A DNA stretch of 64,000 nt from Desulfonatronovibrio hydrogenovorans DSM 9292. Lineage in GTDB: Bacteria; Desulfobacterota; Desulfovibrionia; Desulfovibrionales; Desulfonatronovibrionaceae. The position numbers and the translations under genes were made by a program. Below, in pieces: positions 1-64,000 of this stretch. The stretch's first letter is position 1, and every line of letters starts with the position of its first letter. Under the pieces are notes generated by a model. That model was not told where the DNA came from. It ran no database searches and saw only the letters and a list, made by a program, of their open reading frames with translations. The stretch covers positions 310,001-374,000 of the forward strand of contig NZ_JMKT01000008.1 of assembly GCF_000686525.1 (NCBI RefSeq), read 5' to 3'.

Positions 1-882
1 GAGAGCGGCACTGGCAAGGATGTTGTTGCTGAAGCCATCCACCTGGCCTCTGACCGAGCCAAAGGGCCGTTTATTAAAGTTAATTGTGCAGCCCTTCCGG
101 AAACCCTTCTTGAGTCTGAGCTGTTTGGGCATCAGAAAGGAGCTTTTACCGGGGCCGCTGAAAACAAGCCCGGCCGGTTCAAGCTTGCTCACAATGGTAC
201 GGTTTTTCTGACCGAGGTCGGTGATCTGCCCATGGGCCTGCAAAGCAAGCTGCTGACCTTTCTGGACGACAAGGTCATCTTCCCTCTGGGCAGCACCAAA
301 GGGGTCAAGGTCAACGTCCGAATCATTGCCGCCACCTTGAGGCCGTTGGAGCAGATGGTCCGGGAGGGACTTTTCAGGAGTGATCTTCTGTTCCGGCTTA
401 ACGTGGTCCGGCTGCACCTTCCGCCTTTGAGGGAAAGGGAGGGGGATATCAGGCTGCTGATGGATCAGATGCTCAGTACCATCTCCAGACAATTCAGAAA
501 GAACATCCGGGGGGTATCAGAGGACGCCCTTTCCATGCTCCTTAATCATGATTATCCCGGCAACATCCGCGAGCTGAAGAACATTGTCGAATATGCGGTC
601 AATGTCTGCCAGTCGGACATGGTCCAGGTTTCTCACCTGCCGGAGTACGTGTTTGAAGACGGCCTCAGGCAGAAGCAGGCAGCCAAACTGTCCATACCGG
701 TGCCATCCTCCCTTGGCCAGGCCAGGTCCGATTCCAGGGGATGTACCTGGGTGGACATGGAAAAAAAGATGATTCTTGAAGCCCTGGTGGCAGCCAAGGG
801 CAAGAAGAGTAAGGCAGCAGACATCCTGGGCTGGGGCAGAAGTACCTTGTGGCGTAAAATGAAAAAATTCGGACTGGAATAA
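1..882 (+). CDS. Sigma-54-dependent transcriptional activator, C-terminal part (5' end outside window)
   Basis: The reading frame is open from base 1, so the N-terminal sensory region is missing. The visible 293 residues hold the AAA+ domain of NtrC-type enhancer-binding proteins. It starts inside Walker A (ESGTGKD, residues 1-7), followed by the sigma-54 contact loop GAFTGA (47-52), a Walker B region (about 66-72) and the segment [13 protein letters not shown] Fis-type helix-turn-helix occupies roughly the last 40 residues. Such proteins hydrolyse ATP to open RNA polymerase-sigma-54 promoter complexes. The Walker B strand reads VFLTE where the family normally has a hydrophobic stretch followed by DE, so the Mg-coordinating Asp is Thr (residue 71). 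The gene is followed two bases later by a NifX-like gene, a pairing that suggests a metal-cofactor or redox control unit. Sigma-54-like promoters occur later in this window at 9904 and 58077. Confidence 0.93.
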
Positions 883-884
883 AA

Positions 885-1241
885 ATGGCACCATTTTCTT
901 CTCATGGCAATCAGCGGGTTTTAATTACTGTTCACGACCATGATATTTCTCCGAGGTTTGATTACACCCTTGAAGTGCTTATCGTGGAAAAAGACGGGGA
1001 AGGGCAGATTGTGGATAAAAAGAATCTTCTTTTGTCCGAGCCATCAGCCGAGGAGATCTGCAACCTGGTTCAGACTGAAAATGTCCAGGCTGTTATCTGC
1101 GGGGGCATTGAAGCAGACTATTACCAGTATCTGACCTGGAAGAAGGTGCTGGTATTTGACAATATCATGGGGCCTGTATCCAGGGTTCTGGAGGCTTGGA
1201 CCGAGGGTGTTCTTAAAGAGGACACCATATTTCGAGACTGA
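885..1241 (+). CDS. NifX/NifB-C-terminal-type (dinitrogenase iron-molybdenum cofactor biosynthesis fold) small protein
   Basis: A 118-residue protein with the pattern of the NifX/NafY/MTH1175 fold. It has an N-terminal strand ending in SPRFDYTLE (the family's 'SPHFGRAE' position), a middle VICGGI element and a C-terminal helix after VFDNIMGPVSRVLEAW. Family members bind iron-sulfur or molybdenum-iron clusters and often act as small cluster carriers in anaerobes. The ATG lies two bases after the stop of the sigma-54 activator, with no separate Shine-Dalgarno, so translation is probably coupled. In Desulfovibrio-type genomes such proteins often accompany sigma-54 regulators. The exact function cannot be told from sequence. 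Confidence 0.7.
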   Translation: MAPFSSHGNQRVLITVHDHDISPRFDYTLEVLIVEKDGEGQIVDKKNLLLSEPSAEEICNLVQTENVQAVICGGIEADYYQYLTWKKVLVFDNIMGPVSRVLEAWTEGVLKEDTIFRD

Positions 1242-1293
1242 GCCTGGCCAGCCGGACCTGTTATTCTAATGCGCTGTTTTTTCAGCAGGCATT

Positions 1294-1309
1294 GGGCATG
1301 GGCGATGCT
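1294..1309 (+). promoter_or_regulatory. Weak sigma-54 promoter candidate
   Basis: GGGCATGGGCGATGCT has the GG-N10-GC spacing of -24/-12 promoters but three deviations from TGGCACG-N4-TTGCT. It lies about 240 bases before the response regulator at 1553. It is listed because a sigma-54 activator lies just upstream; it could be chance. Confidence 0.22.
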
Positions 1310-1335
1310 TTTTTCTAAGTCCTGAATTGAGCGAC

Positions 1336-1421
1336 TTTTTTGTCATTGCGAATGAAGAATAATAATCTCAGTTAGTTCTCCATGAGATTGCCACCACCCC
1401 CTGGGTGCGCACAATGACGTT
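1336..1421. repeat. MITE/REP-like palindromic element, copy A
   Basis: The ends are inverted: GTCATTGCG at about 1342 and CGCACAATGAC ending near 1418. Inside is a nested pair, AATCTCA / TGAGATT. The layout resembles the widespread 'GTCATTGCGAGCG...' intergenic repeats of proteobacteria. Related, more decayed copies are at 17785 and 48262. The rest of the 1242-1552 gap holds no gene. Confidence 0.5.
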
Positions 1422-1450
1422 AAAAATAGTTTGATTTAGGAAAGTGATTG

Positions 1451-1465
1451 ACTCAATTATTGAGT
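1451..1465. promoter_or_regulatory. Palindrome overlapping a possible -35 element (operator-like)
   Basis: ACTCAA-TTA-TTGAGT is a perfect 6+6 dyad about 90 bases before the response regulator at 1553. It overlaps TTGACT at 1448-1453. It could be an operator. No other copy was noticed in the window. Confidence 0.25.
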
Positions 1466-1552
1466 AGAAATTAAAGATGTTGTATTATGTTGGCTCAATA
1501 ACCTCTTGCGTCGGTTAATTTCTATCCGGCCAAGCATTTCAAGGAGGAGACG

Positions 1553-2026
1553 ATGAACCATCCCGGGGATCTAGAGCGCCTGGAAAAAGTCAGGCTTATG
1601 CTGGTAGATGATGAAGAGCGCTTTCGGACTACTCTGGCCAAGAGGCTGGGGGAGAAGGGGGTCAAACCAAGGACCGCTTCAGGCGGGGTGGAGGCCCTGC
1701 AATCCATGAAGGACGGCCCAGTGGACGTGGTGGTTCTGGATATTAAGATGCCTGGAATGGACGGCATTGAAACCCTTGGCCAGATCAAGAAGATTGATCC
1801 GGATACAGAGGTGATCTTATTGACCGGCCACGCCAATGTGGAGTCAGCTGTGGAGGGAATGAGACTGGGAGCTTATGATTACCTGATGAAGCCCTGTGAC
1901 CTTGAGCAGCTTTTAGAAAAAATCCTCCAGGCCTATGACCACAAGGTGTCCAGAGAAGAAAGCCGGGTTAAGGACAAGATGAAGGAACAGGTGGAGCACT
2001 GGCAAAAGCACTGGTCCAGATCATAA
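1553..2026 (+). CDS. Stand-alone response-regulator receiver protein
   Basis: A 157-residue protein consisting of one CheY-like receiver domain and a short charged helical tail. All signature residues are present: the acidic pair D19/D20, phospho-acceptor D63 (VLDIKMPG), T91 and K113 (MKPCD). There is no DNA-binding, GGDEF or enzyme domain, so the output must be a protein partner. The start has a strong Shine-Dalgarno (AAGGAGGAGACG-ATG). It is the first gene of a receiver - CBS - DASS transporter set (1553-4393) repeated as 9980-12531. It is very similar to the receivers at 12731 and 15445, so these are recent paralogues. Its cognate kinase is probably one of the histidine kinases at 13711, 15962 or 18446. 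Confidence 0.93.
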   Translation: MNHPGDLERLEKVRLMLVDDEERFRTTLAKRLGEKGVKPRTASGGVEALQSMKDGPVDVVVLDIKMPGMDGIETLGQIKKIDPDTEVILLTGHANVESAVEGMRLGAYDYLMKPCDLEQLLEKILQAYDHKVSREESRVKDKMKEQVEHWQKHWSRS

Positions 2027-2137
2027 TGAAATTGGCCCTGGATTGAGAAAAAAAGGACATGGCCAGCCTAGCTCAGGACGGTTTATGAATCAAAATGTTT
2101 TAATTTGTCTTTTGGAAAAATATCCAGGGCCATCCTG

Positions 2138-2166
2138 TTGACACTTTTTTGTATTTGATGTTTAAG
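2138..2166 (+). promoter_or_regulatory. Probable sigma-70 promoter for the CBS-transporter pair
   Basis: TTGACA (2138-2143), 17-base spacer, then TTTAAG (2161-2166), in the 312-base gap before the CBS gene at 2339. The -35 box is consensus and the -10 matches four of six bases. Confidence 0.45.
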
Positions 2167-2190
2167 GGCTGCTAGCAACTAGCTCAGGCT

Positions 2191-2208
2191 AGTTATTTTT
2201 TGCACAAT
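2191..2208. repeat. 18-base motif shared with the histidine-kinase upstream region (copy 1)
   Basis: agttattttttgcacaat is found identically at 18307-18324. Here it lies 130 bases before the CBS gene start; the second copy lies 121 bases before a histidine kinase start. Near-identical placement suggests a shared regulatory site. Confidence 0.45.
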
Positions 2209-2338
2209 TGATGTTTCAGATGATTTCAAAAGGTCTTTTGGGCAGGGTTTCAAACGGTTGGGAGGCAGTATCTTTAGGCCCTCCACCTGTTTGCTGATTA
2301 AACAGCTATTGAATGAGGTTAATTTAAAGGAGGATTCC

Positions 2339-2908
2339 ATGGTTGAAAAAAAACCTGAGCATCCGCGAATAGGAGATTTGATGGTGGGTTTAAAGGAGTT
2401 CCCCACCATTTCCAGGGAAGCCTTTTTCCATGAGGCCCACACAGCCCTAGAAAAGGCTCAGGAAAATTTTTTAGCTGGCAGAAGCAGGTACAGGACGCTT
2501 CTGGTTGAGGACGACAAGGGGCAAGTAGTGGGCAAGCTGTCGCCCATGGATCTTATCCAGGGCCTTGAGCCTAAATATACAAATGTTATTGATCCCAACC
2601 GGCTGAAATTCAAGGACACAATGTATGTGATCAAATCAATGAAGCAGAAAGTACTATGGGACAAGCCCCTGGATAATCTCTGTCAGGTAGCACAGCACAG
2701 CAAGATAAAGGATTTTCTCAAGCTGCCCACTGAAGGACATATGGTGGGCAAGGATGATTTTCTGGATGACGCCCTGCACCGGTTTGTAGTTGAGCGTCAT
2801 GATTCCCTTTTTGTGGTGGATGGAACTAAGCTAGTGGGCCTGCTCCTTTTTGCAGATGTTTACAGCTATATTTCCAATAAAATTAAAGAAAGTTGCACGG
2901 CTGGCTGA
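2339..2908 (+). CDS. Double-CBS-domain protein preceding DASS transporter
   Basis: A 189-residue soluble protein with two CBS-type repeats. The first is around residues 10-80 (RTLLVEDDKGQVVGKLSPMDL) and the second around 125-183 (DSLFVVDGTKLVGLLLFADV). CBS pairs usually bind adenosine nucleotides and gate a partner protein. The start at 2339 is chosen over an upstream in-frame start at 2258 because AAAGGAGG precedes the ATG at proper spacing. It is followed after about 60 bases by a DASS transporter. The paralogue at 10449 is also directly before a transporter, so a partnership with the transporter is likely. Sulfate activation turns ATP into APS and finally AMP, so an adenylate sensor on an uptake system would make sense; that link is inference. 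Confidence 0.85.
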   Translation: MVEKKPEHPRIGDLMVGLKEFPTISREAFFHEAHTALEKAQENFLAGRSRYRTLLVEDDKGQVVGKLSPMDLIQGLEPKYTNVIDPNRLKFKDTMYVIKSMKQKVLWDKPLDNLCQVAQHSKIKDFLKLPTEGHMVGKDDFLDDALHRFVVERHDSLFVVDGTKLVGLLLFADVYSYISNKIKESCTAG

Positions 2909-2968
2909 CCTATCCTGGTCGGGTTTTTTTGCTTTAAAAAAATAAAAAAAACCAATGAGGTGTGAATT

Positions 2969-4393
2969 ATGGCTGAAGTTGAATCCATCAAAAAAGAATC
3001 CGGCCCCGGCATAATCCTGGTCAAGCTTGCCATTGCCGTGGGTCTGGGCCTTTTTGTTGCATTACTGCCCACTCCGGAAAACTTATCCCCTGAAGGGCAC
3101 AGGCTGCTGGCCCTGCTGGTCACTGTGGTCATCCTGTTTGTTACTGAGGCTATTCCCATCGGAGTTACCGCTCTCCTGGTCGGTTCAGGGCTTATTCTTT
3201 TCAATATCCAGACCCCCCACGATGCCTGGGCACCGTATGCCAGTCCGGCAGTCATGTTTGTGCTCATGATCATCATGTTCGGGGTAGTCCTGAATGAAGT
3301 TGGTCTGGCCAAGCGCATCATGTATTATCTCCTGAAATTTGCCGGGACCAAGGTCAAGCGCCTGAGCCTGATTCTTTCCATTGGCTGTACCATGACTGCC
3401 AGTGTATTTCATGATGCTACAGTCACGGTTATCATGGTCTTTGCCTTTGTGCCGGTGTTCATGGCCATGGGCATGAAGCCCGGCCAGGGCCACCGGCTGC
3501 CCATGTTCTTCATGATGCTCATCCCCATGGCTGCTTCAGCCGGAGGTTTTGCCACCTTGCTGGGCGGAGGACGTAATCCTCTGGCTGTGGAAATCCTGCA
3601 GGTCTTTACCGAAGAGTCACCCAAATTTGCCGAGGCAATTACCATCGGGTTCATGGAGTACATAATTATCCAGTTTCCCATAGCTATTCTTACAGCCCTG
3701 GGAACCTGGGGTGTTCTTTGGCTTGCTTTCAGGCCCAAGGAAAAGGAGCTTTCCGGGATAAAGCTGGAAGATCCCGGTCCCATGCAGTTCAAGGAAATCG
3801 GGGTCCTGATTGTGTTCATCGGAACATTTGTATTGTGGTTCATGGGCGATCTGACCGGATGGCATGTGAGTATCCCGGCGGCCCTGGCCATTGCAGGTTT
3901 TTGCGGACCAAAATGGATCTCTTTTCAGACCATCTGCGACAAATTTCCCTGGGAGTCGTGGATTGTGTTCGGGGCAGGAGTGTCTCTGGGCATGGCCATG
4001 CTCAACAGCGGAGCAGGCATGTTCCTTGCCGAGTCTTTGTTGCCTTTGCTGCAAGGCAAGCATGAATTTGTGGTCTATTTCGGATTTGGATTCTTTGGCT
4101 CCTTTATCTCCAGTCTCATGAGCAATTCAGCTGCTGTGGCCCTGATGCTGCCCATCACTCTGCCCATGGCCGAAATGATGGACATGTCACCCCAGGCTGT
4201 GGCCCTGCTGGCTCCCATGACCACTTCGTTCATCATGCTGGTCATTGGCTGCCCCCCGACCATTATTGCTTACAGCACCGGGTATTTTTCCCAGGGTCAG
4301 TTTGTGAAATACGCTGTTCCATGGTGCATTTTCCTCCTTCTGGTCTGCTCATTTTCAGTTATGATTTATTGGCCCATCATCGGCTTCTCCTAA
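2969..4393 (+). CDS. DASS/SLC13-family anion:Na+ symporter-like membrane protein (I)
   Basis: A 474-residue polytopic membrane protein with the two-repeat DASS (divalent anion:sodium symporter) plan: TEAIPIGVTALLVG in the first repeat and SSLMSNSAAVALMLPI in the second. The second repeat keeps an SN-type anion-binding turn (S385-N386-S387). At the matching first-repeat position the usual SNT is replaced by HDA (H148-D149-A150, in VFHDATVTV). The paralogue at 11068 shares the change. Family substrates are sulfate, thiosulfate or di/tricarboxylates. The nearby sat-apr-qmo block makes sulfate likely but not proven. It is preceded by a CBS gene and followed by a terminator at 4426. Confidence 0.88.
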   Translation: MAEVESIKKESGPGIILVKLAIAVGLGLFVALLPTPENLSPEGHRLLALLVTVVILFVTEAIPIGVTALLVGSGLILFNIQTPHDAWAPYASPAVMFVLMIIMFGVVLNEVGLAKRIMYYLLKFAGTKVKRLSLILSIGCTMTASVFHDATVTVIMVFAFVPVFMAMGMKPGQGHRLPMFFMMLIPMAASAGGFATLLGGGRNPLAVEILQVFTEESPKFAEAITIGFMEYIIIQFPIAILTALGTWGVLWLAFRPKEKELSGIKLEDPGPMQFKEIGVLIVFIGTFVLWFMGDLTGWHVSIPAALAIAGFCGPKWISFQTICDKFPWESWIVFGAGVSLGMAMLNSGAGMFLAESLLPLLQGKHEFVVYFGFGFFGSFISSLMSNSAAVALMLPITLPMAEMMDMSPQAVALLAPMTTSFIMLVIGCPPTIIAYSTGYFSQGQFVKYAVPWCIFLLLVCSFSVMIYWPIIGFS

Positions 4394-4425
4394 GCCCCAA
4401 AGGGGATGGTGAGCTGAAAAAAAAA

Positions 4426-4450
4426 GGCCGGGGATTTCCCCGGCCTTTTT
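4426..4450. terminator. Bidirectional rho-independent terminator
   Basis: Stem GGCCGGGGA/TCCCCGGCC with a short loop, flanked by an A-run on the left and a T-run on the right. It therefore serves both the + strand transporter ending at 4393 and the - strand gene ending at 4475. Confidence 0.9.
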
Positions 4451-4474
4451 TATCCAAAAGAAATCGTGTCCGGA

Positions 4475-7063
4475 TCAGGACTGGCCTGGATCAAGCCTGG
4501 CAAAGGTGTAGTTGCCTTTCATGAACTGATCTGCATACCAGCTGATATGACCATCCTCGGTCAGGACCATGTCCAGAAGCCTTACTGAGCCCAGAAGGCG
4601 TCCTATATGATCGATTTTGTCCTCCAGTCTGACCTGGTCATATTTTTTCATTTCAGCCCTGACCAGGTCTCCTTTCTGCTCCACCCTGAAACCTAGCTTT
4701 TTGAGGATGGCTGCAATCAGGGCTGCCCTCCTGGTCCTTCGGCCCACGTCGGCTGCTCCACCCTTGAATGAAAAGGTGATGTAGTTGTCATTGACAAATT
4801 CTGAACAGTAGGCATCCACTGTTGCAAAGTGGTAGCCCAGCCTGGCGCTGAAATTGAGATATTCACCGGAAATTATGGCATAGTTTGGTCCGTCCAGGCC
4901 GGGTTTCTGCCTGGGTTGTTCCAGCACGTTTTCCATCACTATGGAGGCGAAGTCCATCATGTTCAGCTCATCAGGGCTGGTCCAATGAACGTTTTTATGG
5001 AACATGCCCCTGAGCAGGGCTCTGAAAGGGATGGACAGGACATGATCCATGGAAACTTCTGCTGCCTGATCTTCCACAGTAAGTCCCCCTCCCAGATCCA
5101 GGATGTTGATGTTCAGGTCAGGGTCGGTTTTGAGCGGGGTTGCTCTGTAGTGGCCGCGCCGAACGTCCCGGCTCAGGTTGAACATTTCCCGCATGGCCAT
5201 TTCATGGGAAAAGCGGACCACGTCATGCAGAGTGAAGCACCCGGCTGGACAGAAGTTGCTTTTCTTGGGGTCAATCAGGTTCAGGGGGATTATCTTCTTC
5301 AGGGTTTTCTGGACCAGCTTCCAGACCGGGCTGTCTTTCATCAGGTTGACGGGCCTGGTTTCTTTAAGAATGGACTGGACCATGCCCTGGTAAACTCTTT
5401 TTCCAGTGGCATCCAGGGTAATGACCTGATAGTTGGGAATGCGTTCTGTGGCATTGGAAGTAGCTACCAAAGTCGGGATCCGGAATTCCCTGGCTACTGA
5501 GGACATGTGTCCTGTGACACTGCCGACATCAGTAATGATTCCGGCGATCCTGGACATGACCGATACAAACCTGGGAGAGGTCTGAGGGGCTATCAGGATT
5601 GCCCCCTGGGGGATGCCTGCAAGGTTGTGCTCGGATTCAACGTGATAGGCAGGCCCGCTGGCTGTGCCTGAACAGGCAGTCATTCCTCCCTCCAGGATGA
5701 CTGCATGCCCGGCTGTGTCTTGAGGCCCGAGTTCCTCGGAATCATTGGCATCCGGCAGGACTCTCTGCAATGGTCTGGCCTGAAGAACAAATACAGTTCC
5801 TTTTTTATCCACGGCCCATTCCATGTCCAGGGGCCAGCCAAAATGTTTTTCAAGTTTTAGTCCGTAATCAATAAGGGTGGCCAGCTGGTCCGGGTTGAGG
5901 CAGGGTCTGTCCTGAAGGTCCTCCTGAACAGAAGCCTGGATTACGCCCTGGATTTTGTCCATGATCAGCATCTGTTTCTTGGGCTGGACTTCCCTGGTGA
6001 CAATCCTGCCTTCTGCTCTGCTGTAACGCCAGAAATCCGTTGGCATGGACCCATCCACCACGCTGACCCCCAGGCCCCAATTGGCACTGATGTACAGGTC
6101 GTCATCATTTTTATTGGTCGGGCTGACGCTGTAGAGCACTCCACTGCTGACCGGGTCTACCATTATCAGACACAAGACGCTCATGAGTACGTCCACGTCC
6201 CGGTAACCCTTGCTTCGTCTGTAAAATACGGCCCTGGGGTTGAAGGTGCTGGCTACAACCTCTTTATATGCGCTGATCATGTTCTTGGGAGTCACATTAA
6301 GCAGGGTGCTGTGCTGACCGGCAAAGGATGACTCCGAGTCCTCACCTGTGGCGCTGCTGCGGACAGCCAGACGGATATCAGGGCCGAACTCTTTTTCCAG
6401 CTCAGCAACTTCCTGTATGATGGAGTTATCCAGCAGTTCAGGGAGATCAGTGTTCATGACCGTGGCCTTAATTTCGCTGCAGACCTGGCTTAAGGCCTGG
6501 GTGTCGGAAATATCAAGGCCCTTGAGTTTTGCCTTGATGGCCTCATCTAGCTTGGTCTGCTTGAGAAACTGATGGCAGGCAAAGGCAGTGATACCAAAGC
6601 CCCTGGGAGTGGGAAGATGGACCCGGTTGAATATTTCTCCGAGATTGGCGGCCTTGCTTCCGACCTGGTCAAAGCTTTCACGGCTCAGCCCGGCCAGGGA
6701 AATGGTCCAGTGGGTTTTGTCCAGTTTGCGCTGGCGGACGAATTCGCGCAGGATTGATATGCCGATTTTTTCAGTGGCCTTGAAGAGACCGGGATACTTG
6801 CCCCCGGAAATGGCATTGATGTCTTCGGATATGTCGTAAACTGTGCTGATGAGCTGCTCACTCTGGGAAACCACTTCGTTGTAATCAAATGGTTTGTGTT
6901 CAAGGATCAGGTCTTCAAGGTCGTTGATCAGGGCCAGGGCCTTGTTGTTGTTAAAAAGAAGGCTTTTAAAGTATTCATACTTACGCTTGAATACAGCATC
7001 TTCAATATTGTCAAAAGGTTTGTCCTTTTTTTTGCCGAAAAAGAAGTCCAATAACCCGGACAT
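4475..7063 (-). CDS. PEP-synthase-like phosphotransferase with unfamiliar C-terminal domain (I)
   Basis: An 862-residue soluble protein. Residues 1-130 form a helical N-terminal part. About 130-450 is an ATP-grasp domain like the pyruvate/PEP-dikinase N-terminus (VGSKAANLGEIFNR; LAVRSSATGEDSESSFAGQH; MEWAVDKKG...VLQARPLQR). About 460-560 is the swivelling phosphohistidine domain, with catalytic His in TDVGSVTGHMSSVAREF. The final 290 or so residues do not look like the PEP/pyruvate-binding TIM barrel and I do not recognise them. The enzyme probably uses ATP to phosphorylate its own His and passes the phosphate to an unknown acceptor, as rifampin phosphotransferase does with the same two domains. 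The start at 7063 has GAGGGAG six bases upstream; a TTG at 7069 is also possible. It is twelve bases after its paralogue and transcribed with it. Confidence 0.85.
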   Translation of the reverse strand: MSGLLDFFFGKKKDKPFDNIEDAVFKRKYEYFKSLLFNNNKALALINDLEDLILEHKPFDYNEVVSQSEQLISTVYDISEDINAISGGKYPGLFKATEKIGISILREFVRQRKLDKTHWTISLAGLSRESFDQVGSKAANLGEIFNRVHLPTPRGFGITAFACHQFLKQTKLDEAIKAKLKGLDISDTQALSQVCSEIKATVMNTDLPELLDNSIIQEVAELEKEFGPDIRLAVRSSATGEDSESSFAGQHSTLLNVTPKNMISAYKEVVASTFNPRAVFYRRSKGYRDVDVLMSVLCLIMVDPVSSGVLYSVSPTNKNDDDLYISANWGLGVSVVDGSMPTDFWRYSRAEGRIVTREVQPKKQMLIMDKIQGVIQASVQEDLQDRPCLNPDQLATLIDYGLKLEKHFGWPLDMEWAVDKKGTVFVLQARPLQRVLPDANDSEELGPQDTAGHAVILEGGMTACSGTASGPAYHVESEHNLAGIPQGAILIAPQTSPRFVSVMSRIAGIITDVGSVTGHMSSVAREFRIPTLVATSNATERIPNYQVITLDATGKRVYQGMVQSILKETRPVNLMKDSPVWKLVQKTLKKIIPLNLIDPKKSNFCPAGCFTLHDVVRFSHEMAMREMFNLSRDVRRGHYRATPLKTDPDLNINILDLGGGLTVEDQAAEVSMDHVLSIPFRALLRGMFHKNVHWTSPDELNMMDFASIVMENVLEQPRQKPGLDGPNYAIISGEYLNFSARLGYHFATVDAYCSEFVNDNYITFSFKGGAADVGRRTRRAALIAAILKKLGFRVEQKGDLVRAEMKKYDQVRLEDKIDHIGRLLGSVRLLDMVLTEDGHISWYADQFMKGNYTFARLDPGQS

Positions 7064-7075
7064 TTCCAACTCCCT

Positions 7076-9670
7076 CTAATTATTTTTGAAAGTGTAGTTG
7101 CCGCGCAAAAATTCGTCCACATACCAGGGAAGATCACCATCATCAGCAAGGCCCATATCAAGGAGCCGGATGGATCCCAGCATCCTGCCCATCAGGTCCA
7201 GTTTATGCTCTATTCTCGGGCAGTCATATTTTTTCATTTCAGCCAGGAGCATGTCTCCTTTAAGCATGATCTTGAAGCCAAGCTTTCTTAAAATCATGGA
7301 TATGAACTTGGCCCTTCTGGTTCTGGGTCCGATGTCTGCTGCTCCTCCCTTAAAGGACAGTTTGATGTAGTTGTCATTGACCCGGCTCGAACAGAAAGAG
7401 TCAATGGTTACAAAATTATAGCCCAGCCTGGCATTAAAGTTAACATACTTATCAGATATAATGACATAGTTTATGCCAGCTGGTTCAGCTTTTGGGGTTT
7501 TCTGTCTCGGAGCCGGCTTGCGCCTGTGGATGGCATACTCGACAACATCCAGGAGTCTGGATTGGGGGTGGTCTCCGCTCCATCGGACATCCTCATGACT
7601 CATTCCTTTGAGCAGGGCCTTGAGAGGAATTGAAGATATCTGATCCGGGCCGATCCCTGATCCATCCGGGTTGAACTCAACACCACCACCCAGGTCCAAC
7701 ACATGGATATTCAGGGGCAGATCAGTTTCAAGCCTGACAGCCATGTATTTGTCCAGCCCCTGGAGCTCTTCTCCCAGCCTGAACATCTCCTGCATGGCCA
7801 TTTCATGGCAGAAACGGACTATGTCGTGCAGGGTCTGGCAGCCCTGGGGAGAAAAATCCTTTGCACCTGGATCAACCAGATGCAGAGGTACAATTTTTTT
7901 GAGACTTTCCCGGACCAGTTTGAAAACCGGGCTGTCCTTCATGATGTTCACCGGGGGTTTGAATTTGAGAATACTCTCAGCGCGGCCCCTGTAAACCATT
8001 TGTCTGGTAGCGTCCAGAGTAATCACCTGGAGGTGGGCGATGATTTTTGTGCCGGTGGATGTTCCCACCAGGGTGGGAATGCCGAATTCCCTGGCCACAG
8101 AGGCCATATGCCCGGTCACACTGCCGACATCGGTGATTATTCCGGTTATTCTGGACATGGCCGGAACATAATCAGGAGAGGTCTGGGGCGCTACCAGGAT
8201 GGACCCCTGAGCCACAGCTGAGAGATCCTGGTCCGGACCCAGGACATGGGCCGGACCGCATGCAGTGCCCGGTGAAGCAGTCATTCCTCCGGACAGAATA
8301 ATATCCTGTTCATGATCTGGTATGGATGGAAGCTGGCATGACCCCGGAGTGTCCTGGTCAAACCTCTGCAATGGTCTGGCCTGGAGAATAAAGATGTTGC
8401 TGTTTTGGTCCAGAGCCCATTCCATATCCAGGGGATGGCCAAAATATTTTTCCAGTTTGAGCCCGTAGGTTACCAGACGGCTGATCTCATCAGCAGCCAG
8501 GCAGGCCTGACTGGTCTGACTGGCCGGTACTTTGACCTTTTTTAGGTCGTACTCGCCTCCCATGACCAGCATTGCTTTTTTTTCTGATATTTCCTGGCTG
8601 ATTACTTGTCTGTCCTCTCTGGATATCCTCCAGTAGTCAGTGGACATGGAGCCGTCCACCACGCTCACTCCCAGTCCCCAATTGGCATTTATGAGTAGAT
8701 CGTTTCTGGTGCTGTCATTGGGATCTGCGGTGTATAGACAGCCGCTGGCCCGGGCGTCCACCATCATCAGGCAGAGGACGCTCATGAGTACATCCAGGTC
8801 CCGGTAACCCTTACTTCTCCTGTAAAATACAGCCCTGGGGTTAAAGGTGCCGGCCACCACTTCTTTGTACGCCTTGAAGAAGCTTTCAGGTGCGACATTG
8901 AGGACTGAGCTGTGCTGACCTGCAAAACTGGCATCCTGAGAATCTTCTCCCACTGCGCTGCTCCGGACAGCAAGTCTGATATCCGGCCCAAACTCTGAAA
9001 TGAGGGAATCCAGCTCCATGGTTATGGCTTTGTGGATTCCAGCAGGAAGGGTGGCATCCATGACTTTTTTCTGGATTCCAAAGCAGGCTGATTCCAGCTT
9101 TTTGGTATCCCTGACGTCCAGGCCTTTCATTTCCTCCTTGATCAGTCCATACAGACCGGATTGTTTGAGGAAATGGTGGCAGGCATAAGCTGTGACAGAG
9201 AATCCTCTTGGAGTAGGCAGGTGGGCTCGGTTGGATATCTCGGCCAGGTTGGCAGCCTTGTTGCCTACCAGCTGCTGGTTTTCCCGGCTTAAGGAGGCAA
9301 GGGGAATGGTCCATTTGGATTTGTCCGGCTTGTTCTTGCGGATCAGCTCCTTAAGAATTGCTATCCCCAGTTTTTCTGTTGCTGAAAACAGGCCTGGATA
9401 TTTTCCTCCGGAGATGGCGTTCATATCTTCGGCTATTTCATAGACAACCCCTATAAGCTGTTCACACTGGTTGACCACATCATCATAATCAAAAGGTTTA
9501 TGGTCCAGAAGAAGATTCTCCAGATCGTTGATCAGAGCCAGGGCCTGGTTGTTGTTGGAAAGAAGACTTTTGAAGAATTCATATTTTTTCTTGAGTGGAG
9601 CATCATCAATGTCTTCAATCCTCATCCTGATCTTAAATTTGTCAAAAAGAAGATCCAGAAATTTTAGCAT
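7076..9670 (-). CDS. PEP-synthase-like phosphotransferase with unfamiliar C-terminal domain (II)
   Basis: An 864-residue paralogue of the next gene in the operon, with the same order: helical N-terminus, ATP-grasp (VGNKAANLAEISNR; LAVRSSAVGEDSQDASFAGQ; MEWALDQNS...ILQARPLQR), phosphohistidine domain (TDVGSVTGHMASVAREFGIP) and the same unrecognised C-terminal region with LGGGVEF and SFKGGAADIGPRTRRAK. The start at 9670 (MLKFLDLLF) is chosen rather than an upstream in-frame start at 9745 because it aligns with the paralogue's N-terminus and has GGAGT upstream. The C-terminal region is well conserved between the copies (for instance around NDNYIxxSFKGGAAD), so it is under selection. The gene diverges from the receiver/CBS/transporter set at 9980, sharing its upstream region. 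Confidence 0.85.
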   Translation of the reverse strand: MLKFLDLLFDKFKIRMRIEDIDDAPLKKKYEFFKSLLSNNNQALALINDLENLLLDHKPFDYDDVVNQCEQLIGVVYEIAEDMNAISGGKYPGLFSATEKLGIAILKELIRKNKPDKSKWTIPLASLSRENQQLVGNKAANLAEISNRAHLPTPRGFSVTAYACHHFLKQSGLYGLIKEEMKGLDVRDTKKLESACFGIQKKVMDATLPAGIHKAITMELDSLISEFGPDIRLAVRSSAVGEDSQDASFAGQHSSVLNVAPESFFKAYKEVVAGTFNPRAVFYRRSKGYRDLDVLMSVLCLMMVDARASGCLYTADPNDSTRNDLLINANWGLGVSVVDGSMSTDYWRISREDRQVISQEISEKKAMLVMGGEYDLKKVKVPASQTSQACLAADEISRLVTYGLKLEKYFGHPLDMEWALDQNSNIFILQARPLQRFDQDTPGSCQLPSIPDHEQDIILSGGMTASPGTACGPAHVLGPDQDLSAVAQGSILVAPQTSPDYVPAMSRITGIITDVGSVTGHMASVAREFGIPTLVGTSTGTKIIAHLQVITLDATRQMVYRGRAESILKFKPPVNIMKDSPVFKLVRESLKKIVPLHLVDPGAKDFSPQGCQTLHDIVRFCHEMAMQEMFRLGEELQGLDKYMAVRLETDLPLNIHVLDLGGGVEFNPDGSGIGPDQISSIPLKALLKGMSHEDVRWSGDHPQSRLLDVVEYAIHRRKPAPRQKTPKAEPAGINYVIISDKYVNFNARLGYNFVTIDSFCSSRVNDNYIKLSFKGGAADIGPRTRRAKFISMILRKLGFKIMLKGDMLLAEMKKYDCPRIEHKLDLMGRMLGSIRLLDMGLADDGDLPWYVDEFLRGNYTFKNN

Positions 9671-9903
9671 AAATGCAGTACTCCGCTGGGTAAACAAGCA
9701 ATTTTTAGTGGAACTGGCCAATTGATATAAGACATTGAAAATCAATTAGCAATACAGGGCAGTTGAGTCAGGCGGCAATTTAAGTTTTATTATGTGTCAT
9801 AATGAAGCAGCAGCCAGCTATACATTATGAAACATATAGAATCGAAGGCATGGAAAGGGATTAGTCGCAAATCTAAGTATTTGAAATTATTCAGGCCAAT
9901 ATC

Positions 9904-9919
9904 TGGCACGAGCATTGCT
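9904..9919 (+). promoter_or_regulatory. Consensus sigma-54 promoter
   Basis: TGGCACGAGCATTGCT is a full match to the -24/-12 consensus TGGCACG-N4-TTGCT. It lies 60 bases before the start of the receiver gene at 9980, a normal distance for a leader. It would drive the receiver - CBS - DASS set under a sigma-54 activator. The rest of the 9671-9979 gap contains no gene; the minus-strand promoter of the 9670 gene must also be here but was not identified. Confidence 0.85.
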
Positions 9920-9979
9920 AATGTAGCCTCTGAAGTCATTGTTCAGGGTGGCTGGATCTAACCAAAGGAAGTCAGGCGC

Positions 9980-10375
9980 ATGGATCAGGCAAACAGCATA
10001 ACATCAGACAGCAAGCCCTGTATTCTTGTGATTGAAGAAAGCAGGATATTTTGTTCAATCCTGTCCCGGGTGCTGGAAAGTCAGGGTTTCAGAGTGGCCA
10101 AAGTCTTTTCCCTGGATAGAGCCCTGGAAGAGATTGCCAGGGATTGTCCTGATGTTGTGGTCCTCAGTCTGACCCGTTTCAGGGGAGAAGGTGTATCCAT
10201 GCTTTCCGTACTCAAGGAGGCTTACTCGGAGCTGCCGTTGATTGTCCTGGGCTTTCAGGAGGACAGCAGGCTTTCCCTGGAGTGCATGCGGCTGGGAGCC
10301 GCCGACTTCCTGCTGCTGCCCCTGGACCTGGAAGATCTGATAAAGAGTATATCCAGGCTTATAAGTGATAAGTGA
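9980..10375 (+). CDS. Degenerate (pseudo-)receiver domain protein
   Basis: 131 residues with the length and pattern of a CheY-like receiver (CILVIEESRIFCSILSRVLE; CPDVVVLSLTRFRGEG; MRLGAADFLLLPLDLEDL). The residues that make phosphorylation possible are gone: the phospho-acceptor Asp is Ser63, the conserved Thr/Ser is Gly91 and the Lys is Leu113. The acidic pair is Glu-Glu (19-20). The fold should persist but not be phosphorylated. It holds the same place (first gene before CBS and transporter) as the intact receiver at 1553, so it may be a constitutive or ligand-gated version. It is preceded by a sigma-54 promoter. Confidence 0.85.
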   Translation: MDQANSITSDSKPCILVIEESRIFCSILSRVLESQGFRVAKVFSLDRALEEIARDCPDVVVLSLTRFRGEGVSMLSVLKEAYSELPLIVLGFQEDSRLSLECMRLGAADFLLLPLDLEDLIKSISRLISDK

Positions 10376-10448
10376 AGCAGATACTAATTTTTTGGAAAGG
10401 GCTCAATAAAATAAAGGCTTAATAAGAACACTAACCATGGAGGTTGAT

Positions 10449-11006
10449 ATGGAAAAGTCACTGGTAAAAGAATTGACTTGTCCGGTCAAAGATTTCCCCA
10501 GAATCCGGGAGAATTCAACATTTGTCCAGGCTGCCAGGGCCCTGCATCAGGCCCAGGAGGAATTTACCTCGGGTAAGGGCAAGCAGAGGATTCTTTTGGT
10601 GGAAGATCAGGACGGAAAAATCAAGGGCAAGCTTTCACCTTTTGATCTGATGCGCGGTCTTGAGCCGGAATATGAAAAGCTGGTGGATACCAGTAAAGGT
10701 GCTTTTGTGGCCAACTACGAATACGTGATCCAGACCATGCGGGAGCAGTACTCATTTTTGGAAAAACCTTTGAGTGATCTCTGCTCCAAGGCAGCCCAGA
10801 CAAAGGTCAGGGACTTTCTCAGGCCTGTGACTGAAATCCAGACCATAAGGTCCGGGGCCAGCCTGAATCAGGCTCTGCACAGGTTTATTGTAACTCGGTT
10901 TGACTCCTTGTTTGTGGTGGATGATGGCAAGCTGGTGGGAGTTTTAAGGTTTTCCGATGTGTACAGGGAAATCTATAAGACCATAACCCAGGAATGTAAT
11001 TTATAA
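10449..11006 (+). CDS. Double-CBS-domain protein preceding DASS transporter (paralogue)
   Basis: 185 residues, clearly homologous to the protein at 2339: FTSGKGKQRILLVEDQDGKI / GKLSPFDLMRGLEPEYEKL and a C-terminal FDSLFVVDDGKLVGVLRFSDV. It probably binds adenylates with two CBS motifs and acts on the next gene's product. The ATG at 10449 is preferred over 10437 because GGAGG lies at 10440-10444, inside the longer version. A 61-base gap separates it from the transporter. Confidence 0.85.
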   Translation: MEKSLVKELTCPVKDFPRIRENSTFVQAARALHQAQEEFTSGKGKQRILLVEDQDGKIKGKLSPFDLMRGLEPEYEKLVDTSKGAFVANYEYVIQTMREQYSFLEKPLSDLCSKAAQTKVRDFLRPVTEIQTIRSGASLNQALHRFIVTRFDSLFVVDDGKLVGVLRFSDVYREIYKTITQECNL

Positions 11007-11067
11007 GAAAATTTTTTGCCTCTTTTTGTGAAAAAAATAGCAAAATTATATTTCGGAGGTATCTAAC

Positions 11068-12531
11068 ATGTCTGATAGAGCATTGGATCAAAACCAGGGT
11101 GAGATAGTAATTGAAGAGCATCCTGAAGCACCCAGGCAGTCGGGCAAGAGCATTATCATCAAGTGCTCCATTGCCGTGTTGCTGGGTCTGCTTGTTTATG
11201 CCCTTCCCACACCGGATAACCTGTCCATTGAAGGACACAGGCTGCTGGCTCTGCTGGTAACCTGCCTGATTCTCTGGACCACCGAGGCCATCCCCATCGG
11301 TATTACAGCCCTTTGCGTTGGAGGAGGGATGATCATGTTCGACATTGTGGGCAGAAACGACGCCTGGACGCCCTATGCCAACCCGGCAGTCATGTTCGTG
11401 CTCATGATCATCATGTTCGGGGTGGTGCTCAACGAGGTGGGGCTGGCCAGACGTTTGATGTATCATCTTCTGCGGCTGGCCGGGACCAATGTCAAGAAGC
11501 TGAGCTTCATCCTGGCCGTGGGCTGCACCATGCTGGCCACCATACTGCATGATGCAACCGTGACCGTTGTCATGGTCTTTGCATTTGTGCCGGTTTTCAT
11601 GGCCATGGGTATGAAGCCCGGGCAGGGGCATGATCTGCCCAAGTTTTTCCTGATTCTGATCCCTTTGGCAGCTTCAGCAGGTGGATTCGGGACCATGATC
11701 GGCGGAGGGCGAAATCCCCTGGCGGTTGAGATCCTTTACCGCTATACTCAGCAGGAAACAGGAGAAGGCAGGGTCATTGGTTTTCTGGAATACCTGATTA
11801 TCCAGTTTCCCATCTGCTTTTTTACAGCAGTGGCAACCTGGGCTGTGGTCTACTTTTTGTTCCGGCCCAAGGAAAAGGAGCTGGTCGGTGTCAAGCTGGA
11901 GTACCCGGGACCGTTGCGCGGGGCAGAACTGGGTGTGGCCCTGGTTTTTGTGGGTGCCTTTGTGCTCTGGTTCATGGGGGACCTGACCGGATGGCATGTG
12001 AGTGTGCCTGCTGTATTGGCCATGATCGGATTCTGCGCTCCGGGCTGGGTGTCCTTCAGGACCATTTGTGACAAGTTTCCCTGGGAGTCCTGGATTGTGT
12101 TCGGGGCAGGTGTATCTCTGGGTCTTGCCCTGCTTAAGACCGGAGCTGGACAGTTTCTTGCCGAGGCCTGCCTGCCGCTTCTGGAAGGAAGAAATGATTT
12201 TATCGTATTCTACGGTCTTGGATTTTTCGGATCATTTCTGTCCAGCCTCATGAGCAACTCAGCTGCAGTGGCTCTGACTCTGCCCATAACCCTGCCCATG
12301 GCAGAAATGCTTGGGATGTCGCCGGTGGCGGTAGCTCTGCTGGCTCCCATGACCACCTCCTTCATCATGCTGGTCATTGGCTGCCCTCCGACCATTATAG
12401 CCTACAGCTCCGGATACTTCACTCAGGTGGATTTTATCAAGGTGGCTGTGCCCTGGTGTCTGATCCTGCTGGTGGTGGCGGTTGTGGGGGTACTTTTTTA
12501 CTGGCCCCTGATCGGGATTGCAGCCCATTAA
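11068..12531 (+). CDS. DASS/SLC13-family anion:Na+ symporter-like membrane protein (II)
   Basis: A 487-residue polytopic protein, strongly similar to the transporter at 2969 along its whole length, with about 20 extra hydrophilic N-terminal residues. Family features are TEAIPIGITALCVGGG and SSLMSNSAAVALTLPI (S396-N397-S398). The first-repeat binding turn is again HDA (H161-D162-A163). It should move a divalent anion with sodium across the inner membrane. The context (CBS protein and receiver before it, receiver and kinases after it, sat-apr-qmo further on) points to a sulfur oxyanion and signal-controlled activity. The Shine-Dalgarno is CGGAGG. A hairpin follows the stop. Confidence 0.88.
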   Translation: MSDRALDQNQGEIVIEEHPEAPRQSGKSIIIKCSIAVLLGLLVYALPTPDNLSIEGHRLLALLVTCLILWTTEAIPIGITALCVGGGMIMFDIVGRNDAWTPYANPAVMFVLMIIMFGVVLNEVGLARRLMYHLLRLAGTNVKKLSFILAVGCTMLATILHDATVTVVMVFAFVPVFMAMGMKPGQGHDLPKFFLILIPLAASAGGFGTMIGGGRNPLAVEILYRYTQQETGEGRVIGFLEYLIIQFPICFFTAVATWAVVYFLFRPKEKELVGVKLEYPGPLRGAELGVALVFVGAFVLWFMGDLTGWHVSVPAVLAMIGFCAPGWVSFRTICDKFPWESWIVFGAGVSLGLALLKTGAGQFLAEACLPLLEGRNDFIVFYGLGFFGSFLSSLMSNSAAVALTLPITLPMAEMLGMSPVAVALLAPMTTSFIMLVIGCPPTIIAYSSGYFTQVDFIKVAVPWCLILLVVAVVGVLFYWPLIGIAAH

Positions 12532-12542
12532 CAGTAAAGGCT

Positions 12543-12575
12543 GAATTACCGTCCGAGATGATCGGGCGGTAATTC
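12543..12575. terminator. Hairpin after transporter II
   Basis: GAATTACCGTCCG pairs with CGGGCGGTAATTC (13 bp, one G-T) around a 7-base loop. No T-run follows, so it may protect the 3' end of the mRNA or terminate weakly rather than stop transcription fully. Confidence 0.55.
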
Positions 12576-12730
12576 AAGAATAACTAAAAAGCCCTTGACT
12601 TTTTTTGTACAAACAGTTGAAAGTTCATATGTAACCAAAGAGCATGTCCTGGCAGCCAGCTGGTGAAAAGGGCGAAGCTGCAGCTGATGAACCAAATCAT
12701 GGAATTTGATCTAAAGGAGGTTGAAAGGCC

Positions 12731-13183
12731 ATGTTTGACAATACAAGTCTAAAACTGCTTCTGGTGGATGACGAGGAAAGATTCAGGACCACACTGGCTA
12801 AAAGATTGCAGGGCAAAGGTTTTGAGACTGCTGATGTAGGCAGTGGCACACAGGCCCTTGAGTACATCAAGGATAACCCGGTGGATGTGATCATACTGGA
12901 CATCAAGATGCCGGGTATGGATGGAATTGAGACTTTGGCCCAGGTCAAGCAGATCACTCCGGGCATTGAAGTTATTCTTCTGACCGGGCACGGTACAGTG
13001 GATACGGCCATTGAAGGCATGCGGGCCGGAGCGTATGATTATCTCATGAAGCCCTGTGAAATCGAAGACCTTATAGACAAGATCAGCAGGGCCTTTGAAG
13101 TTAAAAAGGAACGGGATACCAGGCTTAAGCAGGCTGAGGAAAGAAGCCGCCTGGACAAGCTGGAAAAGGCTGTAAGATTTTAA
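12731..13183 (+). CDS. Stand-alone response-regulator receiver protein
   Basis: 150 residues: one receiver domain with D13/D14, phospho-acceptor D57 (ILDIKMPG), T85 and K107 (LMKPCE), then a charged helical tail (about 115-150). It is nearly the same as the receivers at 1553 and 15445. A strong Shine-Dalgarno (AAAGGAGG) precedes the start and a terminator follows at 13189, so it forms a small unit of its own between transporter II and the kinase genes. There is no output domain; a transporter or CBS protein is a likely target. Confidence 0.93.
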   Translation: MFDNTSLKLLLVDDEERFRTTLAKRLQGKGFETADVGSGTQALEYIKDNPVDVIILDIKMPGMDGIETLAQVKQITPGIEVILLTGHGTVDTAIEGMRAGAYDYLMKPCEIEDLIDKISRAFEVKKERDTRLKQAEERSRLDKLEKAVRF

Positions 13184-13188
13184 ATGAC

Positions 13189-13235
13189 TTGCCCGCCGGT
13201 TTCAGCAGGTAATTGAAACCGGCGGGCATCTTTGT
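13189..13235 (+). terminator. Rho-independent terminator
   Basis: TGCCCGCCGGTTTCA and TGAAACCGGCGGGCA form a 15-bp stem with a 9-base loop, followed by TCTTTGT. It closes the receiver gene at 12731. Confidence 0.82.
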
Positions 13236-13256
13236 AATAATTAGCTGGGACTGTCA

Positions 13257-13532
13257 GTGGATATGGAGAAGAAGGAAGCAAAAACAGCTGAAAGTCAGTC
13301 CGGCCATGCTGACGACCAGACACCCGACCTGGAGCATGGATCTGAGAACAGTGATCAAAAAAATATTGATCCAATGTATCAGATGCTCAAACCCCTGCAC
13401 AATCTGCCCCGGGGCAAGAATACCTGGAACCCGGAGTTCATCAAAAAACCCTGGTTCTGGCCTTTAAGTGCTGTGGTTTTGATTATTCTTTTTTATGTCT
13501 ATCCCTACATCTGGGATTATTTTTTTGAGTAG
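13257..13532 (+). CDS. Small single-span membrane protein of unknown function
   Basis: 91 residues. The first 65 or so are acidic and hydrophilic, and a single membrane helix (about 68-87, PLSAVVLIILFYVYPYIW) lies close to the C-terminus, so it would be a tail-anchored protein facing the cytoplasm. The start is GTG at 13257 with TGGGA six bases upstream; ATG at 13263 is the alternative. It lies between a receiver and a histidine kinase. I recognise no family. It could be a tether or small subunit for the transporter or kinase. Confidence 0.55.
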   Translation: MDMEKKEAKTAESQSGHADDQTPDLEHGSENSDQKNIDPMYQMLKPLHNLPRGKNTWNPEFIKKPWFWPLSAVVLIILFYVYPYIWDYFFE

Positions 13533-13710
13533 TCCCTCTGCCTTTCCATCACAAGTTTTCGGGCTGGATTATGAAAGTTCTGAGCCTGGACCGGCCATTA
13601 TTGAGTGCAAAGGATTTGGGACAAAAAACTCGATGACCTCCTTGAATTTTTTCAGGATAATGATTGAATATTGACCCTGATGCCTGGATTATCCAACTGC
13701 ATAGCCATCC

Positions 13711-15423
13711 ATGAAAAGAAACATTAAAGGGGCAAGCGTTTACAGTGCAAAGCTGCGCTGGCACATCATCATTTCTTACTGCTTAGCTGCTGTCATTTCA
13801 CTGGGACTCATTGCCGGGACCATATATTTTCAGTATCGAAGCGCAATCACAGAAAGGGCAACTGCCAGGCTGGTATCCATAGTCATGGAGCATAAGGGGG
13901 CCATTGAGAATTTTCTCTTTGAGCTGGCCAATACCATGCGCATGGTCACCTTGCTCGAACAGTACGACCAGCTGAAACAGCAGGAAGTTCTGGAACAGGT
14001 TTATGCGGTCCTGGAAAAGGAGTATGATTTTGCCTTTGAAGACCTTGGAGTCCTGGACTTGGAAGGCAATCACCTGGCTTATGTCGGGCCTTACGACCTG
14101 ATGGACAAGAATTACAGGGAATCTCCATGGTTTCAGGAGGTCCTGGAAAAAGACCTGGTTATCAGCAATGTGTTTCTGGGCTTCAGGCAGGTACCGCATT
14201 TCATCATAGCCATCAAACAGACCAATGGCCAGGAAACCTGGGTGCTCAGGGCTACGGTCAATGCAGTCAAGTTTGCATCCCTGGTGGAATACGTCCGTTT
14301 CGGCCGGACAGGCTTTGCCTACATCGTCAGCAGCGACGGTCATTACCAGACCAGGTCCAGAGAGGGATTCAGGGTCATGGATCAGGTCAGTCCCGGTCTT
14401 CTTGACCTGAGCATGTTTGAAGGAGTCAATTTCTGGAAACTGAACCAGGAAGACAGGAGTTTTTTCAGGGCCAAGACCTGGATCAAGGACAATGACTGGC
14501 TGCTGGTTGTGGAGCAGGATGTGGATGATATTTACGGAGAGCTTTATCCATTGAGGCAGAATTCCCTCATCATCTTTGCCCTGGGTGGTGCGCTACTGGT
14601 CCTTCTTACTTTGCTGACCATGAAGATACTCCTGCGCCGGGTCAAGCTGATTGACTCTGAAAAGCAGCTTCTGGACGAGCAGCTTATCCAGTCTCAGAAA
14701 CTGGCATCCATTGGACAGCTTTCTGCAGGCATTGCCCATGAGATCAACAACCCCCTGGCCATAATCGGGGAAGAAGCAGGATGGATTCAGGATATTCTCA
14801 AACGTGACAACATGCAGGATATCCCTGAACGTGACGAACTGACGGACTCTCTGCGGGAGATAAGCCAGCAGGCAAAAAGATGCAGGAGAATCACCCATAA
14901 GCTTCTGAGTTTTTCCAGGAAAATGGATTCCACCATCCGCGATGTGGATATGAACCTGCTCATTGATGAGGTTGCAGCCCTTAGAGAGCGTGAAGCCAAG
15001 CTGTATTCCATCAAGTTTGTCAGGGATTATGAAAAGGATCTGCCCATAATCAAGACTGACTCATCCCAACTCAGGCAGGTTTTTTTCAATCTTATCAATA
15101 ATGCCATGGATGCCATTCAGAAGGATGGGGAGATCTGCATAACAACCAGTAAGAACAAGGACGATTCAGTAGCGGTGTCCATCAGCGATACAGGTCCAGG
15201 CATTCCCAGTGAAAACCTGCTCCGGATATTTGATCCTTTTTTCACCACCAAGGAGCCGGGCAAAGGTACAGGCCTGGGTTTGTCCATCTGTCATGGAATA
15301 ATTGAAAAGCTTGGAGGAACAATTTTTGTGGCCAGCAAGGTCGGGCATGGGACCACCTTTACAGTAAGACTTCCTAAAAACCCCGACCTGGCACTGGTCA
15401 AGATAAAGAATGATAAAATTTGA
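13711..15423 (+). CDS. Sensor histidine kinase with extracytoplasmic Cache-like domain (I)
   Basis: 570 residues. TM1 is about 18-40, then a periplasmic region (about 41-284) with a Cache-like pattern ([42 protein letters not shown]). TM2 is about 285-308. A short coiled stretch leads to the HisKA helix with the phospho-acceptor His343 ([16 protein letters not shown]). The HATPase_c domain has [33 protein letters not shown]. The class resembles NtrB/DctB-type kinases. The partner is probably the receiver at 15445, whose start follows by about 20 bases. Cache domains bind small anions such as carboxylates, which would fit sensing the transported anion. The start has only a weak ribosome-binding site. 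Confidence 0.92.
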
Positions 15424-15444
15424 ATATGAAAGGTTGACAAAATT

Positions 15445-15885
15445 ATGACCCTTAAAAAAGATTTGACCAAAAACGCACCCAGGATACTTCTTGTTGATGA
15501 CGAGGACCGGTTTAGAACAACTTTGAAAAAGAGGCTGTCCACCAGACACCATCAGGTTCTGGACGCCTCCAATGGGTTGAGGGCTCTGGAGATTGTCAGG
15601 GAGACTCCAGTTGATGTCGTGGTTCTGGATGTACGTATGCCAGGCCTCAGCGGACTGGAAACCCTGACCGAGATGAAGAAGATTGCCCCGGATATCGAGG
15701 TGATCCTGCTGACCGGCCACGCTTCCATTGATCCGGCCATTGAGGGTATGCGCCTGGGAGCCTTTGATTATCTCATGAAACCCTGCGATATAGAAGATCT
15801 GATGATAAAAATTGAAAGTGCTTATGAAACAAAGCAGGCCAGAGTGGATAAATCAGGCTCAAAACAAGGTGCCTGGAGCGATTGA
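15445..15885 (+). CDS. Stand-alone response-regulator receiver protein
   Basis: 146 residues with a complete receiver: D18/D19, phospho-acceptor D62 (VLDVRMPG), T90 and K112 (LMKPCD). It has a short Ser/Lys-rich tail and no output domain. It sits between two paralogous histidine kinases in the same direction (13711 and 15962), so it is presumably their shared or main phosphorylation target. It is near-identical in motif sequence to the receivers at 1553 and 12731. Confidence 0.93.
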   Translation: MTLKKDLTKNAPRILLVDDEDRFRTTLKKRLSTRHHQVLDASNGLRALEIVRETPVDVVVLDVRMPGLSGLETLTEMKKIAPDIEVILLTGHASIDPAIEGMRLGAFDYLMKPCDIEDLMIKIESAYETKQARVDKSGSKQGAWSD

Positions 15886-15961
15886 GACTAAAAAGAATCT
15901 GGCTCCACGGCCTCTTTTGGGTTTGGGCTAGACTTCACCAAAACTACCTGAGGATATTTTT

Positions 15962-17713
15962 ATGGCGGATCATTATCAACCTACCTATTCATGGATTCGC
16001 CGGCATATTACCCTGGTTATCTTCCTGGTCCTGTTCATCCCTTTTCTTCTGGTGGTTACCCTGGTCTATTTCACAGGCTACCAGTACATCAAAAAGTGTA
16101 TTTCCGAGCAGGCAGGTTTCACTCTACATGACACTGCGGTTGAATTAAGGTCTGAAGTTGATTCTCAGATTACCGGACTCATCAAGACCCTGACCTTTAT
16201 TGCTGAAGCTGAAACCCTGGACGGACTCAGGGATGAGGAGAACCTGAAAAATGTCTTTGCCAGGCTTGAAAGGGAATCAGGCCAGGTGTTTCAGGATCTG
16301 GCAGTACTTTCTTCCCAGGGAGAAGTGATTTCCAGTGTCTTGCCTTATGGCATGGAGCAGTTTGATTACAGCCGGGAAAAGTGGTTTGACAGGGCTTGCA
16401 TGGACAAATTTATTGTCAGTGACGTCTACCCGGATTCCAGGATGAATCCTTTCTTTGTGGTTACTGCCAGACATGACCGCTGTGATGACTCAGCCATCCT
16501 CAGGGCTTCGGTAAATGGTTTGTGGCTAAGCTCTTTTGTTGAAGATGTAAGGATAGGCAAGACAGGAGAGGCTTTCATCATTAACCGGCAAGGCGCGGCT
16601 CAGACCAGATCCAGGATGGGCAAAGACTTTGGACATATCCTTGATGATTTTCCGGATAACCTTCCCGGAGCCAACGGAACCCAGAGGATGGTCTACCATG
16701 ATCAGGACATGGAAGTCCTGGCCGCTATAACCGTCATGAAAAGCAATGATGATTGGTTCCTGGTGGTCAGCCAGGAAAAAGAAGAGGCCATAGAAAGCAT
16801 CTTCATGATCAGGCTGGTCTTTACTCTGGTGGTGATTGCCGGACTGATATCCATTATATTCATAGGCTATCTGACCTCGAATATTCTGCTCAGGAAGATA
16901 CGTCAGGCTGATGAAAAAAAATGTGTCATTGATGAACAGCTTATCCAGTCCCAGAAGCTGGCTGCCATAGGCCAGCTCTCCTCAGGAGTGGCTCATGAAA
17001 TCAACAACCCTCTGGCGGTCATCGGTGAAGAAGCAGGCTGGCTTCAGGACCTCATGGAAAAGGACGGGGCTGATGATTTCAAACATGCCGAGGAATTCCG
17101 GGATTCCCTGGGAGCCATAACTGAGCAGGTGCGCAGGTGTAAGGAAATTACTCACAAGCTGCTCAGCTTTGCTCGAAAGATGGACTCATATATCAATGAA
17201 GTAAAACTCCAGGAAATCATTGATGAAGTGGTGGATATGAGGGAGCAGGATGCATTTCTGGACAATATAATCATTGAAAAAAAATATAGCCAGAATATAC
17301 CCAAAATCAACAGTGAACCATACCTGCTGCGCCAGCTTTTTCTGAACCTCCTGAACAATGCATTAGACGCAGTTGGCAAGGATGGTAAGGTCAAGTTTAC
17401 CATTGGCATGGCTGGAAAGGACAGGGTCATGGTCAGACTGGAAGACAGCGGGGTTGGCATTCCCAAGGAGAATCTGGGCAAGATTTTTGATCCGTTTTTT
17501 ACCACCAAACCTCCAGGCAAAGGAACCGGTCTGGGCCTTTCCATCTGTCACGGTATCATCACCAAGCTGGGTGGGGATATTAGGGTTGAGAGCACGGTTG
17601 GCAAAGGAACCACGGTCACGGTCATCCTCCCTCCTGACCCGCCTGACAATGTCAAGGCCAGGGCAGGAGAAATGGATGATGCAGGTATTGTGTCCGGAAG
17701 CCAGACTTACTAG
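15962..17713 (+). CDS. Sensor histidine kinase with extracytoplasmic Cache-like domain (II)
   Basis: 583 residues, same layout as the kinase at 13711. TM1 is about 18-40, the periplasmic sensor about 41-282 ([52 protein letters not shown]), TM2 about 283-305, HisKA with His345 ([16 protein letters not shown]), and HATPase_c with [33 protein letters not shown]. The sensor part differs far more from kinase I than the catalytic part does, which suggests different ligands feeding one receiver. It is 76 bases downstream of the receiver at 15445. No terminator is seen directly after it. Confidence 0.92.
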
Positions 17714-17784
17714 GCGTTATCTTATAATTAAGATGCTTTGGGCAGTCATACAAACTGAAGCCTGAACCAAGCAGCTTTTCCTTT

Positions 17785-17870
17785 TTCATCAGCGAGCAGA
17801 ATGAGGCAGCCTCAGTTAGTTAGCCGGAAGCCTGCTTTGCACCCTTGGGGCACATGCAATGGCAGTGATG
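17785..17870. repeat. Degenerate MITE/REP-like element, copy B
   Basis: TCATCAGCGAGCAGAATGAG...CCTCAGTTAGTT aligns with copy A at 1342 (CTCAGTTAGTT shared) and ends in a CACATGCAATGGC segment like the A end. It lies in the 732-base gap 17714-18445. Apart from this element and the 18-base motif at 18307, I see nothing convincing in that gap; a 78-codon open frame at 18038 lacks a good ribosome-binding site. Confidence 0.4.
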
Positions 17871-18306
17871 CTGGACAGCTGCATATGGAATCCCTGAACT
17901 AAGCTTCAAAAAGACCCTGTTTCATGTCATGTTTCATGTTGCGTTTCACCTTCCTTTACTCTCCCGGCTTTCAGCTAAAATCAGCTTGGCATTATTTTTT
18001 TCTACCTTCCTGAGCATGCCTTTTTTAAAATTCTGATTTGTTTCAAGTAGTTGCGTTGGCATTTTGGGCCGATGATCTGTTTGTATCCGTTTTAGCCTCC
18101 TATGCTGGTACAGCTTTAAGTCAGTTTTTTTTGCTCAGTTGCTTCTACCTCCAACATCAGGGGATAGCTGCGTTTCATTTTTTCATCACTTCGTTTCATT
18201 TTGATTTGAAAAAACGTGTCAGGTCCGGCCAGAAAATTTCTGAAAATATCCTGTTGCTTATGTCCAGGGTTTGAGTTTATAAGGTTCAAACCTATGTCAG
18301 TCGGCA

Positions 18307-18324
18307 AGTTATTTTTTGCACAAT
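18307..18324. repeat. 18-base motif shared with the CBS-gene upstream region (copy 2)
   Basis: Identical to 2191-2208. A further short block, TTCAGATGATTT, occurs downstream of both copies (near 2214 and 18381), so the similarity is wider than the 18-mer. It is 121 bases before the kinase start at 18446. Confidence 0.45.
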
Positions 18325-18445
18325 ATTATTGCAGATAATTTTTTAGAAGTTGGCGGAAATTGAATTGAGTTTTCTGGTTCAGATGATTTTTTATAACTCT
18401 GGTTAGAGCCCTGCAGGGCTCTAACCAGGATACTTGGGAAAAGGC

Positions 18446-20230
18446 ATGTCGCAGTCCGAAGTCAGGCGTCCGGCAACAGGGCGCAAACCTTACGGGAAGG
18501 CTCCTGAAAAGATGCCCGTGAAAAACGTTCATCAGGAGTCCTTGGCAACCCACCATCGCCGGTTCAAGCGCGGTATTCTGCTCTGCCTTTTTCTGACCTA
18601 CCTCTTTCCTATTATCATCCTGTCGGTTTATTTTCACTACAAGTCCAGCGCAGGTATGCTTCAAAGCAGCAAGCTGCAGCTTGTTGCTGAAGTAGAGGCC
18701 AGAAAGAACACAATTGATCTGTTCATGCAGAAGCGGGTTGTGAATATGTTCAACCTGTTTCACATGGAAGGTTTTTCCCTTAGTCCGACTCAGGAAAGAA
18801 TGGAGTCCTACCTGGACAATCTGATTCGGTCCGATGACGCCTTTGTTGATGTCGGGCTGATCAATCCCCTTGGAATTCAGACCGAATATGCAGGACCATA
18901 CTCCAATCTCAAGGGTAAGAACTATGGTCGTGAAGAGTGGTATATAAGACTCATCAACCAGGAAAAGAGCTATATCATAACTGACCTGTACATGGGTCTG
19001 CGGCAGGAGCCCCATTTTACCGTAGGGGTCAGGCAGCTGGTGGACGGAGAATATCATGTGATCAGGGCCAGCGTGTACCCTGACAAACTGCTGGGACTGA
19101 TCCATGCTCAAGACAGCGGCAGCCAGTTCCGGGGGTTCCTGGTCAATCAAAAGGGAGTGTTTCAGGTTGGAGATCATGGCCTTGGGAACCTTCTGGAGCC
19201 TGCTTATTATGTGCCGGACTTTAATGATCCGGCCGGGGTAGTTGAGATGGACTGGGATGGTTCGCCTGTTCTCGTGGCACACACCTGGCTTCAGGAGGTT
19301 CCATGGTGTCTGGTCGTGATTCAGCCAAAGGACGTGGCCTTTGAAGAAATGGCTTCAATCCGCAATACCATGATCCTCGGGACCATTGTTCTGGTTCTGG
19401 TGATCATGGTCTTTATCTGGCTTGTGGTAACCAGACTTCTTAACAGGACCAGGGACCTGGATCAGGAGCGCCATGAACTAAAAGGACAGCTCTATCATGC
19501 CCATAAGATGGTGTCTGTGGGCCAGCTGGTGGGGGAAGTGGCCCATGAAATCAACAATCCGCTGGCTATCATTGATTCCGAGTCGGGTATTATAAGGGAT
19601 ATGCTTGATCCAGAAATGGGCCTGGATGCCTCTCCAGAGGCTATCCGCAAGGAGCTGGACCAGATAGACAAGGCAGTCATGAGGGCCAGGGCCATTACCC
19701 AGGAAATACTCAGTTTTGTCCGCAAATCTGAGCCAAAAATCGAAGAGTGCGATCTGAATCAGCTGATTGATGATGTGGTTTCCGGAATGAAGGAGCAGGA
19801 GTTTAAGGTCTCTGACATCTTACTGATTAAGGAAAAGGAGGAGAGTCTGCCTAAAATTCAGGTTGATCCTGACCTCATGAGGCAGGTCCTGCTTAACCTG
19901 TTGAATAATGCCGGCGATGCCGTGGAAAAGGGGGACACCATCACCCTGAAGACTTCTCAGGACCAGGGATATGTCAAAGTGACAGTATCTGATACCGGAT
20001 CCGGCATGACTCCTGACCAGCTTGAAAAGATATTCACTCCCTTTTTTACCACCAAGAAAGCTGGTCAGGGCACTGGTCTGGGGCTGCCCATCTGCTTGAA
20101 TATTGTCCAGGGATTTGGTGGCCGGATAGAGGTTCAAAGCAGCCCGGGACAGGGAACGTCTTTTTCAGTCTTTCTGCCGGTTCCTGGAAAAAACAGCCTG
20201 GACAAGGATAATTCGGGTAATCCATCCTGA
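18446..20230 (+). CDS. Sensor histidine kinase with extracytoplasmic Cache-like domain (III)
   Basis: 594 residues. A long basic N-terminus precedes TM1 (about 46-66). The periplasmic sensor follows (about 67-307: DVGLINPLGIQTEYAGPYSN; YGREEWYIRLINQEKSYIIT), then TM2 (about 310-333), HisKA with His367 ([16 protein letters not shown]) and HATPase_c (NLLNNAGDAV, DTGSGMT, FFTTKKAGQGTGLGLP). The ATG at 18446 is used because GGGA lies six bases upstream; TTG at 18434 is possible. It is directly before the receiver fragment and the receiver-transporter fusion, so it is the best candidate kinase for that fusion. Confidence 0.92.
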   Translation: MSQSEVRRPATGRKPYGKAPEKMPVKNVHQESLATHHRRFKRGILLCLFLTYLFPIIILSVYFHYKSSAGMLQSSKLQLVAEVEARKNTIDLFMQKRVVNMFNLFHMEGFSLSPTQERMESYLDNLIRSDDAFVDVGLINPLGIQTEYAGPYSNLKGKNYGREEWYIRLINQEKSYIITDLYMGLRQEPHFTVGVRQLVDGEYHVIRASVYPDKLLGLIHAQDSGSQFRGFLVNQKGVFQVGDHGLGNLLEPAYYVPDFNDPAGVVEMDWDGSPVLVAHTWLQEVPWCLVVIQPKDVAFEEMASIRNTMILGTIVLVLVIMVFIWLVVTRLLNRTRDLDQERHELKGQLYHAHKMVSVGQLVGEVAHEINNPLAIIDSESGIIRDMLDPEMGLDASPEAIRKELDQIDKAVMRARAITQEILSFVRKSEPKIEECDLNQLIDDVVSGMKEQEFKVSDILLIKEKEESLPKIQVDPDLMRQVLLNLLNNAGDAVEKGDTITLKTSQDQGYVKVTVSDTGSGMTPDQLEKIFTPFFTTKKAGQGTGLGLPICLNIVQGFGGRIEVQSSPGQGTSFSVFLPVPGKNSLDKDNSGNPS

Positions 20231-20274
20231 AAGGATGCATTGCATATAATAATAAAAATTAATGGAGGTAAAAG

Positions 20275-20433
20275 ATGACAGAAGATGGACAATCAGTACC
20301 AGCCAAAAAGGTAAAGGTCCTGCTCATCGACTACGAAGAACGGTTCAGGGGGGCGTCGTTCAGGATTCTCCAAACCTGGAGGGAAGGCCTGATCAACACC
20401 ATGATGACCACGGACCGGGAGCACAAACCATAA
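20275..20433 (+). pseudogene. Truncated receiver-domain fragment (52 codons)
   Basis: A strong Shine-Dalgarno (AATGGAGGTAAAAG) precedes an ATG and 52 codons whose first 30 residues match the start of the next gene: KVKVLLIDYEERFRGASF against the fusion's PRVLLVDDEDQFRTTLAK. The first acidic-pair position is kept but the second is Tyr. The frame stops after DREHKP with no phospho-acceptor. It looks like the remnant of a tandem copy of the receiver part of the fusion gene. Retention of a good ribosome-binding site leaves open a role as a leader peptide. Confidence 0.6.
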
Positions 20434-20463
20434 ACGAAAAATCAGTTTTTAGGGAGGTTTACA

Positions 20464-22506
20464 GTGACTGAAAACGGAAAAATAGCACCAGGTGAAAAGC
20501 CCAGAGTCCTTCTGGTGGATGATGAGGATCAATTTCGGACCACCCTTGCCAAAAGGCTTGAGGCCAGGGGTTATCACGTCATAGACGTGGACAACGGCGA
20601 AGATGCCATGAAGGCTATCCGCCACGAAAATCCGGAAGTAGTTGTCCTGGACCAGAAGATGCCAGGCATGGAGGGTGTTGAAACCCTGCAGGAGCTGAAG
20701 AAAATTAAACCTGAAGTTCAGATCATCATGCTCACCGGGCATGGGGATATTGAGCTGGCCAGGCTTACCGGAAGACATGATGTGCTTTCCTTCATGCAAA
20801 AGCCGGCTTCCATCGAAGACCTTATCGAACAGATCGAGATCGGCCGCCAGGAGTTCCGTTATGCCATGCAGCGGGAGGAAGTCCCCTTTGTCGAAGAAAA
20901 GGGACTGAAAAACTGGCTGATTGGCACAGAGGGCTCCAGGCCTGGGATCATCATCCTGGGAGCCATACTCTTTTTCACTCTGTTTTTTATGCCGACTCCG
21001 GAAAAATTGACTATGATGCTTTCCATAGAAAAGGGGACTCCCCAGGATGAAATGATCCGGGGCTATGCCCAGTTCCGCAACCTGGCCCAGGGCCAGACCA
21101 TTGCTGAGTTTTATGGAAAAATGGCCCCCTACAGTTTTGAAGGGGAACGGGAGATCCAGGCTGCAGCCCAGCGGGCCAAGGTCATGGTGGGTGTCCTGGT
21201 CGTTGCAGCTCTTTTCTGGGCCACAGCAGCCATCCCCATTGGCGTGACCGCCATGCTCATAGCTGTGATCATGTACTTTTTCGGGGTGCTTCCGCCAACA
21301 GGGGTGGCCAAGGCCTTTGCCTCTGATGCGGTCTTCTTTATCTTCGGGGTGCTGGCCATGGCCATGGCCATCAGCAAGACCGGGCTGGACAAGCGTATTG
21401 GTCTGCTGGTGCTATCGCCCACTACGTCCATCATGAAAATGGGTCTTATTTTTGCCCCCATGGTGGCTGTGTGCGCCTCTTTTCTGTCCGAACATGCGAT
21501 CATAGCTTTTATAGCGCCGATCTTTATGCTGGTATATCTTTCAGCCATCAGAACAGGCGGGATATCCCAGGATAAGACCCTGGTGGTCATGATGCTTCTG
21601 ACCCTGAACTATGCCTGTAATGTTGGCGGGCCAGGATCACCGGCAGCCGGCGGTCGAAACGTGGTCATGATTCAGATTTTGAGTGACTATGGGATAAACA
21701 TTACCTTTGCCCAGTGGGTCATGTACGGTCTGCCCTTTGTTCCGGTGATGGCCCTTGTTGTCGGTCTTTACTTCTATTTCTGGGGCAGGAACAAGGTTAA
21801 GATCAAGGCGCTGGATATTGCAGCCAATGTCAGGCGTGAAGCTGAGAAGATCGGTAAGATGACCCAGGCAGAATACAGGACAGCCATAGTCCTGGTCCTG
21901 CTGATCATCGGCTGGTCAGCATTTTCCGGTACCTACGGCATGGGCGGTCCAGTCATGCTGGCCCTGGTGGCCCTGAATGTCCTAGGCATTCTGCGCTTCA
22001 AAGATATTGCCCACATTCACTGGGGTCCGGTATTTCTGTATGCCGGTGCTACAGCCATGGGTTTTGGTCTGGCTTCAACAGGCGCTGCCCTGTGGGTAGC
22101 TGACATATTTGTCAATGCCCTTCCCACATTCCTGGCCAATTCCGGGGCTGGTCTGGCCATTGCCTCGTCCATCCTGGTGGGTATCCTGACCAACTTCATG
22201 AGTGACGGCGCCACAGTGGCGGCCATCGGGCCTATTGTGGTACCTATGGCGATTATTGCTGAGGCCTCTCCGGTAGCGGTGGGTCTGGCTGCAGCCTTTG
22301 CCTCGTCATTTGCTCATATGCTGGTGGTTGGTACTCCCAACAACGCCATTATTTATGCAGTGGCCAAAGATCCCAAGACTGGCGAGCAGCTGGTAACCAT
22401 GGGTGATTTCTTCAAGCATGGTTTCTTTGTCCTGCTCCTGTCCTGGGTCATTTTGTGGTTCTGGACCATTCTGGGGTACTGGAAGTTCTTGCCATGGCCG
22501 GCCTAA
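20464..22506 (+). CDS. Receiver domain fused to DASS/SLC13-type transporter
   Basis: 680 residues in one uninterrupted frame. Residues about 14-130 form an intact receiver: acidic pair in VLLVDDED, phospho-acceptor D63 (VVVLDQKMPG), Thr in IIMLTGHG, and K113 (FMQKPAS). After a charged linker (about 130-150) comes a polytopic DASS transporter: GAILFFTLFFMPTPEKL, AAIPIGVTAMLIAV and many more membrane spans. The first-repeat binding turn reads SEH (342-344) and the second SDG (580-582), different from the HDA/SNS of the other two transporters. The start is GTG with GGGAGG upstream. The fusion implies that phosphorylation directly alters transport. The kinase at 18446 lies immediately upstream. 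Confidence 0.9.
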   Translation: MTENGKIAPGEKPRVLLVDDEDQFRTTLAKRLEARGYHVIDVDNGEDAMKAIRHENPEVVVLDQKMPGMEGVETLQELKKIKPEVQIIMLTGHGDIELARLTGRHDVLSFMQKPASIEDLIEQIEIGRQEFRYAMQREEVPFVEEKGLKNWLIGTEGSRPGIIILGAILFFTLFFMPTPEKLTMMLSIEKGTPQDEMIRGYAQFRNLAQGQTIAEFYGKMAPYSFEGEREIQAAAQRAKVMVGVLVVAALFWATAAIPIGVTAMLIAVIMYFFGVLPPTGVAKAFASDAVFFIFGVLAMAMAISKTGLDKRIGLLVLSPTTSIMKMGLIFAPMVAVCASFLSEHAIIAFIAPIFMLVYLSAIRTGGISQDKTLVVMMLLTLNYACNVGGPGSPAAGGRNVVMIQILSDYGINITFAQWVMYGLPFVPVMALVVGLYFYFWGRNKVKIKALDIAANVRREAEKIGKMTQAEYRTAIVLVLLIIGWSAFSGTYGMGGPVMLALVALNVLGILRFKDIAHIHWGPVFLYAGATAMGFGLASTGAALWVADIFVNALPTFLANSGAGLAIASSILVGILTNFMSDGATVAAIGPIVVPMAIIAEASPVAVGLAAAFASSFAHMLVVGTPNNAIIYAVAKDPKTGEQLVTMGDFFKHGFFVLLLSWVILWFWTILGYWKFLPWPA

Positions 22507-22539
22507 GCAGCTAGACTATTGGTAATAACGAAACTGGTT

Positions 22540-22571
22540 CCGGGCGCAGCAATCTTGTCTGCGCCCGGCCT
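22540..22571 (+). terminator. Hairpin after the fusion gene
   Basis: CCGGGCGCAG and CTGCGCCCGG form a perfect 10-bp stem with a 9-base loop, then CCTTTG. The T-run is poor but the position, 34 bases after the stop, suits termination. Confidence 0.6.
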
Positions 22572-22638
22572 TTGACTTGAAAGGTCTGAAGTCGCCTAGA
22601 TGCCGACAGAATCAGACAGGCATGATCACTTAATGACT

Positions 22639-22685
22639 GATGGGCCTTTCCGGATTAACCAGTCCGGTAAGGCCCATCTTTTTTT
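22639..22685 (+). terminator. Strong rho-independent terminator
   Basis: GATGGGCC...GGCCCATC with an inner CCGGA/TCCGG stem, followed by seven T. It lies before the receiver at 22708, which argues against upstream in-frame starts (from 22600) for that gene and for its own promoter or read-through. Confidence 0.82.
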
Positions 22686-22707
22686 GCTCTATATAAGGAT
22701 GAGAGAT

Positions 22708-23088
22708 TTGAGTGAAGACAAGATAAATCTGCTTTTGGTTGATGATGAAGAGGCCCTTCTTGATTCCATGCGCCGCCGTCTGGAGTTGAGAGGTTTCAGG
22801 GTTATTGCGGTTAACAGTGGTGAAAAAGCCCTTGAAGTGGCCAGGACAACTCCGGTGGATGTGGCTGTTGTGGATGTGAAGATGCCCGGGATGGGTGGAA
22901 AGGAAGTCCTGCTGGCTCTCAAGCAGGAGCACCCTGATATGGAGGTCATTATCATGACCGGCCATGGGTCTTTCGACCCCCATGAAAAAGATTTGGCCGG
23001 CAAGATGCACGCCTGCCTGGCCAAGCCTTGTGACTTTGCATCTTTTCAGCAGACCCTGATGGATGCTTATCGTAAGTCTCGAAAATAA
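22708..23088 (+). CDS. Stand-alone response-regulator receiver protein
   Basis: 126 residues from a TTG start at 22708 with AAGGA eight bases upstream; ATG at 22699 in the same frame overlaps that site. Complete receiver: acidic pair D12/D13, phospho-acceptor D56 (VVDVKMPGMGG), T84, K106 (LAKPCD). It is a little apart in sequence from the 1553/12731/15445 group. No output domain. It lies between the receiver-transporter fusion and sat, and closes the signalling region. Confidence 0.88.
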   Translation: MSEDKINLLLVDDEEALLDSMRRRLELRGFRVIAVNSGEKALEVARTTPVDVAVVDVKMPGMGGKEVLLALKQEHPDMEVIIMTGHGSFDPHEKDLAGKMHACLAKPCDFASFQQTLMDAYRKSRK

Positions 23089-23502
23089 TACAAGATGCCC
23101 TCCTTTCTTTTTTATTTTTAATCAGGCCTTATGGCTCCTGCAGGTGGAAAAAGTCTGGTCAAGGCTCCCCAAATAATCCGGGTCTGCCGGCAAAATACTA
23201 AGACCACTCCGAAGGTTTAAATCTGCTCTAGATTATCTCCCGGAATCCTGTTGCCCATTTTCTTGAACCTGGACAGTCAGAATTAGCCCGCCCGGTAATT
23301 GATTCAGGCCCTCTTGATCTTAATCATTAACTATGTGCCTGATTGAACAAATCTAATTCCAAACAGTCCTTTTTTTAAAAACAGGTTGCCTTTTTTTGAG
23401 AATAAGGATAATCGGGACTCTATTTCTGTAAAGGGAAAGCAGAGTTTGCTGGTTGTGGCGCGTTCATTTTGGAACAAACTCCAGGACCATGCATAGCGCA
23501 GG

Positions 23503-23553
23503 GCCCGACATCGGAAGGGTGTTTCGCCAGTCCGCGGGTATTTTTGTTTTTTT
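23503..23553 (+). promoter_or_regulatory. Hairpin with T-run upstream of sat, possible attenuator
   Basis: GCCCG (23503-23507) can pair with CGGGT (23535-23539) and is followed by TTTTTGTTTTTTT. Several smaller stems lie before it: GTTC/GAAC near 23462, GCGC pairs around 23459 and 23496, and CTCT/AGAG near 23420. This could be a structured leader or a stray terminator. No riboswitch class is recognised. The rest of the 564-base gap 23089-23652 has no gene. Confidence 0.35.
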
Positions 23554-23566
23554 CTGCAAATAATGG

Positions 23567-23595
23567 TTGCAAGTCTTAAAAGTTGTAAGTACTAT
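23567..23595 (+). promoter_or_regulatory. Possible sat promoter
   Basis: TTGCAA (23567-23572), 17-base spacer, TACTAT (23590-23595), 57 bases before the sat start. Moderate matches only. It lies after the hairpin at 23503, so transcription could start downstream of it. Confidence 0.3.
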
Positions 23596-23652
23596 GTTCA
23601 TAAATTCACAAGGCAATTAACTCAAAGAGAAACAAATTAAGGAGGTTTGACA

Positions 23653-24939
23653 ATGTCCAAACTGCTACCCCCTCATGGAGGGAAAGGCTTGACTGTTTGT
23701 CTTCTGGAAGGAGCTGAAAGGGAAGCTGAGCTTAAAAAGGCCCAGGGTCTGAAAAAGGTTGAGATCAGCCGTGGCGAACGTGGTGATCTGATCATGATCG
23801 GTACCGGTGGTTTCAGCCCTCTGGATGGCTTCATGACAAAGGAAGACTGGAAGGGTGTTTGTGAAAACTTTCTGCTGGCTGATGGAACATTCTGGCCTGT
23901 GCCGGTTAACCTGTCCGTTTCCAAGGAAGATGCCGACGCTGTCAAGGAAGGCGACGAGATCACTTTGTATTTCCCGGAAAAAGACGAAATCATGGCCACT
24001 ATGAAGGTCACTCAGAAGTGGCAGAAGTCCGAAGCCGATAAAAAATGGGAATGCGAAATGGTCTACAAGGGTCAGGGCGAAGAAAGCGCTGATGACCAGT
24101 TCTGGAAGATCGCCATGGAAGACCATCCTGGTGTGCAGCGGGTAATGGCCGATAAGGACTACTTTCTGGCCGGACCGGTCAAGGTTCTTAGTGAAGGAGA
24201 TTTCCCCACCAAGTTCAAGGGCACCTATATGCGTCCTGCTGATGCCAGGGCTGAGTTTGACAAGCGTGGTTGGGCCACTGTTGCTGCCCTGCAGCTCAGG
24301 AATCCCATGCACCGCTCTCATGAGCACCTGGTCAAGATCGCCATTGAGGTGTGCGACGGTGGTTTTATCCACTCTCTGATCGGTAATCTCAAGCCCGGTG
24401 ATATTCCTGCTGAAGTCCGCATTAAATGCATCAACACTCTGATCGACGGCTACTTTGTGAAAGACAACGTGGTCCAGGGCGGTTATCCTCTGGATATGCG
24501 CTATGCCGGACCCAGGGAAGCCCTGCTTCATGCAACTTTCAGGCAGAACTACGGTGTGTCTCACATGATCATCGGTCGTGACCACGCTGGTGTTGGTGAC
24601 TTCTACACCCTGTTTGAAGCCCAGGAGATCTTTGACCGTATTCCCCAGCCTACAGAGCCTGGCAAGGCCCTGCTGTGCAAGCCTCTCAAGATTGACTGGA
24701 CCTTCTACTGCTTCAAGTGCGACGGCATGGCCTCCATGAGGACCTGCCCTCATACCAAAGAAGACCGGGTGATTCTCTCCGGAACCAAGCTGCGCAAGGC
24801 CCTGTCCGAGAGCCAGCCTGTGCCTGACCACTTTGGCCGGGATGAGGTTCTGGAAATTCTGCGCGACTACTACGAGAACCTGACCGAGAAGGTTGAGATC
24901 AAGATGCAGAAGGCTGCTTCTGGTTCGGAAATGAAGTAG
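23653..24939 (+). CDS. sat: Sulfate adenylyltransferase (ATP sulfurylase)
   Basis: 428 residues. It makes adenosine 5'-phosphosulfate (APS) and pyrophosphate from ATP and sulfate in the cytoplasm, the activation step of dissimilatory sulfate reduction. Diagnostic motifs are [10 protein letters not shown] (214-223), the ATP-binding 'HxxH' region, and [12 protein letters not shown] cysteine-containing segment ([19 protein letters not shown]) near the C-terminus is typical of the homo-oligomeric enzyme of sulfate reducers, where the cysteines can bind a metal. The length is normal. ATG at 23653 is used because GGAGG lies seven bases before it; a TTG six bases upstream is less likely. A strong terminator follows. 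Confidence 0.97.
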
Positions 24940-24959
24940 TCCTGACTAACAGGAAACAG

Positions 24960-24995
24960 GCCGGGCGCAGGCCCGTGGCTTATGCCCGGCTTTTT
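24960..24995 (+). terminator. Rho-independent terminator of sat
   Basis: GCCGGGC and GCCCGGC form the outer stem, followed by TTTTT. It separates sat from aprBA. Confidence 0.85.
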
Positions 24996-25003
24996 GTTTT
25001 CCC

Positions 25004-25033
25004 TTGACAAAGAAATTTGATCGCAGTTATATG
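25004..25033 (+). promoter_or_regulatory. Probable aprBA promoter
   Basis: Consensus -35 TTGACA (25004-25009), then TATATG (25028-25033) at 18-base spacing. It begins 8 bases after the sat terminator and leaves a 130-base leader before aprB. Confidence 0.55.
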
Positions 25034-25164
25034 GATCGTCAAATCCAAGACAGGCTTTCATCTTTGTTGGGGATGGCGGCCGGAAATGTATCCGTCCGTC
25101 TGGATAGGCCCAGTTTAATGGGCATGGTAGAGGTATACAAAAACCTACAATTAGGAGGAACATT

Positions 25165-25668
25165 ATGCCAACCTTTGTAAATCCGGAAAAGTGCGACGGC
25201 TGTAAGGGCGGAGAAAAGACAGCTTGCATGTACATCTGCCCGAACGACCTCATGATCCTCGATCCTGAGGCCATGCTAGCATACAACCAGGAGCCTGAAG
25301 CTTGCTGGGAATGCTATTCCTGCGTAAAGATCTGCCCTCAGGGCGCCATTGAAGCCCGCCCCTACGGAGACTTTGCTCCCATGGGCGGTACCTCCATTCC
25401 AATGCGCAGCGGCTCCGACATTATGTGGACCGTTCAGTTCCGCAATGGAAACATCAAGCGCTTCAAGTTCCCCATCAGGACCACTGAAGAAGGCTCGATC
25501 AAGCCTTACGAAGGAAAGCCTGAACCAGGTAATCTTGAAGATGAATTGCTTTTCACTGAAAAAGAGCTGGCAAAGCCCAAAGAGGTTCTTGGCAAGAAGT
25601 TTGAAATTGATCAGCCCGAGTTTACTCAGTGCTGGTTTGAGCCTACTTGCGAAGCACCCAAAGATTAG
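25165..25668 (+). CDS. aprB: Adenylylsulfate (APS) reductase beta subunit
   Basis: 167 residues. It is the iron-sulfur subunit that carries electrons to the FAD of AprA, which reduces APS to sulfite and AMP. Two [4Fe-4S] binding motifs are visible near the N-terminus: CDGCKGGEKTACMYICP and CWECYSCVKICP. The C-terminal half wraps around AprA in known structures. AGGAGG precedes the ATG. The gene is 46 bases from aprA and co-transcribed with it. Confidence 0.97.
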   Translation: MPTFVNPEKCDGCKGGEKTACMYICPNDLMILDPEAMLAYNQEPEACWECYSCVKICPQGAIEARPYGDFAPMGGTSIPMRSGSDIMWTVQFRNGNIKRFKFPIRTTEEGSIKPYEGKPEPGNLEDELLFTEKELAKPKEVLGKKFEIDQPEFTQCWFEPTCEAPKD

Positions 25669-25714
25669 TTCCCAACCAAAAGAAATTCATTAAACTTTTT
25701 TAGGAGGAAATGTT

Positions 25715-27703
25715 ATGCCAGTTATTCCATCAAAAAGTCAAAACATAGGCATACCTCTTGCCGAGCCGGAAATAGTAGAACTTGAGAAAGACATTCTCAT
25801 GGTCGGCGGTGGTATGGGTAACTGCGGAGCAGCCATTGAAATCAAGAAATGGGCTGATCCCCAGGGCCTGAGCTATCTTATGGTTGACAAGGCCGCTCTG
25901 GAACGCGGTGGTGCTGTTGCTCAGGGTCTGTCCGCCATCAATACCTATATTGGCGAAAATGATCCTGATGATTATGTCCGCATGGTCCGCACCGACCTGA
26001 TGGGCATTGTCCGCGAAGATTTGATCTTCGACCTGGGCCGTCACGTTGATGATTCTGTTCATCTGTTCGAAGAATGGGGCCTTCCCATCTGGGTAAAGGA
26101 TGAAAACGACAAGAACCTGGACGGTGGACAGGCCAAGAAAAAAGGGCTGGCCATCCGTGAAGGTGCCAAGCCTGTTCGTTCCGGTCGCTGGCAGATCATG
26201 ATCAATGGTGAGTCCTACAAGGTCATCGTGGCTGAAGCAGCCAAGAATGCCATTGGTCAGGACAACTACATTGAGCGTCTGTTCATTGTTAAGCTGCTCC
26301 TGGATGCCAATAAGCCCAACACCATTGCTGGTGCAGTCGGCTTTTCCGTCCGCGAGAACAAAGTATACGTCATCAAGGCCAAGGGCATGCTCGTAGCCTG
26401 CGGTGGCGCTGTAAACGTATATCGTCCAAGGTCAACTGGTGAAGGTATGGGTCGTGCCTGGTATCCTGTATGGAATGCCGGTTCCACCTACACCATGTGC
26501 GCCCAGGTTGGTGCAGAAATGACCATGATGGAAAACAGGTTCGTCCCTGCCCGTTTTAAGGACGGTTACGGTCCTGTTGGCGCATGGTTCCTGCTTTTCA
26601 AAGCCAAGGCAACCAACGCCAAGGGTGAAGACTATTGCGTAACCAACCGTGATATGCTCAAGAAGTACGAAGAGCAGGGTTATGCCAAGGGTCATATTAT
26701 TCCCACCTGTCTGCGTAACCACATGATGATGAAGGAAATGAAAGAAGGTCGCGGCCCCATCTATATGGACACCGCCACTGCCCTGCAGACTACTTTCAAG
26801 GAACTGTCCAAGAAAGAGCAGAAGCACCTTGAGTCAGAAGCCTGGGAAGACTTCCTGGATATGTGCGTTGGCCAGGCCAACCTGTGGGCCTGCATGAACA
26901 TCGAGCCTGAAAAAGTCGGCTCAGAGATCATGCCCACCGAGCCTTATCTGCTGGGTTCCCACTCCGGTTGCTGCGGTATCTGGGTTTCCGGTCCAGACGA
27001 AGACTGGGTGCCTGAAGACTACAAGGTAAGAGCTGAGAATGGTAAGGTCTACAACCGTATGACTACAGTTAACGGACTGTTTACCTGCGCTGACGGCGTT
27101 GGCGCCTCCGGTCATAAGTTCTCCTCCGGCTCACACGCTGAGGGACGCATTGCTGGTAAGGCTCTTGTTCGCTATGTTGTGGATCACAAGGATTTCACTC
27201 CGACTCTGAAGCAGAGTGCTGCAGATCTGGCCAAGGAAATCTATCAGCCCTGGTACACCTATCAGGAAGCTCAGAACGTTTCCACAGCTCCAGACATCAA
27301 CCCCAAGTACATCACTCCCAAGAACTTCATGATGCGTCTCATCAAGTACACTGATGAGTACGGTGGTGGCTGCGCAACCTACTATACAACTTCCGAGACC
27401 CTGCTTGAAGTCTGCGAAAAGCATCTTGACATGCTGGAAGAAGACTCCAAGAAGCTGTGCGCCCGTGACATGCATGAACTGCTCCGCGCTTGGGAAAACT
27501 ACCATCGTCTGTGGACAGTCCGTCTGCACGTTCTGCACATTAAGTTCCGCAAAGAATCCAGATACCCCGGCTTCTACTATCGCGCCGATTTTCTGGATCT
27601 CAATGATAAGGAATGGAAGTGCTTCACCAACTCCAAGTATGATCCGGAAGCCAAAAAGACTGACTTCTTCAAGAAGCCTTACTACCAGATCATTCCGGAC
27701 TAA
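25715..27703 (+). CDS. aprA: Adenylylsulfate (APS) reductase alpha subunit
   Basis: 662 residues, the usual length. This is the FAD-containing catalytic subunit, of the fumarate-reductase flavoprotein superfamily. The dinucleotide-binding start ILMVGGGMGNCGAA is at about residues 28-42. Further family landmarks are ERGGAVAQGLSAINTYIGEN and the FAD-binding C-terminal stretch ADGVGASGHKFSSGSHAEGR. It works as an AprBA heterodimer in the cytoplasm and accepts electrons through QmoABC, encoded directly downstream. Strong Shine-Dalgarno (TAGGAGGAAA). Confidence 0.98.
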   Translation: MPVIPSKSQNIGIPLAEPEIVELEKDILMVGGGMGNCGAAIEIKKWADPQGLSYLMVDKAALERGGAVAQGLSAINTYIGENDPDDYVRMVRTDLMGIVREDLIFDLGRHVDDSVHLFEEWGLPIWVKDENDKNLDGGQAKKKGLAIREGAKPVRSGRWQIMINGESYKVIVAEAAKNAIGQDNYIERLFIVKLLLDANKPNTIAGAVGFSVRENKVYVIKAKGMLVACGGAVNVYRPRSTGEGMGRAWYPVWNAGSTYTMCAQVGAEMTMMENRFVPARFKDGYGPVGAWFLLFKAKATNAKGEDYCVTNRDMLKKYEEQGYAKGHIIPTCLRNHMMMKEMKEGRGPIYMDTATALQTTFKELSKKEQKHLESEAWEDFLDMCVGQANLWACMNIEPEKVGSEIMPTEPYLLGSHSGCCGIWVSGPDEDWVPEDYKVRAENGKVYNRMTTVNGLFTCADGVGASGHKFSSGSHAEGRIAGKALVRYVVDHKDFTPTLKQSAADLAKEIYQPWYTYQEAQNVSTAPDINPKYITPKNFMMRLIKYTDEYGGGCATYYTTSETLLEVCEKHLDMLEEDSKKLCARDMHELLRAWENYHRLWTVRLHVLHIKFRKESRYPGFYYRADFLDLNDKEWKCFTNSKYDPEAKKTDFFKKPYYQIIPD

Positions 27704-27714
27704 ACAGCACCTTA

Positions 27715-27747
27715 AGGCTGCGGGCGGCTTAGCCCGCAGCCTTTTTT
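27715..27747 (+). terminator. Rho-independent terminator of aprBA
   Basis: AGGCTGCGGGC pairs with GCCCGCAGCCT (11 bp) and is followed by six T. Confidence 0.92.
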
Positions 27748-27839
27748 ATGGTCTAAGTCCGAGCTGAACGTACTACGTGTTTTAGTTTGGCCTTAGGCCA
27801 TTTTCGTAAGATAAGGCAAATCATTAGGGAGGATTTAGA

Positions 27840-29087
27840 ATGTCCAATAGCAGTATTCTGGTTATCGGCGGCGGATTCAGCGGTATCACAGCCGCTCTGG
27901 AAGCCGCGGAAGTGGGCCACGAGGTGTTCATTGTGGAGGAAATGCCATATCTTGGAGGACGTGTGGCGCAGCTTAAGCATTATTTTCCTAAACTCTGTCC
28001 TCCCTCCTGCGGCCTGGAGATAAATTTTCAGCGAATCAAAAATAACCCCAAAGTAAAGTATTTCACCCTGGCCGAGGTTGTCTCCGTAAGCGGGGGACCC
28101 GGCAACTATGAAGTCAAGATTAAGATCAAGCCCAGATACGTCAACAACAACTGTACAGCCTGCGACAAATGCGTTGAGGTCTGTCCGGTTGAGCGCAGCA
28201 GCGACTACGACTTTGACATGGGCAAGACCAAGGCCATTTACAGACCTCACCTGATGTCCTTTCCCATGCGCTACGTCATCGATGATCAGGTCTGCGAAGG
28301 AACAGCATGCGCCAAATGTGTCGAGGCATGTGAATACCAGGCCATTGATCTGGACGAAAAGGAGCGAGAGATCACCCTTAATGTGGGCTCAGTAGTTGTG
28401 GCTACAGGCTGGAAACCTTATGATGTTGCCAAGCTGACCAACCTGGGCGGAGGTCAGATCCCCAACGTCATCACCAACATGCAGTTTGAAAGGCTGGCTG
28501 CACCAGCCGGACCCACCAGCGGAAAAATTCAGAGACCTTCAGACGGTGAGGAGCCCAAGCGGATCGCCTTTGTCCAGTGTGCCGGATCCAGAGATCAGAA
28601 TCACCTGGACTACTGCTCTTATATCTGCTGCATGGCTTCATTGAAGCACTGTACATACATCAGGGAGCAATACCCTGATGCTGAAGTTGTGATTTACTAC
28701 ATTGATCTCAGGGCACCGGGCAGATATGAGAAGTTCCTGAACAAGATCCAGCAGGATGAAAAGGTACTCATGGTCAAAGGTAAGGTGGCCAAGATTGAAG
28801 AAGACGCCTCATCAGGAAATGTTACGGTAACGGCCGAAGATATTATGGGCGGGATGAAAAAAGAGGAACAATTTGACTTAGTGGTGCTGGCCACGGGCAT
28901 GCAGCCCTCCATTGCCGATGGCAAACTGGCCATTGAGGTTCCCAAGGATGAGGAAGGTTTCATTACCGGCGGTGAGGAAAAAGGAATTTTCGCCGTTGGA
29001 TGCGCAAAGATGCCGCTGGATGTCATGACATCGGCCGAAACAGCCACCGGCGCGGCCCTGAAAGCTATTCAAACGGTTAGGAGGTAA
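27840..29087 (+). CDS. qmoA: Quinone-interacting membrane-bound oxidoreductase subunit A
   Basis: 415 residues, HdrA-related flavoprotein. It has an N-terminal FAD fold (VIGGGFSGITAALEA from about residue 8), then PPSCGLEINFQRI, two iron-sulfur type cysteine groups (CTACDKCVEVCP and CAKCVEACEYQAI) and the Hdr-like CAGSRDQNHLDYCSYICC segment. With QmoB and QmoC it forms the complex linking the quinone pool to APS reductase. It starts after GGGAGG. Seven bases separate it from qmoB. Confidence 0.95.
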   Translation: MSNSSILVIGGGFSGITAALEAAEVGHEVFIVEEMPYLGGRVAQLKHYFPKLCPPSCGLEINFQRIKNNPKVKYFTLAEVVSVSGGPGNYEVKIKIKPRYVNNNCTACDKCVEVCPVERSSDYDFDMGKTKAIYRPHLMSFPMRYVIDDQVCEGTACAKCVEACEYQAIDLDEKEREITLNVGSVVVATGWKPYDVAKLTNLGGGQIPNVITNMQFERLAAPAGPTSGKIQRPSDGEEPKRIAFVQCAGSRDQNHLDYCSYICCMASLKHCTYIREQYPDAEVVIYYIDLRAPGRYEKFLNKIQQDEKVLMVKGKVAKIEEDASSGNVTVTAEDIMGGMKKEEQFDLVVLATGMQPSIADGKLAIEVPKDEEGFITGGEEKGIFAVGCAKMPLDVMTSAETATGAALKAIQTVRR

Positions 29088-29093
29088 GTCACA

Positions 29094-31277
29094 ATGGCTG
29101 ACAAGAAAGTTGGAGTATATATCTGCACCGGTTGTGAAATCGGAGAAAACGTCAACATGGAAAAGGTAACGGAGTACATTGACGAAGAATGTTCTCCTGC
29201 TGTTTTGAAGCAGGTACCCTTTCTGTGTGGAAAGGAAGGTCTGGCCCAGATCCAGGGCGATGTAGAAAATGAAGGCGTAAACCGGGTCTGTGTTGCAGCC
29301 TGTTCTCCCAGAGTAATGTGGGACGTGTTCAACTTCGGCCCTGATGTCGTGGTGGACAGGGCCAACATCCGGGAGCTTGCGGTCTGGTCCTTTCATGATC
29401 CAGAGCTTCCTGAACCTGAAGAGGATGAGATGTCTGATCCTCTGACTATGATGGTCAGGGACTATATCAAGATGAGCGTGGCCAAGCTGGAGCGGGTGGC
29501 CAAGCCTGAAGCTGAGCCCATGGAGCTGAACAAGACCATCATGGTCCTGGGTGGCGGATTTACCGGTCTTACAGCGGCCTTAAGCGCTGCAGAAACCGGA
29601 TACGATGTTGTCCTGGTGGAAAAGGAAGACGCACTGGGTGGTTTTGCCGCAAAGATGTACAAGCAGACTCCCACCAAGACTCCCTATGACCAGGCAGAAG
29701 CTCCCAGCATCAATGATCTGATCTCCAAGGTTGAGGGCAGCGATAAAATCAAGGTGCTTACCAAGACCAGTCTGGAATTGATTAAAGGAGCACCTGGAAA
29801 GTTCAAGGTAACTGTCAAACAGGGCGATGATGAGCAGGAGCTGAGTATCGGCTCAGTGGTACTGGCCACCGGATGGAAGCCTTATGATGCATCCAAGCTG
29901 GACAATCTGGGTTACGGCAAGATCAAGAACGTGGTAACCAATGCTGAACTGGAAGCCATGGCCAAGGATGGGAAGCTCAAACGTCCATCTGATGGACAGC
30001 CGGTTTTAAGCACTGCATTTATCCAGTGCGCTGGTCAGAGGGACCCTGAACACCTGCCTTACTGTTCATCTGTGTGCTGTATGGCCTCCCTGAAACAGGC
30101 CGGCTATGTCCGGGAGCAGGACCCAGAAGCCAAGGCCTTCATATTTTATAAAGATATGCGCACACCAGGCGTTTACGAAAACTATTACCGGGCAGCCCAG
30201 GATGATCCGGGAATATTTCTGACCAAATCTGAAATACAGGAAGTCAGTGAAGGTGAAAACGGAAAGGTCGTAGTCAAGGTGACCGATACCCTGCTGGGCG
30301 AAGATTTTGAAGTGGAGGTGGATCTCCTTGTCCTGGCCACAGGTATGGTTCCGACCATTTCAGATGAGCCGATTCTCAAGCTCGGCTACCGCCAGGGCGA
30401 ACAGATCCCGGATCTGGACCTGTTCGACGGATTCGCAGATTCAAACTACATCTGCTTCCCATACGAGACCCGCCGGACAGGCATTTATGCTGCAGGATGC
30501 GTCCGTCAGCCCATGTCCATGAGCACTGCCAAGGACGATGCTGCTGGTGCAGCACTCAAGTCCATCCAGTGCCTGGAATCCATCAACAGAGGCGTGGCAG
30601 TCCACCCCAGGTCAGGGGACCCGACCTATCCCAAATTCAATATGGTCCGCTGCACTCAGTGTAAGCGCTGCACAGAGGAATGTCCCTTTGGAGCCCTGGA
30701 TGATGATGAAAAGGGCACTCCAGAGCCAAACACTACCAGGTGCCGCCGCTGCGGAACCTGCATGGGTGCATGCCCAGAACGGGTTATCTCCTTTGATACC
30801 TACAGCGTGTCCATGCTCAACGAGATGATCGCCTCCATCCAGGTCCCGGAAGATGAGGAAGAAGGCGGCTACAGAATGCTGGTCCTGGTTTGCGAGAATG
30901 ATGCCTACCCGGCCCTGGATATGGCTGCCATGCGCAAGAAAAAGTGGTCGTCATATGTACGCTTCATCCCCATCAGATGCCTGGGTTCTGTCAACACCCA
31001 GTGGGTTGCTGAAGCCATGAGTAAGGGAATGGACGGAGTACTCCTCCTTGGCTGCAAATACGGTGACGACTATCAGTGTCACTTCATCAAAGGCAGCGAG
31101 CTCTGCAACAAGAGAATGGACAATATCGGCGAGACTCTGGAAAGGCTCCAGGTTGAAGCTGAAAGGGTTCAGCAGAAGCAGATCTCCATTGATGAGTACG
31201 ACAAGATACCGCAAATTATTGATGACTTCATTGAAGAGATTGAAGGCTACGGTCCAAATCCATACAAGGGCTTCTAG
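29094..31277 (+). CDS. qmoB: Quinone-interacting membrane-bound oxidoreductase subunit B
   Basis: 727 residues. An N-terminal HdrA-like start (GVYICTGCEIGENVNMEKV) comes first, then an FAD-binding fold (MVLGGGFTGLTAALSAAE at about 144-161), the Hdr-like CAGQRDPEHLPYCSSVCC, two [4Fe-4S] motifs (CTQCKRCTEECPFGA; CRRCGTCMGACPERV) and a C-terminal MvhD-like domain (CLGSVNTQWVAEAM; GCKYGDDYQCHF). The HdrA plus MvhD fusion is the hallmark of QmoB. It is cytoplasmic, bound to QmoA and QmoC. Confidence 0.95.
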   Translation: MADKKVGVYICTGCEIGENVNMEKVTEYIDEECSPAVLKQVPFLCGKEGLAQIQGDVENEGVNRVCVAACSPRVMWDVFNFGPDVVVDRANIRELAVWSFHDPELPEPEEDEMSDPLTMMVRDYIKMSVAKLERVAKPEAEPMELNKTIMVLGGGFTGLTAALSAAETGYDVVLVEKEDALGGFAAKMYKQTPTKTPYDQAEAPSINDLISKVEGSDKIKVLTKTSLELIKGAPGKFKVTVKQGDDEQELSIGSVVLATGWKPYDASKLDNLGYGKIKNVVTNAELEAMAKDGKLKRPSDGQPVLSTAFIQCAGQRDPEHLPYCSSVCCMASLKQAGYVREQDPEAKAFIFYKDMRTPGVYENYYRAAQDDPGIFLTKSEIQEVSEGENGKVVVKVTDTLLGEDFEVEVDLLVLATGMVPTISDEPILKLGYRQGEQIPDLDLFDGFADSNYICFPYETRRTGIYAAGCVRQPMSMSTAKDDAAGAALKSIQCLESINRGVAVHPRSGDPTYPKFNMVRCTQCKRCTEECPFGALDDDEKGTPEPNTTRCRRCGTCMGACPERVISFDTYSVSMLNEMIASIQVPEDEEEGGYRMLVLVCENDAYPALDMAAMRKKKWSSYVRFIPIRCLGSVNTQWVAEAMSKGMDGVLLLGCKYGDDYQCHFIKGSELCNKRMDNIGETLERLQVEAERVQQKQISIDEYDKIPQIIDDFIEEIEGYGPNPYKGF

Positions 31278-31288
31278 GAGGTTTATAG

Positions 31289-32431
31289 ATGGCAACTAGA
31301 ATCGAACCAAATGTTCAATTTATCCGGGAAATGCAGGCAGCCGGAGGTGAATCACTTAAAAAGTGTTACCAGTGTGCGACCTGCAGCGTGATCTGTCCGC
31401 TCTCTCCGGAGGAGGCGCCCTTTCCAAGAAAGGAGATGGTCTGGGCCCAATGGGGTCTGAAGGACAAACTGGTCAATGATATTGATATATGGCTGTGCCA
31501 TAACTGTGGAGAGTGTTCGGACAATTGTCCCCGCGGGGCCAAACCCGGGGATCTGCTGGCTGCCCTGAGAAATATGGCTTACAAGTCTCTGGCCAAGCCC
31601 GCTGTTATCGGCGAGTGGATGAGTTCAGCCAAGTACCTGCCAATCCTTTTTGGTATCCCGGCAGCTCTGTTCCTGATAGTCTGGGCCATAACTACCGGCC
31701 TGACCATCCCAGACGGTGAGATCATATTCGCCAAGGTCTATCCGACCTTGCAGACCATTGATCCTATTTTTATCCTGACTGTCCTGTTTGTTGTGTTTAC
31801 CTTTGCCACGTCCATCGGGAGGATGTTTTCATCCTTCAAAGCGGCCGGGCTTACGCCCAAGGAAGACGCACCTGGTTTCCTGGCCTCTCTGATTGCGGTG
31901 ATCAAGGATGAGATCATCAACCATCGCAAATTCAAGGACTGTGAATCCAATAAAGATCGCTACCCCGGCCATCTGCTCGTATTCTACGGATTTGTGGCTC
32001 TGGCAGCGGTTACCGGAATAATCGCATTCTTCTACTGGACCAACAAGCTGATGGGGTTTGGCATGACCACTCCTCTGGCCATGTGGAATCCGGTCAAGAT
32101 ACTGGCCAATGTCGGTGGTATAGCCCTGATCATCGGTCTGGTACTTATCACCAGGAACAGGCTCAATGCTGATCCTAAGAAGACAACCAATTCCTATTAT
32201 GACTGGTACCTCATCGGTGTGATCTGGTTTGTCGTGGTCACCGGCTTTCTGTCCCAGATCTTCAGACTGGCCGATGCTGCTGCACCAGCATATATGGTCT
32301 ACTACCTGCATCTGGTAAGTGTCTTCATGCTTTTTGCCTACCTTCCCTGGTCCAAACTGGCTCATCTGGTTTATCGGACCGTGGCCCTGGCCTATGCCAG
32401 GCAGATCGGGCGAAAAGGTTTGAATGAATAG
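31289..32431 (+). CDS. qmoC: Quinone-interacting membrane-bound oxidoreductase subunit C
   Basis: 380 residues. The N-terminal HdrC-like domain has two iron-sulfur motifs (CYQCATCSVICP; CHNCGECSDNCPRGA). The C-terminal part, from about residue 108, has six predicted membrane helices of the HdrE/NarI-type b-heme domain that exchanges electrons with menaquinone. It starts ten bases after qmoB (SD TAGGAGG) and ends the operon at the terminator at 32459. Confidence 0.95.
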   Translation: MATRIEPNVQFIREMQAAGGESLKKCYQCATCSVICPLSPEEAPFPRKEMVWAQWGLKDKLVNDIDIWLCHNCGECSDNCPRGAKPGDLLAALRNMAYKSLAKPAVIGEWMSSAKYLPILFGIPAALFLIVWAITTGLTIPDGEIIFAKVYPTLQTIDPIFILTVLFVVFTFATSIGRMFSSFKAAGLTPKEDAPGFLASLIAVIKDEIINHRKFKDCESNKDRYPGHLLVFYGFVALAAVTGIIAFFYWTNKLMGFGMTTPLAMWNPVKILANVGGIALIIGLVLITRNRLNADPKKTTNSYYDWYLIGVIWFVVVTGFLSQIFRLADAAAPAYMVYYLHLVSVFMLFAYLPWSKLAHLVYRTVALAYARQIGRKGLNE

Positions 32432-32458
32432 AGACTGTAAGATCAGTTCAGCTTTAAA

Positions 32459-32486
32459 AGGCCCCGTTAGTGCGGGGCCTTTTTTT
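32459..32486 (+). terminator. Rho-independent terminator of qmoABC
   Basis: AGGCCCCG pairs with CGGGGCCT around a 6-base loop, followed by seven T. Confidence 0.92.
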
Positions 32487-32616
32487 GTGAATTTTTTCCC
32501 TCTGGTCAGCTTCCAATAATCTTTCTGCAAAAGCCGCTTGCTGATATTTGATTGCGCTTCTGGTAAGGATAAAATAATTTCTAGGCAATAAACTAATCCT
32601 GCACTAAGCCAGACTT

Positions 32617-33717
32617 ATGAACTTTACTTTTCTATGCAATACTCCCCCAGCCAAGAATAATCGGAAGGTGGCTGTCATCGGGGCAGGCCCTTCCGGCCTG
32701 GCTGCCACAGGTTACCTGGCCTGCATGGGTTATCAGGTTGAAGTCTACGACAAGCTTCCCAGGGCAGGCGGGCTAATGGTCTTTGGTATTCCAGCCCACC
32801 GGATTTCAAGGGAAAAAATCGAGCAGGCTGTGGATGATCTGAAAAAAAGGTCCAAAGTCAAGTTTCACCTGCGAACCAAGATCTGCGGGTCAGAACCCAT
32901 GCATAATGAAGCTGGGGATGATTTTGTTCTGAATTACAAAAGCCTTGGCGGCCGGATGGAAGATAATGATGCTGTTTTGATCTGTACTGGAACCTGGAAG
33001 TCCAGGAGGCTGAATATTCCGGGAAGCAACTTGCAGGGAGTGTATTCCGGACTGGAGTTTCTCTTTCCTGTTAGGGCGGCCAGGTATGATATGGCCAGAA
33101 TGAAGGTCCCGACCATAAAGGGCAGAAAGGTGGCTGTCATTGGGGCTGGCTTTACTGCTGTGGATGTGGTGCATGCTGCTCTGGCAGAAGGCGCTGATGA
33201 GGTCAGTCTGATCTATCGCAGGACCAGAAACGAGGCTCCCTGTGGACTGCATGAAATGAATATCCTGGAAAAGACCGGGGCCAGATGTCTGGAACTGGTG
33301 TCCCCCCTCAGGATTCTGGGAAAAGACCGGGTGGAGGAAATCCAGCTGGCCCGGTGCAGACTGGCTGAACCTGATGAATCAGGCAGATGCCGGTCACTGG
33401 TCTGCGACGGTGAAACTCTGAAATTGAAGGTCGACCTGGTGGTGGCGGCCATAGGGGAAACAGCCATGCCGCCCTTTGCTCATGATCTGGGCCTGGAAAA
33501 TGTCCGTAAAGGTCAGGTTCGCTGGCTGCAGATGACAGCCATGGAATCGGTTTTTGTTGCCGGGGATGTATTGACCGGACCAAGCAGAATAGGAAGTGCA
33601 GTATACAGCGGGCTTAAAGCTGCAAAGTCCCTTGATCAATGGATCAGTCTCAAGGAGCAGGGCCGTCTTCAGGAGTACAGGGAAGAATTCATCAGGCAGG
33701 AAGATCTCAGGCTATGA
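32617..33717 (+). CDS. GltD-like FAD/NAD(P)-dependent oxidoreductase
   Basis: 366 residues, of the glutamate-synthase small-subunit/dihydropyrimidine-dehydrogenase flavoprotein type. The FAD site is VAVIGAGPSGLAATGYLACM (about 18-37), followed by the family's GGLMVFGIPAHRI. A second Rossmann fold has VAVIGAGFTAVDVV (about 171-184), and the C-terminal FAD contact is FVAGDVLTGPSRIGSAV. The usual N-terminal iron-sulfur domain of GltD is absent. The stop overlaps the start of the next gene, a four-cluster ferredoxin, which may supply the missing iron-sulfur part. No glutamate synthase large subunit is nearby, so the pair is probably a NAD(P)H-ferredoxin type module. Its position after qmoABC suggests a link to sulfate-reduction electron flow. 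Confidence 0.85.
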   Translation: MNFTFLCNTPPAKNNRKVAVIGAGPSGLAATGYLACMGYQVEVYDKLPRAGGLMVFGIPAHRISREKIEQAVDDLKKRSKVKFHLRTKICGSEPMHNEAGDDFVLNYKSLGGRMEDNDAVLICTGTWKSRRLNIPGSNLQGVYSGLEFLFPVRAARYDMARMKVPTIKGRKVAVIGAGFTAVDVVHAALAEGADEVSLIYRRTRNEAPCGLHEMNILEKTGARCLELVSPLRILGKDRVEEIQLARCRLAEPDESGRCRSLVCDGETLKLKVDLVVAAIGETAMPPFAHDLGLENVRKGQVRWLQMTAMESVFVAGDVLTGPSRIGSAVYSGLKAAKSLDQWISLKEQGRLQEYREEFIRQEDLRL

Positions 33718-34214
33718 AAATTCTTTATCTTGATTACAGCAAGTGCATAGGCTGCGGTACATGCGAGGCAGTATGCAGGTTTGTCCACCATTCGCCCAGG
33801 ATCATCATGACCAGGACAGGATATGGACAGCACGTTCCCTTGTACTGCCAGCACTGTGAAAACCCGAAATGCATGCGGGTCTGCAGGGAAAAAGCCATAT
33901 ACAAGGATAAATCAGGCATGGTTGGATTGATGGAAGAACGGTGCAGGTCCTGTAAAACCAAGAACTGCCTGATGGCCTGTCCTTATGTGGCCATGATGTG
34001 CACAGGCAGGGCCAACCCGGTTACCAAGTGCGACCTGTGCTCTGCACGGGGTGATTTGGGGCCGGCCTGCGTTGCCATGTGTCCATGCGATGCCCTGATC
34101 TTCATTAACAGAGACAAGTTGAAAACCATAGAAAGTCCTGCGGCCAGAGAAGCCTTTCAGCGAGTCCGGCAGTACATAATCTGTCCGGACTGCGTCCACC
34201 CCTCAGTTTCCTGA
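33714..34214 (+). CDS. Four-cluster ferredoxin-like electron transfer protein (HycB/CooF type)
   Basis: 166 residues with 16 clustered cysteines in four groups: CIGCGTCEAVC, CQHCENPKCMRVC, CRSCKTKNCLMAC and CDLCSARGDLGPACVAMC, the pattern of HycB/CooF/DmsB-like subunits. The ATG overlaps the TGA of the GltD-like gene by four bases (ATGA), showing translational coupling and probably a complex. Longer in-frame starts (33639) are rejected because they lie inside the upstream gene. No signal peptide, so it is cytoplasmic. Confidence 0.9.
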   Translation: MKILYLDYSKCIGCGTCEAVCRFVHHSPRIIMTRTGYGQHVPLYCQHCENPKCMRVCREKAIYKDKSGMVGLMEERCRSCKTKNCLMACPYVAMMCTGRANPVTKCDLCSARGDLGPACVAMCPCDALIFINRDKLKTIESPAAREAFQRVRQYIICPDCVHPSVS

Positions 34215-34306
34215 GATCAACCTGACAATCAAGTCAGGTCTGGTCCATAATTTGCTTTCTTGAATCAAGGGAATTTTTTTCACTTTGATCTCAAGAGGCA
34301 GTAAAA

Positions 34307-34966
34307 ATGAATAATATTCAGGATCAGGCTCCCTTTGCCATTTCCAGCAGCCCGGTAAAAAATGATGTGCCGACCCATGGTTCATGGTCAGTGCCCTGGT
34401 CGGACCTGATGATGGTCATGTTTATCCTTTTTCTGGTTTTGTTCATATTTCACGCCAGGGAATCCCGGACCATGGTGCCAAAGGTTTTTCTGGCTCCCTG
34501 GGAAGGCACCATGCGTCAGGGCCAAATGGACCTGAACCTGGACCCTGTCTACTCCCTGGCCCATGAAAGGCTGGGCTCGGACAAGGGCAGTATCGGCCTC
34601 GAGCATTCCAGGGATGGAGATTTGATCATATCTTTATTCGGGGAAACATTTTTCAATCCTGGAAGAACAGAGATCAATCCTCAAGCCAGGATTTACATGG
34701 AAAAAATTTCTGAAATTCTGAGTCTGGCCCAGGGCGGGATCGTTATAGCCGGTTTTGCCGATGCCGGCGGATTAGAGAACAGTTCGTGGGCAATATCTTC
34801 CATGAGGGCTGCCAGGATTGGTCAGGTCCTGCAGGATATGGGTACAATCAGGCCGGAGAGAATGGTTATTCAGGCCCATGGAAGCAATAAACCACTGGTC
34901 CCGGGAGACTCGTATGTTGCAGCAGAACGCAACAGACGGGTGGAAATCAGGATTCTTAACAATTGA
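34307..34966 (+). CDS. MotB/OmpA-like stator protein
   Basis: 219 residues. One membrane helix (about 34-50) follows the MotB-type motif PWSDLMMVMFILFLVLFI; Asp33 matches the proton/sodium-carrying Asp of MotB. A C-terminal OmpA-like peptidoglycan-binding domain covers about 105-217 (NPGRTEINPQARIYMEKI; IAGFADAGG; SMRAARIGQVLQDMG; AERNRRVEIRI). The MotA-like gene follows 22 bases later. There are no other flagellar genes here, so it may be a stator set for flagella elsewhere or an ion-driven motor with another job. Confidence 0.82.
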   Translation: MNNIQDQAPFAISSSPVKNDVPTHGSWSVPWSDLMMVMFILFLVLFIFHARESRTMVPKVFLAPWEGTMRQGQMDLNLDPVYSLAHERLGSDKGSIGLEHSRDGDLIISLFGETFFNPGRTEINPQARIYMEKISEILSLAQGGIVIAGFADAGGLENSSWAISSMRAARIGQVLQDMGTIRPERMVIQAHGSNKPLVPGDSYVAAERNRRVEIRILNN

Positions 34967-34988
34967 GCAGAGAACAGGGGACAACAAT

Positions 34989-35792
34989 ATGATCAATAAA
35001 ACCATTACAGCAGGCTTGATCTGCTTTATGCTTTTTGTTTCGGCTTTTTTCCTGTCTGGTCAGTCAGGGATCTATTTCAATGCCACAGCATTTCTTGTGG
35101 TGGTGTCCGGGACCTTGGGAGCCGCCCTGATGAGTTATGGGCCATTGGCTATGAAAAGAGCGGTTTTGTTTGCATCCAGTTCGTACAGAGAAGAGCCGGG
35201 CCGGCAGAAAAGGCTGGTGGATACATTGATGAGCCTTGGGCACCTCCACCGCCGGCACGGAGTGGTCAGTCCGGCCAGTGTGCAGGAGATTTTCCCGGCA
35301 GCATCCAGGGGCCTGGAGATGATCAAGGACGGCTACAATGAAAAGGAAATCAGAGAGATCATGGCATCTGAAGCCAGGGCCAATTTTCAGGCCAGGCAGG
35401 ATCTGGAAAGGGTATTCAGGAGCATGGCTGTGTACTCGCCGTCCTTTGGAGTGGCCGGCAGCGTTATTGGACTGGTCGGGCTGCTGATGGGCATGGACGA
35501 GACCAGCCTGATTCTCAAGAGTATTCCCATTACTCTGGTGTCCACACTTTACGGAATTGTTCTGGCTAATTTCCTTTTTTTGCCGGTGGCTGAGAAGATC
35601 AGGCAGGAAGCAGAGAAAGAGACCAGGGAAAGAGAGATGATCCTCTGCGCCATGGTGGGGATGACCAGAGGGGCCGATTTTCTCAGGCTGCAGAGAATGC
35701 TTAATGCCATGGTCAGTGACCCTGATTCCAGGGTCGAGGATCTGGGAGCGTTCAGAAGGATAAGCTCAATACTCAAAGGACAGGCTGCCTGA
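34989..35792 (+). CDS. MotA-like proton/sodium channel protein
   Basis: 267 residues with the MotA/ExbB layout: an N-terminal membrane pair (about 8-52), a cytoplasmic segment (about 60-145) and a C-terminal membrane pair (SPSFGVAGSVIGLVGLLMGM; PITLVSTLYGIVLANFLF). ATG at 34989 is used; upstream frames overlap the MotB-like gene. The order motB-motA is the reverse of the usual motA-motB. Confidence 0.82.
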   Translation: MINKTITAGLICFMLFVSAFFLSGQSGIYFNATAFLVVVSGTLGAALMSYGPLAMKRAVLFASSSYREEPGRQKRLVDTLMSLGHLHRRHGVVSPASVQEIFPAASRGLEMIKDGYNEKEIREIMASEARANFQARQDLERVFRSMAVYSPSFGVAGSVIGLVGLLMGMDETSLILKSIPITLVSTLYGIVLANFLFLPVAEKIRQEAEKETREREMILCAMVGMTRGADFLRLQRMLNAMVSDPDSRVEDLGAFRRISSILKGQAA

Positions 35793-35879
35793 CCAGGGAG
35801 AAATTTTCCCTTGACCGAGGCTGGGTGGTCAATTATGTAATTTTGTTCCAGTGTAATTGTGATCCATTATTAAACCTGT

Positions 35880-35956
35880 GCGCCTGTAGCTCAGATGGAT
35901 AGAGCAGGAGCCTTCTAAGCTCTTGGCCGGGGGTTCGAATCCTCCCAGGCGCGCCA
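35880..35956 (+). tRNA. tRNA-Arg (TCT)
   Basis: Cloverleaf with acceptor GCGCCTG/CAGGCGC, D arm TAGCTCAGATGGATAGAGCA, anticodon loop CTTCTAA (anticodon TCT at 35914-35916), T arm GGGTTCGAATCCT and encoded CCA at the 3' end. Confidence 0.96.
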
Positions 35957-35996
35957 CCACTTCAGACTCACTCCAGCAGCACACCAAATTACCCGC

Positions 35997-36827
35997 ATGA
36001 CTTATCATCTACTCATTGAGGCCGCTGACCGCATGGGCCTTGTTCATGCCATAAGCGGAGTTCTGTATGATTTTGGGCTCAATATCGAGCAGAATAACGA
36101 GTATGTGGACAAAGAGCATAAGCGTTTTTTCATGCGAACAGAATTTTCCGGGTCCATTGACCAGGATCTGGTTGTCAGAACGCTGAAGGACCGCCTGCCG
36201 GACATCAAAGTAAGCCTTTTCCCCAAGAGCCGGAAAAAAGTCGTACTCATGGTGACCAAAGAGGCTCACTGCCTCGGAGATCTTCTGATCCGGGCCAGAT
36301 ACCATGAACTGGATATGGATATTCAGGCAGTGGTCAGCAACAGGGACTGCCTGGGGGACCTTGTGGAAAGCTTTGGGATTTCTTTTCACCATGTTCCCCA
36401 CCAGGGGCTGGACCGGACAGAGCATGAACAAAGGGTTAGGGAAGCTGTCAAAGTGTATGATCCAGAGTATCTGGTCCTGGCTAAATACATGCGGATCCTC
36501 AGTCCGGCTTTTGTGAGCAGGTTTCCCAACCGGATAATCAATATCCATCATTCCTTTCTTCCGGCCTTTATTGGAGCTTCTCCATACAAACAGGCCTATG
36601 ACCGGGGGGTAAAAATTATCGGAGCAACGGCCCATTTTGTTAATGATGAGCTTGATGACGGCCCCATCATCACTCAGGGAGTTATTCCGGTAAATCACAC
36701 CTACAGCGCCCAGGACATGGCCGGAGCAGGCCGGGACGTGGAAAAACAAGTCCTGGCCAGGGCACTCAAGCTGGTTTTTGATGACCGGGTCTTTATTTTT
36801 GGAAAAAAAACAATAATATTTGAGTAA
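35997..36827 (+). CDS. purU: Formyltetrahydrofolate deformylase
   Basis: 276 residues. An N-terminal ACT domain (about 1-80, IEAADRMGLVHAISGVLYDFG) is followed by a formyltransferase-type hydrolase domain. Its catalytic motif is NIHHSFLPAFIGASPYK with N182 and H184, and the later Asp in DELDDGPIITQ. It hydrolyses 10-formyl-THF to formate and THF. It is followed by metF, another C1-folate enzyme. No clear Shine-Dalgarno precedes the ATG, but the protein's N-terminus fits the family from there. Confidence 0.93.
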   Translation: MTYHLLIEAADRMGLVHAISGVLYDFGLNIEQNNEYVDKEHKRFFMRTEFSGSIDQDLVVRTLKDRLPDIKVSLFPKSRKKVVLMVTKEAHCLGDLLIRARYHELDMDIQAVVSNRDCLGDLVESFGISFHHVPHQGLDRTEHEQRVREAVKVYDPEYLVLAKYMRILSPAFVSRFPNRIINIHHSFLPAFIGASPYKQAYDRGVKIIGATAHFVNDELDDGPIITQGVIPVNHTYSAQDMAGAGRDVEKQVLARALKLVFDDRVFIFGKKTIIFE

Positions 36828-36975
36828 ACTCCTTCCTGAAACCCTATTGATCATCGTTCTGGCCGGCCCTTTTTCCGATTCTGCCAATTTCAGCATGCCC
36901 TTTCATCAAGGTCGACACTCATCATGAGTTTTGATATTCTTTAGGGTGTTGTCTATTATAACATTTGCAGTTGAG

Positions 36976-36981
36976 TATAAT
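36976..36981 (+). promoter_or_regulatory. Likely -10 box for metF
   Basis: A perfect TATAAT 26 bases before the metF start. No consensus -35 at proper spacing (TTGTCT at 36949 is 21 bases away). Confidence 0.35.
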
Positions 36982-37006
36982 TTACAGAACCATAAAGGAG
37001 TGGGTT

Positions 37007-37876
37007 TTGAAAATAAGTCAGCTTATCTCCGGGAGGTCACCCTTTTTCTCTCTGGAGTTTTTCCCGCCTAAAGACAAGTCGGCCTGGCCTGCCTTTTTTG
37101 ATCAGGTTGAAAAATTGAAAGAGGTGGACCCTGCTTTTGTTTCCGTTACTTATGGTGCAGGGGGGAGCACCCAGGCCAACACCCTGGAGATAGTGGATAA
37201 AATGAAGAATGAGCTGGGCCTTGAACCCATGGCTCACTTGACCTGTGTAGGGGCTTCCAGGGACAGGATCACCAATTTTATGAGCCAAATCAGACAGGCC
37301 GGGGTACAGAATGTCCTGGCCCTGCGGGGTGATCCGCCCAAAGGGGAAGACAGTTTTGTCCCGGACAGTGAAGAGTTTCAGCATGCCTCAGACCTGGTCA
37401 GCTTTATCAGCAGAGAGTTTCCTGATGTGTGCATGGGAGTGGCAGCCTATCCTGAAGGTCATGTGGAGGCGGTAAGCCTTGATGAAGATGTCTTTTTTCT
37501 TAAGAAAAAACTGGATCAGGGTGGTGAGTTCGCAGTTACCCAGCTTTTTTTTGATAACAAGGTCTATTTTGACTTCATAAAAAGAGTGAGGTCAGCAGGT
37601 GTTGACAAGCCTATTATACCGGGCATTCTACCTGTGACAGCCATTGGCATTATCAAAAAAAGCATCAGCCTCAGCGGAGCGTCACTTCCTGACGGGTTCA
37701 TGGAGTCCCTGGAAAAGGCTGAAAAAAGAGGAGGCCCGGAAGAGGTAAAAAGGGTTGGAACCGAGCATGCAATCAACCAGGTCAGGGGGCTGATCAAGGG
37801 CGGAGCTCCGGGAGTTCATCTTTACACCCTGAACAAGGCTGAAACATGTCTTGAAATAATAAAAAGCCTTGGATAG
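37007..37876 (+). CDS. metF: 5,10-Methylenetetrahydrofolate reductase
   Basis: 290 residues, FAD TIM-barrel enzyme that reduces methylene-THF to methyl-THF. Motifs: FSLEFFPPK at the N-terminus, SVTYGAGGST, HLTCVGASRD, NVLALRGDPP and GEFAVTQLFFDN. Start chosen at TTG 37007 because AAGGAG lies six bases before it and the protein then begins like other MetF proteins. In sulfate reducers it serves methionine synthesis and often the Wood-Ljungdahl methyl branch. asd follows closely. Confidence 0.95.
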   Translation: MKISQLISGRSPFFSLEFFPPKDKSAWPAFFDQVEKLKEVDPAFVSVTYGAGGSTQANTLEIVDKMKNELGLEPMAHLTCVGASRDRITNFMSQIRQAGVQNVLALRGDPPKGEDSFVPDSEEFQHASDLVSFISREFPDVCMGVAAYPEGHVEAVSLDEDVFFLKKKLDQGGEFAVTQLFFDNKVYFDFIKRVRSAGVDKPIIPGILPVTAIGIIKKSISLSGASLPDGFMESLEKAEKRGGPEEVKRVGTEHAINQVRGLIKGGAPGVHLYTLNKAETCLEIIKSLG

Positions 37877-37914
37877 ATACACCCTGAAAACAAAAAGACA
37901 CAGGAGATGGTAAT

Positions 37915-38937
37915 ATGTCGGACAATCCCGTAGTTGCGGTGGTGGGAGCCACAGGAGCAGTGGGCAGGGAAATGCTTAAGACCCTGGAACAGAGGAACTT
38001 TCCGGCCCGGCAGGTTATTGCCCTGGCTTCAGCCAGGTCTGCAGGGTCCAAAGTCCTGTTCAAGGATCAAGAGATAACCGTGGATGAGCTTGGCAAAGAT
38101 TCATTTAAAGGAGTTGACCTGGCCATATTTTCAGCCGGAGGAGCTACTTCTGAAAAGTTTGCACCCATTGCAGTGGAGTCGGGTTGTGTGGTGGTGGATA
38201 ATTCCAATGCCTGGCGTATGGATAAAAATGTTCCTCTGGTGGTTCCTGAGGTCAATCCTGAAGCCCTGGATGGTCACAGGGGAATAATTGCCAATCCCAA
38301 TTGTTCCACCATCCAGATGGTGGTGGTGCTCAAGCCCCTGCATGATGCAGGTACAATCAAGAGGGTCATTGTATCCACCTATCAGGCTGTTTCCGGCTCC
38401 GGACAAAAGGCAGTGGATGAACTTGAGACCCAGGTCCGAAACCTGTTTTCCATGAAAGAAATCGAACCCAAGGTGTATCCTTACCAGATAGCCTTTAACT
38501 GTCTGCCCCACATCGATGTCTTCCTGGAGAATGATTATACCATGGAAGAAATGAAAATGGTCAATGAAACCAAGAAGATCATGGGGAGTGACCAAGTCAG
38601 GGTCACCGCCACCACCGTCCGGGTCCCGGTCTTTTACGGTCACTGCGAATCGGTTAATATCGAGACCGAGAAAAAAATAACCCCTCAGGAGGCCAGGGCG
38701 ATTTTGAGCCAGGCTCCGGGGATAACTGTCCTGGATAATCCAGCGGAAAAGATTTACCCAATGCCCCTGTTTGCAGCTGGAGAGGATGACACATTTGTGG
38801 GGCGGATCCGGGAGGATGAGACCATTGCCAATGGGCTGAACCTCTGGATAGTGGCTGATAACATCCGTAAGGGAGCAGCCCTTAATACCGTGCAGATATC
38901 CGAGCTGCTGGTCCAGAAAAACCTGCTCAGGGTTTGA
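37915..38937 (+). CDS. asd: Aspartate-semialdehyde dehydrogenase
   Basis: 340 residues. NADP site VAVVGATGAVGREML at the N-terminus, catalytic Cys130 in NPNCSTIQMVV, and the substrate-binding segment FNCLPHIDVF. It converts aspartyl phosphate to aspartate semialdehyde for lysine, methionine and threonine synthesis. CAGGAGATGG precedes the ATG. hom and a likely homoserine kinase lie 4 kb further along the same strand. Confidence 0.96.
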   Translation: MSDNPVVAVVGATGAVGREMLKTLEQRNFPARQVIALASARSAGSKVLFKDQEITVDELGKDSFKGVDLAIFSAGGATSEKFAPIAVESGCVVVDNSNAWRMDKNVPLVVPEVNPEALDGHRGIIANPNCSTIQMVVVLKPLHDAGTIKRVIVSTYQAVSGSGQKAVDELETQVRNLFSMKEIEPKVYPYQIAFNCLPHIDVFLENDYTMEEMKMVNETKKIMGSDQVRVTATTVRVPVFYGHCESVNIETEKKITPQEARAILSQAPGITVLDNPAEKIYPMPLFAAGEDDTFVGRIREDETIANGLNLWIVADNIRKGAALNTVQISELLVQKNLLRV

Positions 38938-39046
38938 GGGCTGACTGGCCTTTTTTTACCAAGCCTAAGCAAGGCGTCCCACATGAAGGATGTCTTGCAG
39001 ATAACTGCTGCCAGAAAGAAGTATCTGGGTAAGGAGAAATAATAAA

Positions 39047-39988
39047 ATGACTGCTATTGCCTCTGGTCAGGAGTACCTGGACCGGCTTATGAGCCTGCCC
39101 AGACCGGGTGAAGACAAGATATTCGCCTTTTACGAGCACCGGATTGGAATGATCTGCAAAGATCCAAAGCTGCTGCTTATTCCCATGGATGATCATATGG
39201 TTCACCGCGGGGATGGAATCTTTGAAACAGTCAAGTTCATCAACCGCAGGATTTATCAGCTTGATGCGCACCTGGAGCGGATGGAAAAAAACTGTCGCAC
39301 AGTAGCTATCGAGCCTCCGGTTCCTTTTTCCAGGATCAGGGAGCTGGTGCTGGATGTAGCAAGGGCTGCGGACAGAGATGAAGGGTATCTGAGTTTTTTT
39401 ATCGGAAGAGGACCTGGAGGTTTTTCCATTGATTTCAGGGAGTCTCCCGAGGCCAGTCTGTATCTAGTTGCCAGAAGGTACAGTCCTCCTTCTGCTGAAT
39501 TTGTGGAAAAAGGGGTCACTGCCCATAAATCGGACAGGCCGGCTAAACAGGGATATATGGCCAAGATAAAGTCGGTCAATTACCTGCCTAACGTACTCAT
39601 GAAAAAAGAGGCCGTAGAAAAAGGCTACAACTACGCAATCTGTTTTGATGAAAACGGATGTCTGGCTGAAGGGTGTGTCGAGAATGTGGTCATAGTCAAT
39701 CAGGAAGGAAAGATTCTTATTCCTGATCTGACCAACGCCCTGACCGGTACGACCCTGATGAGGGCCCTTGATCTGATTAAAAATGAGGTAAGTTTCATAT
39801 TCCGAGCCATCCATGAAGAGGAGATATACCAGGCCAGAGAGGTCATTCTGCTCAGTACCACTCTGGATGCCCTGTCCATTGTCAGGTATAATGACAAACC
39901 CATCCATGATGTCCGGCCGGGCCCGGTGAGCAGAAGACTTAGGGAACTGCTGATAAAAGATATGCAAGAGAACGGGGTCAAGATCTAG
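39047..39988 (+). CDS. Class IV PLP-dependent aminotransferase
   Basis: 313 residues of the branched-chain/D-amino-acid transaminase and aminodeoxychorismate-lyase fold. Landmarks: HRGDGIFETVKF, PLP lysine K175 in KIKSVNYLPNVL, the EGCVENVV loop and TNALTGTTLMRAL. The length is closer to IlvE or PabC-like proteins, but substrate cannot be decided. It has its own Shine-Dalgarno (AAGGAG). Confidence 0.85.
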   Translation: MTAIASGQEYLDRLMSLPRPGEDKIFAFYEHRIGMICKDPKLLLIPMDDHMVHRGDGIFETVKFINRRIYQLDAHLERMEKNCRTVAIEPPVPFSRIRELVLDVARAADRDEGYLSFFIGRGPGGFSIDFRESPEASLYLVARRYSPPSAEFVEKGVTAHKSDRPAKQGYMAKIKSVNYLPNVLMKKEAVEKGYNYAICFDENGCLAEGCVENVVIVNQEGKILIPDLTNALTGTTLMRALDLIKNEVSFIFRAIHEEEIYQAREVILLSTTLDALSIVRYNDKPIHDVRPGPVSRRLRELLIKDMQENGVKI

Positions 39989-40063
39989 GCAGGCTCAGTT
40001 TTATTGCGGGTCTGTCCGGCCTGTATGGGTCATCTGCAGGGATGCTGGAACTGAATCTGTTGA

Positions 40064-41119
40064 TTATTCTTTGAGCATCCCCTGGTAAAGCCGGATATAG
40101 TCGGTGGCCATTTTTTCCAGGCTGTGCTCGGCCAGAACATATCCTTGTGCCCGGTTGACGAACATTCTGGCCGAATCCGGATCGTCCAGGAGGCGGTTAA
40201 TGTTTTGGGCCAGGCACTCGTGGTCTCCTGGAGGGCAGGACAGTCCCCTGCCGGACACCAGATGCCCCAGTCCACCGGCTGTGGTGGATACCACCGGGAC
40301 CTCGTACCTGAAGGCCTCCAGTACGCTGCTGCCCAATCCTTCTTCCTGAGAACTCATGACAAACGCATCCATGACAGGGAAAAAGCTTTCCACTTCAGGG
40401 CTAAAGCCCATGAGCAGATAGTCTTTTTCCAGTCCAAATTCCTTAATCCATGATCTGACCTCTTTTTCCATCTCACCCTGGCCAAAGTGCAGGAATACGA
40501 ATCTGTCCGGTGCCAGTTCCCGCAGCCTGGACACGGCTTTGAGCATGGTCAGGGGGTCCTTGTGGGGGACCATGGCTGCGATGGTGGCCACTATTTTTTT
40601 CCCGGGGTGCCTGGTCCTTATCTGTTGTGCCCGGTCCGAGGCAGGCATGGTATCCCTTGATGTGTCAATGCAGCTGGGGATGACCGGGACTTCCCTGCCC
40701 GGCAGAAAGTTCTGGAGGATATCTTTAATGGCCGGAGAAATGGCTGCCAGCTGGTTGGTATGCTTGTACTTTAACCAGGAAACAATGCCCCTTGGTATGA
40801 AGTCCACCCTCCTGGTGTAGACGATCTTGCGGCGATGAAAAGGACTGGTAATGACTGCCAGGCTTTGGGCCCTGCCGGTTTGAGCGTGGATCAGGTCGTA
40901 TTCTGACCCGCGTCGGGCCAGGGTTTTCAGGGCCTGAATCTGGCTGGAAACTCCGATTACCGGCAGATTCTTCTGACTTGCCTTTTGGAATAAAGGATAG
41001 CCATCAAGACATAACAGATGAGGGTCCAGGCCAGCCAGTTTCAGGCCCTTTATAGTCAGCAGGGTCTGTCTCTCACCACCTCGCCAGGTTTTTTCGGTGT
41101 TGACCTGAAGGATTTTCAT
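40064..41119 (-). CDS. Glycosyltransferase, GT4/GT1 type
   Basis: 351 residues. The two-domain GT-B fold is recognised by KILQVNTEKTWRGGERQ at the N-terminus, VATIAAMVPHKDP at the inter-domain point, and the nucleotide-sugar motif SSQEEGLGSSVLEAF (E-x7-E), then TTAGGLGHLV. It probably adds a sugar in lipopolysaccharide or another surface glycan. ATG at 41119 follows AGGAGG by ten bases (TTG at 41122 is also possible). It stands alone, antisense to its neighbours. Confidence 0.88.
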   Translation of the reverse strand: MKILQVNTEKTWRGGERQTLLTIKGLKLAGLDPHLLCLDGYPLFQKASQKNLPVIGVSSQIQALKTLARRGSEYDLIHAQTGRAQSLAVITSPFHRRKIVYTRRVDFIPRGIVSWLKYKHTNQLAAISPAIKDILQNFLPGREVPVIPSCIDTSRDTMPASDRAQQIRTRHPGKKIVATIAAMVPHKDPLTMLKAVSRLRELAPDRFVFLHFGQGEMEKEVRSWIKEFGLEKDYLLMGFSPEVESFFPVMDAFVMSSQEEGLGSSVLEAFRYEVPVVSTTAGGLGHLVSGRGLSCPPGDHECLAQNINRLLDDPDSARMFVNRAQGYVLAEHSLEKMATDYIRLYQGMLKE

Positions 41120-41198
41120 CAAGCATCTGCCTCCTGATCCAATGAAAAATAAAAAGGCCGTTGACCCGGGAAGAGCCAACGGCCTGAAGCAGCAACTG

Positions 41199-41293
41199 TG
41201 GCGGAGAGGGAGGGATTTGAACCCTCGATAGAGGTTTTAGCCCCTATACTCGCTTAGCAGGCGAGCGCCTTCAGCCAACTCGGCCACCTCTCC
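41199..41293 (-). tRNA. tRNA-Ser (GCT)
   Basis: Reading the minus strand: acceptor GGAGAGG...CCTCTCC, a long variable arm as in class II tRNAs, anticodon loop CTGCTAA with GCT, T arm GGGTTCAAATCCC and encoded CCA. The following 267 bases to the next gene hold no recognised feature. Confidence 0.96.
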
Positions 41294-41560
41294 GGAATGG
41301 ATGCGGGTCAAAATAGGAAGGCATCCGTAAAGGATTAAAATTATCCAAAATAAAAATACCCGTCAACCTAATTATTTGACATTTGACCTTTAGAATCATT
41401 AATGTGGCGGGCAGGCAATATAGTTTGCAGTTTCAGATGATAAGTTCATGAAAAAGAGCCTTTATTGCCTTGAACAGATGCAAACAGGCGGACATTCTGG
41501 ACGATCCTAGGTCTGGGATGTGAAAATAATTAGCTAACAACATTTTACAGGAGCTGATCC

Positions 41561-42733
41561 ATGGCTGACTTTGCCCGAATAAACAGGCTGCCTCCCTATG
41601 TTTTCGCCATTGTAAATGAGCTCAAAATGCAGATGCGCCGCCAGGGAGAGGATATAATCGACCTGGGCATGGGTAATCCTGACCTGGCTACCCCCAGACA
41701 TATTGTGGACAAGCTGACCGAGGCCGCTCAAAAAGCAGTTAACCACAGGTATTCAGCATCAAGGGGAATTCCTAATCTGCGCCGGGCCATCTGCGACTGG
41801 TACAAGAGACGCTACAACGTGGTCCTTGATCCTGAGACTGAAGCCATCGCCACCATGGGGGCCAAGGAAGGCCTGTCCCACCTGGCCCTGGCCATGCTCA
41901 GTCCGGGAGACGTGGTGTTTGCCCAGGATCCGACATATCCCATTCATCCCTATTCAGCCATTATTGCCGGAGCTGATGTGCGCAGGATACCCATCGGTCT
42001 GGACCGCGATTTTTTTGAGGATCTCCTGGCGGCCACCAAGCAAACCTGGCCCCAGCCCAAAGTTCTGATAATCTGTTATCCCCACAACCCCACAACCGCG
42101 ACAGTTGAGCTGGATTTTTTTCAGAAAATCGTGGATTTTGCCAAGGAGCACAACATCTTTGTAGTTCACGACCTGGCTTATGCTGATCTTTGTTTTGACG
42201 GATATGTGGCCCCCAGCTTTCTCCAGATCCCTGGAGCCCGGGATGTCGGCGTTGAATTCTTTTCCCTTTCCAAGAGCTATTCCATGGCAGGCTGGCGCAT
42301 GGGCTTCTGCTGTGGAAACAAGGACATGGTGCACGCCCTGACCAGGATCAAGAGCTACCTGGATTACGGTATTTTTCAGCCCATTCAGATAGCTTCCATT
42401 ATTGCCCTTAATGGTCCCCAGGAATGCGTCCAGGAAATCGTTGATGTTTATGAAGATCGCAGGAATGCTCTGGTGGATGGATTGAACAGGGTGGGCTGGG
42501 ACATTGAAAGGCCCAAGGCCACCATGTTTGTCTGGGCCAGGATACCTGAAGAGTTCAGAAAGATGGGATCAGTGGAGTTTTCCAAGCTTCTTCTTAAGGA
42601 GGGCAAGGTTGCTGTGTCTCCAGGGCTTGGCTTTGGACATTATGGAGACGACCACGTCCGTTTTGCCCTGGTTGAAAACAGACATCGCATCAATCAGGCC
42701 TTGAGGGGCATCAAAAAGGTCCTGGGGGGGTAA
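41561..42733 (+). CDS. alaC: Aminotransferase class I/II, AlaC-like (alanine/diaminopimelate type)
   Basis: 390 residues. It starts [20 protein letters not shown] like AlaC (YfdZ) proteins. It has [12 protein letters not shown], the PLP lysine K238 in [15 protein letters not shown], and the phosphate-binding Arg in VRFALVEN. AlaC makes alanine from pyruvate with glutamate; close relatives are LL-diaminopimelate aminotransferases. The stop abuts hom (one-base overlap at 42733), so it is operon-linked to aspartate-family genes. A role as an aspartate-pathway aminotransferase is therefore possible. Confidence 0.85.
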
Positions 42734-44025
42734 TGGAAAAGAAAGTGATCAACCTGGCTCTGGCCGGATTCGGTACGGTTGGAACCGGGCTGGCCAGGAT
42801 AATCCGGGAAAACCGGGACTGGATTGAGAGAAGAACAGGCAAGGACCTGGTGATAACCAGGGTTCTGGTCAGGGATCTGACCAAGGTCAGATCTTTCATC
42901 CCCGGACCCGAGACCAGGTTCACCGATGATCCCCGGGACATTCTGGCTGATCCGGAAATTGATATAGTTGTCGAACTTATGGGAGGGCTGGATACGGCCC
43001 AGGAGCTGATCAAAAAGAGCCTGGAAAGCGGAAAGCATGTGGTTACTGCCAACAAGGCTCTTTTGGCGGAAAAGGGAAGTGAACTCTTTGCCCTGGCCCA
43101 TGACCTGAACCTTGGCCTCTATTATGAAGCCAGTGTGGCCGGAGGCATCCCCATAATCCAGACCCTCAAGGACAGCCTTGCCGGCAACAGAATTCCGTCC
43201 ATTACCGGGATTCTCAATGGTACAGCCAACTTTATCTTGAGCGAAATGACGGCCAAGGACCAGGACTTTGGCACAGCCCTGAAGGCTGCTCAGGACAAGG
43301 GCTATGCTGAGGCTGATCCGACCCTGGATATTGAAGGTCTGGATGCGGCCCATAAACTGGCTATTCTCATCAGGCTGGCCCATGGAGTGGATTATCCCCT
43401 GCAGAAGCTGCCAGTGCAGGGAATATCCAGGGTCAAGGCGTTGGACATAGCCCTGGCCAGGGAGTTCGGATACGTCATCAAACTCATTGCCCAGGTCAAG
43501 GAGAAATCCGGTTATCTCCAGGCCGGGGTTTTTCCGGCCCTTCTACCCGATGATCATATCCTGGCCAAGGTGGACGGACCTTTTAATTCCGTTCTGCTCA
43601 AAGGCAATGCAGTAGGCCCCATCATGCTTTACGGACAGGGGGCCGGAGACCTGCCCACAGGAAGTGCGGTCCTGTCCGATATCATGGCCCTGGCCAAGGG
43701 CAATTCAGTTGTGGACAATACCGGGTTCAGAGAAAGGCTTCTTCCTGGAGCAGACCTGGTAGAGCCGGACCTGGCCGTATCCAGACATTATTTCCGCATG
43801 ACTGCCCAGGATAAGCCTGGAGTGCTTTCAGCTGTTTCCGGTGTCATGGGCGAGCACAATATCAGCATTGCCCAGGCTGTGCAAAAGCCCGGCCCTCAGG
43901 GGGGAGACGTACCCATTGTGTTCGTGACCCACAGGGCTCAGCTCAAGGCAGTCTATTCAGCCTTGAAGGTTATTGACGAGTTTGACTTTATTACCGCTCC
44001 AACGGTTCATTACAGGATATTGTAA
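42733..44025 (+). CDS. hom: Homoserine dehydrogenase with ACT domain
   Basis: 430 residues. NAD(P) fold ALAGFGTVGTGLARII, the catalytic domain with VVTANKALLAEKG and AGGIPIIQTLKDSLAGN, KGYAEADPTLDIEGLDAAHK, and a C-terminal ACT domain (about 350-428, MTAQDKPGVLSAVSGVMGEH) for feedback by threonine. It converts aspartate semialdehyde to homoserine. It overlaps alaC and directly abuts the next gene. Confidence 0.96.
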   Translation: MEKKVINLALAGFGTVGTGLARIIRENRDWIERRTGKDLVITRVLVRDLTKVRSFIPGPETRFTDDPRDILADPEIDIVVELMGGLDTAQELIKKSLESGKHVVTANKALLAEKGSELFALAHDLNLGLYYEASVAGGIPIIQTLKDSLAGNRIPSITGILNGTANFILSEMTAKDQDFGTALKAAQDKGYAEADPTLDIEGLDAAHKLAILIRLAHGVDYPLQKLPVQGISRVKALDIALAREFGYVIKLIAQVKEKSGYLQAGVFPALLPDDHILAKVDGPFNSVLLKGNAVGPIMLYGQGAGDLPTGSAVLSDIMALAKGNSVVDNTGFRERLLPGADLVEPDLAVSRHYFRMTAQDKPGVLSAVSGVMGEHNISIAQAVQKPGPQGGDVPIVFVTHRAQLKAVYSALKVIDEFDFITAPTVHYRIL

Positions 44026-45207
44026 ATGACCAAGGTATTGATGCTTGTGGCCGACGGCATGGGGGACTGGCCCTTGAAAGAGCTGGGCGGAAAGACCCCG
44101 CTGCAGGAGGCCTGGACCCCTAATATGGACCTGCTGGCCTCCAGATCCAGGGTAGGAGTGTGTCAAACCATCCCGGACAATATGCCGCCGGGATCGGATA
44201 TCGCCAATATGGCCTTAATGGGTTACGATCCCAAAAAACATCATACTGGCAGGGGCCCGATTGAAGCTGTGGCCAAAGGCATTGAGACCGGACCGGAAGA
44301 CCTGGTCTGGAGGTGTAACCTGGTGTCCCTGACCGGCCTGGAATCAGGGGCGAAAATGGTTGACTATTCAGCCGGACATATCCCCACTGACAAGGCCGGG
44401 CCCCTGATTTCAGGGCTGCAAAAAGAACTTGGAAGCAGTGAGTTCACTTTCCATACCGGTGTTCAGTACCGGCATCTCATTGTCCAGAAGCAGGGCAGCC
44501 GGACCAGAGGGTCCAGGGTGTTTATCCGGCCTCCCCACGATATTCTTGACCAGGTGATTGACCCTGATCTTGAGATGTTCCGGACATATCCGCCTCTATG
44601 GGAGCTGGTCAGGGCCTCGGCAGATATATTGAAAAGAGACGGCCGTGACGTCCGGGCCGATTCAATCTGGCCCTGGGGCCAGGGAAAGACTCTAAGTCTG
44701 CCGGTATTCAGATCCAGGTTCGGAATCAGCGGGGCGGTTATTTCAGCTGTAGACCTGATCAAAGGTCTGGGCAGGGCCGCAGGCCTGGCAGCTCCGGATG
44801 TGCCCGGAGCAACAGGCCTTGTTGATACCAACTATCAGGCCAAGGTGCAGGCAGCCAGGGATGTTCTGGAAAAAGAGGACTTTGTCTTTGTTCATCTGGA
44901 GGGTCCGGACGAGTGCGGACATATGGGCCATATTGCCGACAAGGTAGAGGCGATTGCCAGGTTTGACCGGCTGATTGTCGGCCCATTGCTTGAGTTCCTG
45001 AGGGGCCGGGATTACATCATGGTCATCTGCTGCGATCACCTGACTCCGATAAAGATCAGGACTCATGCCAGGGATCCGGTGCCTTTCCTTGTTTATGACA
45101 GCAAAAAAGAGCTTGAAGGACCGGAAGTGTTCAGCGAAGTCCAGGCAGCCCGGACCGGGCTGACCATAGAAAAGGGGCATGACCTGCTGGCTTTTGCCCT
45201 GGAGTAA
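44026..45207 (+). CDS. ApgM-type phosphoglycerate mutase homologue; likely alternative homoserine kinase
   Basis: 393 residues of the alkaline-phosphatase superfamily, archaeal-type cofactor-independent phosphoglycerate mutase branch: VLMLVADGMGDWP (metal ligand Asp), PGSDIANMALMGYDP (catalytic Ser), TGRGPIEAVAKGIE, LEGPDECGHMGH and CCDHLTPIKIRTH. It starts immediately after the hom stop. In sulfate reducers and other bacteria without ThrB, ApgM-like genes next to hom have been linked to homoserine phosphorylation, and no thrB is seen here. A true mutase role is the alternative. Confidence 0.82.
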   Translation: MTKVLMLVADGMGDWPLKELGGKTPLQEAWTPNMDLLASRSRVGVCQTIPDNMPPGSDIANMALMGYDPKKHHTGRGPIEAVAKGIETGPEDLVWRCNLVSLTGLESGAKMVDYSAGHIPTDKAGPLISGLQKELGSSEFTFHTGVQYRHLIVQKQGSRTRGSRVFIRPPHDILDQVIDPDLEMFRTYPPLWELVRASADILKRDGRDVRADSIWPWGQGKTLSLPVFRSRFGISGAVISAVDLIKGLGRAAGLAAPDVPGATGLVDTNYQAKVQAARDVLEKEDFVFVHLEGPDECGHMGHIADKVEAIARFDRLIVGPLLEFLRGRDYIMVICCDHLTPIKIRTHARDPVPFLVYDSKKELEGPEVFSEVQAARTGLTIEKGHDLLAFALE

Positions 45208-45271
45208 TCCGGCTTGGTGCATTTTTTCCGGGCAAGCCTTTCTCAACCTTTAACGGAAAATCCCCACAGGT

Positions 45272-45694
45272 ATGAATCAACCAGCTACTGATTTCCCCGT
45301 TCCAGAAACCTGGCATCTGCACAGAGTATCTTATGGCGAGACTGATGCCATGGGTGTGGTGTATTACGCCAACTATCTTCACTGGTTTGAAATGGCCAGG
45401 AGTACCTATATTCGCGAACGGGGCATCAGTTACCTTGCCATCGAGGAGAAAGGAGTCTTTCTGCCGGTCACTAAGGCTGAATGTAAATATTCCAGGCCGG
45501 CCAGATTCGATGATTTACTGTACATCAGAGCAGCCATCAGCAGGTGGGGCAGAGCTTCATTTGATTTTACATATGAGGTTGTCAATCATGATAAGTCCGT
45601 GGTCCTGGCGATGGGCAATACAGGACATGCCTGTGTCAATGGACAGGGCAGACCCATCCGGGTCCCTGACTGGCTCAGAAGAATGTGCACATAG
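45272..45694 (+). CDS. YbgC/4-hydroxybenzoyl-CoA-type thioesterase
   Basis: 140 residues, hot-dog fold. The motif YGETDAMGVVYYANYLHWFE carries the catalytic Asp. It hydrolyses acyl-CoA thioesters in the cytoplasm. YbgC normally belongs to the tol-pal operon, which is not present here. Confidence 0.88.
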   Translation: MNQPATDFPVPETWHLHRVSYGETDAMGVVYYANYLHWFEMARSTYIRERGISYLAIEEKGVFLPVTKAECKYSRPARFDDLLYIRAAISRWGRASFDFTYEVVNHDKSVVLAMGNTGHACVNGQGRPIRVPDWLRRMCT

Positions 45695-45715
45695 CAGGCA
45701 CTGGATAGTTTTTGT

Positions 45716-46360
45716 TCAGCTCTCCTGGCCTGGTATACTTTGAGGTGAAAATATCACCAGGAGTGATTTTGAAGAAATTTCAGCTTCAGTGTCTTTTTTT
45801 TTCTTAATTGTTGAAATGCGTTCCCGGGGCAATCCCAGGTCCTGCATAAGAAATATCTCTCTTTGATCAGACAGTTTTTCAACAATCGGGCTCATCCAGG
45901 TCAATTCCCTGCCCAGAAGGATCACGCACGGATTATGGTTGAAAATCTGATCCAGAACTTCTTGCTCATCCCTTCCATGAACGCTCAAGACCTTTGCCCT
46001 GGTCCATTCCAGACCCACCCTGGCCAGAGCCAGCTGAACCGAGCTTATGCCCGGAACAACCCGGCACCTCTTTATTCCAAACCGCTGGATTATCAGCTTT
46101 GCCAGGCTGAAACAGCCTGGATCACCACTGACCAGGACTGCAACGTTTTTTTGGCGGACCAGGCTTTGTATCAGGTCCAGACTTTTAGAGATTTCTTTGT
46201 CAGTGGGCATGGATCTGGAGGCAACACCCTGGAAAAGATTCAGCAGCTGCTGGGGACCGATGACTATTTCAGCCTCATCCACGGCCACCTGGGCCTGGGC
46301 TGTGAGGTATTCCCTTGATCCAGGGCCGCAGCCCACTATATGAATTTTTTGGTCAGACAA
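45716..46360 (-). CDS. cbiE: Cobalt-precorrin-7 (C5)-methyltransferase
   Basis: 214 residues. SAM-dependent tetrapyrrole methylase: IHIVGCGPGSREYLT at the N-terminus, VLVSGDPGCFSLAK and VPGISSVQLALARVGLEW. It works in anaerobic cobalamin synthesis. TTG at 46360 is chosen because AGGAG lies seven bases before it and the fold begins right after; the longer frame to 46486 adds an unrelated N-terminus. CbiT, often fused or adjacent, is not visible. Confidence 0.85.
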   Translation of the reverse strand: MSDQKIHIVGCGPGSREYLTAQAQVAVDEAEIVIGPQQLLNLFQGVASRSMPTDKEISKSLDLIQSLVRQKNVAVLVSGDPGCFSLAKLIIQRFGIKRCRVVPGISSVQLALARVGLEWTRAKVLSVHGRDEQEVLDQIFNHNPCVILLGRELTWMSPIVEKLSDQREIFLMQDLGLPRERISTIKKKKDTEAEISSKSLLVIFSPQSIPGQES

Positions 46361-46603
46361 ATCGCGGCTCCTGTTCTTGACGCGGGACTGGATGTCCGGC
46401 AGGGGCTGGAGGTTAGTGGGTTTACAGTTTGTTGCCAATGCCCGGATCAAAGTATAACCTGTACCAAAGGCTTGACCAGGTTGCAATTAAGGATGCCTGG
46501 CGGGCAACGGTCCTTAGCCAGGACTTGGTCTGTGGTTAGGATATCCTTTCCCGGTTGTGGGTGCCGGAGATTTAAAGGTAAAATTTTAAGGAGGAAAAGG
46601 ATT

Positions 46604-47164
46604 ATGGCAAAAGAGAAAGATTACTATCATTCCCTTTATGAAGTGGCCAAGGTTATCAACTCCAGCCTTGATCCGGCCAATGTGCTTCAGGTCATCGCCC
46701 GTCAGGTGACCGAGGCCATGAACCTCAAGGCAGCTTCAATCAGATTGCTGGACAAGGAGGACAAAAGGCTGCTGCTGGGTTCATCCCATGGGCTGAGTAA
46801 GGGTTACCTGCGCAAAGGGGCGGTAGAAGTTGCCAAAAGCGGCTTGGACCAGGAGGCCCTGTCCGGTAAAAATGTGACCATCAACGATGTCTGCTCTGAT
46901 TCCAGATTCCAGTATCCAGAAAAGGCCAGGGAAGAGGGCATTGCTTCAGTTGTGGTCGTGCCCCTGAAGGTTGAGGAAAAAGTCATCGGAGTTCTCAGGG
47001 GGTACTCAGATACCTGCCGGGAATTTTCCAGGGATGAGATTGAGTTTATGACCATTATCGCCAATCTAAGCGCCATTGCCATTGAAAATGCCAGGCTGCA
47101 TCAAAAGCTTAAGCTTGATTGCGAGCTGCAGGAGGCATTTGAATACAGGCTGTTTGAAGATTAA
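46604..47164 (+). CDS. GAF-domain protein
   Basis: 186 residues, one GAF domain (about 10-165: [60 protein letters not shown]) and a short helical tail. It has no output domain, so it may sense a ligand for another protein. ATG at 46604 has AAGGAGG upstream. It is 26 bases from gap and probably co-transcribed. Confidence 0.85.
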
Positions 47165-47190
47165 ACAAGGAGTTCAAACCGGAGGTTAGC

Positions 47191-48213
47191 ATGAATAAAG
47201 CAAGGATAGGAATCAACGGTTTTGGCCGGGTCGGGCGCCAGGTGCTCAAGGCCATCCTTGAAACCCACAGTGAGCAGCTGGAAGTTGTGGCCATCAACGA
47301 TCTTTTCGACACTGCCACCAATGCCCATCTGCTCAAATATGACACCAATTACAGACGGTTTCCCCATCAGGTTGAGGTAAAAAGTGACAAGATCATAGTG
47401 GAAGACTGGGAGATAGCCAGCTTTGCCGAACGTGATCCGTCTCAGATTCCGTGGCGGGATCTGGGGGTGGATATTGTTCTGGAGTCCACAGGAATTTTCC
47501 GGACCGGACCCAAGGCAGGGTTGCACATTCAGGCCGGAGCCAAGAAAGTGATCATTTCTGCGCCGGCTAAGCAGGAGGACATTACAGTTGTCCTTGGGGT
47601 CAATGAACAGGACTATGACCCATCCAGCCATCACATCATCTCCAATGCATCCTGCACCACAAACTGCCTGGCTCCGGCAGTCAAAGTGGTTCAGGATCAT
47701 TTCGGGATAGATCACGGGACAATGACCACGGTCCATGCCTATACCAATGACCAGCGCATTCTGGATCTGCCTCACAAGGATCTGCGCCGGGCCAGGGCGG
47801 CGGCATGCAATATTATTCCCACCACCACTGGAGCGGCCAAAGCTGTGGCTCTGGTAATTCCGGAACTCAAAGGCAAAATAGATGGATTTTCCCTGAGGGT
47901 GCCCACGCCCACTGTATCAGTGGTTGACTGCACCCTTATCCTGGAAAAAAGTACTTCTACTCAGGACTACAGAAAGGCATTTGAAGAGGCCTCCCAAACC
48001 AATCTTAAAGGTATTCTGGCCTATACCCGGGAGCCAATGGTTTCCTCGGATTTCATTGCTGAGTCCAATTCCTGCGTAATTGACGAGGAGTTCACCATGA
48101 TCATGGGTGGCTCGGGCAAAACAGCCAAAATGATGGCCTGGTATGACAATGAATGGGGTTATGCCTGCCGTCTGGCTGACATGGCCGCTTATGTGGCTAA
48201 AAAGGGTTTGTGA
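47191..48213 (+). CDS. gap: Glyceraldehyde-3-phosphate dehydrogenase
   Basis: 340 residues. NAD fold [15 protein letters not shown], catalytic Cys155 in [12 protein letters not shown], then [11 protein letters not shown] and the C-terminal [13 protein letters not shown]. The length is standard. It is preceded by the GAF protein gene and followed by a repeat and a palindromic terminator. Confidence 0.97.
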
Positions 48214-48261
48214 GAGTTAAGCCCGGCCCTGGGAGATTTCCGCAATAATCAGCCGAGATTT

Positions 48262-48302
48262 TTGTCATTAAAAAATGATGATGTAATCTCAGTCAGTTGC
48301 CA
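48262..48302. repeat. MITE/REP-like element, half copy C
   Basis: TTTTTGTCATT...TAATCTCAGTCAGTT matches the left half of copy A at 1336-1377. The right half is lost. It lies between gap and its terminator. Confidence 0.35.
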
Positions 48303-48394
48303 GTAAGTCGCTGCCAACCTTTCAGATACTGGCAAGGTCTTTTTTCTGCGTCAAGGAGTTGCTGCTAAGCCAGGCAATTTAAGTGAAAAACAAA

Positions 48395-48430
48395 AAGGGG
48401 TTACACTTTAAAGTGTAACCCCTTGATTTT
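48395..48430. terminator. Bidirectional terminator between gap and tRNA-Arg
   Basis: AAGGGGTTACACTTT / AAAGTGTAACCCCTT is a perfect 30-base palindrome, with T-rich sequence on the right and A-rich on the left. It can end gap (+) and the tRNA (-). Confidence 0.88.
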
Positions 48431-48432
48431 TA

Positions 48433-48510
48433 TGGTGCCCCCGCCAAGATTCGAACTTGGGCTAACCAGGATTAGGAATCCTGTGCTCTATCCGACTGAG
48501 CTACGGGGGC
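48433..48510 (-). tRNA. tRNA-Arg (CCT)
   Basis: On the minus strand: acceptor GCCCCCG/CGGGGGC, D arm TAGCTCAGTCGGATAGAGCA, anticodon loop TTCCTAA (CCT), T arm AAGTTCGAATCTT, encoded CCA. Confidence 0.96.
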
Positions 48511-48908
48511 GGAAAGAGAAAGATTATTATTCCTTCCTGAGTCTGGTGTCAACTGGATTCTGGGCTCAGGTTCTGCTGGGTAATTTTGAGCAGAGCCAGG
48601 TTAAAATAGTCTAAGGCCTGTCGTGGCAATGATCAGATTGTTATTTATTGACAGGAGGTTAGGAAAAGCTTGCCCCAGGTGCTTGATTTGTTGCAATGCT
48701 AAAGGGATTGTACTAGATTTCCAGTTGACCACATTAGCCCTTTTTGGACCAGCATGGCGGTTTAGGATGTAGTGGAAGTATTTCCCTGTCATTGATGATG
48801 ACGGACTTGGTTGACACCTGAGCAAGTTAGTAAAGTGGAAGATGGAACTGACCCCAGGCCTGGTCCTTGCGGGATATTTTTTACTTTGTTTTAGTTGCGG
48901 GAGTATAT
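48511..48908. other. Intergenic region before the pilus cluster
   Basis: No credible gene, tRNA or strong hairpin seen. A TTGACC and a TTGACA-like box occur near 48725 and 48811, but no paired -10 was found. It presumably contains the promoter of the pilus operon. Confidence 0.3.
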
Positions 48909-50765
48909 TTGGCCAGAGAGAATGAGCTGTCTTCAACCGAAAACCTTCTGAATCTTATCAGGAAAAAGAATCAGGATAACCAGTCAGGAAATCAAGCTCG
49001 GTTAAAAAAACAAGGGAGGAAGAGATTTTTATCCAGCCTCGACCTGTTCAGGAACCGCAATCTTTTTCCTGTAAAAAACAAGGACATACTGGGCGTTGAT
49101 ATTTCCGGGCATTTGATGAATCTGGCCAGAGTGCGCAGGACTTCAAGTGGCTGGAAACTGGTCAAGGCCAGGGTTTTTTCCATTCCATCGGGCTTAACCT
49201 TTGATAATCCGGACTTCCCCTCCTTTCTCAAGCGCTGTTTTTCCGAATTTGTGGGCCAAGATTCCCAAGTATCAATATGGACTATGACTTCTCCTGCCAA
49301 GGCTGAGATCTGGTCTGTCAAGGTTCCCTGGGTTAAAAAAGGGTTGGATAATGCTGTATTCTGGACTGCTGTAAAAGAGAAGGGATTCAATAAAGACGAA
49401 TACCTTTTTGACTACCAGATAATGGCCGATGTTGCTGAAGGACATGTCAAGAAAAAACTGGCCTGTGCCTATATCGTGTCGCGTTCGGAACTCTTCAGGG
49501 TTAAAGAGGTCTTTTCCAAAAGTGGCTACCAACTGGACGGAATTACTACTTCTTCATTTGCATTTCGGAATATGTTTGCCGGAAAGTTGCTGGGTACTGC
49601 CCAAGAGCCGTTTGCCGTGATGCATATAGGTCATGATTCCACAAGGATTGACCTTTTTGAACAGGACCGGTTGCTTTTAAGCCGTCTGGTCAAGACCGGA
49701 ATTGAAAGCCTGACCGAGTCATTAGACCTCGAAAAAGGACAAGATCAAAGCTGGCCGGGCCCGGAAGCTTCACTGGAAGTGGACCATTTAAAACAGCCTG
49801 GGAAGCAGGATACATCCACAAAGAAAGCGTATGAGTACCTGGCTTCAATGATTAAAGATCCGGGGACAGACGCCCTTGATAAGCGTTCTTTGATTGCTCC
49901 GGTGCTTAGAAGACTGGTCAGACAGGTGGAAAGGACCTTGAATCATTTTGTCAATGTTCAGGGACATAAGCCGGTCAAAAAAATACTAATTGCCGGACTG
50001 CCAGCTGGCCTGCCAGGTGTGACAGATTTTTTTTCCCAACAATTAGCTATAGATACTGAGCAAATTGATCCTTTTCGTTTTGTTTCGCCACTTTTTTCTT
50101 CAACGGCATCTCTGGACAGATTTGAACGCTCAAGCCTTTCACTTGCAACAGCTTTAGCCATTTCTGACAACAATATAACCCCTAACTTCCTTTTTACAGC
50201 GGACAACAGAAGGGACCAGGTTTTATCCGGCAGGATAAATATGCTGGCCGCTGTTCTGGGGATGGCTGCTGTGCTGGCTGCTGGAGCCTATCTTTGGGTC
50301 GGAACTCAACAGCTCAGTGCCAAGAAGGCTGAACTGTCGGTCTTGAGCAGCCAGGTGGAGGAACTTGACTTTCTGGTTAACAGGGATCTGGTGCAAAGTC
50401 TGTCAAGTGAATTGCAGGTTCAGAAAACTGAACTGAACGATCTGATCAATAACTACAAGGGCATTGCAGTGATGAGCGAACTTGTGTCCCTTATACCTGA
50501 CAATATAAAACTCTTAAGCTTTCGTCTTGACCTGGACAAGGCTTTGGAGAATCAAACCCGTAAACTGGAAGGGATGGTCACGCTGAACGGATTGGTACAA
50601 GGTGAACCAGCCATGCTGGATGCCAGTCTTTCAGGTTTCTTATTTAAACTTAAAAGATCGCCTCTATTTGATGAGGTCAGAATCCATGCCAGCAATAATG
50701 AGTACTTATCCGGACACGGACAGGTTTTGAGGTTTGTGATCAATATCGGGGTTGGAGAGACATGA
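48909..50765 (+). CDS. mshI: MSHA-type pilus protein MshI (PilM-PilN fused, GspL-like)
   Basis: 618 residues. The PilM-like actin fold is about 45-430 (ILGVDISGHLMNLARVR; IGHDSTRIDLFE; KILIAGLPAGLPGVTDFF). One membrane helix (about 439-460) and a PilN-like periplasmic part (about 461-618) follow, so it resembles a fused PilM-PilN. It links the cytoplasmic ATPase to the inner-membrane platform. TTG at 48909 is preferred because GGGAG lies five bases upstream; TTG at 48867 is possible. It overlaps or abuts mshJ. Confidence 0.78.
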   Translation: MARENELSSTENLLNLIRKKNQDNQSGNQARLKKQGRKRFLSSLDLFRNRNLFPVKNKDILGVDISGHLMNLARVRRTSSGWKLVKARVFSIPSGLTFDNPDFPSFLKRCFSEFVGQDSQVSIWTMTSPAKAEIWSVKVPWVKKGLDNAVFWTAVKEKGFNKDEYLFDYQIMADVAEGHVKKKLACAYIVSRSELFRVKEVFSKSGYQLDGITTSSFAFRNMFAGKLLGTAQEPFAVMHIGHDSTRIDLFEQDRLLLSRLVKTGIESLTESLDLEKGQDQSWPGPEASLEVDHLKQPGKQDTSTKKAYEYLASMIKDPGTDALDKRSLIAPVLRRLVRQVERTLNHFVNVQGHKPVKKILIAGLPAGLPGVTDFFSQQLAIDTEQIDPFRFVSPLFSSTASLDRFERSSLSLATALAISDNNITPNFLFTADNRRDQVLSGRINMLAAVLGMAAVLAAGAYLWVGTQQLSAKKAELSVLSSQVEELDFLVNRDLVQSLSSELQVQKTELNDLINNYKGIAVMSELVSLIPDNIKLLSFRLDLDKALENQTRKLEGMVTLNGLVQGEPAMLDASLSGFLFKLKRSPLFDEVRIHASNNEYLSGHGQVLRFVINIGVGET

Positions 50766-50766
50766 T

Positions 50767-51306
50767 ATGGCTTTTATCAGTGACTTAAAGCTTTTACGCC
50801 CTTCATTTTACTACTTAATTTTAGCCGGGTTTGTTTTGGCGGTTATTTATCTGACCGGCATTCAGCCCAAGGCCAAGGAAAAGGACATATTAAGGGCAGA
50901 GATTTTGAATATTAAAGCTATTCTAGAGGAGCACGGCGCTCTTTATCCTGTTTATCAACAGCTTCAAATGGAGCTGGAGGCCAGCCAGGACTATCTGCCA
51001 GTCTCCTTTGGCCCTTTGGAGGCATGGCATGTTGAAGATATTGATGGTGCTATTGCAGCGATAAAACAAGTGATTCATGACAGCGGGCTGGAGGAGGTCA
51101 GGCTTACTCCCATCCCCAAGTCTTTGGAAAGGGGAGGGGGGAAATTTGCCGCTCAAGTGGAGCTGTCAGGTCAGTTGGATGATCTCAGGAAGTTCATTCT
51201 TGAGTTGGTGGAGGTCCCTTTTTTTGGAGGTTATGAAACTCTGGAGATTCAAAAGCGGGCTGAAGGCATGCGTTATGTGATGAAACTCTGGATTACCATG
51301 TCATGA
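50767..51306 (+). CDS. mshJ: MSHA-type pilus protein MshJ (PilO-like)
   Basis: 179 residues: a short cytoplasmic N-terminus, one membrane helix (about 14-33, YYLILAGFVLAVIYLTG), a coiled stretch and an alpha/beta periplasmic domain, the PilO/GspM layout. ATG at 50767 has GGAGAG upstream and is two bases after the mshI stop. Confidence 0.72.
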   Translation: MAFISDLKLLRPSFYYLILAGFVLAVIYLTGIQPKAKEKDILRAEILNIKAILEEHGALYPVYQQLQMELEASQDYLPVSFGPLEAWHVEDIDGAIAAIKQVIHDSGLEEVRLTPIPKSLERGGGKFAAQVELSGQLDDLRKFILELVEVPFFGGYETLEIQKRAEGMRYVMKLWITMS

Positions 51307-51343
51307 CCTGCTGGCTCTGTTTTTAACCTTTAGCACTAGAATT

Positions 51344-51838
51344 ATGTTATCACGGCAAAGCCTATTAGTCACTCTGATGATAATCGCCATCGGCTATGGC
51401 CTGTATGAGCTCTCGACCATGTATCTCTTTTCCGGTGATACCAAGAGAAGAATAGAGGCAGAGGTGGCTGAAGCCAGCCATTTTGCTCAGGGGGCGAACA
51501 ATACAGTCGACCAGTTGAAAATCAGTGCCAAGGAGAAGTATATTCTGGAGGCAGCGCGTGTTGAATGGGAGAACAACCCATTTCAGAGGTGGACAGATCT
51601 TGAAGAACCGTTAATTCCGGAATCTCATCATCCAGGCCCCCTGGAGTTCAACGGTTATATTGAAGTCGGAGATCGGCGTATAGCTGTGATTAATGGAGTT
51701 GAATATCAAGTCGGAGACGAACTGGCTCAAGGAGGCTTTTGGGTCAGGTCAATTTCATCTAACCAGGTGACGATAAAGTCCCGCAACAGTAATCAGGCAG
51801 TAACAATTTTTTATGACCAAACCAATGCCGTTGAATGA
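51344..51838 (+). CDS. mshK: MSHA-type pilus protein MshK (PilP/GspC-like)
   Basis: 164 residues with one N-terminal membrane helix (about 7-27). A C-terminal beta-domain (about 100-160: GYIEVGDRRIAVINGVEYQV, VTIKSRNSNQAVTI) is of the PilP/GspC homology-region type that contacts the secretin. It overlaps the secretin gene by 26 bases. Confidence 0.68.
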   Translation: MLSRQSLLVTLMIIAIGYGLYELSTMYLFSGDTKRRIEAEVAEASHFAQGANNTVDQLKISAKEKYILEAARVEWENNPFQRWTDLEEPLIPESHHPGPLEFNGYIEVGDRRIAVINGVEYQVGDELAQGGFWVRSISSNQVTIKSRNSNQAVTIFYDQTNAVE

Positions 51839-53339
51839 TAGAGTGTCCAGTCTTTTTTGGGGACGTCTTTTCAGAAGGGGTTACCTGTTTTGGGCTCTTC
51901 CTGTTTTTTTTATTTTGGGCTGCGCAGCTCCTCAAAAATCAGCAGAGGATTCTTTTTTTGATCAATGGAGGGAACTGGCCCAGGAATCAAGGGGTTTTTC
52001 TCCTCCGCCCAAAGAGACAAAAGTTGATGTAACAGATATTTTTACAACCCTGGATGATGTTTCTGAGGAAAGGGAACCGGCTCGGCCTCTGCCTGGAAAT
52101 AATGTCACCATGAGAATGAGGGACGTGGACGTTCGGATAGTCTTGCGAGCCCTGGCAACAGCAGCAGACAAGAACATTATTATGAGTGACAGTGTCCAGG
52201 GAAATATGAGTCTGAATATTAATAACTCTCCATGGGATCAGACCTTCCTTGGGGTTTTGCGCACCCAGAGCCTCACTTATAACTGGGAAGGGAATATGCT
52301 CCGGGTGATGAGCATTGATGACATGCGAAGGGATATTGAAGTAGAGCATGTCAAAAATGAGCGGGCAGCAGCTTATGCCGAGGCAAGGCGCTTTGAGCGG
52401 CTGCAGACTTCAGTGGTTAGAGTGCGCTACTCCAATGCCGAGATGCTCAAGGCCAATCTGGAGAGATTTCTGACCACTGATCGTGATGGCAATATCCGGG
52501 GGTCGGTTGAGGTAGATGAACATAACAATGCTCTTATCATCCAGGCAGTAGCAGATGATACCAGAAGGATGATCAGGCTTCTGGAGAATCTTGATCAGCC
52601 AAGGCCTCAGGTGCTGTTGAAGGCGCATATCGTGGAAACGACCCAGGATACGGCCAGAGAGCTCGGGGTTCAATGGGGAGGAAGATACAGGTCAGGGGTA
52701 ATAGCCAGAGGCAATGAACGGTTTTTTATTGGAGAGGACTCCAGCATCAGCTTTCCTGCTGAGTTCAATGATGGACCAGGGGCAACCCTGGATCTTTTGT
52801 ATGGAGTTATGGGCGGAAATATTCTTGAGTTTCAGCTTTCTGCCCTGCAGTCTCAAGGGAAGCTGAACATTCTGTCTTCCCCTTCCATTACTACCCTGGA
52901 CAACCAGATGGCTTTTACTGAAAATGGAGAAAGGATTCCTTTTGTTTCCAGGGACGGAGACGGAGATCCTGAGGTCAAATTTGAAGACGCTGTGCTCCGC
53001 CTTGAAATTACTCCGAACATCATTGATGAAGAGTACTTAAAGCTGGGAGTCCGGGTGAAAAAGGACGAAGTGGACACCAGTCGTGATGTCCTGGGTAATC
53101 CGTTCATAATCAAGAAGCAGACCGAAACTAACCTGGTTGTGGCAGACGGAGAGACTATTGTTATCTCGGGCCTGACAAGGGAGCGGAGTTCCATAGGCAA
53201 TGAAGGCGTGCCCGGACTCAAGGATATTCCTGGACTTGGAGCATTGTTCAGGCGGGACTATCGCGGCCAGTTCATGGAAGAGGTTCTGATCTTTATTACG
53301 CCTCATATCCTGCCTTACAGGACTGTTGATGACAGGTAA
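51813..53339 (+). CDS. mshL: MSHA-type outer-membrane secretin MshL
   Basis: 508 residues. A lipoprotein signal with lipobox ILGC sits at about residues 28-31 of the longest form. An STN-like domain follows (VTMRMRDVDVRIVLRALATA), then an N-domain (TSVVRVRYSNAEMLKANLER) and the secretin core (VLLKAHIVETTQDTARELG; LSSPSITTLDNQMAF; VVADGETIVISGLTRE; LKDIPGLGALFRRD). It forms the outer-membrane pore for the pilus. Confidence 0.9.
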   Translation: MTKPMPLNDRVSSLFWGRLFRRGYLFWALPVFFILGCAAPQKSAEDSFFDQWRELAQESRGFSPPPKETKVDVTDIFTTLDDVSEEREPARPLPGNNVTMRMRDVDVRIVLRALATAADKNIIMSDSVQGNMSLNINNSPWDQTFLGVLRTQSLTYNWEGNMLRVMSIDDMRRDIEVEHVKNERAAAYAEARRFERLQTSVVRVRYSNAEMLKANLERFLTTDRDGNIRGSVEVDEHNNALIIQAVADDTRRMIRLLENLDQPRPQVLLKAHIVETTQDTARELGVQWGGRYRSGVIARGNERFFIGEDSSISFPAEFNDGPGATLDLLYGVMGGNILEFQLSALQSQGKLNILSSPSITTLDNQMAFTENGERIPFVSRDGDGDPEVKFEDAVLRLEITPNIIDEEYLKLGVRVKKDEVDTSRDVLGNPFIIKKQTETNLVVADGETIVISGLTRERSSIGNEGVPGLKDIPGLGALFRRDYRGQFMEEVLIFITPHILPYRTVDDR

Positions 53340-53447
53340 GGTTGCCTTCCCCTGGCTGAAGATGGACCGGCAGCAAAAAACTTCTACCGGTGACCAAGTA
53401 TTACATAAGCTTAATCAGCAACTTGAATTTTGATCCCCTGGTTGTAG

Positions 53448-55019
53448 ATGGAATATTACCGACTTCTGGACTTTCAAACAGATCCCTTTTCCAATTCGCC
53501 GGATCCGAACTTTTTTTTCGAATCTGCCATTCACCTGGACTGTCTGCAGAAACTTGAGATCTCCATTCGTCTCAAACGTGGTCTTTGCGTGGTGCTGGGG
53601 GAAGTTGGTACCGGCAAGACCACCATATGCCGCATGCTTATCCGCAACCTTCAGGACGACCCGGATATTGAAACCCATCTGATTCTTGATCCTTCCTTTG
53701 CAAGCGAAGTTGAAATGCTTGGGCGCCTTAACTCCATGTTCAGATCATCCAGTTCTGGAGATCGTCTTCCTGCATGGGCTTCAGGGTATAAAGAATTGAT
53801 CAAGAATTATCTTTTTCTCAAAACTGTTGAGCAGAAAAAGAATATTGTACTTATTGTGGACGAAGGTCAGAAGATTTCATCCGCCTGTATGGAAGTACTG
53901 AGGGAATTGCTCAACTATGAAACCAATGAGCATAAAATGCTGCAGATCATTATTTTTGCTCAGAATGAATTTCAAGCTGCTTTGAAGGAACATCCCAATT
54001 TTGCCGACAGAATAAGCACGACTTGTTTCCTTGGGCCACTAAGCCGTCAGGATGCAGCTGCGATGATCAGCTATCGTCTGGAAAAGGCTTTGGACTATCG
54101 TTCAATAGATCGTCCATCTCTGAATTTTACCCGTTCAGCCACAAAGACCATTTATTCCCTGACCAAAGGCTACCCCAGAAGAATTATCAACTTGTGTCAT
54201 CGGTTGATGCTTTTGATGATCATTACCAACAAAAAAAGGGTGACCCCAGCTCTGGTCAAAAGGGCCTGGAGTAATCAGCCTGAGCCAGCCGGTTTTTTTC
54301 CCTGGACACGGGCCTTTCTGGTCCTGGCTGTTTTATTAGCCGGAGCCGGCTTTGTATTTTATTTTGGGCACATCCAAAAAGATGGCGGGTCCATAACCAC
54401 CACCCGGACAGATGGGCATCCTTCTGATATCAATGCAGGTCAGACCGTCAGGGATCGACTTGGGGCTTTTCTCTCTGCGGACGAGGCAGGGTCAATTGCC
54501 GGTGGAATTCCCTGGACTCAGCCAGACCGGTCTGGAAGCAGTCCTGTCAGGATGACAGATTCCATTCCGGACCAGCTTGGATTTGTTACCGTAGGCAAGG
54601 ATGAGAACTTGTGGAACATGCTTCAAAGGATATACGGACGCTCAAGCCAGGGCATGGTGCTCCAGGTTGGGGAGCTCAATCCGCATATTTCAGATATGAG
54701 CAGGATCTTTCAAGGCCAGAAAGTATATCTCCCGACTTTTGAGCCCAGGCCTCCAGCTGAGCACGAGCAAAACTGGATCGTTTTGGGCAGGTTTAATGAA
54801 CTGGATAGAGCATATGAAGTGCTGATGAGGTTAAACCACAGGACCCTTCGTATCCTGTCGGTCTGGAGTAACCAGGACGGCCTGACCTACTATGTGGCCT
54901 GGGGCAGGAGTTTTTCTGACCCGGCAGATGCATCCCCCTTGATGGAGAGTATGGCTAAAGATAAAGACGCTGTAAGTGTCCAATTACTCAGTCTGGGAGA
55001 CCAGGATCTGCTGTTATGA
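53448..55019 (+). CDS. mshM: MshM/ExeA-like AAA ATPase with LysM- and SPOR-like C-terminus
   Basis: 523 residues. The N-terminal ExeA-type AAA domain (1-270) has YYRLLDFQTDPFSNSPDPNF, Walker A GEVGTGKTT (51-59) and Walker B IVLIVDEGQ. A membrane helix lies at about 285-306. After it comes a LysM-like stretch (about 382-425, VTVGKDENLWNMLQRIYG) and a SPOR-like end (about 440-515, WIVLGRFNELDRAYEVLMRL). Both bind peptidoglycan, so the protein could couple ATP use to opening the cell wall for the secretin. In classical MSHA loci the next gene is the TPR protein MshN, absent here; the C-terminal part may replace it. Confidence 0.82.
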   Translation: MEYYRLLDFQTDPFSNSPDPNFFFESAIHLDCLQKLEISIRLKRGLCVVLGEVGTGKTTICRMLIRNLQDDPDIETHLILDPSFASEVEMLGRLNSMFRSSSSGDRLPAWASGYKELIKNYLFLKTVEQKKNIVLIVDEGQKISSACMEVLRELLNYETNEHKMLQIIIFAQNEFQAALKEHPNFADRISTTCFLGPLSRQDAAAMISYRLEKALDYRSIDRPSLNFTRSATKTIYSLTKGYPRRIINLCHRLMLLMIITNKKRVTPALVKRAWSNQPEPAGFFPWTRAFLVLAVLLAGAGFVFYFGHIQKDGGSITTTRTDGHPSDINAGQTVRDRLGAFLSADEAGSIAGGIPWTQPDRSGSSPVRMTDSIPDQLGFVTVGKDENLWNMLQRIYGRSSQGMVLQVGELNPHISDMSRIFQGQKVYLPTFEPRPPAEHEQNWIVLGRFNELDRAYEVLMRLNHRTLRILSVWSNQDGLTYYVAWGRSFSDPADASPLMESMAKDKDAVSVQLLSLGDQDLLL

Positions 55020-55100
55020 TCCTTGTGAGCCAATGAGAACCGGACGCGGACTAATGAAAAAAATATCAGCCAGTCAAGATGAACAAACGGAAAACAACTG

Positions 55101-56807
55101 ATGCGAAAAAGATATCGTCTTGGTGAAATGCTTGTCCAGGAAGGTATTCTTACTGAATCCCAGCTGCAGTCAGCGCTAAAGGACAGTAAGGGTTCTGGTG
55201 TCAAGCTGGGTCAATTCCTGGTGCAGCATGACTATTGCCGGGAAGAGGACATTGTTGATCTTCTGAGCAGACAGCTTCGGATACCAAGGTACTCTCCTGA
55301 AAAACATATCCTGGAAATGGCCATGGCTGATGTGATCCCCCCGGACATTGCCAGACAGCATGGAACGGTTCCGCTTTACCTGAAAGGGCGGGTCCTGGTT
55401 GTGGCCATGTCCGACCCCCTGGATATCGATGCCCTGGATAGCCTTGAGATTTACGCTGACCTTGAAGTTGAGCCGATAGTCTGCACCCAGTCCGAACTGT
55501 ATCAACTTTTTACTACAATGTATGGAATGTATTCCGGAATTGATGATGTTCTTGAGAGCGTCGGTGAGATTACGCCAGTTGATGATGTTGATGTATTGAC
55601 TTCAGATTCCAGAGAAATGGACGTAGATGCGCTGGAAGTTCAAGCCGATCAGGCCCCGGTCATCAGGCTGGTGAACTCCATAATTGCCCAGGCTGTTAAT
55701 GATAAAGCCAGCGATATCCATATCAGTCCGGATAAGGACAAAGTTCAGATTCGATTCAGGGTTGACGGCAGGCTGAGGGAGGTCCCGGCACCCTCGAAAA
55801 AACTTTTTCCAGCCATGATTTCCAGAATCAAGATTCTGGCCCACATGGATATCTCCATGACCAGGGTGCCCCAGGATGGCCGTTTTACAGTTACTATGGA
55901 CCAGCGGGAGATCAACATGCGCGTCTCATCTCTGCCCACCATTTACGGTGAAAATCTGGTCATGCGCCTGCTGGACATGAGTGCCGGCATGTACACCCTG
56001 GAACAGTTGGGAATGGGGAAATCCGACCTGGAAAAAGTTAAATCAATAATCACAAAGCCATACGGCATGATCCTGTCTACCGGGCCGACCGGGAGTGGCA
56101 AAAGCACCAGTCTGTATGCAATACTCAAGCAGATAAACCAGCCTGATGTAAATATAATCACCCTGGAAGACCCGGTTGAATACAGGGTTAAGGGAATCAG
56201 GCAGGTTCAGCTTAATCACAGAGCCGGGATGACCTTTGCATCGGGCTTGCGTTCAATTTTGCGTCAAGACCCGGATGTCCTTATGGTGGGGGAGATCAGG
56301 GACAGAGAGACCGCAAATATAGCTGTCCAGGCGGCCATGACCGGACATAAGGTCTTGTCTACAGTCCATACTAACGGTGCGGCCGGGGCAATAGTAAGAC
56401 TTCTGGACATGGGGATTGAGCCTTTTCTCATATCTTCAGTTCTTCTGGTTTCCTTTGCCCAGCGTCTTGTCCGTAAGGTTTGTCCAAATTGTGCCGAGCC
56501 CTATGAACCAGCTGAAGCCGGACTTGCCAGTCTGGGCCTGGAATCCTCCCCTGGCTGTAAATTCCTGCACGGAAAGGGTTGTCACAATTGTGGGGGGTCA
56601 GGCTTCAAGGGCAGGACAGCGGTTTTTGAAATACTCATTATTGATGATGAGGTCCAGAATATGATCATGGGCCGGGCTTCGGCAGGGGAGATCACCAGAC
56701 AGTGTGTGGAGGCTGGCAAACTTTCGACTTTGCGCGATGATGCAGCCCGCAAGGTTTGTCAGGGGATCACCACTGTGGAGGAAGCTCTGACGGTGGTAAT
56801 GGCTTAG
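55101..56807 (+). CDS. mshE: Type IV pilus assembly ATPase (MshE/PilB/GspE)
   Basis: 568 residues. An N-terminal GspE_N domain (RYRLGEMLVQEGILTESQL) is followed by the ATPase core: Walker A GPTGSGKSTS (328-337), Asp box and Walker B TLEDPVEYRV / VLMVGEIRDRETA, and a zinc tetracysteine (CPNC ... CHNC) near residue 460-500. It polymerises pilin at the inner membrane. MshE N-domains bind cyclic di-GMP in Vibrio. Confidence 0.93.
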   Translation: MRKRYRLGEMLVQEGILTESQLQSALKDSKGSGVKLGQFLVQHDYCREEDIVDLLSRQLRIPRYSPEKHILEMAMADVIPPDIARQHGTVPLYLKGRVLVVAMSDPLDIDALDSLEIYADLEVEPIVCTQSELYQLFTTMYGMYSGIDDVLESVGEITPVDDVDVLTSDSREMDVDALEVQADQAPVIRLVNSIIAQAVNDKASDIHISPDKDKVQIRFRVDGRLREVPAPSKKLFPAMISRIKILAHMDISMTRVPQDGRFTVTMDQREINMRVSSLPTIYGENLVMRLLDMSAGMYTLEQLGMGKSDLEKVKSIITKPYGMILSTGPTGSGKSTSLYAILKQINQPDVNIITLEDPVEYRVKGIRQVQLNHRAGMTFASGLRSILRQDPDVLMVGEIRDRETANIAVQAAMTGHKVLSTVHTNGAAGAIVRLLDMGIEPFLISSVLLVSFAQRLVRKVCPNCAEPYEPAEAGLASLGLESSPGCKFLHGKGCHNCGGSGFKGRTAVFEILIIDDEVQNMIMGRASAGEITRQCVEAGKLSTLRDDAARKVCQGITTVEEALTVVMA

Positions 56808-56832
56808 AGGCGGAGAAGACAGGGCAGCAGGC

Positions 56833-58047
56833 ATGGATTATTCTTATCAGGCCATAAATCAGGCGGGCAAAAAGGTTGCCGGGGTCATACAGGCCCGGTC
56901 ATCTGATGAGGCAATGGAGCGCGTGGCCAGGCAGAACCTGATCCCTGTCAAGGTCCGGCCTGCATCCAGGGCGGGCCTTGCAGCTTTGACCAAAGGACTG
57001 GGACAGACCCTGGTAAGAGTGAATATTGCTGAGCTGATTCTTTTTACCAAACAGTTCAGGACGCTTTTCAAGGCCGGACTGCCCATGAGCAGCTTGTGGG
57101 GCGTAATGGGGGAACAGACCGAGAATGTCAAACTTCGTCGCGCTGCTGAGCAGATTGCCACAGATATCGACTCAGGCCTGACCCTCTATGAGTCTTTCCG
57201 GAAGCATCCAAATGTCTTTTCTCCACTTTACTGCAGCATGGTTCATGCCGGAGAAACCAGCGGAAGGCTGCCAGAGGTCTTTGATCGCCTGGTGTATCTG
57301 TTGCAGCACGAGCATAAGGTCAGGTCGGATATCAAGTCTGCCCTTAGATATCCCTTGATAGTGGTCATGGCTTTGACAGGGGCGTTTTTTTTCCTGCTTG
57401 GTTTTGTCATGCCTCAGTTTGTTCAGGCCTTTGTGTCGGCCGGGATTGAACTCCCCCTGCCCACCAGGATTACCATCAGCCTGCATGAATGGCTGATTGT
57501 CTACTGGCCGGTTTCTTTATCTGCTTTTTTATTCTCTGCCCTTTGTCTGATCCTGTATGTCAGAACCCCAACCGGTCGGCTCCACAAGGACCGGCTTTTG
57601 CTGAAGCTGCCAGTACTGGGGCCAGTACTTATCAAAGGGGCAATGGCCAGGTTTGCCAGTATTTTTTCAATACTTCAGGCCAGTGGAATTTCCGTGATCA
57701 ATACTTTGTCCATTTTATCCAGAACCATTGGCAATGAAGCCATTTCCCGGGAGTTTGACAGGCTTCAGGTCCAACTCAGGGAAGGCCGGGGCATAGCCGG
57801 TCCATTGAAATCCGCCAGATATTTCACGCCAATGGTGATTAACATGGTGGCCGTTGGAGAGGAAGGAGGCAACCTTGATGAAATGCTGCATGATATTTCA
57901 GTCCACTATGATGATGAAGTTGCCTATATGGTCAATCGCATGTCTGAGATTCTGGGCCCGGTGCTCATGGTGGCTTTGGCAGGGGTAGTTGGCTTTTTTG
58001 CCCTGGCCATTTTCATGCCCATGTGGGATCTGGTTCAAATGGTCTAA
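56833..58047 (+). CDS. mshG: Inner-membrane platform protein (MshG/PilC/GspF)
   Basis: 404 residues, with two copies of the T2SSF domain (LFTKQFRTLFKAGLPMSSLW; MARFASIFSILQASGISVIN) and three membrane segments (about 168-190, 218-240, 373-396). It forms the base of the pilus assembly. The start is 25 bases after the ATPase gene, though without a strong Shine-Dalgarno. Confidence 0.93.
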   Translation: MDYSYQAINQAGKKVAGVIQARSSDEAMERVARQNLIPVKVRPASRAGLAALTKGLGQTLVRVNIAELILFTKQFRTLFKAGLPMSSLWGVMGEQTENVKLRRAAEQIATDIDSGLTLYESFRKHPNVFSPLYCSMVHAGETSGRLPEVFDRLVYLLQHEHKVRSDIKSALRYPLIVVMALTGAFFFLLGFVMPQFVQAFVSAGIELPLPTRITISLHEWLIVYWPVSLSAFLFSALCLILYVRTPTGRLHKDRLLLKLPVLGPVLIKGAMARFASIFSILQASGISVINTLSILSRTIGNEAISREFDRLQVQLREGRGIAGPLKSARYFTPMVINMVAVGEEGGNLDEMLHDISVHYDDEVAYMVNRMSEILGPVLMVALAGVVGFFALAIFMPMWDLVQMV

Positions 58048-58058
58048 TGGAGGTGCTT

Positions 58059-58092
58059 AAGCGTAATTTTTTACTATGGCATTACGCTTGCT
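58059..58092 (+). promoter_or_regulatory. Sigma-54 promoter of the pilin gene, overlapped by an inverted repeat
   Basis: TGGCATTACGCTTGCT (58077-58092) has the full GG-N10-GC spacing and differs from consensus by one base in the -24 box. AAGCGTAAT (58059-58067) and ATTACGCTT (58081-58089) form a perfect inverted repeat across it. It lies 108 bases before the pilin start. Pilin genes are often sigma-54 dependent. Confidence 0.8.
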
Positions 58093-58200
58093 GTTAATGC
58101 AGGGAGATGACTAGAATTGTCAGAAAATTGTTTTAGCGTATTCAGGCTGGGTTGGATTTTTTTGATAACAACGTGCCTGCAAAGGCCAAAAGGAGAATTC

Positions 58201-58599
58201 ATGAAGATGACAAATGTTAAAGGCGGACAGGGTGGTTTTACTTTGATTGAACTGGTTGCAGTGATAGTTATTCTGGGTATTCTGGCTGCAGTGGCTGTAC
58301 CCAGATTTATTAATCTGCAGGAAGATGCCAGAGATGCGGCAGGTCTGGGAGCATGTGGTGCAATAAGAGCTAATGTTTACCTGACTTTTGCTGAAGAGCT
58401 GGTAAGTGGAGAAGATTCATCTGCTGCTGCAGCTACAGCATGTGCAGAAGGTAGTGCAACAAATATTGCAGGCGGATGGCAATTTGATAACTATACTGCC
58501 TGTACAGATGCTTCAGACGGGACTGTAGATATCAGACACGAAGACTGGCCATCTGGGGCTGATGATTATGTATGTACATTTTACTGGCCTGTCCCTTAG
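58201..58599 (+). CDS. mshA: Major pilin, MshA/MshB type
   Basis: 132 residues. Prepilin leader ends QGG and is followed by FTLIELVAVIVILGILAA (cleavage before Phe, Glu at +5). VAVPRFINLQEDARDAAGL is the hallmark of MSHA-type pilins. A cysteine pair in the C-terminal half probably forms the pilin disulfide loop. AAAGGAGAATTC precedes the ATG. It has its own sigma-54 promoter and a strong terminator, as expected for an abundant structural protein. Confidence 0.93.
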   Translation: MKMTNVKGGQGGFTLIELVAVIVILGILAAVAVPRFINLQEDARDAAGLGACGAIRANVYLTFAEELVSGEDSSAAAATACAEGSATNIAGGWQFDNYTACTDASDGTVDIRHEDWPSGADDYVCTFYWPVP

Positions 58600-58696
58600 T
58601 TTTATTTTGATATCATCTCATAGTTTTTCAAACGGGTGTTTTTGCATCTCGTTGTGAGTAAGGAAAAGAAAACTCAGACAACTATGAACTATATGG

Positions 58697-58750
58697 AGCT
58701 TCCTTCATTTGGATGGTACAAATGAAGGAAGCTTCTTTATATTTTTTTTA
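58697..58750 (+). terminator. Strong terminator after the pilin gene
   Basis: AGCTTCCTTCATTT and AAATGAAGGAAGCT form a perfect 14-bp stem with a 9-base loop, then TCTTTATATTTTTTTT. Confidence 0.92.
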
Positions 58751-58845
58751 TCGGATTTTGCAATTTTCAACTAATGGAGTTAAAGTTAGTCTTATTTCCT
58801 TATAATAGACTAATGCTGATTAACTTACACAGCTGTCAGATGGTT

Positions 58846-59298
58846 ATGGATAAGTTCTTCAAACGTTCAGGTCTTAAAGAAAAAGACTGCTGTCCCGGCT
58901 TTACCATGATTGAGATTATTGCTGTCCTGGTCATCCTGGGGGTGATAGCTGCAGTGGCAGTAGCCAGGTATCAGGATTCCGGGGCTGATGAGATTGCAGC
59001 AGCCAGCACCTTAAAGGCCCATTTGCGCTATGCCCAATTAAGGGCCATGGGCGATATTGTTCCCTGGGGGATTGAGCTTGAAAGTGGTTCATACACCCTG
59101 CAAAGAGATGGAGATGAGGCGCCGGTAAATCTGCCTGGAGAGAGCAAACGTAAAAAAGATCTGGAAAAAATGACTTTAAGTCCTGTTGGCACAATAACTT
59201 TCAGCCCGGCCAGGGGCATTCCTGATCCCAACGGCCAGACCATAACCATTGGAAACCAGGTCATCACCATTACCCCTGAAACCGGGTTTATTCCCTAG
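58846..59298 (+). CDS. Type IV pseudopilin (MshC-like)
   Basis: 150 residues from 58846. Leader ends CCPG, then FTMIEIIAVLVILGVIAAVA, a typical prepilin helix with Glu at +5, and a small globular domain. The start is uncertain because no Shine-Dalgarno is clear; ATGs at 58774, 58813 and 58840 are in frame, but a leader of 18 residues fits best. Confidence 0.83.
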   Translation: MDKFFKRSGLKEKDCCPGFTMIEIIAVLVILGVIAAVAVARYQDSGADEIAAASTLKAHLRYAQLRAMGDIVPWGIELESGSYTLQRDGDEAPVNLPGESKRKKDLEKMTLSPVGTITFSPARGIPDPNGQTITIGNQVITITPETGFIP

Positions 59299-59376
59299 CA
59301 AGAAGCTCATGGATGAAAAAATGCTTTCTGCTGAGGCCCTGTCAGGGACCAGTGCCAGCTATCCTGGAGTGATGGC

Positions 59377-59829
59377 ATGAAGCAGTCTCAGGGATTTACA
59401 TTGATTGAACTGATCACAGTCCTAGTGCTGGTGGGAATAGTGGGAGTATTTGGCGGCTTGTTCATGGTCAAAATGGTTCAGAGTTACAGGTGGGCCGAAG
59501 ACAATGCCCATTTGAGCCAGAAGGCCCAGGTTGCTCTGACCAGGATTGCGGTGGAGATGGCTTATGCAAGCGGCGACAGTATTGTTTTTTCGGACTACAC
59601 AATAAGCTATGATGCAAATTATCCCGGGGAAGGTTTTGTAAGTGGAAATGAGATTATAAGAGAAGCAGATAAACTGGTTTTCAATGGATTTGTTCTGACC
59701 GACAGGGTAGAGAGTTTTCAAATAGACGATGACAACTTGGGCCACGGTTATTTTACTATTATTCTGACTATGAAGGGTGCCAATAGTATAGATAAGTTTT
59801 TTGAAAAGACTATTGCCGTGTCTGAATAA
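59377..59829 (+). CDS. Minor pseudopilin (MshD/MshO-like)
   Basis: 150 residues, very short leader MKQSQG followed by FTLIELITVLVLVGIVGV. The remainder resembles PilW/GspJ-type minor pilins (AQVALTRIAVEMAYA). Such proteins help start pilus assembly at the tip. Confidence 0.83.
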   Translation: MKQSQGFTLIELITVLVLVGIVGVFGGLFMVKMVQSYRWAEDNAHLSQKAQVALTRIAVEMAYASGDSIVFSDYTISYDANYPGEGFVSGNEIIREADKLVFNGFVLTDRVESFQIDDDNLGHGYFTIILTMKGANSIDKFFEKTIAVSE

Positions 59830-59844
59830 GGCCACTAATAGTTC

Positions 59845-60303
59845 ATGGAAATGAAAAAAAGACGAGACATTCAAGAGAATGCCTGTAGATATAGGCAGCA
59901 GGGCTCAATCCTTATCTACCTGATTGCAGTATTGGTTGTTGCCGGTGCCCTGGGTGCTGGAATTATTTCTTTGACCACAACATCCACGTTTACTGAGCTT
60001 ACCTACAACTCTTCTGACCGGTCCAGATATCTGGCTATGTCTGGGATTAATTATGCTCAATGGGCCTGGGGACTGAAGGATGTTATGGACCCCCTTGATT
60101 TATCAGGCTGGGATTGGAAGGATCAAGAAGTGGCACCAGAAACTCGAACTATTATCTTAAACGAAAACCAGGAAAGTGAAAAGATCATCCTGACTTTTAC
60201 AAGCGATGGATCAAGCGTGAAAGTTGAATCTGTTGGGACTGTACTTGCTGCTACCTCCAGGGAGTCCCATTATATCCTCGGAAAAGTTCTAAATGCTCAG
60301 TAA
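59845..60303 (+). CDS. PilX/MshP-like minor pilus protein
   Basis: 152 residues. RQQGSILIYLIAVLVVAGALG is the PilX/MshP variant of the prepilin helix, without the Glu at +5. The rest is a small exported domain with SRYLAMSGINYAQWAW, the PilX pattern. Its end overlaps the next gene by 11 bases. Confidence 0.78.
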   Translation: MEMKKRRDIQENACRYRQQGSILIYLIAVLVVAGALGAGIISLTTTSTFTELTYNSSDRSRYLAMSGINYAQWAWGLKDVMDPLDLSGWDWKDQEVAPETRTIILNENQESEKIILTFTSDGSSVKVESVGTVLAATSRESHYILGKVLNAQ

Positions 60304-61645
60304 GATAACTCACACAAAATCAGGCTTCACCCTTCTTGAAATAATAGTCATAATTGCTGTTGGCGGCGTTTTGGTTGCTGTGATGGTCCCTTTCATGAGC
60401 ACAGCACTGACTAAAAGCCATGAATCTCTTGAAAGGTTGAGCTATGCGACCAAGCTAAGTTCGGTCATGGCAAAAATTGTTGGAGAATATCGCAGAGACT
60501 TGCCTGAAGACGTCGAATCCCTGCAAAGTTTCAGAGATGTTGTCCCGGCTATCGTTGGAAGCAAGGCTAGTTTGGAGATCAACGAGCTTATTGCTTTTGC
60601 GAAAAGCAATGGTTCATATGAAGAGAGTGATTGCAGTCAGGATAATTCTGCTGATAATTGTGTACTGAAGATTACCCTGAGGAGCAATGTCAATCCCGGA
60701 GAGACTCTGACCGCGTTGTTTGCGTATTTTCGAAATGGTAACGGTAACGGTGATGATCCAGATTTCATAGAGTTCATAATTGATGAGAATGTTTTTTTAT
60801 ACGGGAATCAGCTGGAGTTTGCCGGAAGTAACATCGTCGGACACGGAGCAACCATAGTTATCCAGGGGGGCCTGGATACAGAAGATTTTAACCGGGGTGC
60901 CTCTATTGCTGTAACCAACATTTATATCGGCGGCAGTGTCAGCCTGGATGGCGGAAGCGCAAGTCTGGGGTCCAGCACTGAACCAGGAGTGATCTATATT
61001 GGTGGAGACCTTGAGTTGTGGGGAGGCAGAAGAGATATTTATGGTGACGTATATGTTAATGGTAATTTTCGGCTTAAAGACGCAAGAATTCACGGCAATG
61101 TCTATGTAGACGGTAATGTTGAGTTGGGCTGGACACCATGGCTTTCTACTGATTCAAGAATCTATTATTCTGGAAATCTGGCTCATCCCAGCAATTATGA
61201 TCAATCAATTCTGGCGAAATTAGTGAGTGTTGATGAGATTGAAGGCGCCCCTGGGTATGATCATACATTGCAAATGCCGGAATATGATATTCCAGGTCCC
61301 AGGCCGGAACAATGGTATGCTGATCGCGGCTATGTTTCATCCGGTGCTTTGGTTGACGGTTTAAAAATATTTGCTGCTAACTATACGTCCACTGCATGGA
61401 GGCCAACCGCTGAAAATGTGGTAATTGTCAGCACAGGCGATATAACTATCACCGGCTTGGGAGGAAGCGGCCTTACAGGAGTGCTTTTTGCTCCCAATGG
61501 ACGAGTTTTTTTTGGCGGAGCTTTTTTTGAAGGGACTGTTATTGCCAGGGACGGTTTTTTTGTCACCAGTGGCGGAACTACAGTAACATTCAGGAATATC
61601 GAGGATTTTTTTGAAAGTGGAGACGATATACCTTTAAGCAGATAA
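60293..61645 (+). CDS. Prepilin-type protein with bactofilin-like beta-solenoid domain
   Basis: 450 residues. The N-terminal prepilin leader and helix (SGFTLLEIIVIIAVGGVLVA) is followed by a pilin-like part to about 160. From about 165 to 275 come short repeating beta-turn units of the bactofilin/polymer-forming type (IYGDVYVNGNFRL, IHGNVYVDGNVEL, NIYIGGSVSLDGG), then a second stretch near the end (GLTGVLFAPNGRVFFGG). It takes the place of MshQ in the order and may be the tip adhesin. Confidence 0.78.
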   Translation: MLSKITHTKSGFTLLEIIVIIAVGGVLVAVMVPFMSTALTKSHESLERLSYATKLSSVMAKIVGEYRRDLPEDVESLQSFRDVVPAIVGSKASLEINELIAFAKSNGSYEESDCSQDNSADNCVLKITLRSNVNPGETLTALFAYFRNGNGNGDDPDFIEFIIDENVFLYGNQLEFAGSNIVGHGATIVIQGGLDTEDFNRGASIAVTNIYIGGSVSLDGGSASLGSSTEPGVIYIGGDLELWGGRRDIYGDVYVNGNFRLKDARIHGNVYVDGNVELGWTPWLSTDSRIYYSGNLAHPSNYDQSILAKLVSVDEIEGAPGYDHTLQMPEYDIPGPRPEQWYADRGYVSSGALVDGLKIFAANYTSTAWRPTAENVVIVSTGDITITGLGGSGLTGVLFAPNGRVFFGGAFFEGTVIARDGFFVTSGGTTVTFRNIEDFFESGDDIPLSR

Positions 61646-61681
61646 ACTGGAAATCCTGGACAATGTTTTTAAGGACATTTC

Positions 61682-62992
61682 CTATTGCTGCTGAACAAGC
61701 CTCTTGAGCCCCTGCTTATTGCTCACTCCGGTCTTTTCATAGATTCGATGCATATATGTTTTTACCGAAGACTCGGATATGCCGAGTTTTAAAGCCGCTT
61801 CTCTGAATATCATATCTTCCACGATGACCAGCTGAATGACATCTTTTTCTCTTTCAGAAAGTTTATTCATAACCTGCTCATTAATCAGCTTTTCAAGCTT
61901 AAGAGCTGGTTGGGGGACGTCTTTTGATGGCAGGACTGTCTGGTTTTCATCAGTGTCAGCCAGGGCATCCTCTGGTTTGGCAATCTGATTAATGCTTTCC
62001 CGGGGATGATGGAATTTTTGAATAAAAAAGAAGATTACTACAACAGCAGCCAAAGCAATATTACCTATGACTACGGTGTAAAGAACGAACTCGCTTAAAA
62101 AGATGGAGATTAGGGTACCGGTTGTCAGGCCCAGACAGATGGTTCCGGCAATGGCTCCAAAGGAAAATACTGGATTTCTATGGGAGAGCATTACGGAAAA
62201 CACAAATATATCCACAAAACCTTTGGATGCCTGCTTGAGGTACATGCTTGTATTGATGTGCCCAGGCTCCAGGCTGTGCAGAAATGAGAGGGAAAGCATG
62301 CTCAGGGCAATGCCAAAGGCCAGGGCTACAGATGGGTTTTTTCCAGCCAGCAGGCCCCCCAGAATAACCGTAATAATATAGAAGCTCACCTCCAGTCCTG
62401 TAAATATGGCAGCCTGGGCATATATCACGTCCAGGTAACCGTACATCTGTCCGCTGACTAGATAGAATACGAAAACCAGGGGAAAGTATTTGGTGATGTT
62501 TTTTCCTTTTTTTCTGGCCACTGGTTCGGACTTGAAGATCAAGGGCAGAAGCAGCAGGGCTATCACCGTATAGTGGGTGTTGCCTAATGCAAGCACAGCC
62601 ATGACAAACAGAAAGATGTTACCCAGGATCAGGCCCAGAGCGGAGTTTACAAAAGGCTTGGGGGAATTTTTGATCATGACCCCGGCTTTAACCATGAGCC
62701 AGGCTGAACTGCTGCCAGCAATCAATGTCAGGGGAATCCAGTATTCATGAAAGTATGGAAATACCAGAGTGGCGCCCATGGTCAGGGCCAGGGCGGCTAG
62801 ACTGGTTTTTTCCAGAAGCCGGCCAGGCAGAAAAAAGGCAATGGCCAGAAGAGTGCATGCGTGGGAGATCAGATAATAAAAAAAGAAGGCTGGATCTCTT
62901 TCTGCACCTGGCAGGGCTCCTTCCATGGGAAAGGTCAGAAGCCAGAGCAGAAAACAGCCAAGACAGAGGCCTGGAAGATAGGTTTTAATCAT
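61682..62992 (-). CDS. Membrane-bound LuxR-type transcriptional regulator
   Basis: 436 residues. About ten to twelve predicted membrane helices (residues 1-330) are followed by a linker and a C-terminal LuxR helix-turn-helix (about 375-432, LSEREKDVIQLVIVEDMIFR; LGISESSVKTYMHRIYEK). It would bind DNA from the membrane in response to a ligand. It is convergent with the pilus genes and divergent from the Gly-rich protein gene, either of which may be its target. Confidence 0.88.
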   Translation of the reverse strand: MIKTYLPGLCLGCFLLWLLTFPMEGALPGAERDPAFFFYYLISHACTLLAIAFFLPGRLLEKTSLAALALTMGATLVFPYFHEYWIPLTLIAGSSSAWLMVKAGVMIKNSPKPFVNSALGLILGNIFLFVMAVLALGNTHYTVIALLLLPLIFKSEPVARKKGKNITKYFPLVFVFYLVSGQMYGYLDVIYAQAAIFTGLEVSFYIITVILGGLLAGKNPSVALAFGIALSMLSLSFLHSLEPGHINTSMYLKQASKGFVDIFVFSVMLSHRNPVFSFGAIAGTICLGLTTGTLISIFLSEFVLYTVVIGNIALAAVVVIFFFIQKFHHPRESINQIAKPEDALADTDENQTVLPSKDVPQPALKLEKLINEQVMNKLSEREKDVIQLVIVEDMIFREAALKLGISESSVKTYMHRIYEKTGVSNKQGLKRLVQQQ

Positions 62993-63163
62993 ATTGAGCC
63001 TTTGAGCAACTAATTTCCATTATTATAAAAAAAACATCTCAGGTCTACATTAAAGTTGACAAAAGTTTACACGCCGGACGACTTTAACCTGGAGCAGACT
63101 TGTTTTATAAATCTTGTAAAGCTGGATTGTTGAATTGATGCAGTTTTAAGGAGGAAGGAAACG

Positions 63164-63901
63164 ATGAAACGGTCTACTGTAAAGTGTTTTATTGGAGTAA
63201 TTCTGGTAGTTGTCCTCATGATGCCTTTATCTGCCTTTGGCTATGGTGGTGGATCAAGTGGTGGCTCTGGAGGTGCCGGGGGTTCATCAGGAGGAGGTGG
63301 TGGAGGAGATGGTTTTTCCTCGCCTACTGACTATGAGGTTACTGGAATAGATCAAGCAATGGAAGGATTTGATCAGTTTGATTTTGACAAGATGCAGAAG
63401 GATCATGAAGATAAAGAACGAAGAAGGCAGCTTGAACGGGATCAATTCAGTCATGAATGGGGAAGGGATTATGCTGCCAGGGATCAGGCAATATCCGATG
63501 CGGTTTACGACGTTGCCAATATAGTTGACAAGGCTAATACTGCCTTGGGCTGGGGTGCTGGCTTTGCCTCGGGGGGCACCACTTCTATGGCTTCTGACGT
63601 AGCTCAGGGTGCGCTGAAAGGAGCAGCCGAAGCAATGGGTGACTATATGGCTGGCAACGATGCCAGGCTGGTCCAACGGGTTCTCCAGGGTGCTGGTAAG
63701 TCTGCCATACAGTCCAAGCTGCCTCATGCAGTTAATGTGATGACGGATATAGCTACTTCATTTGCCGGTGGTGGCTCGGGATCAAGTTCGGGAGGTAGAG
63801 TTCAGGGGGGGTATACAAGAACAGTTGATCAGCCCCATACCCCTGATTATGGCATGATGGATTATGCCCCTCGGCCTGTAATGACTCCGGAATACCGTTA
63901 A
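63164..63901 (+). CDS. Secreted Gly/Ser-rich protein of unknown function
   Basis: 245 residues. A signal peptide (about 1-26, cleavage after SAFG) is followed by a Gly/Ser tract (residues about 27-50), an acidic-basic helical part (FDFDKMQKDHEDKERRRQ), an alanine-rich middle and another Gly-rich stretch. I do not recognise the family. AAGGAGGAAGGAAACG gives a strong start. The next gene, a lipoprotein, is 32 bases on. Confidence 0.75.
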   Translation: MKRSTVKCFIGVILVVVLMMPLSAFGYGGGSSGGSGGAGGSSGGGGGGDGFSSPTDYEVTGIDQAMEGFDQFDFDKMQKDHEDKERRRQLERDQFSHEWGRDYAARDQAISDAVYDVANIVDKANTALGWGAGFASGGTTSMASDVAQGALKGAAEAMGDYMAGNDARLVQRVLQGAGKSAIQSKLPHAVNVMTDIATSFAGGGSGSSSGGRVQGGYTRTVDQPHTPDYGMMDYAPRPVMTPEYR

Positions 63902-63933
63902 TGGCCCTCACTATTGCTTTGCGGAGGTAGAAA

Positions 63934-64000
63934 GTGAAAGCATATAAAATCGGATTGCTCCTTCTATTCATTTTTTTTGTGTCTGGATGCAAGGTGCAGC
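63934..64000 (+). CDS. Lipoprotein, N-terminal fragment cut by the window end
   Basis: GTG start with GGAGG seven bases upstream. The 22 visible residues are a lipoprotein signal peptide with lipobox VSGC at about residues 16-19. The rest lies beyond the window. Confidence 0.7.
   Translation, partial: MKAYKIGLLLLFIFFVSGCKVQ

Follow-up and report, generated by a model that had tools for sequence, protein, structure and literature searches.

In the window, the 64,000-nucleotide stretch of Desulfonatronovibrio hydrogenovorans DSM 9292 DNA analysed here, one reading frame joins an intact receiver domain to a transporter related to the DASS family, and full-length versions of this fusion occur in 15 genomes, this one included, from four families of one phylum. 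We consider it probable (roughly 0.6) that a two-component output acts here directly on a secondary transporter, from a kinase to the receiver and from there to a putative transport activity.

Translation of the window revealed 680 codons without an internal stop on the forward strand (20464-22506), starting with GTG behind a good ribosome-binding site. Both Pfam domains of the product lie above their curated cut-offs, so that the original prediction of a single open frame uniting receiver and transporter was borne out. In the 2.94 Mb draft genome the whole query matched in a single frame at only one place, which is this locus. The gene is organized as follows:

20451..20458, + strand, ribosome-binding site of the fused gene, AGGGAGGT (sequence)
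20464..22506, + strand, fused gene for receiver and DASS-related transporter, 680 aa, GTG start, stop included
20506..20835, + strand, receiver domain, residues 15-124 (Pfam)
20518-20523, + strand, acidic pair D19/D20 of the receiver (alignment)
20650-20652, + strand, D63 of the receiver (alignment)
20734-20736, + strand, T91 of the receiver (alignment)
20800-20802, + strand, K113 of the receiver (alignment)
20842..20937, + strand, linker from the receiver to the first membrane helix, residues 127-158 (alignment)
20938..20997, + strand, first hydrophobic helix, residues 159-178 (family-averaged hydropathy)
20998..21171, + strand, variable loop, residues 179-236 (conservation), predicted to be extracytoplasmic
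21172..22503, + strand, DASS-related transporter core, residues 237-680 (Pfam Na_sulph_symp; alignment to VcINDY)
21487..21495, + strand, SEH at the place of the first SNT motif, residues 342-344 (alignment)
22201..22209, + strand, SDG at the place of the second SNT motif, residues 580-582 (alignment)

The receiver matches Pfam Response_reg over residues 15-124 with an E value of 1.5e-24 and 86.7 bits (curated cut-off 30.2). It had been called intact on the basis of D63, a threonine and K113; all three are present, T91 being the threonine, together with the acidic pair D19/D20. These five residues are unchanged in 16/16 fusion copies that retain the receiver; at position 110, the switch position, the fusions have F or Y. 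An AlphaFold model built from the window sequences gave a pLDDT of 84-92 over residues 11-90 of the receiver part; the mean over the fusion was 53.8, and the transporter half, mostly below 50, was unusable for a comparison with the INDY-type fold.

The transporter half matches Pfam Na_sulph_symp (PF00939) at residues 236-673 with an E value of 2.7e-33 and 116.1 bits against a curated cut-off of 27, and its core aligns to VcINDY (E 9e-21) and to variants of VcINDY (best E 2.6e-21). The NCBIfam DASS model TIGR00785 yielded 157.7 bits, below its cut-off of 198.6. The description as a complete DASS-type transporter is thus upheld by PF00939 and has to be narrowed with respect to TIGR00785 and to the SNT motifs, and the protein appears to be a divergent DASS relative outside the TIGR00785 model. 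The two SNT motifs of VcINDY are its sodium sites. At their places the fusion contains SEH and SDG, which according to the alignment are retained throughout the fused clade and in a sister group of 45% identity. Na+ coupling is therefore not to be assumed, and H+ is a candidate coupling ion that would make a fair test. The SNT positions read SAH and SDA in a more distant group of 40% identity and SDH and ADG in a group of 620-aa transporters; the changed motifs could be the sign of a large DASS-related branch that uses another coupling ion.

In-frame homologues with 56-92% identity were found in 14 other genomes: a congener (92%), two genomes of another family of the same order (65%), one genome of a third family (59-61%) and ten genomes of a fourth family (56-69%). 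Two additional copies are cut by contig ends. The class-level search added nothing to the order-level search; the class holds no other genomes. A scan of genome contigs returned receiver matches with no fusion among them. Two candidates with open-frame values of 730 and 712 (G035:C294 and G054:C37) were rejected as adjacent separate genes, and the long frames in G748 and G745 also turned out to be separate genes.

Comparison of this genome with the congener resulted in dN/dS values of 0.032 for the receiver, 0.030 for the transporter core and 0.092 for the linker with the first helix and the loop, ratios that are approximate because dS is about 1.2. Purifying selection on the receiver is equal to that on the transporter core. 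A sequencing error joining two genes would have refuted the original prediction; the 14 independent full-length homologues and the low dN/dS of the receiver (0.032) rule out a sequencing, frameshift or assembly error. To the wider idea of a fusion that arose by error, or that is carried along neutrally and regulates nothing, we give hardly any credence: no evidence in its favour was found, the error part is refuted, 16 fused copies share an invariant phospho-site, and the receiver is under the selection described above.

A transporter tree with the first six fused loci placed all fusions in one clade (100/99), and the receiver tree of these loci did the same (SH-aLRT 99). With 16 fusions the transporter tree again contained a single fused clade (SH-aLRT 98) without an unfused member inside, and the kinases encoded directly upstream of six fused loci also formed one clade (SH-aLRT 100). 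Single clades for transporter, receiver and upstream kinase indicate that kinase and fusion travelled together and point to one fusion event, after which the fused gene and its kinase were probably passed on as a unit, by inheritance or by transfer.

Of the 32 linker positions 4 are invariant, a lower conservation than in the domains, which counts against direct control in so far as tight coupling can only be presumed; the RPG at the end of the linker is kept in 16/16 fusions. An in-frame ATG within the linker region at 20866 (Met135), preceded by AGGAG at 20849-20853, could allow two products from one gene, with receiver and transporter separated by internal initiation or by cleavage. We regard this as very improbable, because the spacing between AGGAG and ATG is long and Met135 is absent in G029, G045 and G531.

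The fused gene is embedded in a cluster with related components:

1553..4393, + strand, unfused set of a receiver-only gene (1553), a CBS protein (2258) and a DASS transporter (2969) (Pfam)
9980..13183, + strand, unfused set of a degenerate receiver (9980), a CBS protein (10437), a DASS transporter (11068) and a receiver-only gene (12731)
13711..15423, + strand, Cache histidine kinase, possible alternative kinase (Pfam)
15445..15885, + strand, receiver-only regulator (Pfam)
15962..17713, + strand, Cache histidine kinase, possible alternative kinase (Pfam)
18434 (TTG) or 18446 (ATG)..20230, + strand, histidine kinase, likely cognate (Pfam; orthologue upstream in other fused loci)
22600..23088, + strand, receiver-only regulator 3' of the fused gene (Pfam; receiver tree)
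23647..24939, + strand, sat, sulfate adenylyltransferase (Pfam, NCBIfam)

The likely cognate kinase (18434..20230) contains the H, N, G1 and G2 boxes and a weak Cache match under the curated cut-off. An orthologue is located directly upstream in 14 of the 15 fused loci where the contig permits a check, the exception being G734. In G668, G754 and G758 the frames of kinase and fusion overlap slightly, an arrangement that is consistent with translational coupling. In G531 an N-terminal receiver is part of the kinase frame upstream of the fusion (L076 9457-11514, - strand). The claim of a histidine kinase immediately upstream needs a small correction for this genome: it is the next kinase upstream, but an ORF of 52 codons (20275-20433, + strand) with its own ribosome-binding site lies in between. 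This ORF is similar to the N-terminal ~30 residues of the fused receiver, its acid pair being D-Y, and a similar peptide ending in EHKP is found at the same place in the congener G002 (within L072 16147-16416). It may be what is left of a receiver, or else a conserved small peptide.

On the 3' side, the regulator at 22600..23088 falls into the group most closely related to the fused receiver in the receiver tree, with weak support (80). A second receiver just downstream would also suit a fused receiver that serves as a tether for the kinase at the transporter, or as a sink for phosphoryl groups, while transport is unchanged, and phosphate-sink receivers are known (DifD, cited in PMC12802240). 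As a sink a soluble receiver would suffice, and the retention of the fusion in four families points to a role at the transporter, so that this possibility seems quite improbable to us.

Upstream of the fused gene the window contains two sets of receiver, CBS protein and unfused DASS transporter as well as three membrane kinases of related type. Pfam revealed no DNA-binding domain in the five stand-alone regulators of the window (1553, 9980, 12731, 15445 and 22600). One of them, at 9980-10375 (+ strand), has EE as the acid pair, Ser instead of the phospho-acceptor Asp and Leu instead of Lys, and by these residues appears to be a pseudo-receiver beside a CBS-DASS pair. Two PEP-synthase-like genes of the PPDK_N type are located on the - strand (4475-7069 and 7076-9745). 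The one that was scanned consists of PPDK_N and the mobile PEP-utilizers domain, with no match to the C-terminal PEP-binding domain; homologues of these genes recur in many DASS clusters.

The nearest unfused transporters share ~45% and ~40% identity with the fusion and mostly belong to gene clusters that also encode CBS proteins, receivers and Cache-type kinases. Some members of the 40% group (L091, L092, L093, L094, L103, L104, L140 and L141) have a receiver-only gene directly upstream of the unfused DASS gene with 7-83 bases between the frames, the order being CBS, receiver, DASS and sometimes another receiver. For L096-L101 and L107, also of this group, the adjacent gene is a CBS gene alone, and not all members of the 45% group have an adjacent receiver upstream. 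Fusion in one lineage and adjacency in another argue, in the sense of a Rosetta stone, that receiver and transporter work together. The receiver-only genes beside some unfused DASS genes, and window regulators without a DNA-binding domain, would favour direct control. Another type of fusion found in these clusters unites receiver and CBS matches in one frame (L076 228-1148, L087 255-1166, L039 3366-4349 and L044 63-995), next to unfused DASS genes of ~620 aa.

The putative substrate of the fused transporter is likely sulfate, because sat and the genes that follow it, aprB (25165), aprA (25715), qmoA (27840) and qmoB (29094), adjoin the fusion, because aprA occurs in 16 of the 17 fusion-bearing genomes when partial matches are counted, and because this genome contains no match for SulP. 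The aprA gene of this locus was identified by profile search, and aprB, qmoA and qmoB by reading of the translations. Among the 17 genomes, aprA was above the cut-off in 14 and represented by contig-edge or partial matches in two more; the association taken alone is weak because aprA is common in the phylum. In G730, a genome that is 91% complete with a fusion at L130 9115-11184, the aprA match was weak (21.6 bits); either the gene is missing from the draft or the organism is not a sulfate reducer. The position of sat one gene after the fusion, as originally predicted, holds here and is confined to this genus: sat was not found in the examined flanks (~10 kb at most) of fused loci outside this genome and the congener. 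With this genus-specific link and the altered sodium-site motifs, the label "sulfate:Na+ symporter" should be taken as inference.

The N-terminus of INDY-type transporters is cytoplasmic, so that a kinase can reach the receiver; these transporters work as dimeric elevators, and phosphorylation often causes receivers to pair. Phosphotransfer, its effect on transport, the sign of this effect and the substrate are what we infer. The membrane kinase at 18434-20230 would sense a cue outside the cytoplasm and transfer phosphate to D63 of the receiver, which the transporter carries at its cytoplasmic N-terminus. This phosphorylation might then rearrange, pair or release the two receivers under the transporter dimer, and the change would pass via the conserved linker and hinder or free the elevator movement. 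The import of an anion, most likely sulfate, could in this way be set quickly without new transcription. We lean slightly to a brake that would act when sulfate is plentiful, since cells are reported to shut down their high-affinity sulfate uptake at high sulfate in order to save energy (PMC5840216).

The main rival to direct control is a flow of information in the opposite direction. The transporter would be a sensor of flux or occupancy, and its conformation would decide whether the receiver gains or loses phosphate, which would tune the kinase and the receiver-only regulators. Symporters do serve as sensor modules in the SLC5/STAC kinases (PMC9100948), DctA interacts with the kinase DcuS (PMC5703999), and other receivers and kinases of the cluster could take the signal. 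However, the kinases of these clusters have their own extracytoplasmic sensor regions, the known cases involve a transporter touching a kinase and not a receiver, and the stand-alone receivers include no DNA-binding regulator. We therefore judge this reading unlikely, though it deserves more weight than the others considered above. Against direct control itself stand the locus G734, which lacks the upstream kinase, and the restriction of the sat adjacency to one genus. Taken together, the architecture, the conservation in four families, the phospho-site and the co-inherited kinase favour the predicted control of the transporter by phosphorylation; with the sodium-site motifs altered, the symporter part of that claim is presumptive.

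Microbial sulfate reduction starts with the uptake of sulfate, and little is known about how cells limit this step. If a receiver is part of the transporter chain, a two-component system would have a direct output in secondary transport, and the presence of the fusion in several families of sulfate-breathing bacteria suggests that uptake is controlled directly and not only via gene switching. More tentatively, and with less than even odds in our estimation, receiver-only regulators and CBS proteins of sulfate reducers may in general bind and gate the clustered DASS transporters post-translationally. If so, sulfate uptake would be run by phosphotransfer circuits with transporters instead of promoters as outputs, a new output class of two-component systems. 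The many receiver-only regulators in the DASS clusters of these bacteria, until now modelled as transcriptional (PMC11887813), would thereby acquire a role that can be tested.

No description of a receiver-transporter fusion was found in the literature searched; most subscription journals were outside the reach of this search, which makes the result weak evidence of novelty. According to Marietou et al. 2018, members of DASS group Cii reach 691 aa, which would be compatible with a receiver fusion, and the words receiver, two-component, histidine kinase and fused are absent from their text. Compared with DASS/SLC13 transporters (VcINDY and relatives, TC 2.A.47), the fusion is homologous in sequence over the core and differs by its score below the TIGR00785 cut-off, by SEH/SDG in place of SNT, by the long variable loop after the first helix and by the N-terminal receiver. 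A 2025 study of Desulfobacteraceae describes clusters with the same kinds of genes (Cache kinases, regulators, CBS proteins and DASS transporters), which are said to control sulfate uptake, and proposes transcriptional control by regulators called WalR type (PMC11887813). The passages of the study that were examined mention no fusion, whereas the regulators here are receiver-only and one is fused. In the SLC5/STAC sensor kinases CbrA, CrbS and RpuS a symporter domain is likewise joined to a two-component module (PMC9100948), but there it is attached to the kinase as a sensor and here to the receiver as a probable output. The receiver-only regulator EpsW controls the membrane enzyme EpsZ by direct contact (PMC12802240) and is similar in that a receiver acts on a membrane protein; EpsW and EpsZ are separate proteins with an enzyme as target, whereas here the receiver forms one chain with a transporter. 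In function, the lactose transporter LacS comes closest; it is a secondary transporter with a fused phosphorylatable regulatory domain, in which phosphorylation of an EIIA-like domain by HPr changes transport (PMC10710835). LacS combines the PTS donor HPr and an EIIA-like domain with a transporter of the GPH family, whereas the fusion described here would combine phosphorylation at an Asp and a histidine kinase as donor with a DASS-type transporter.
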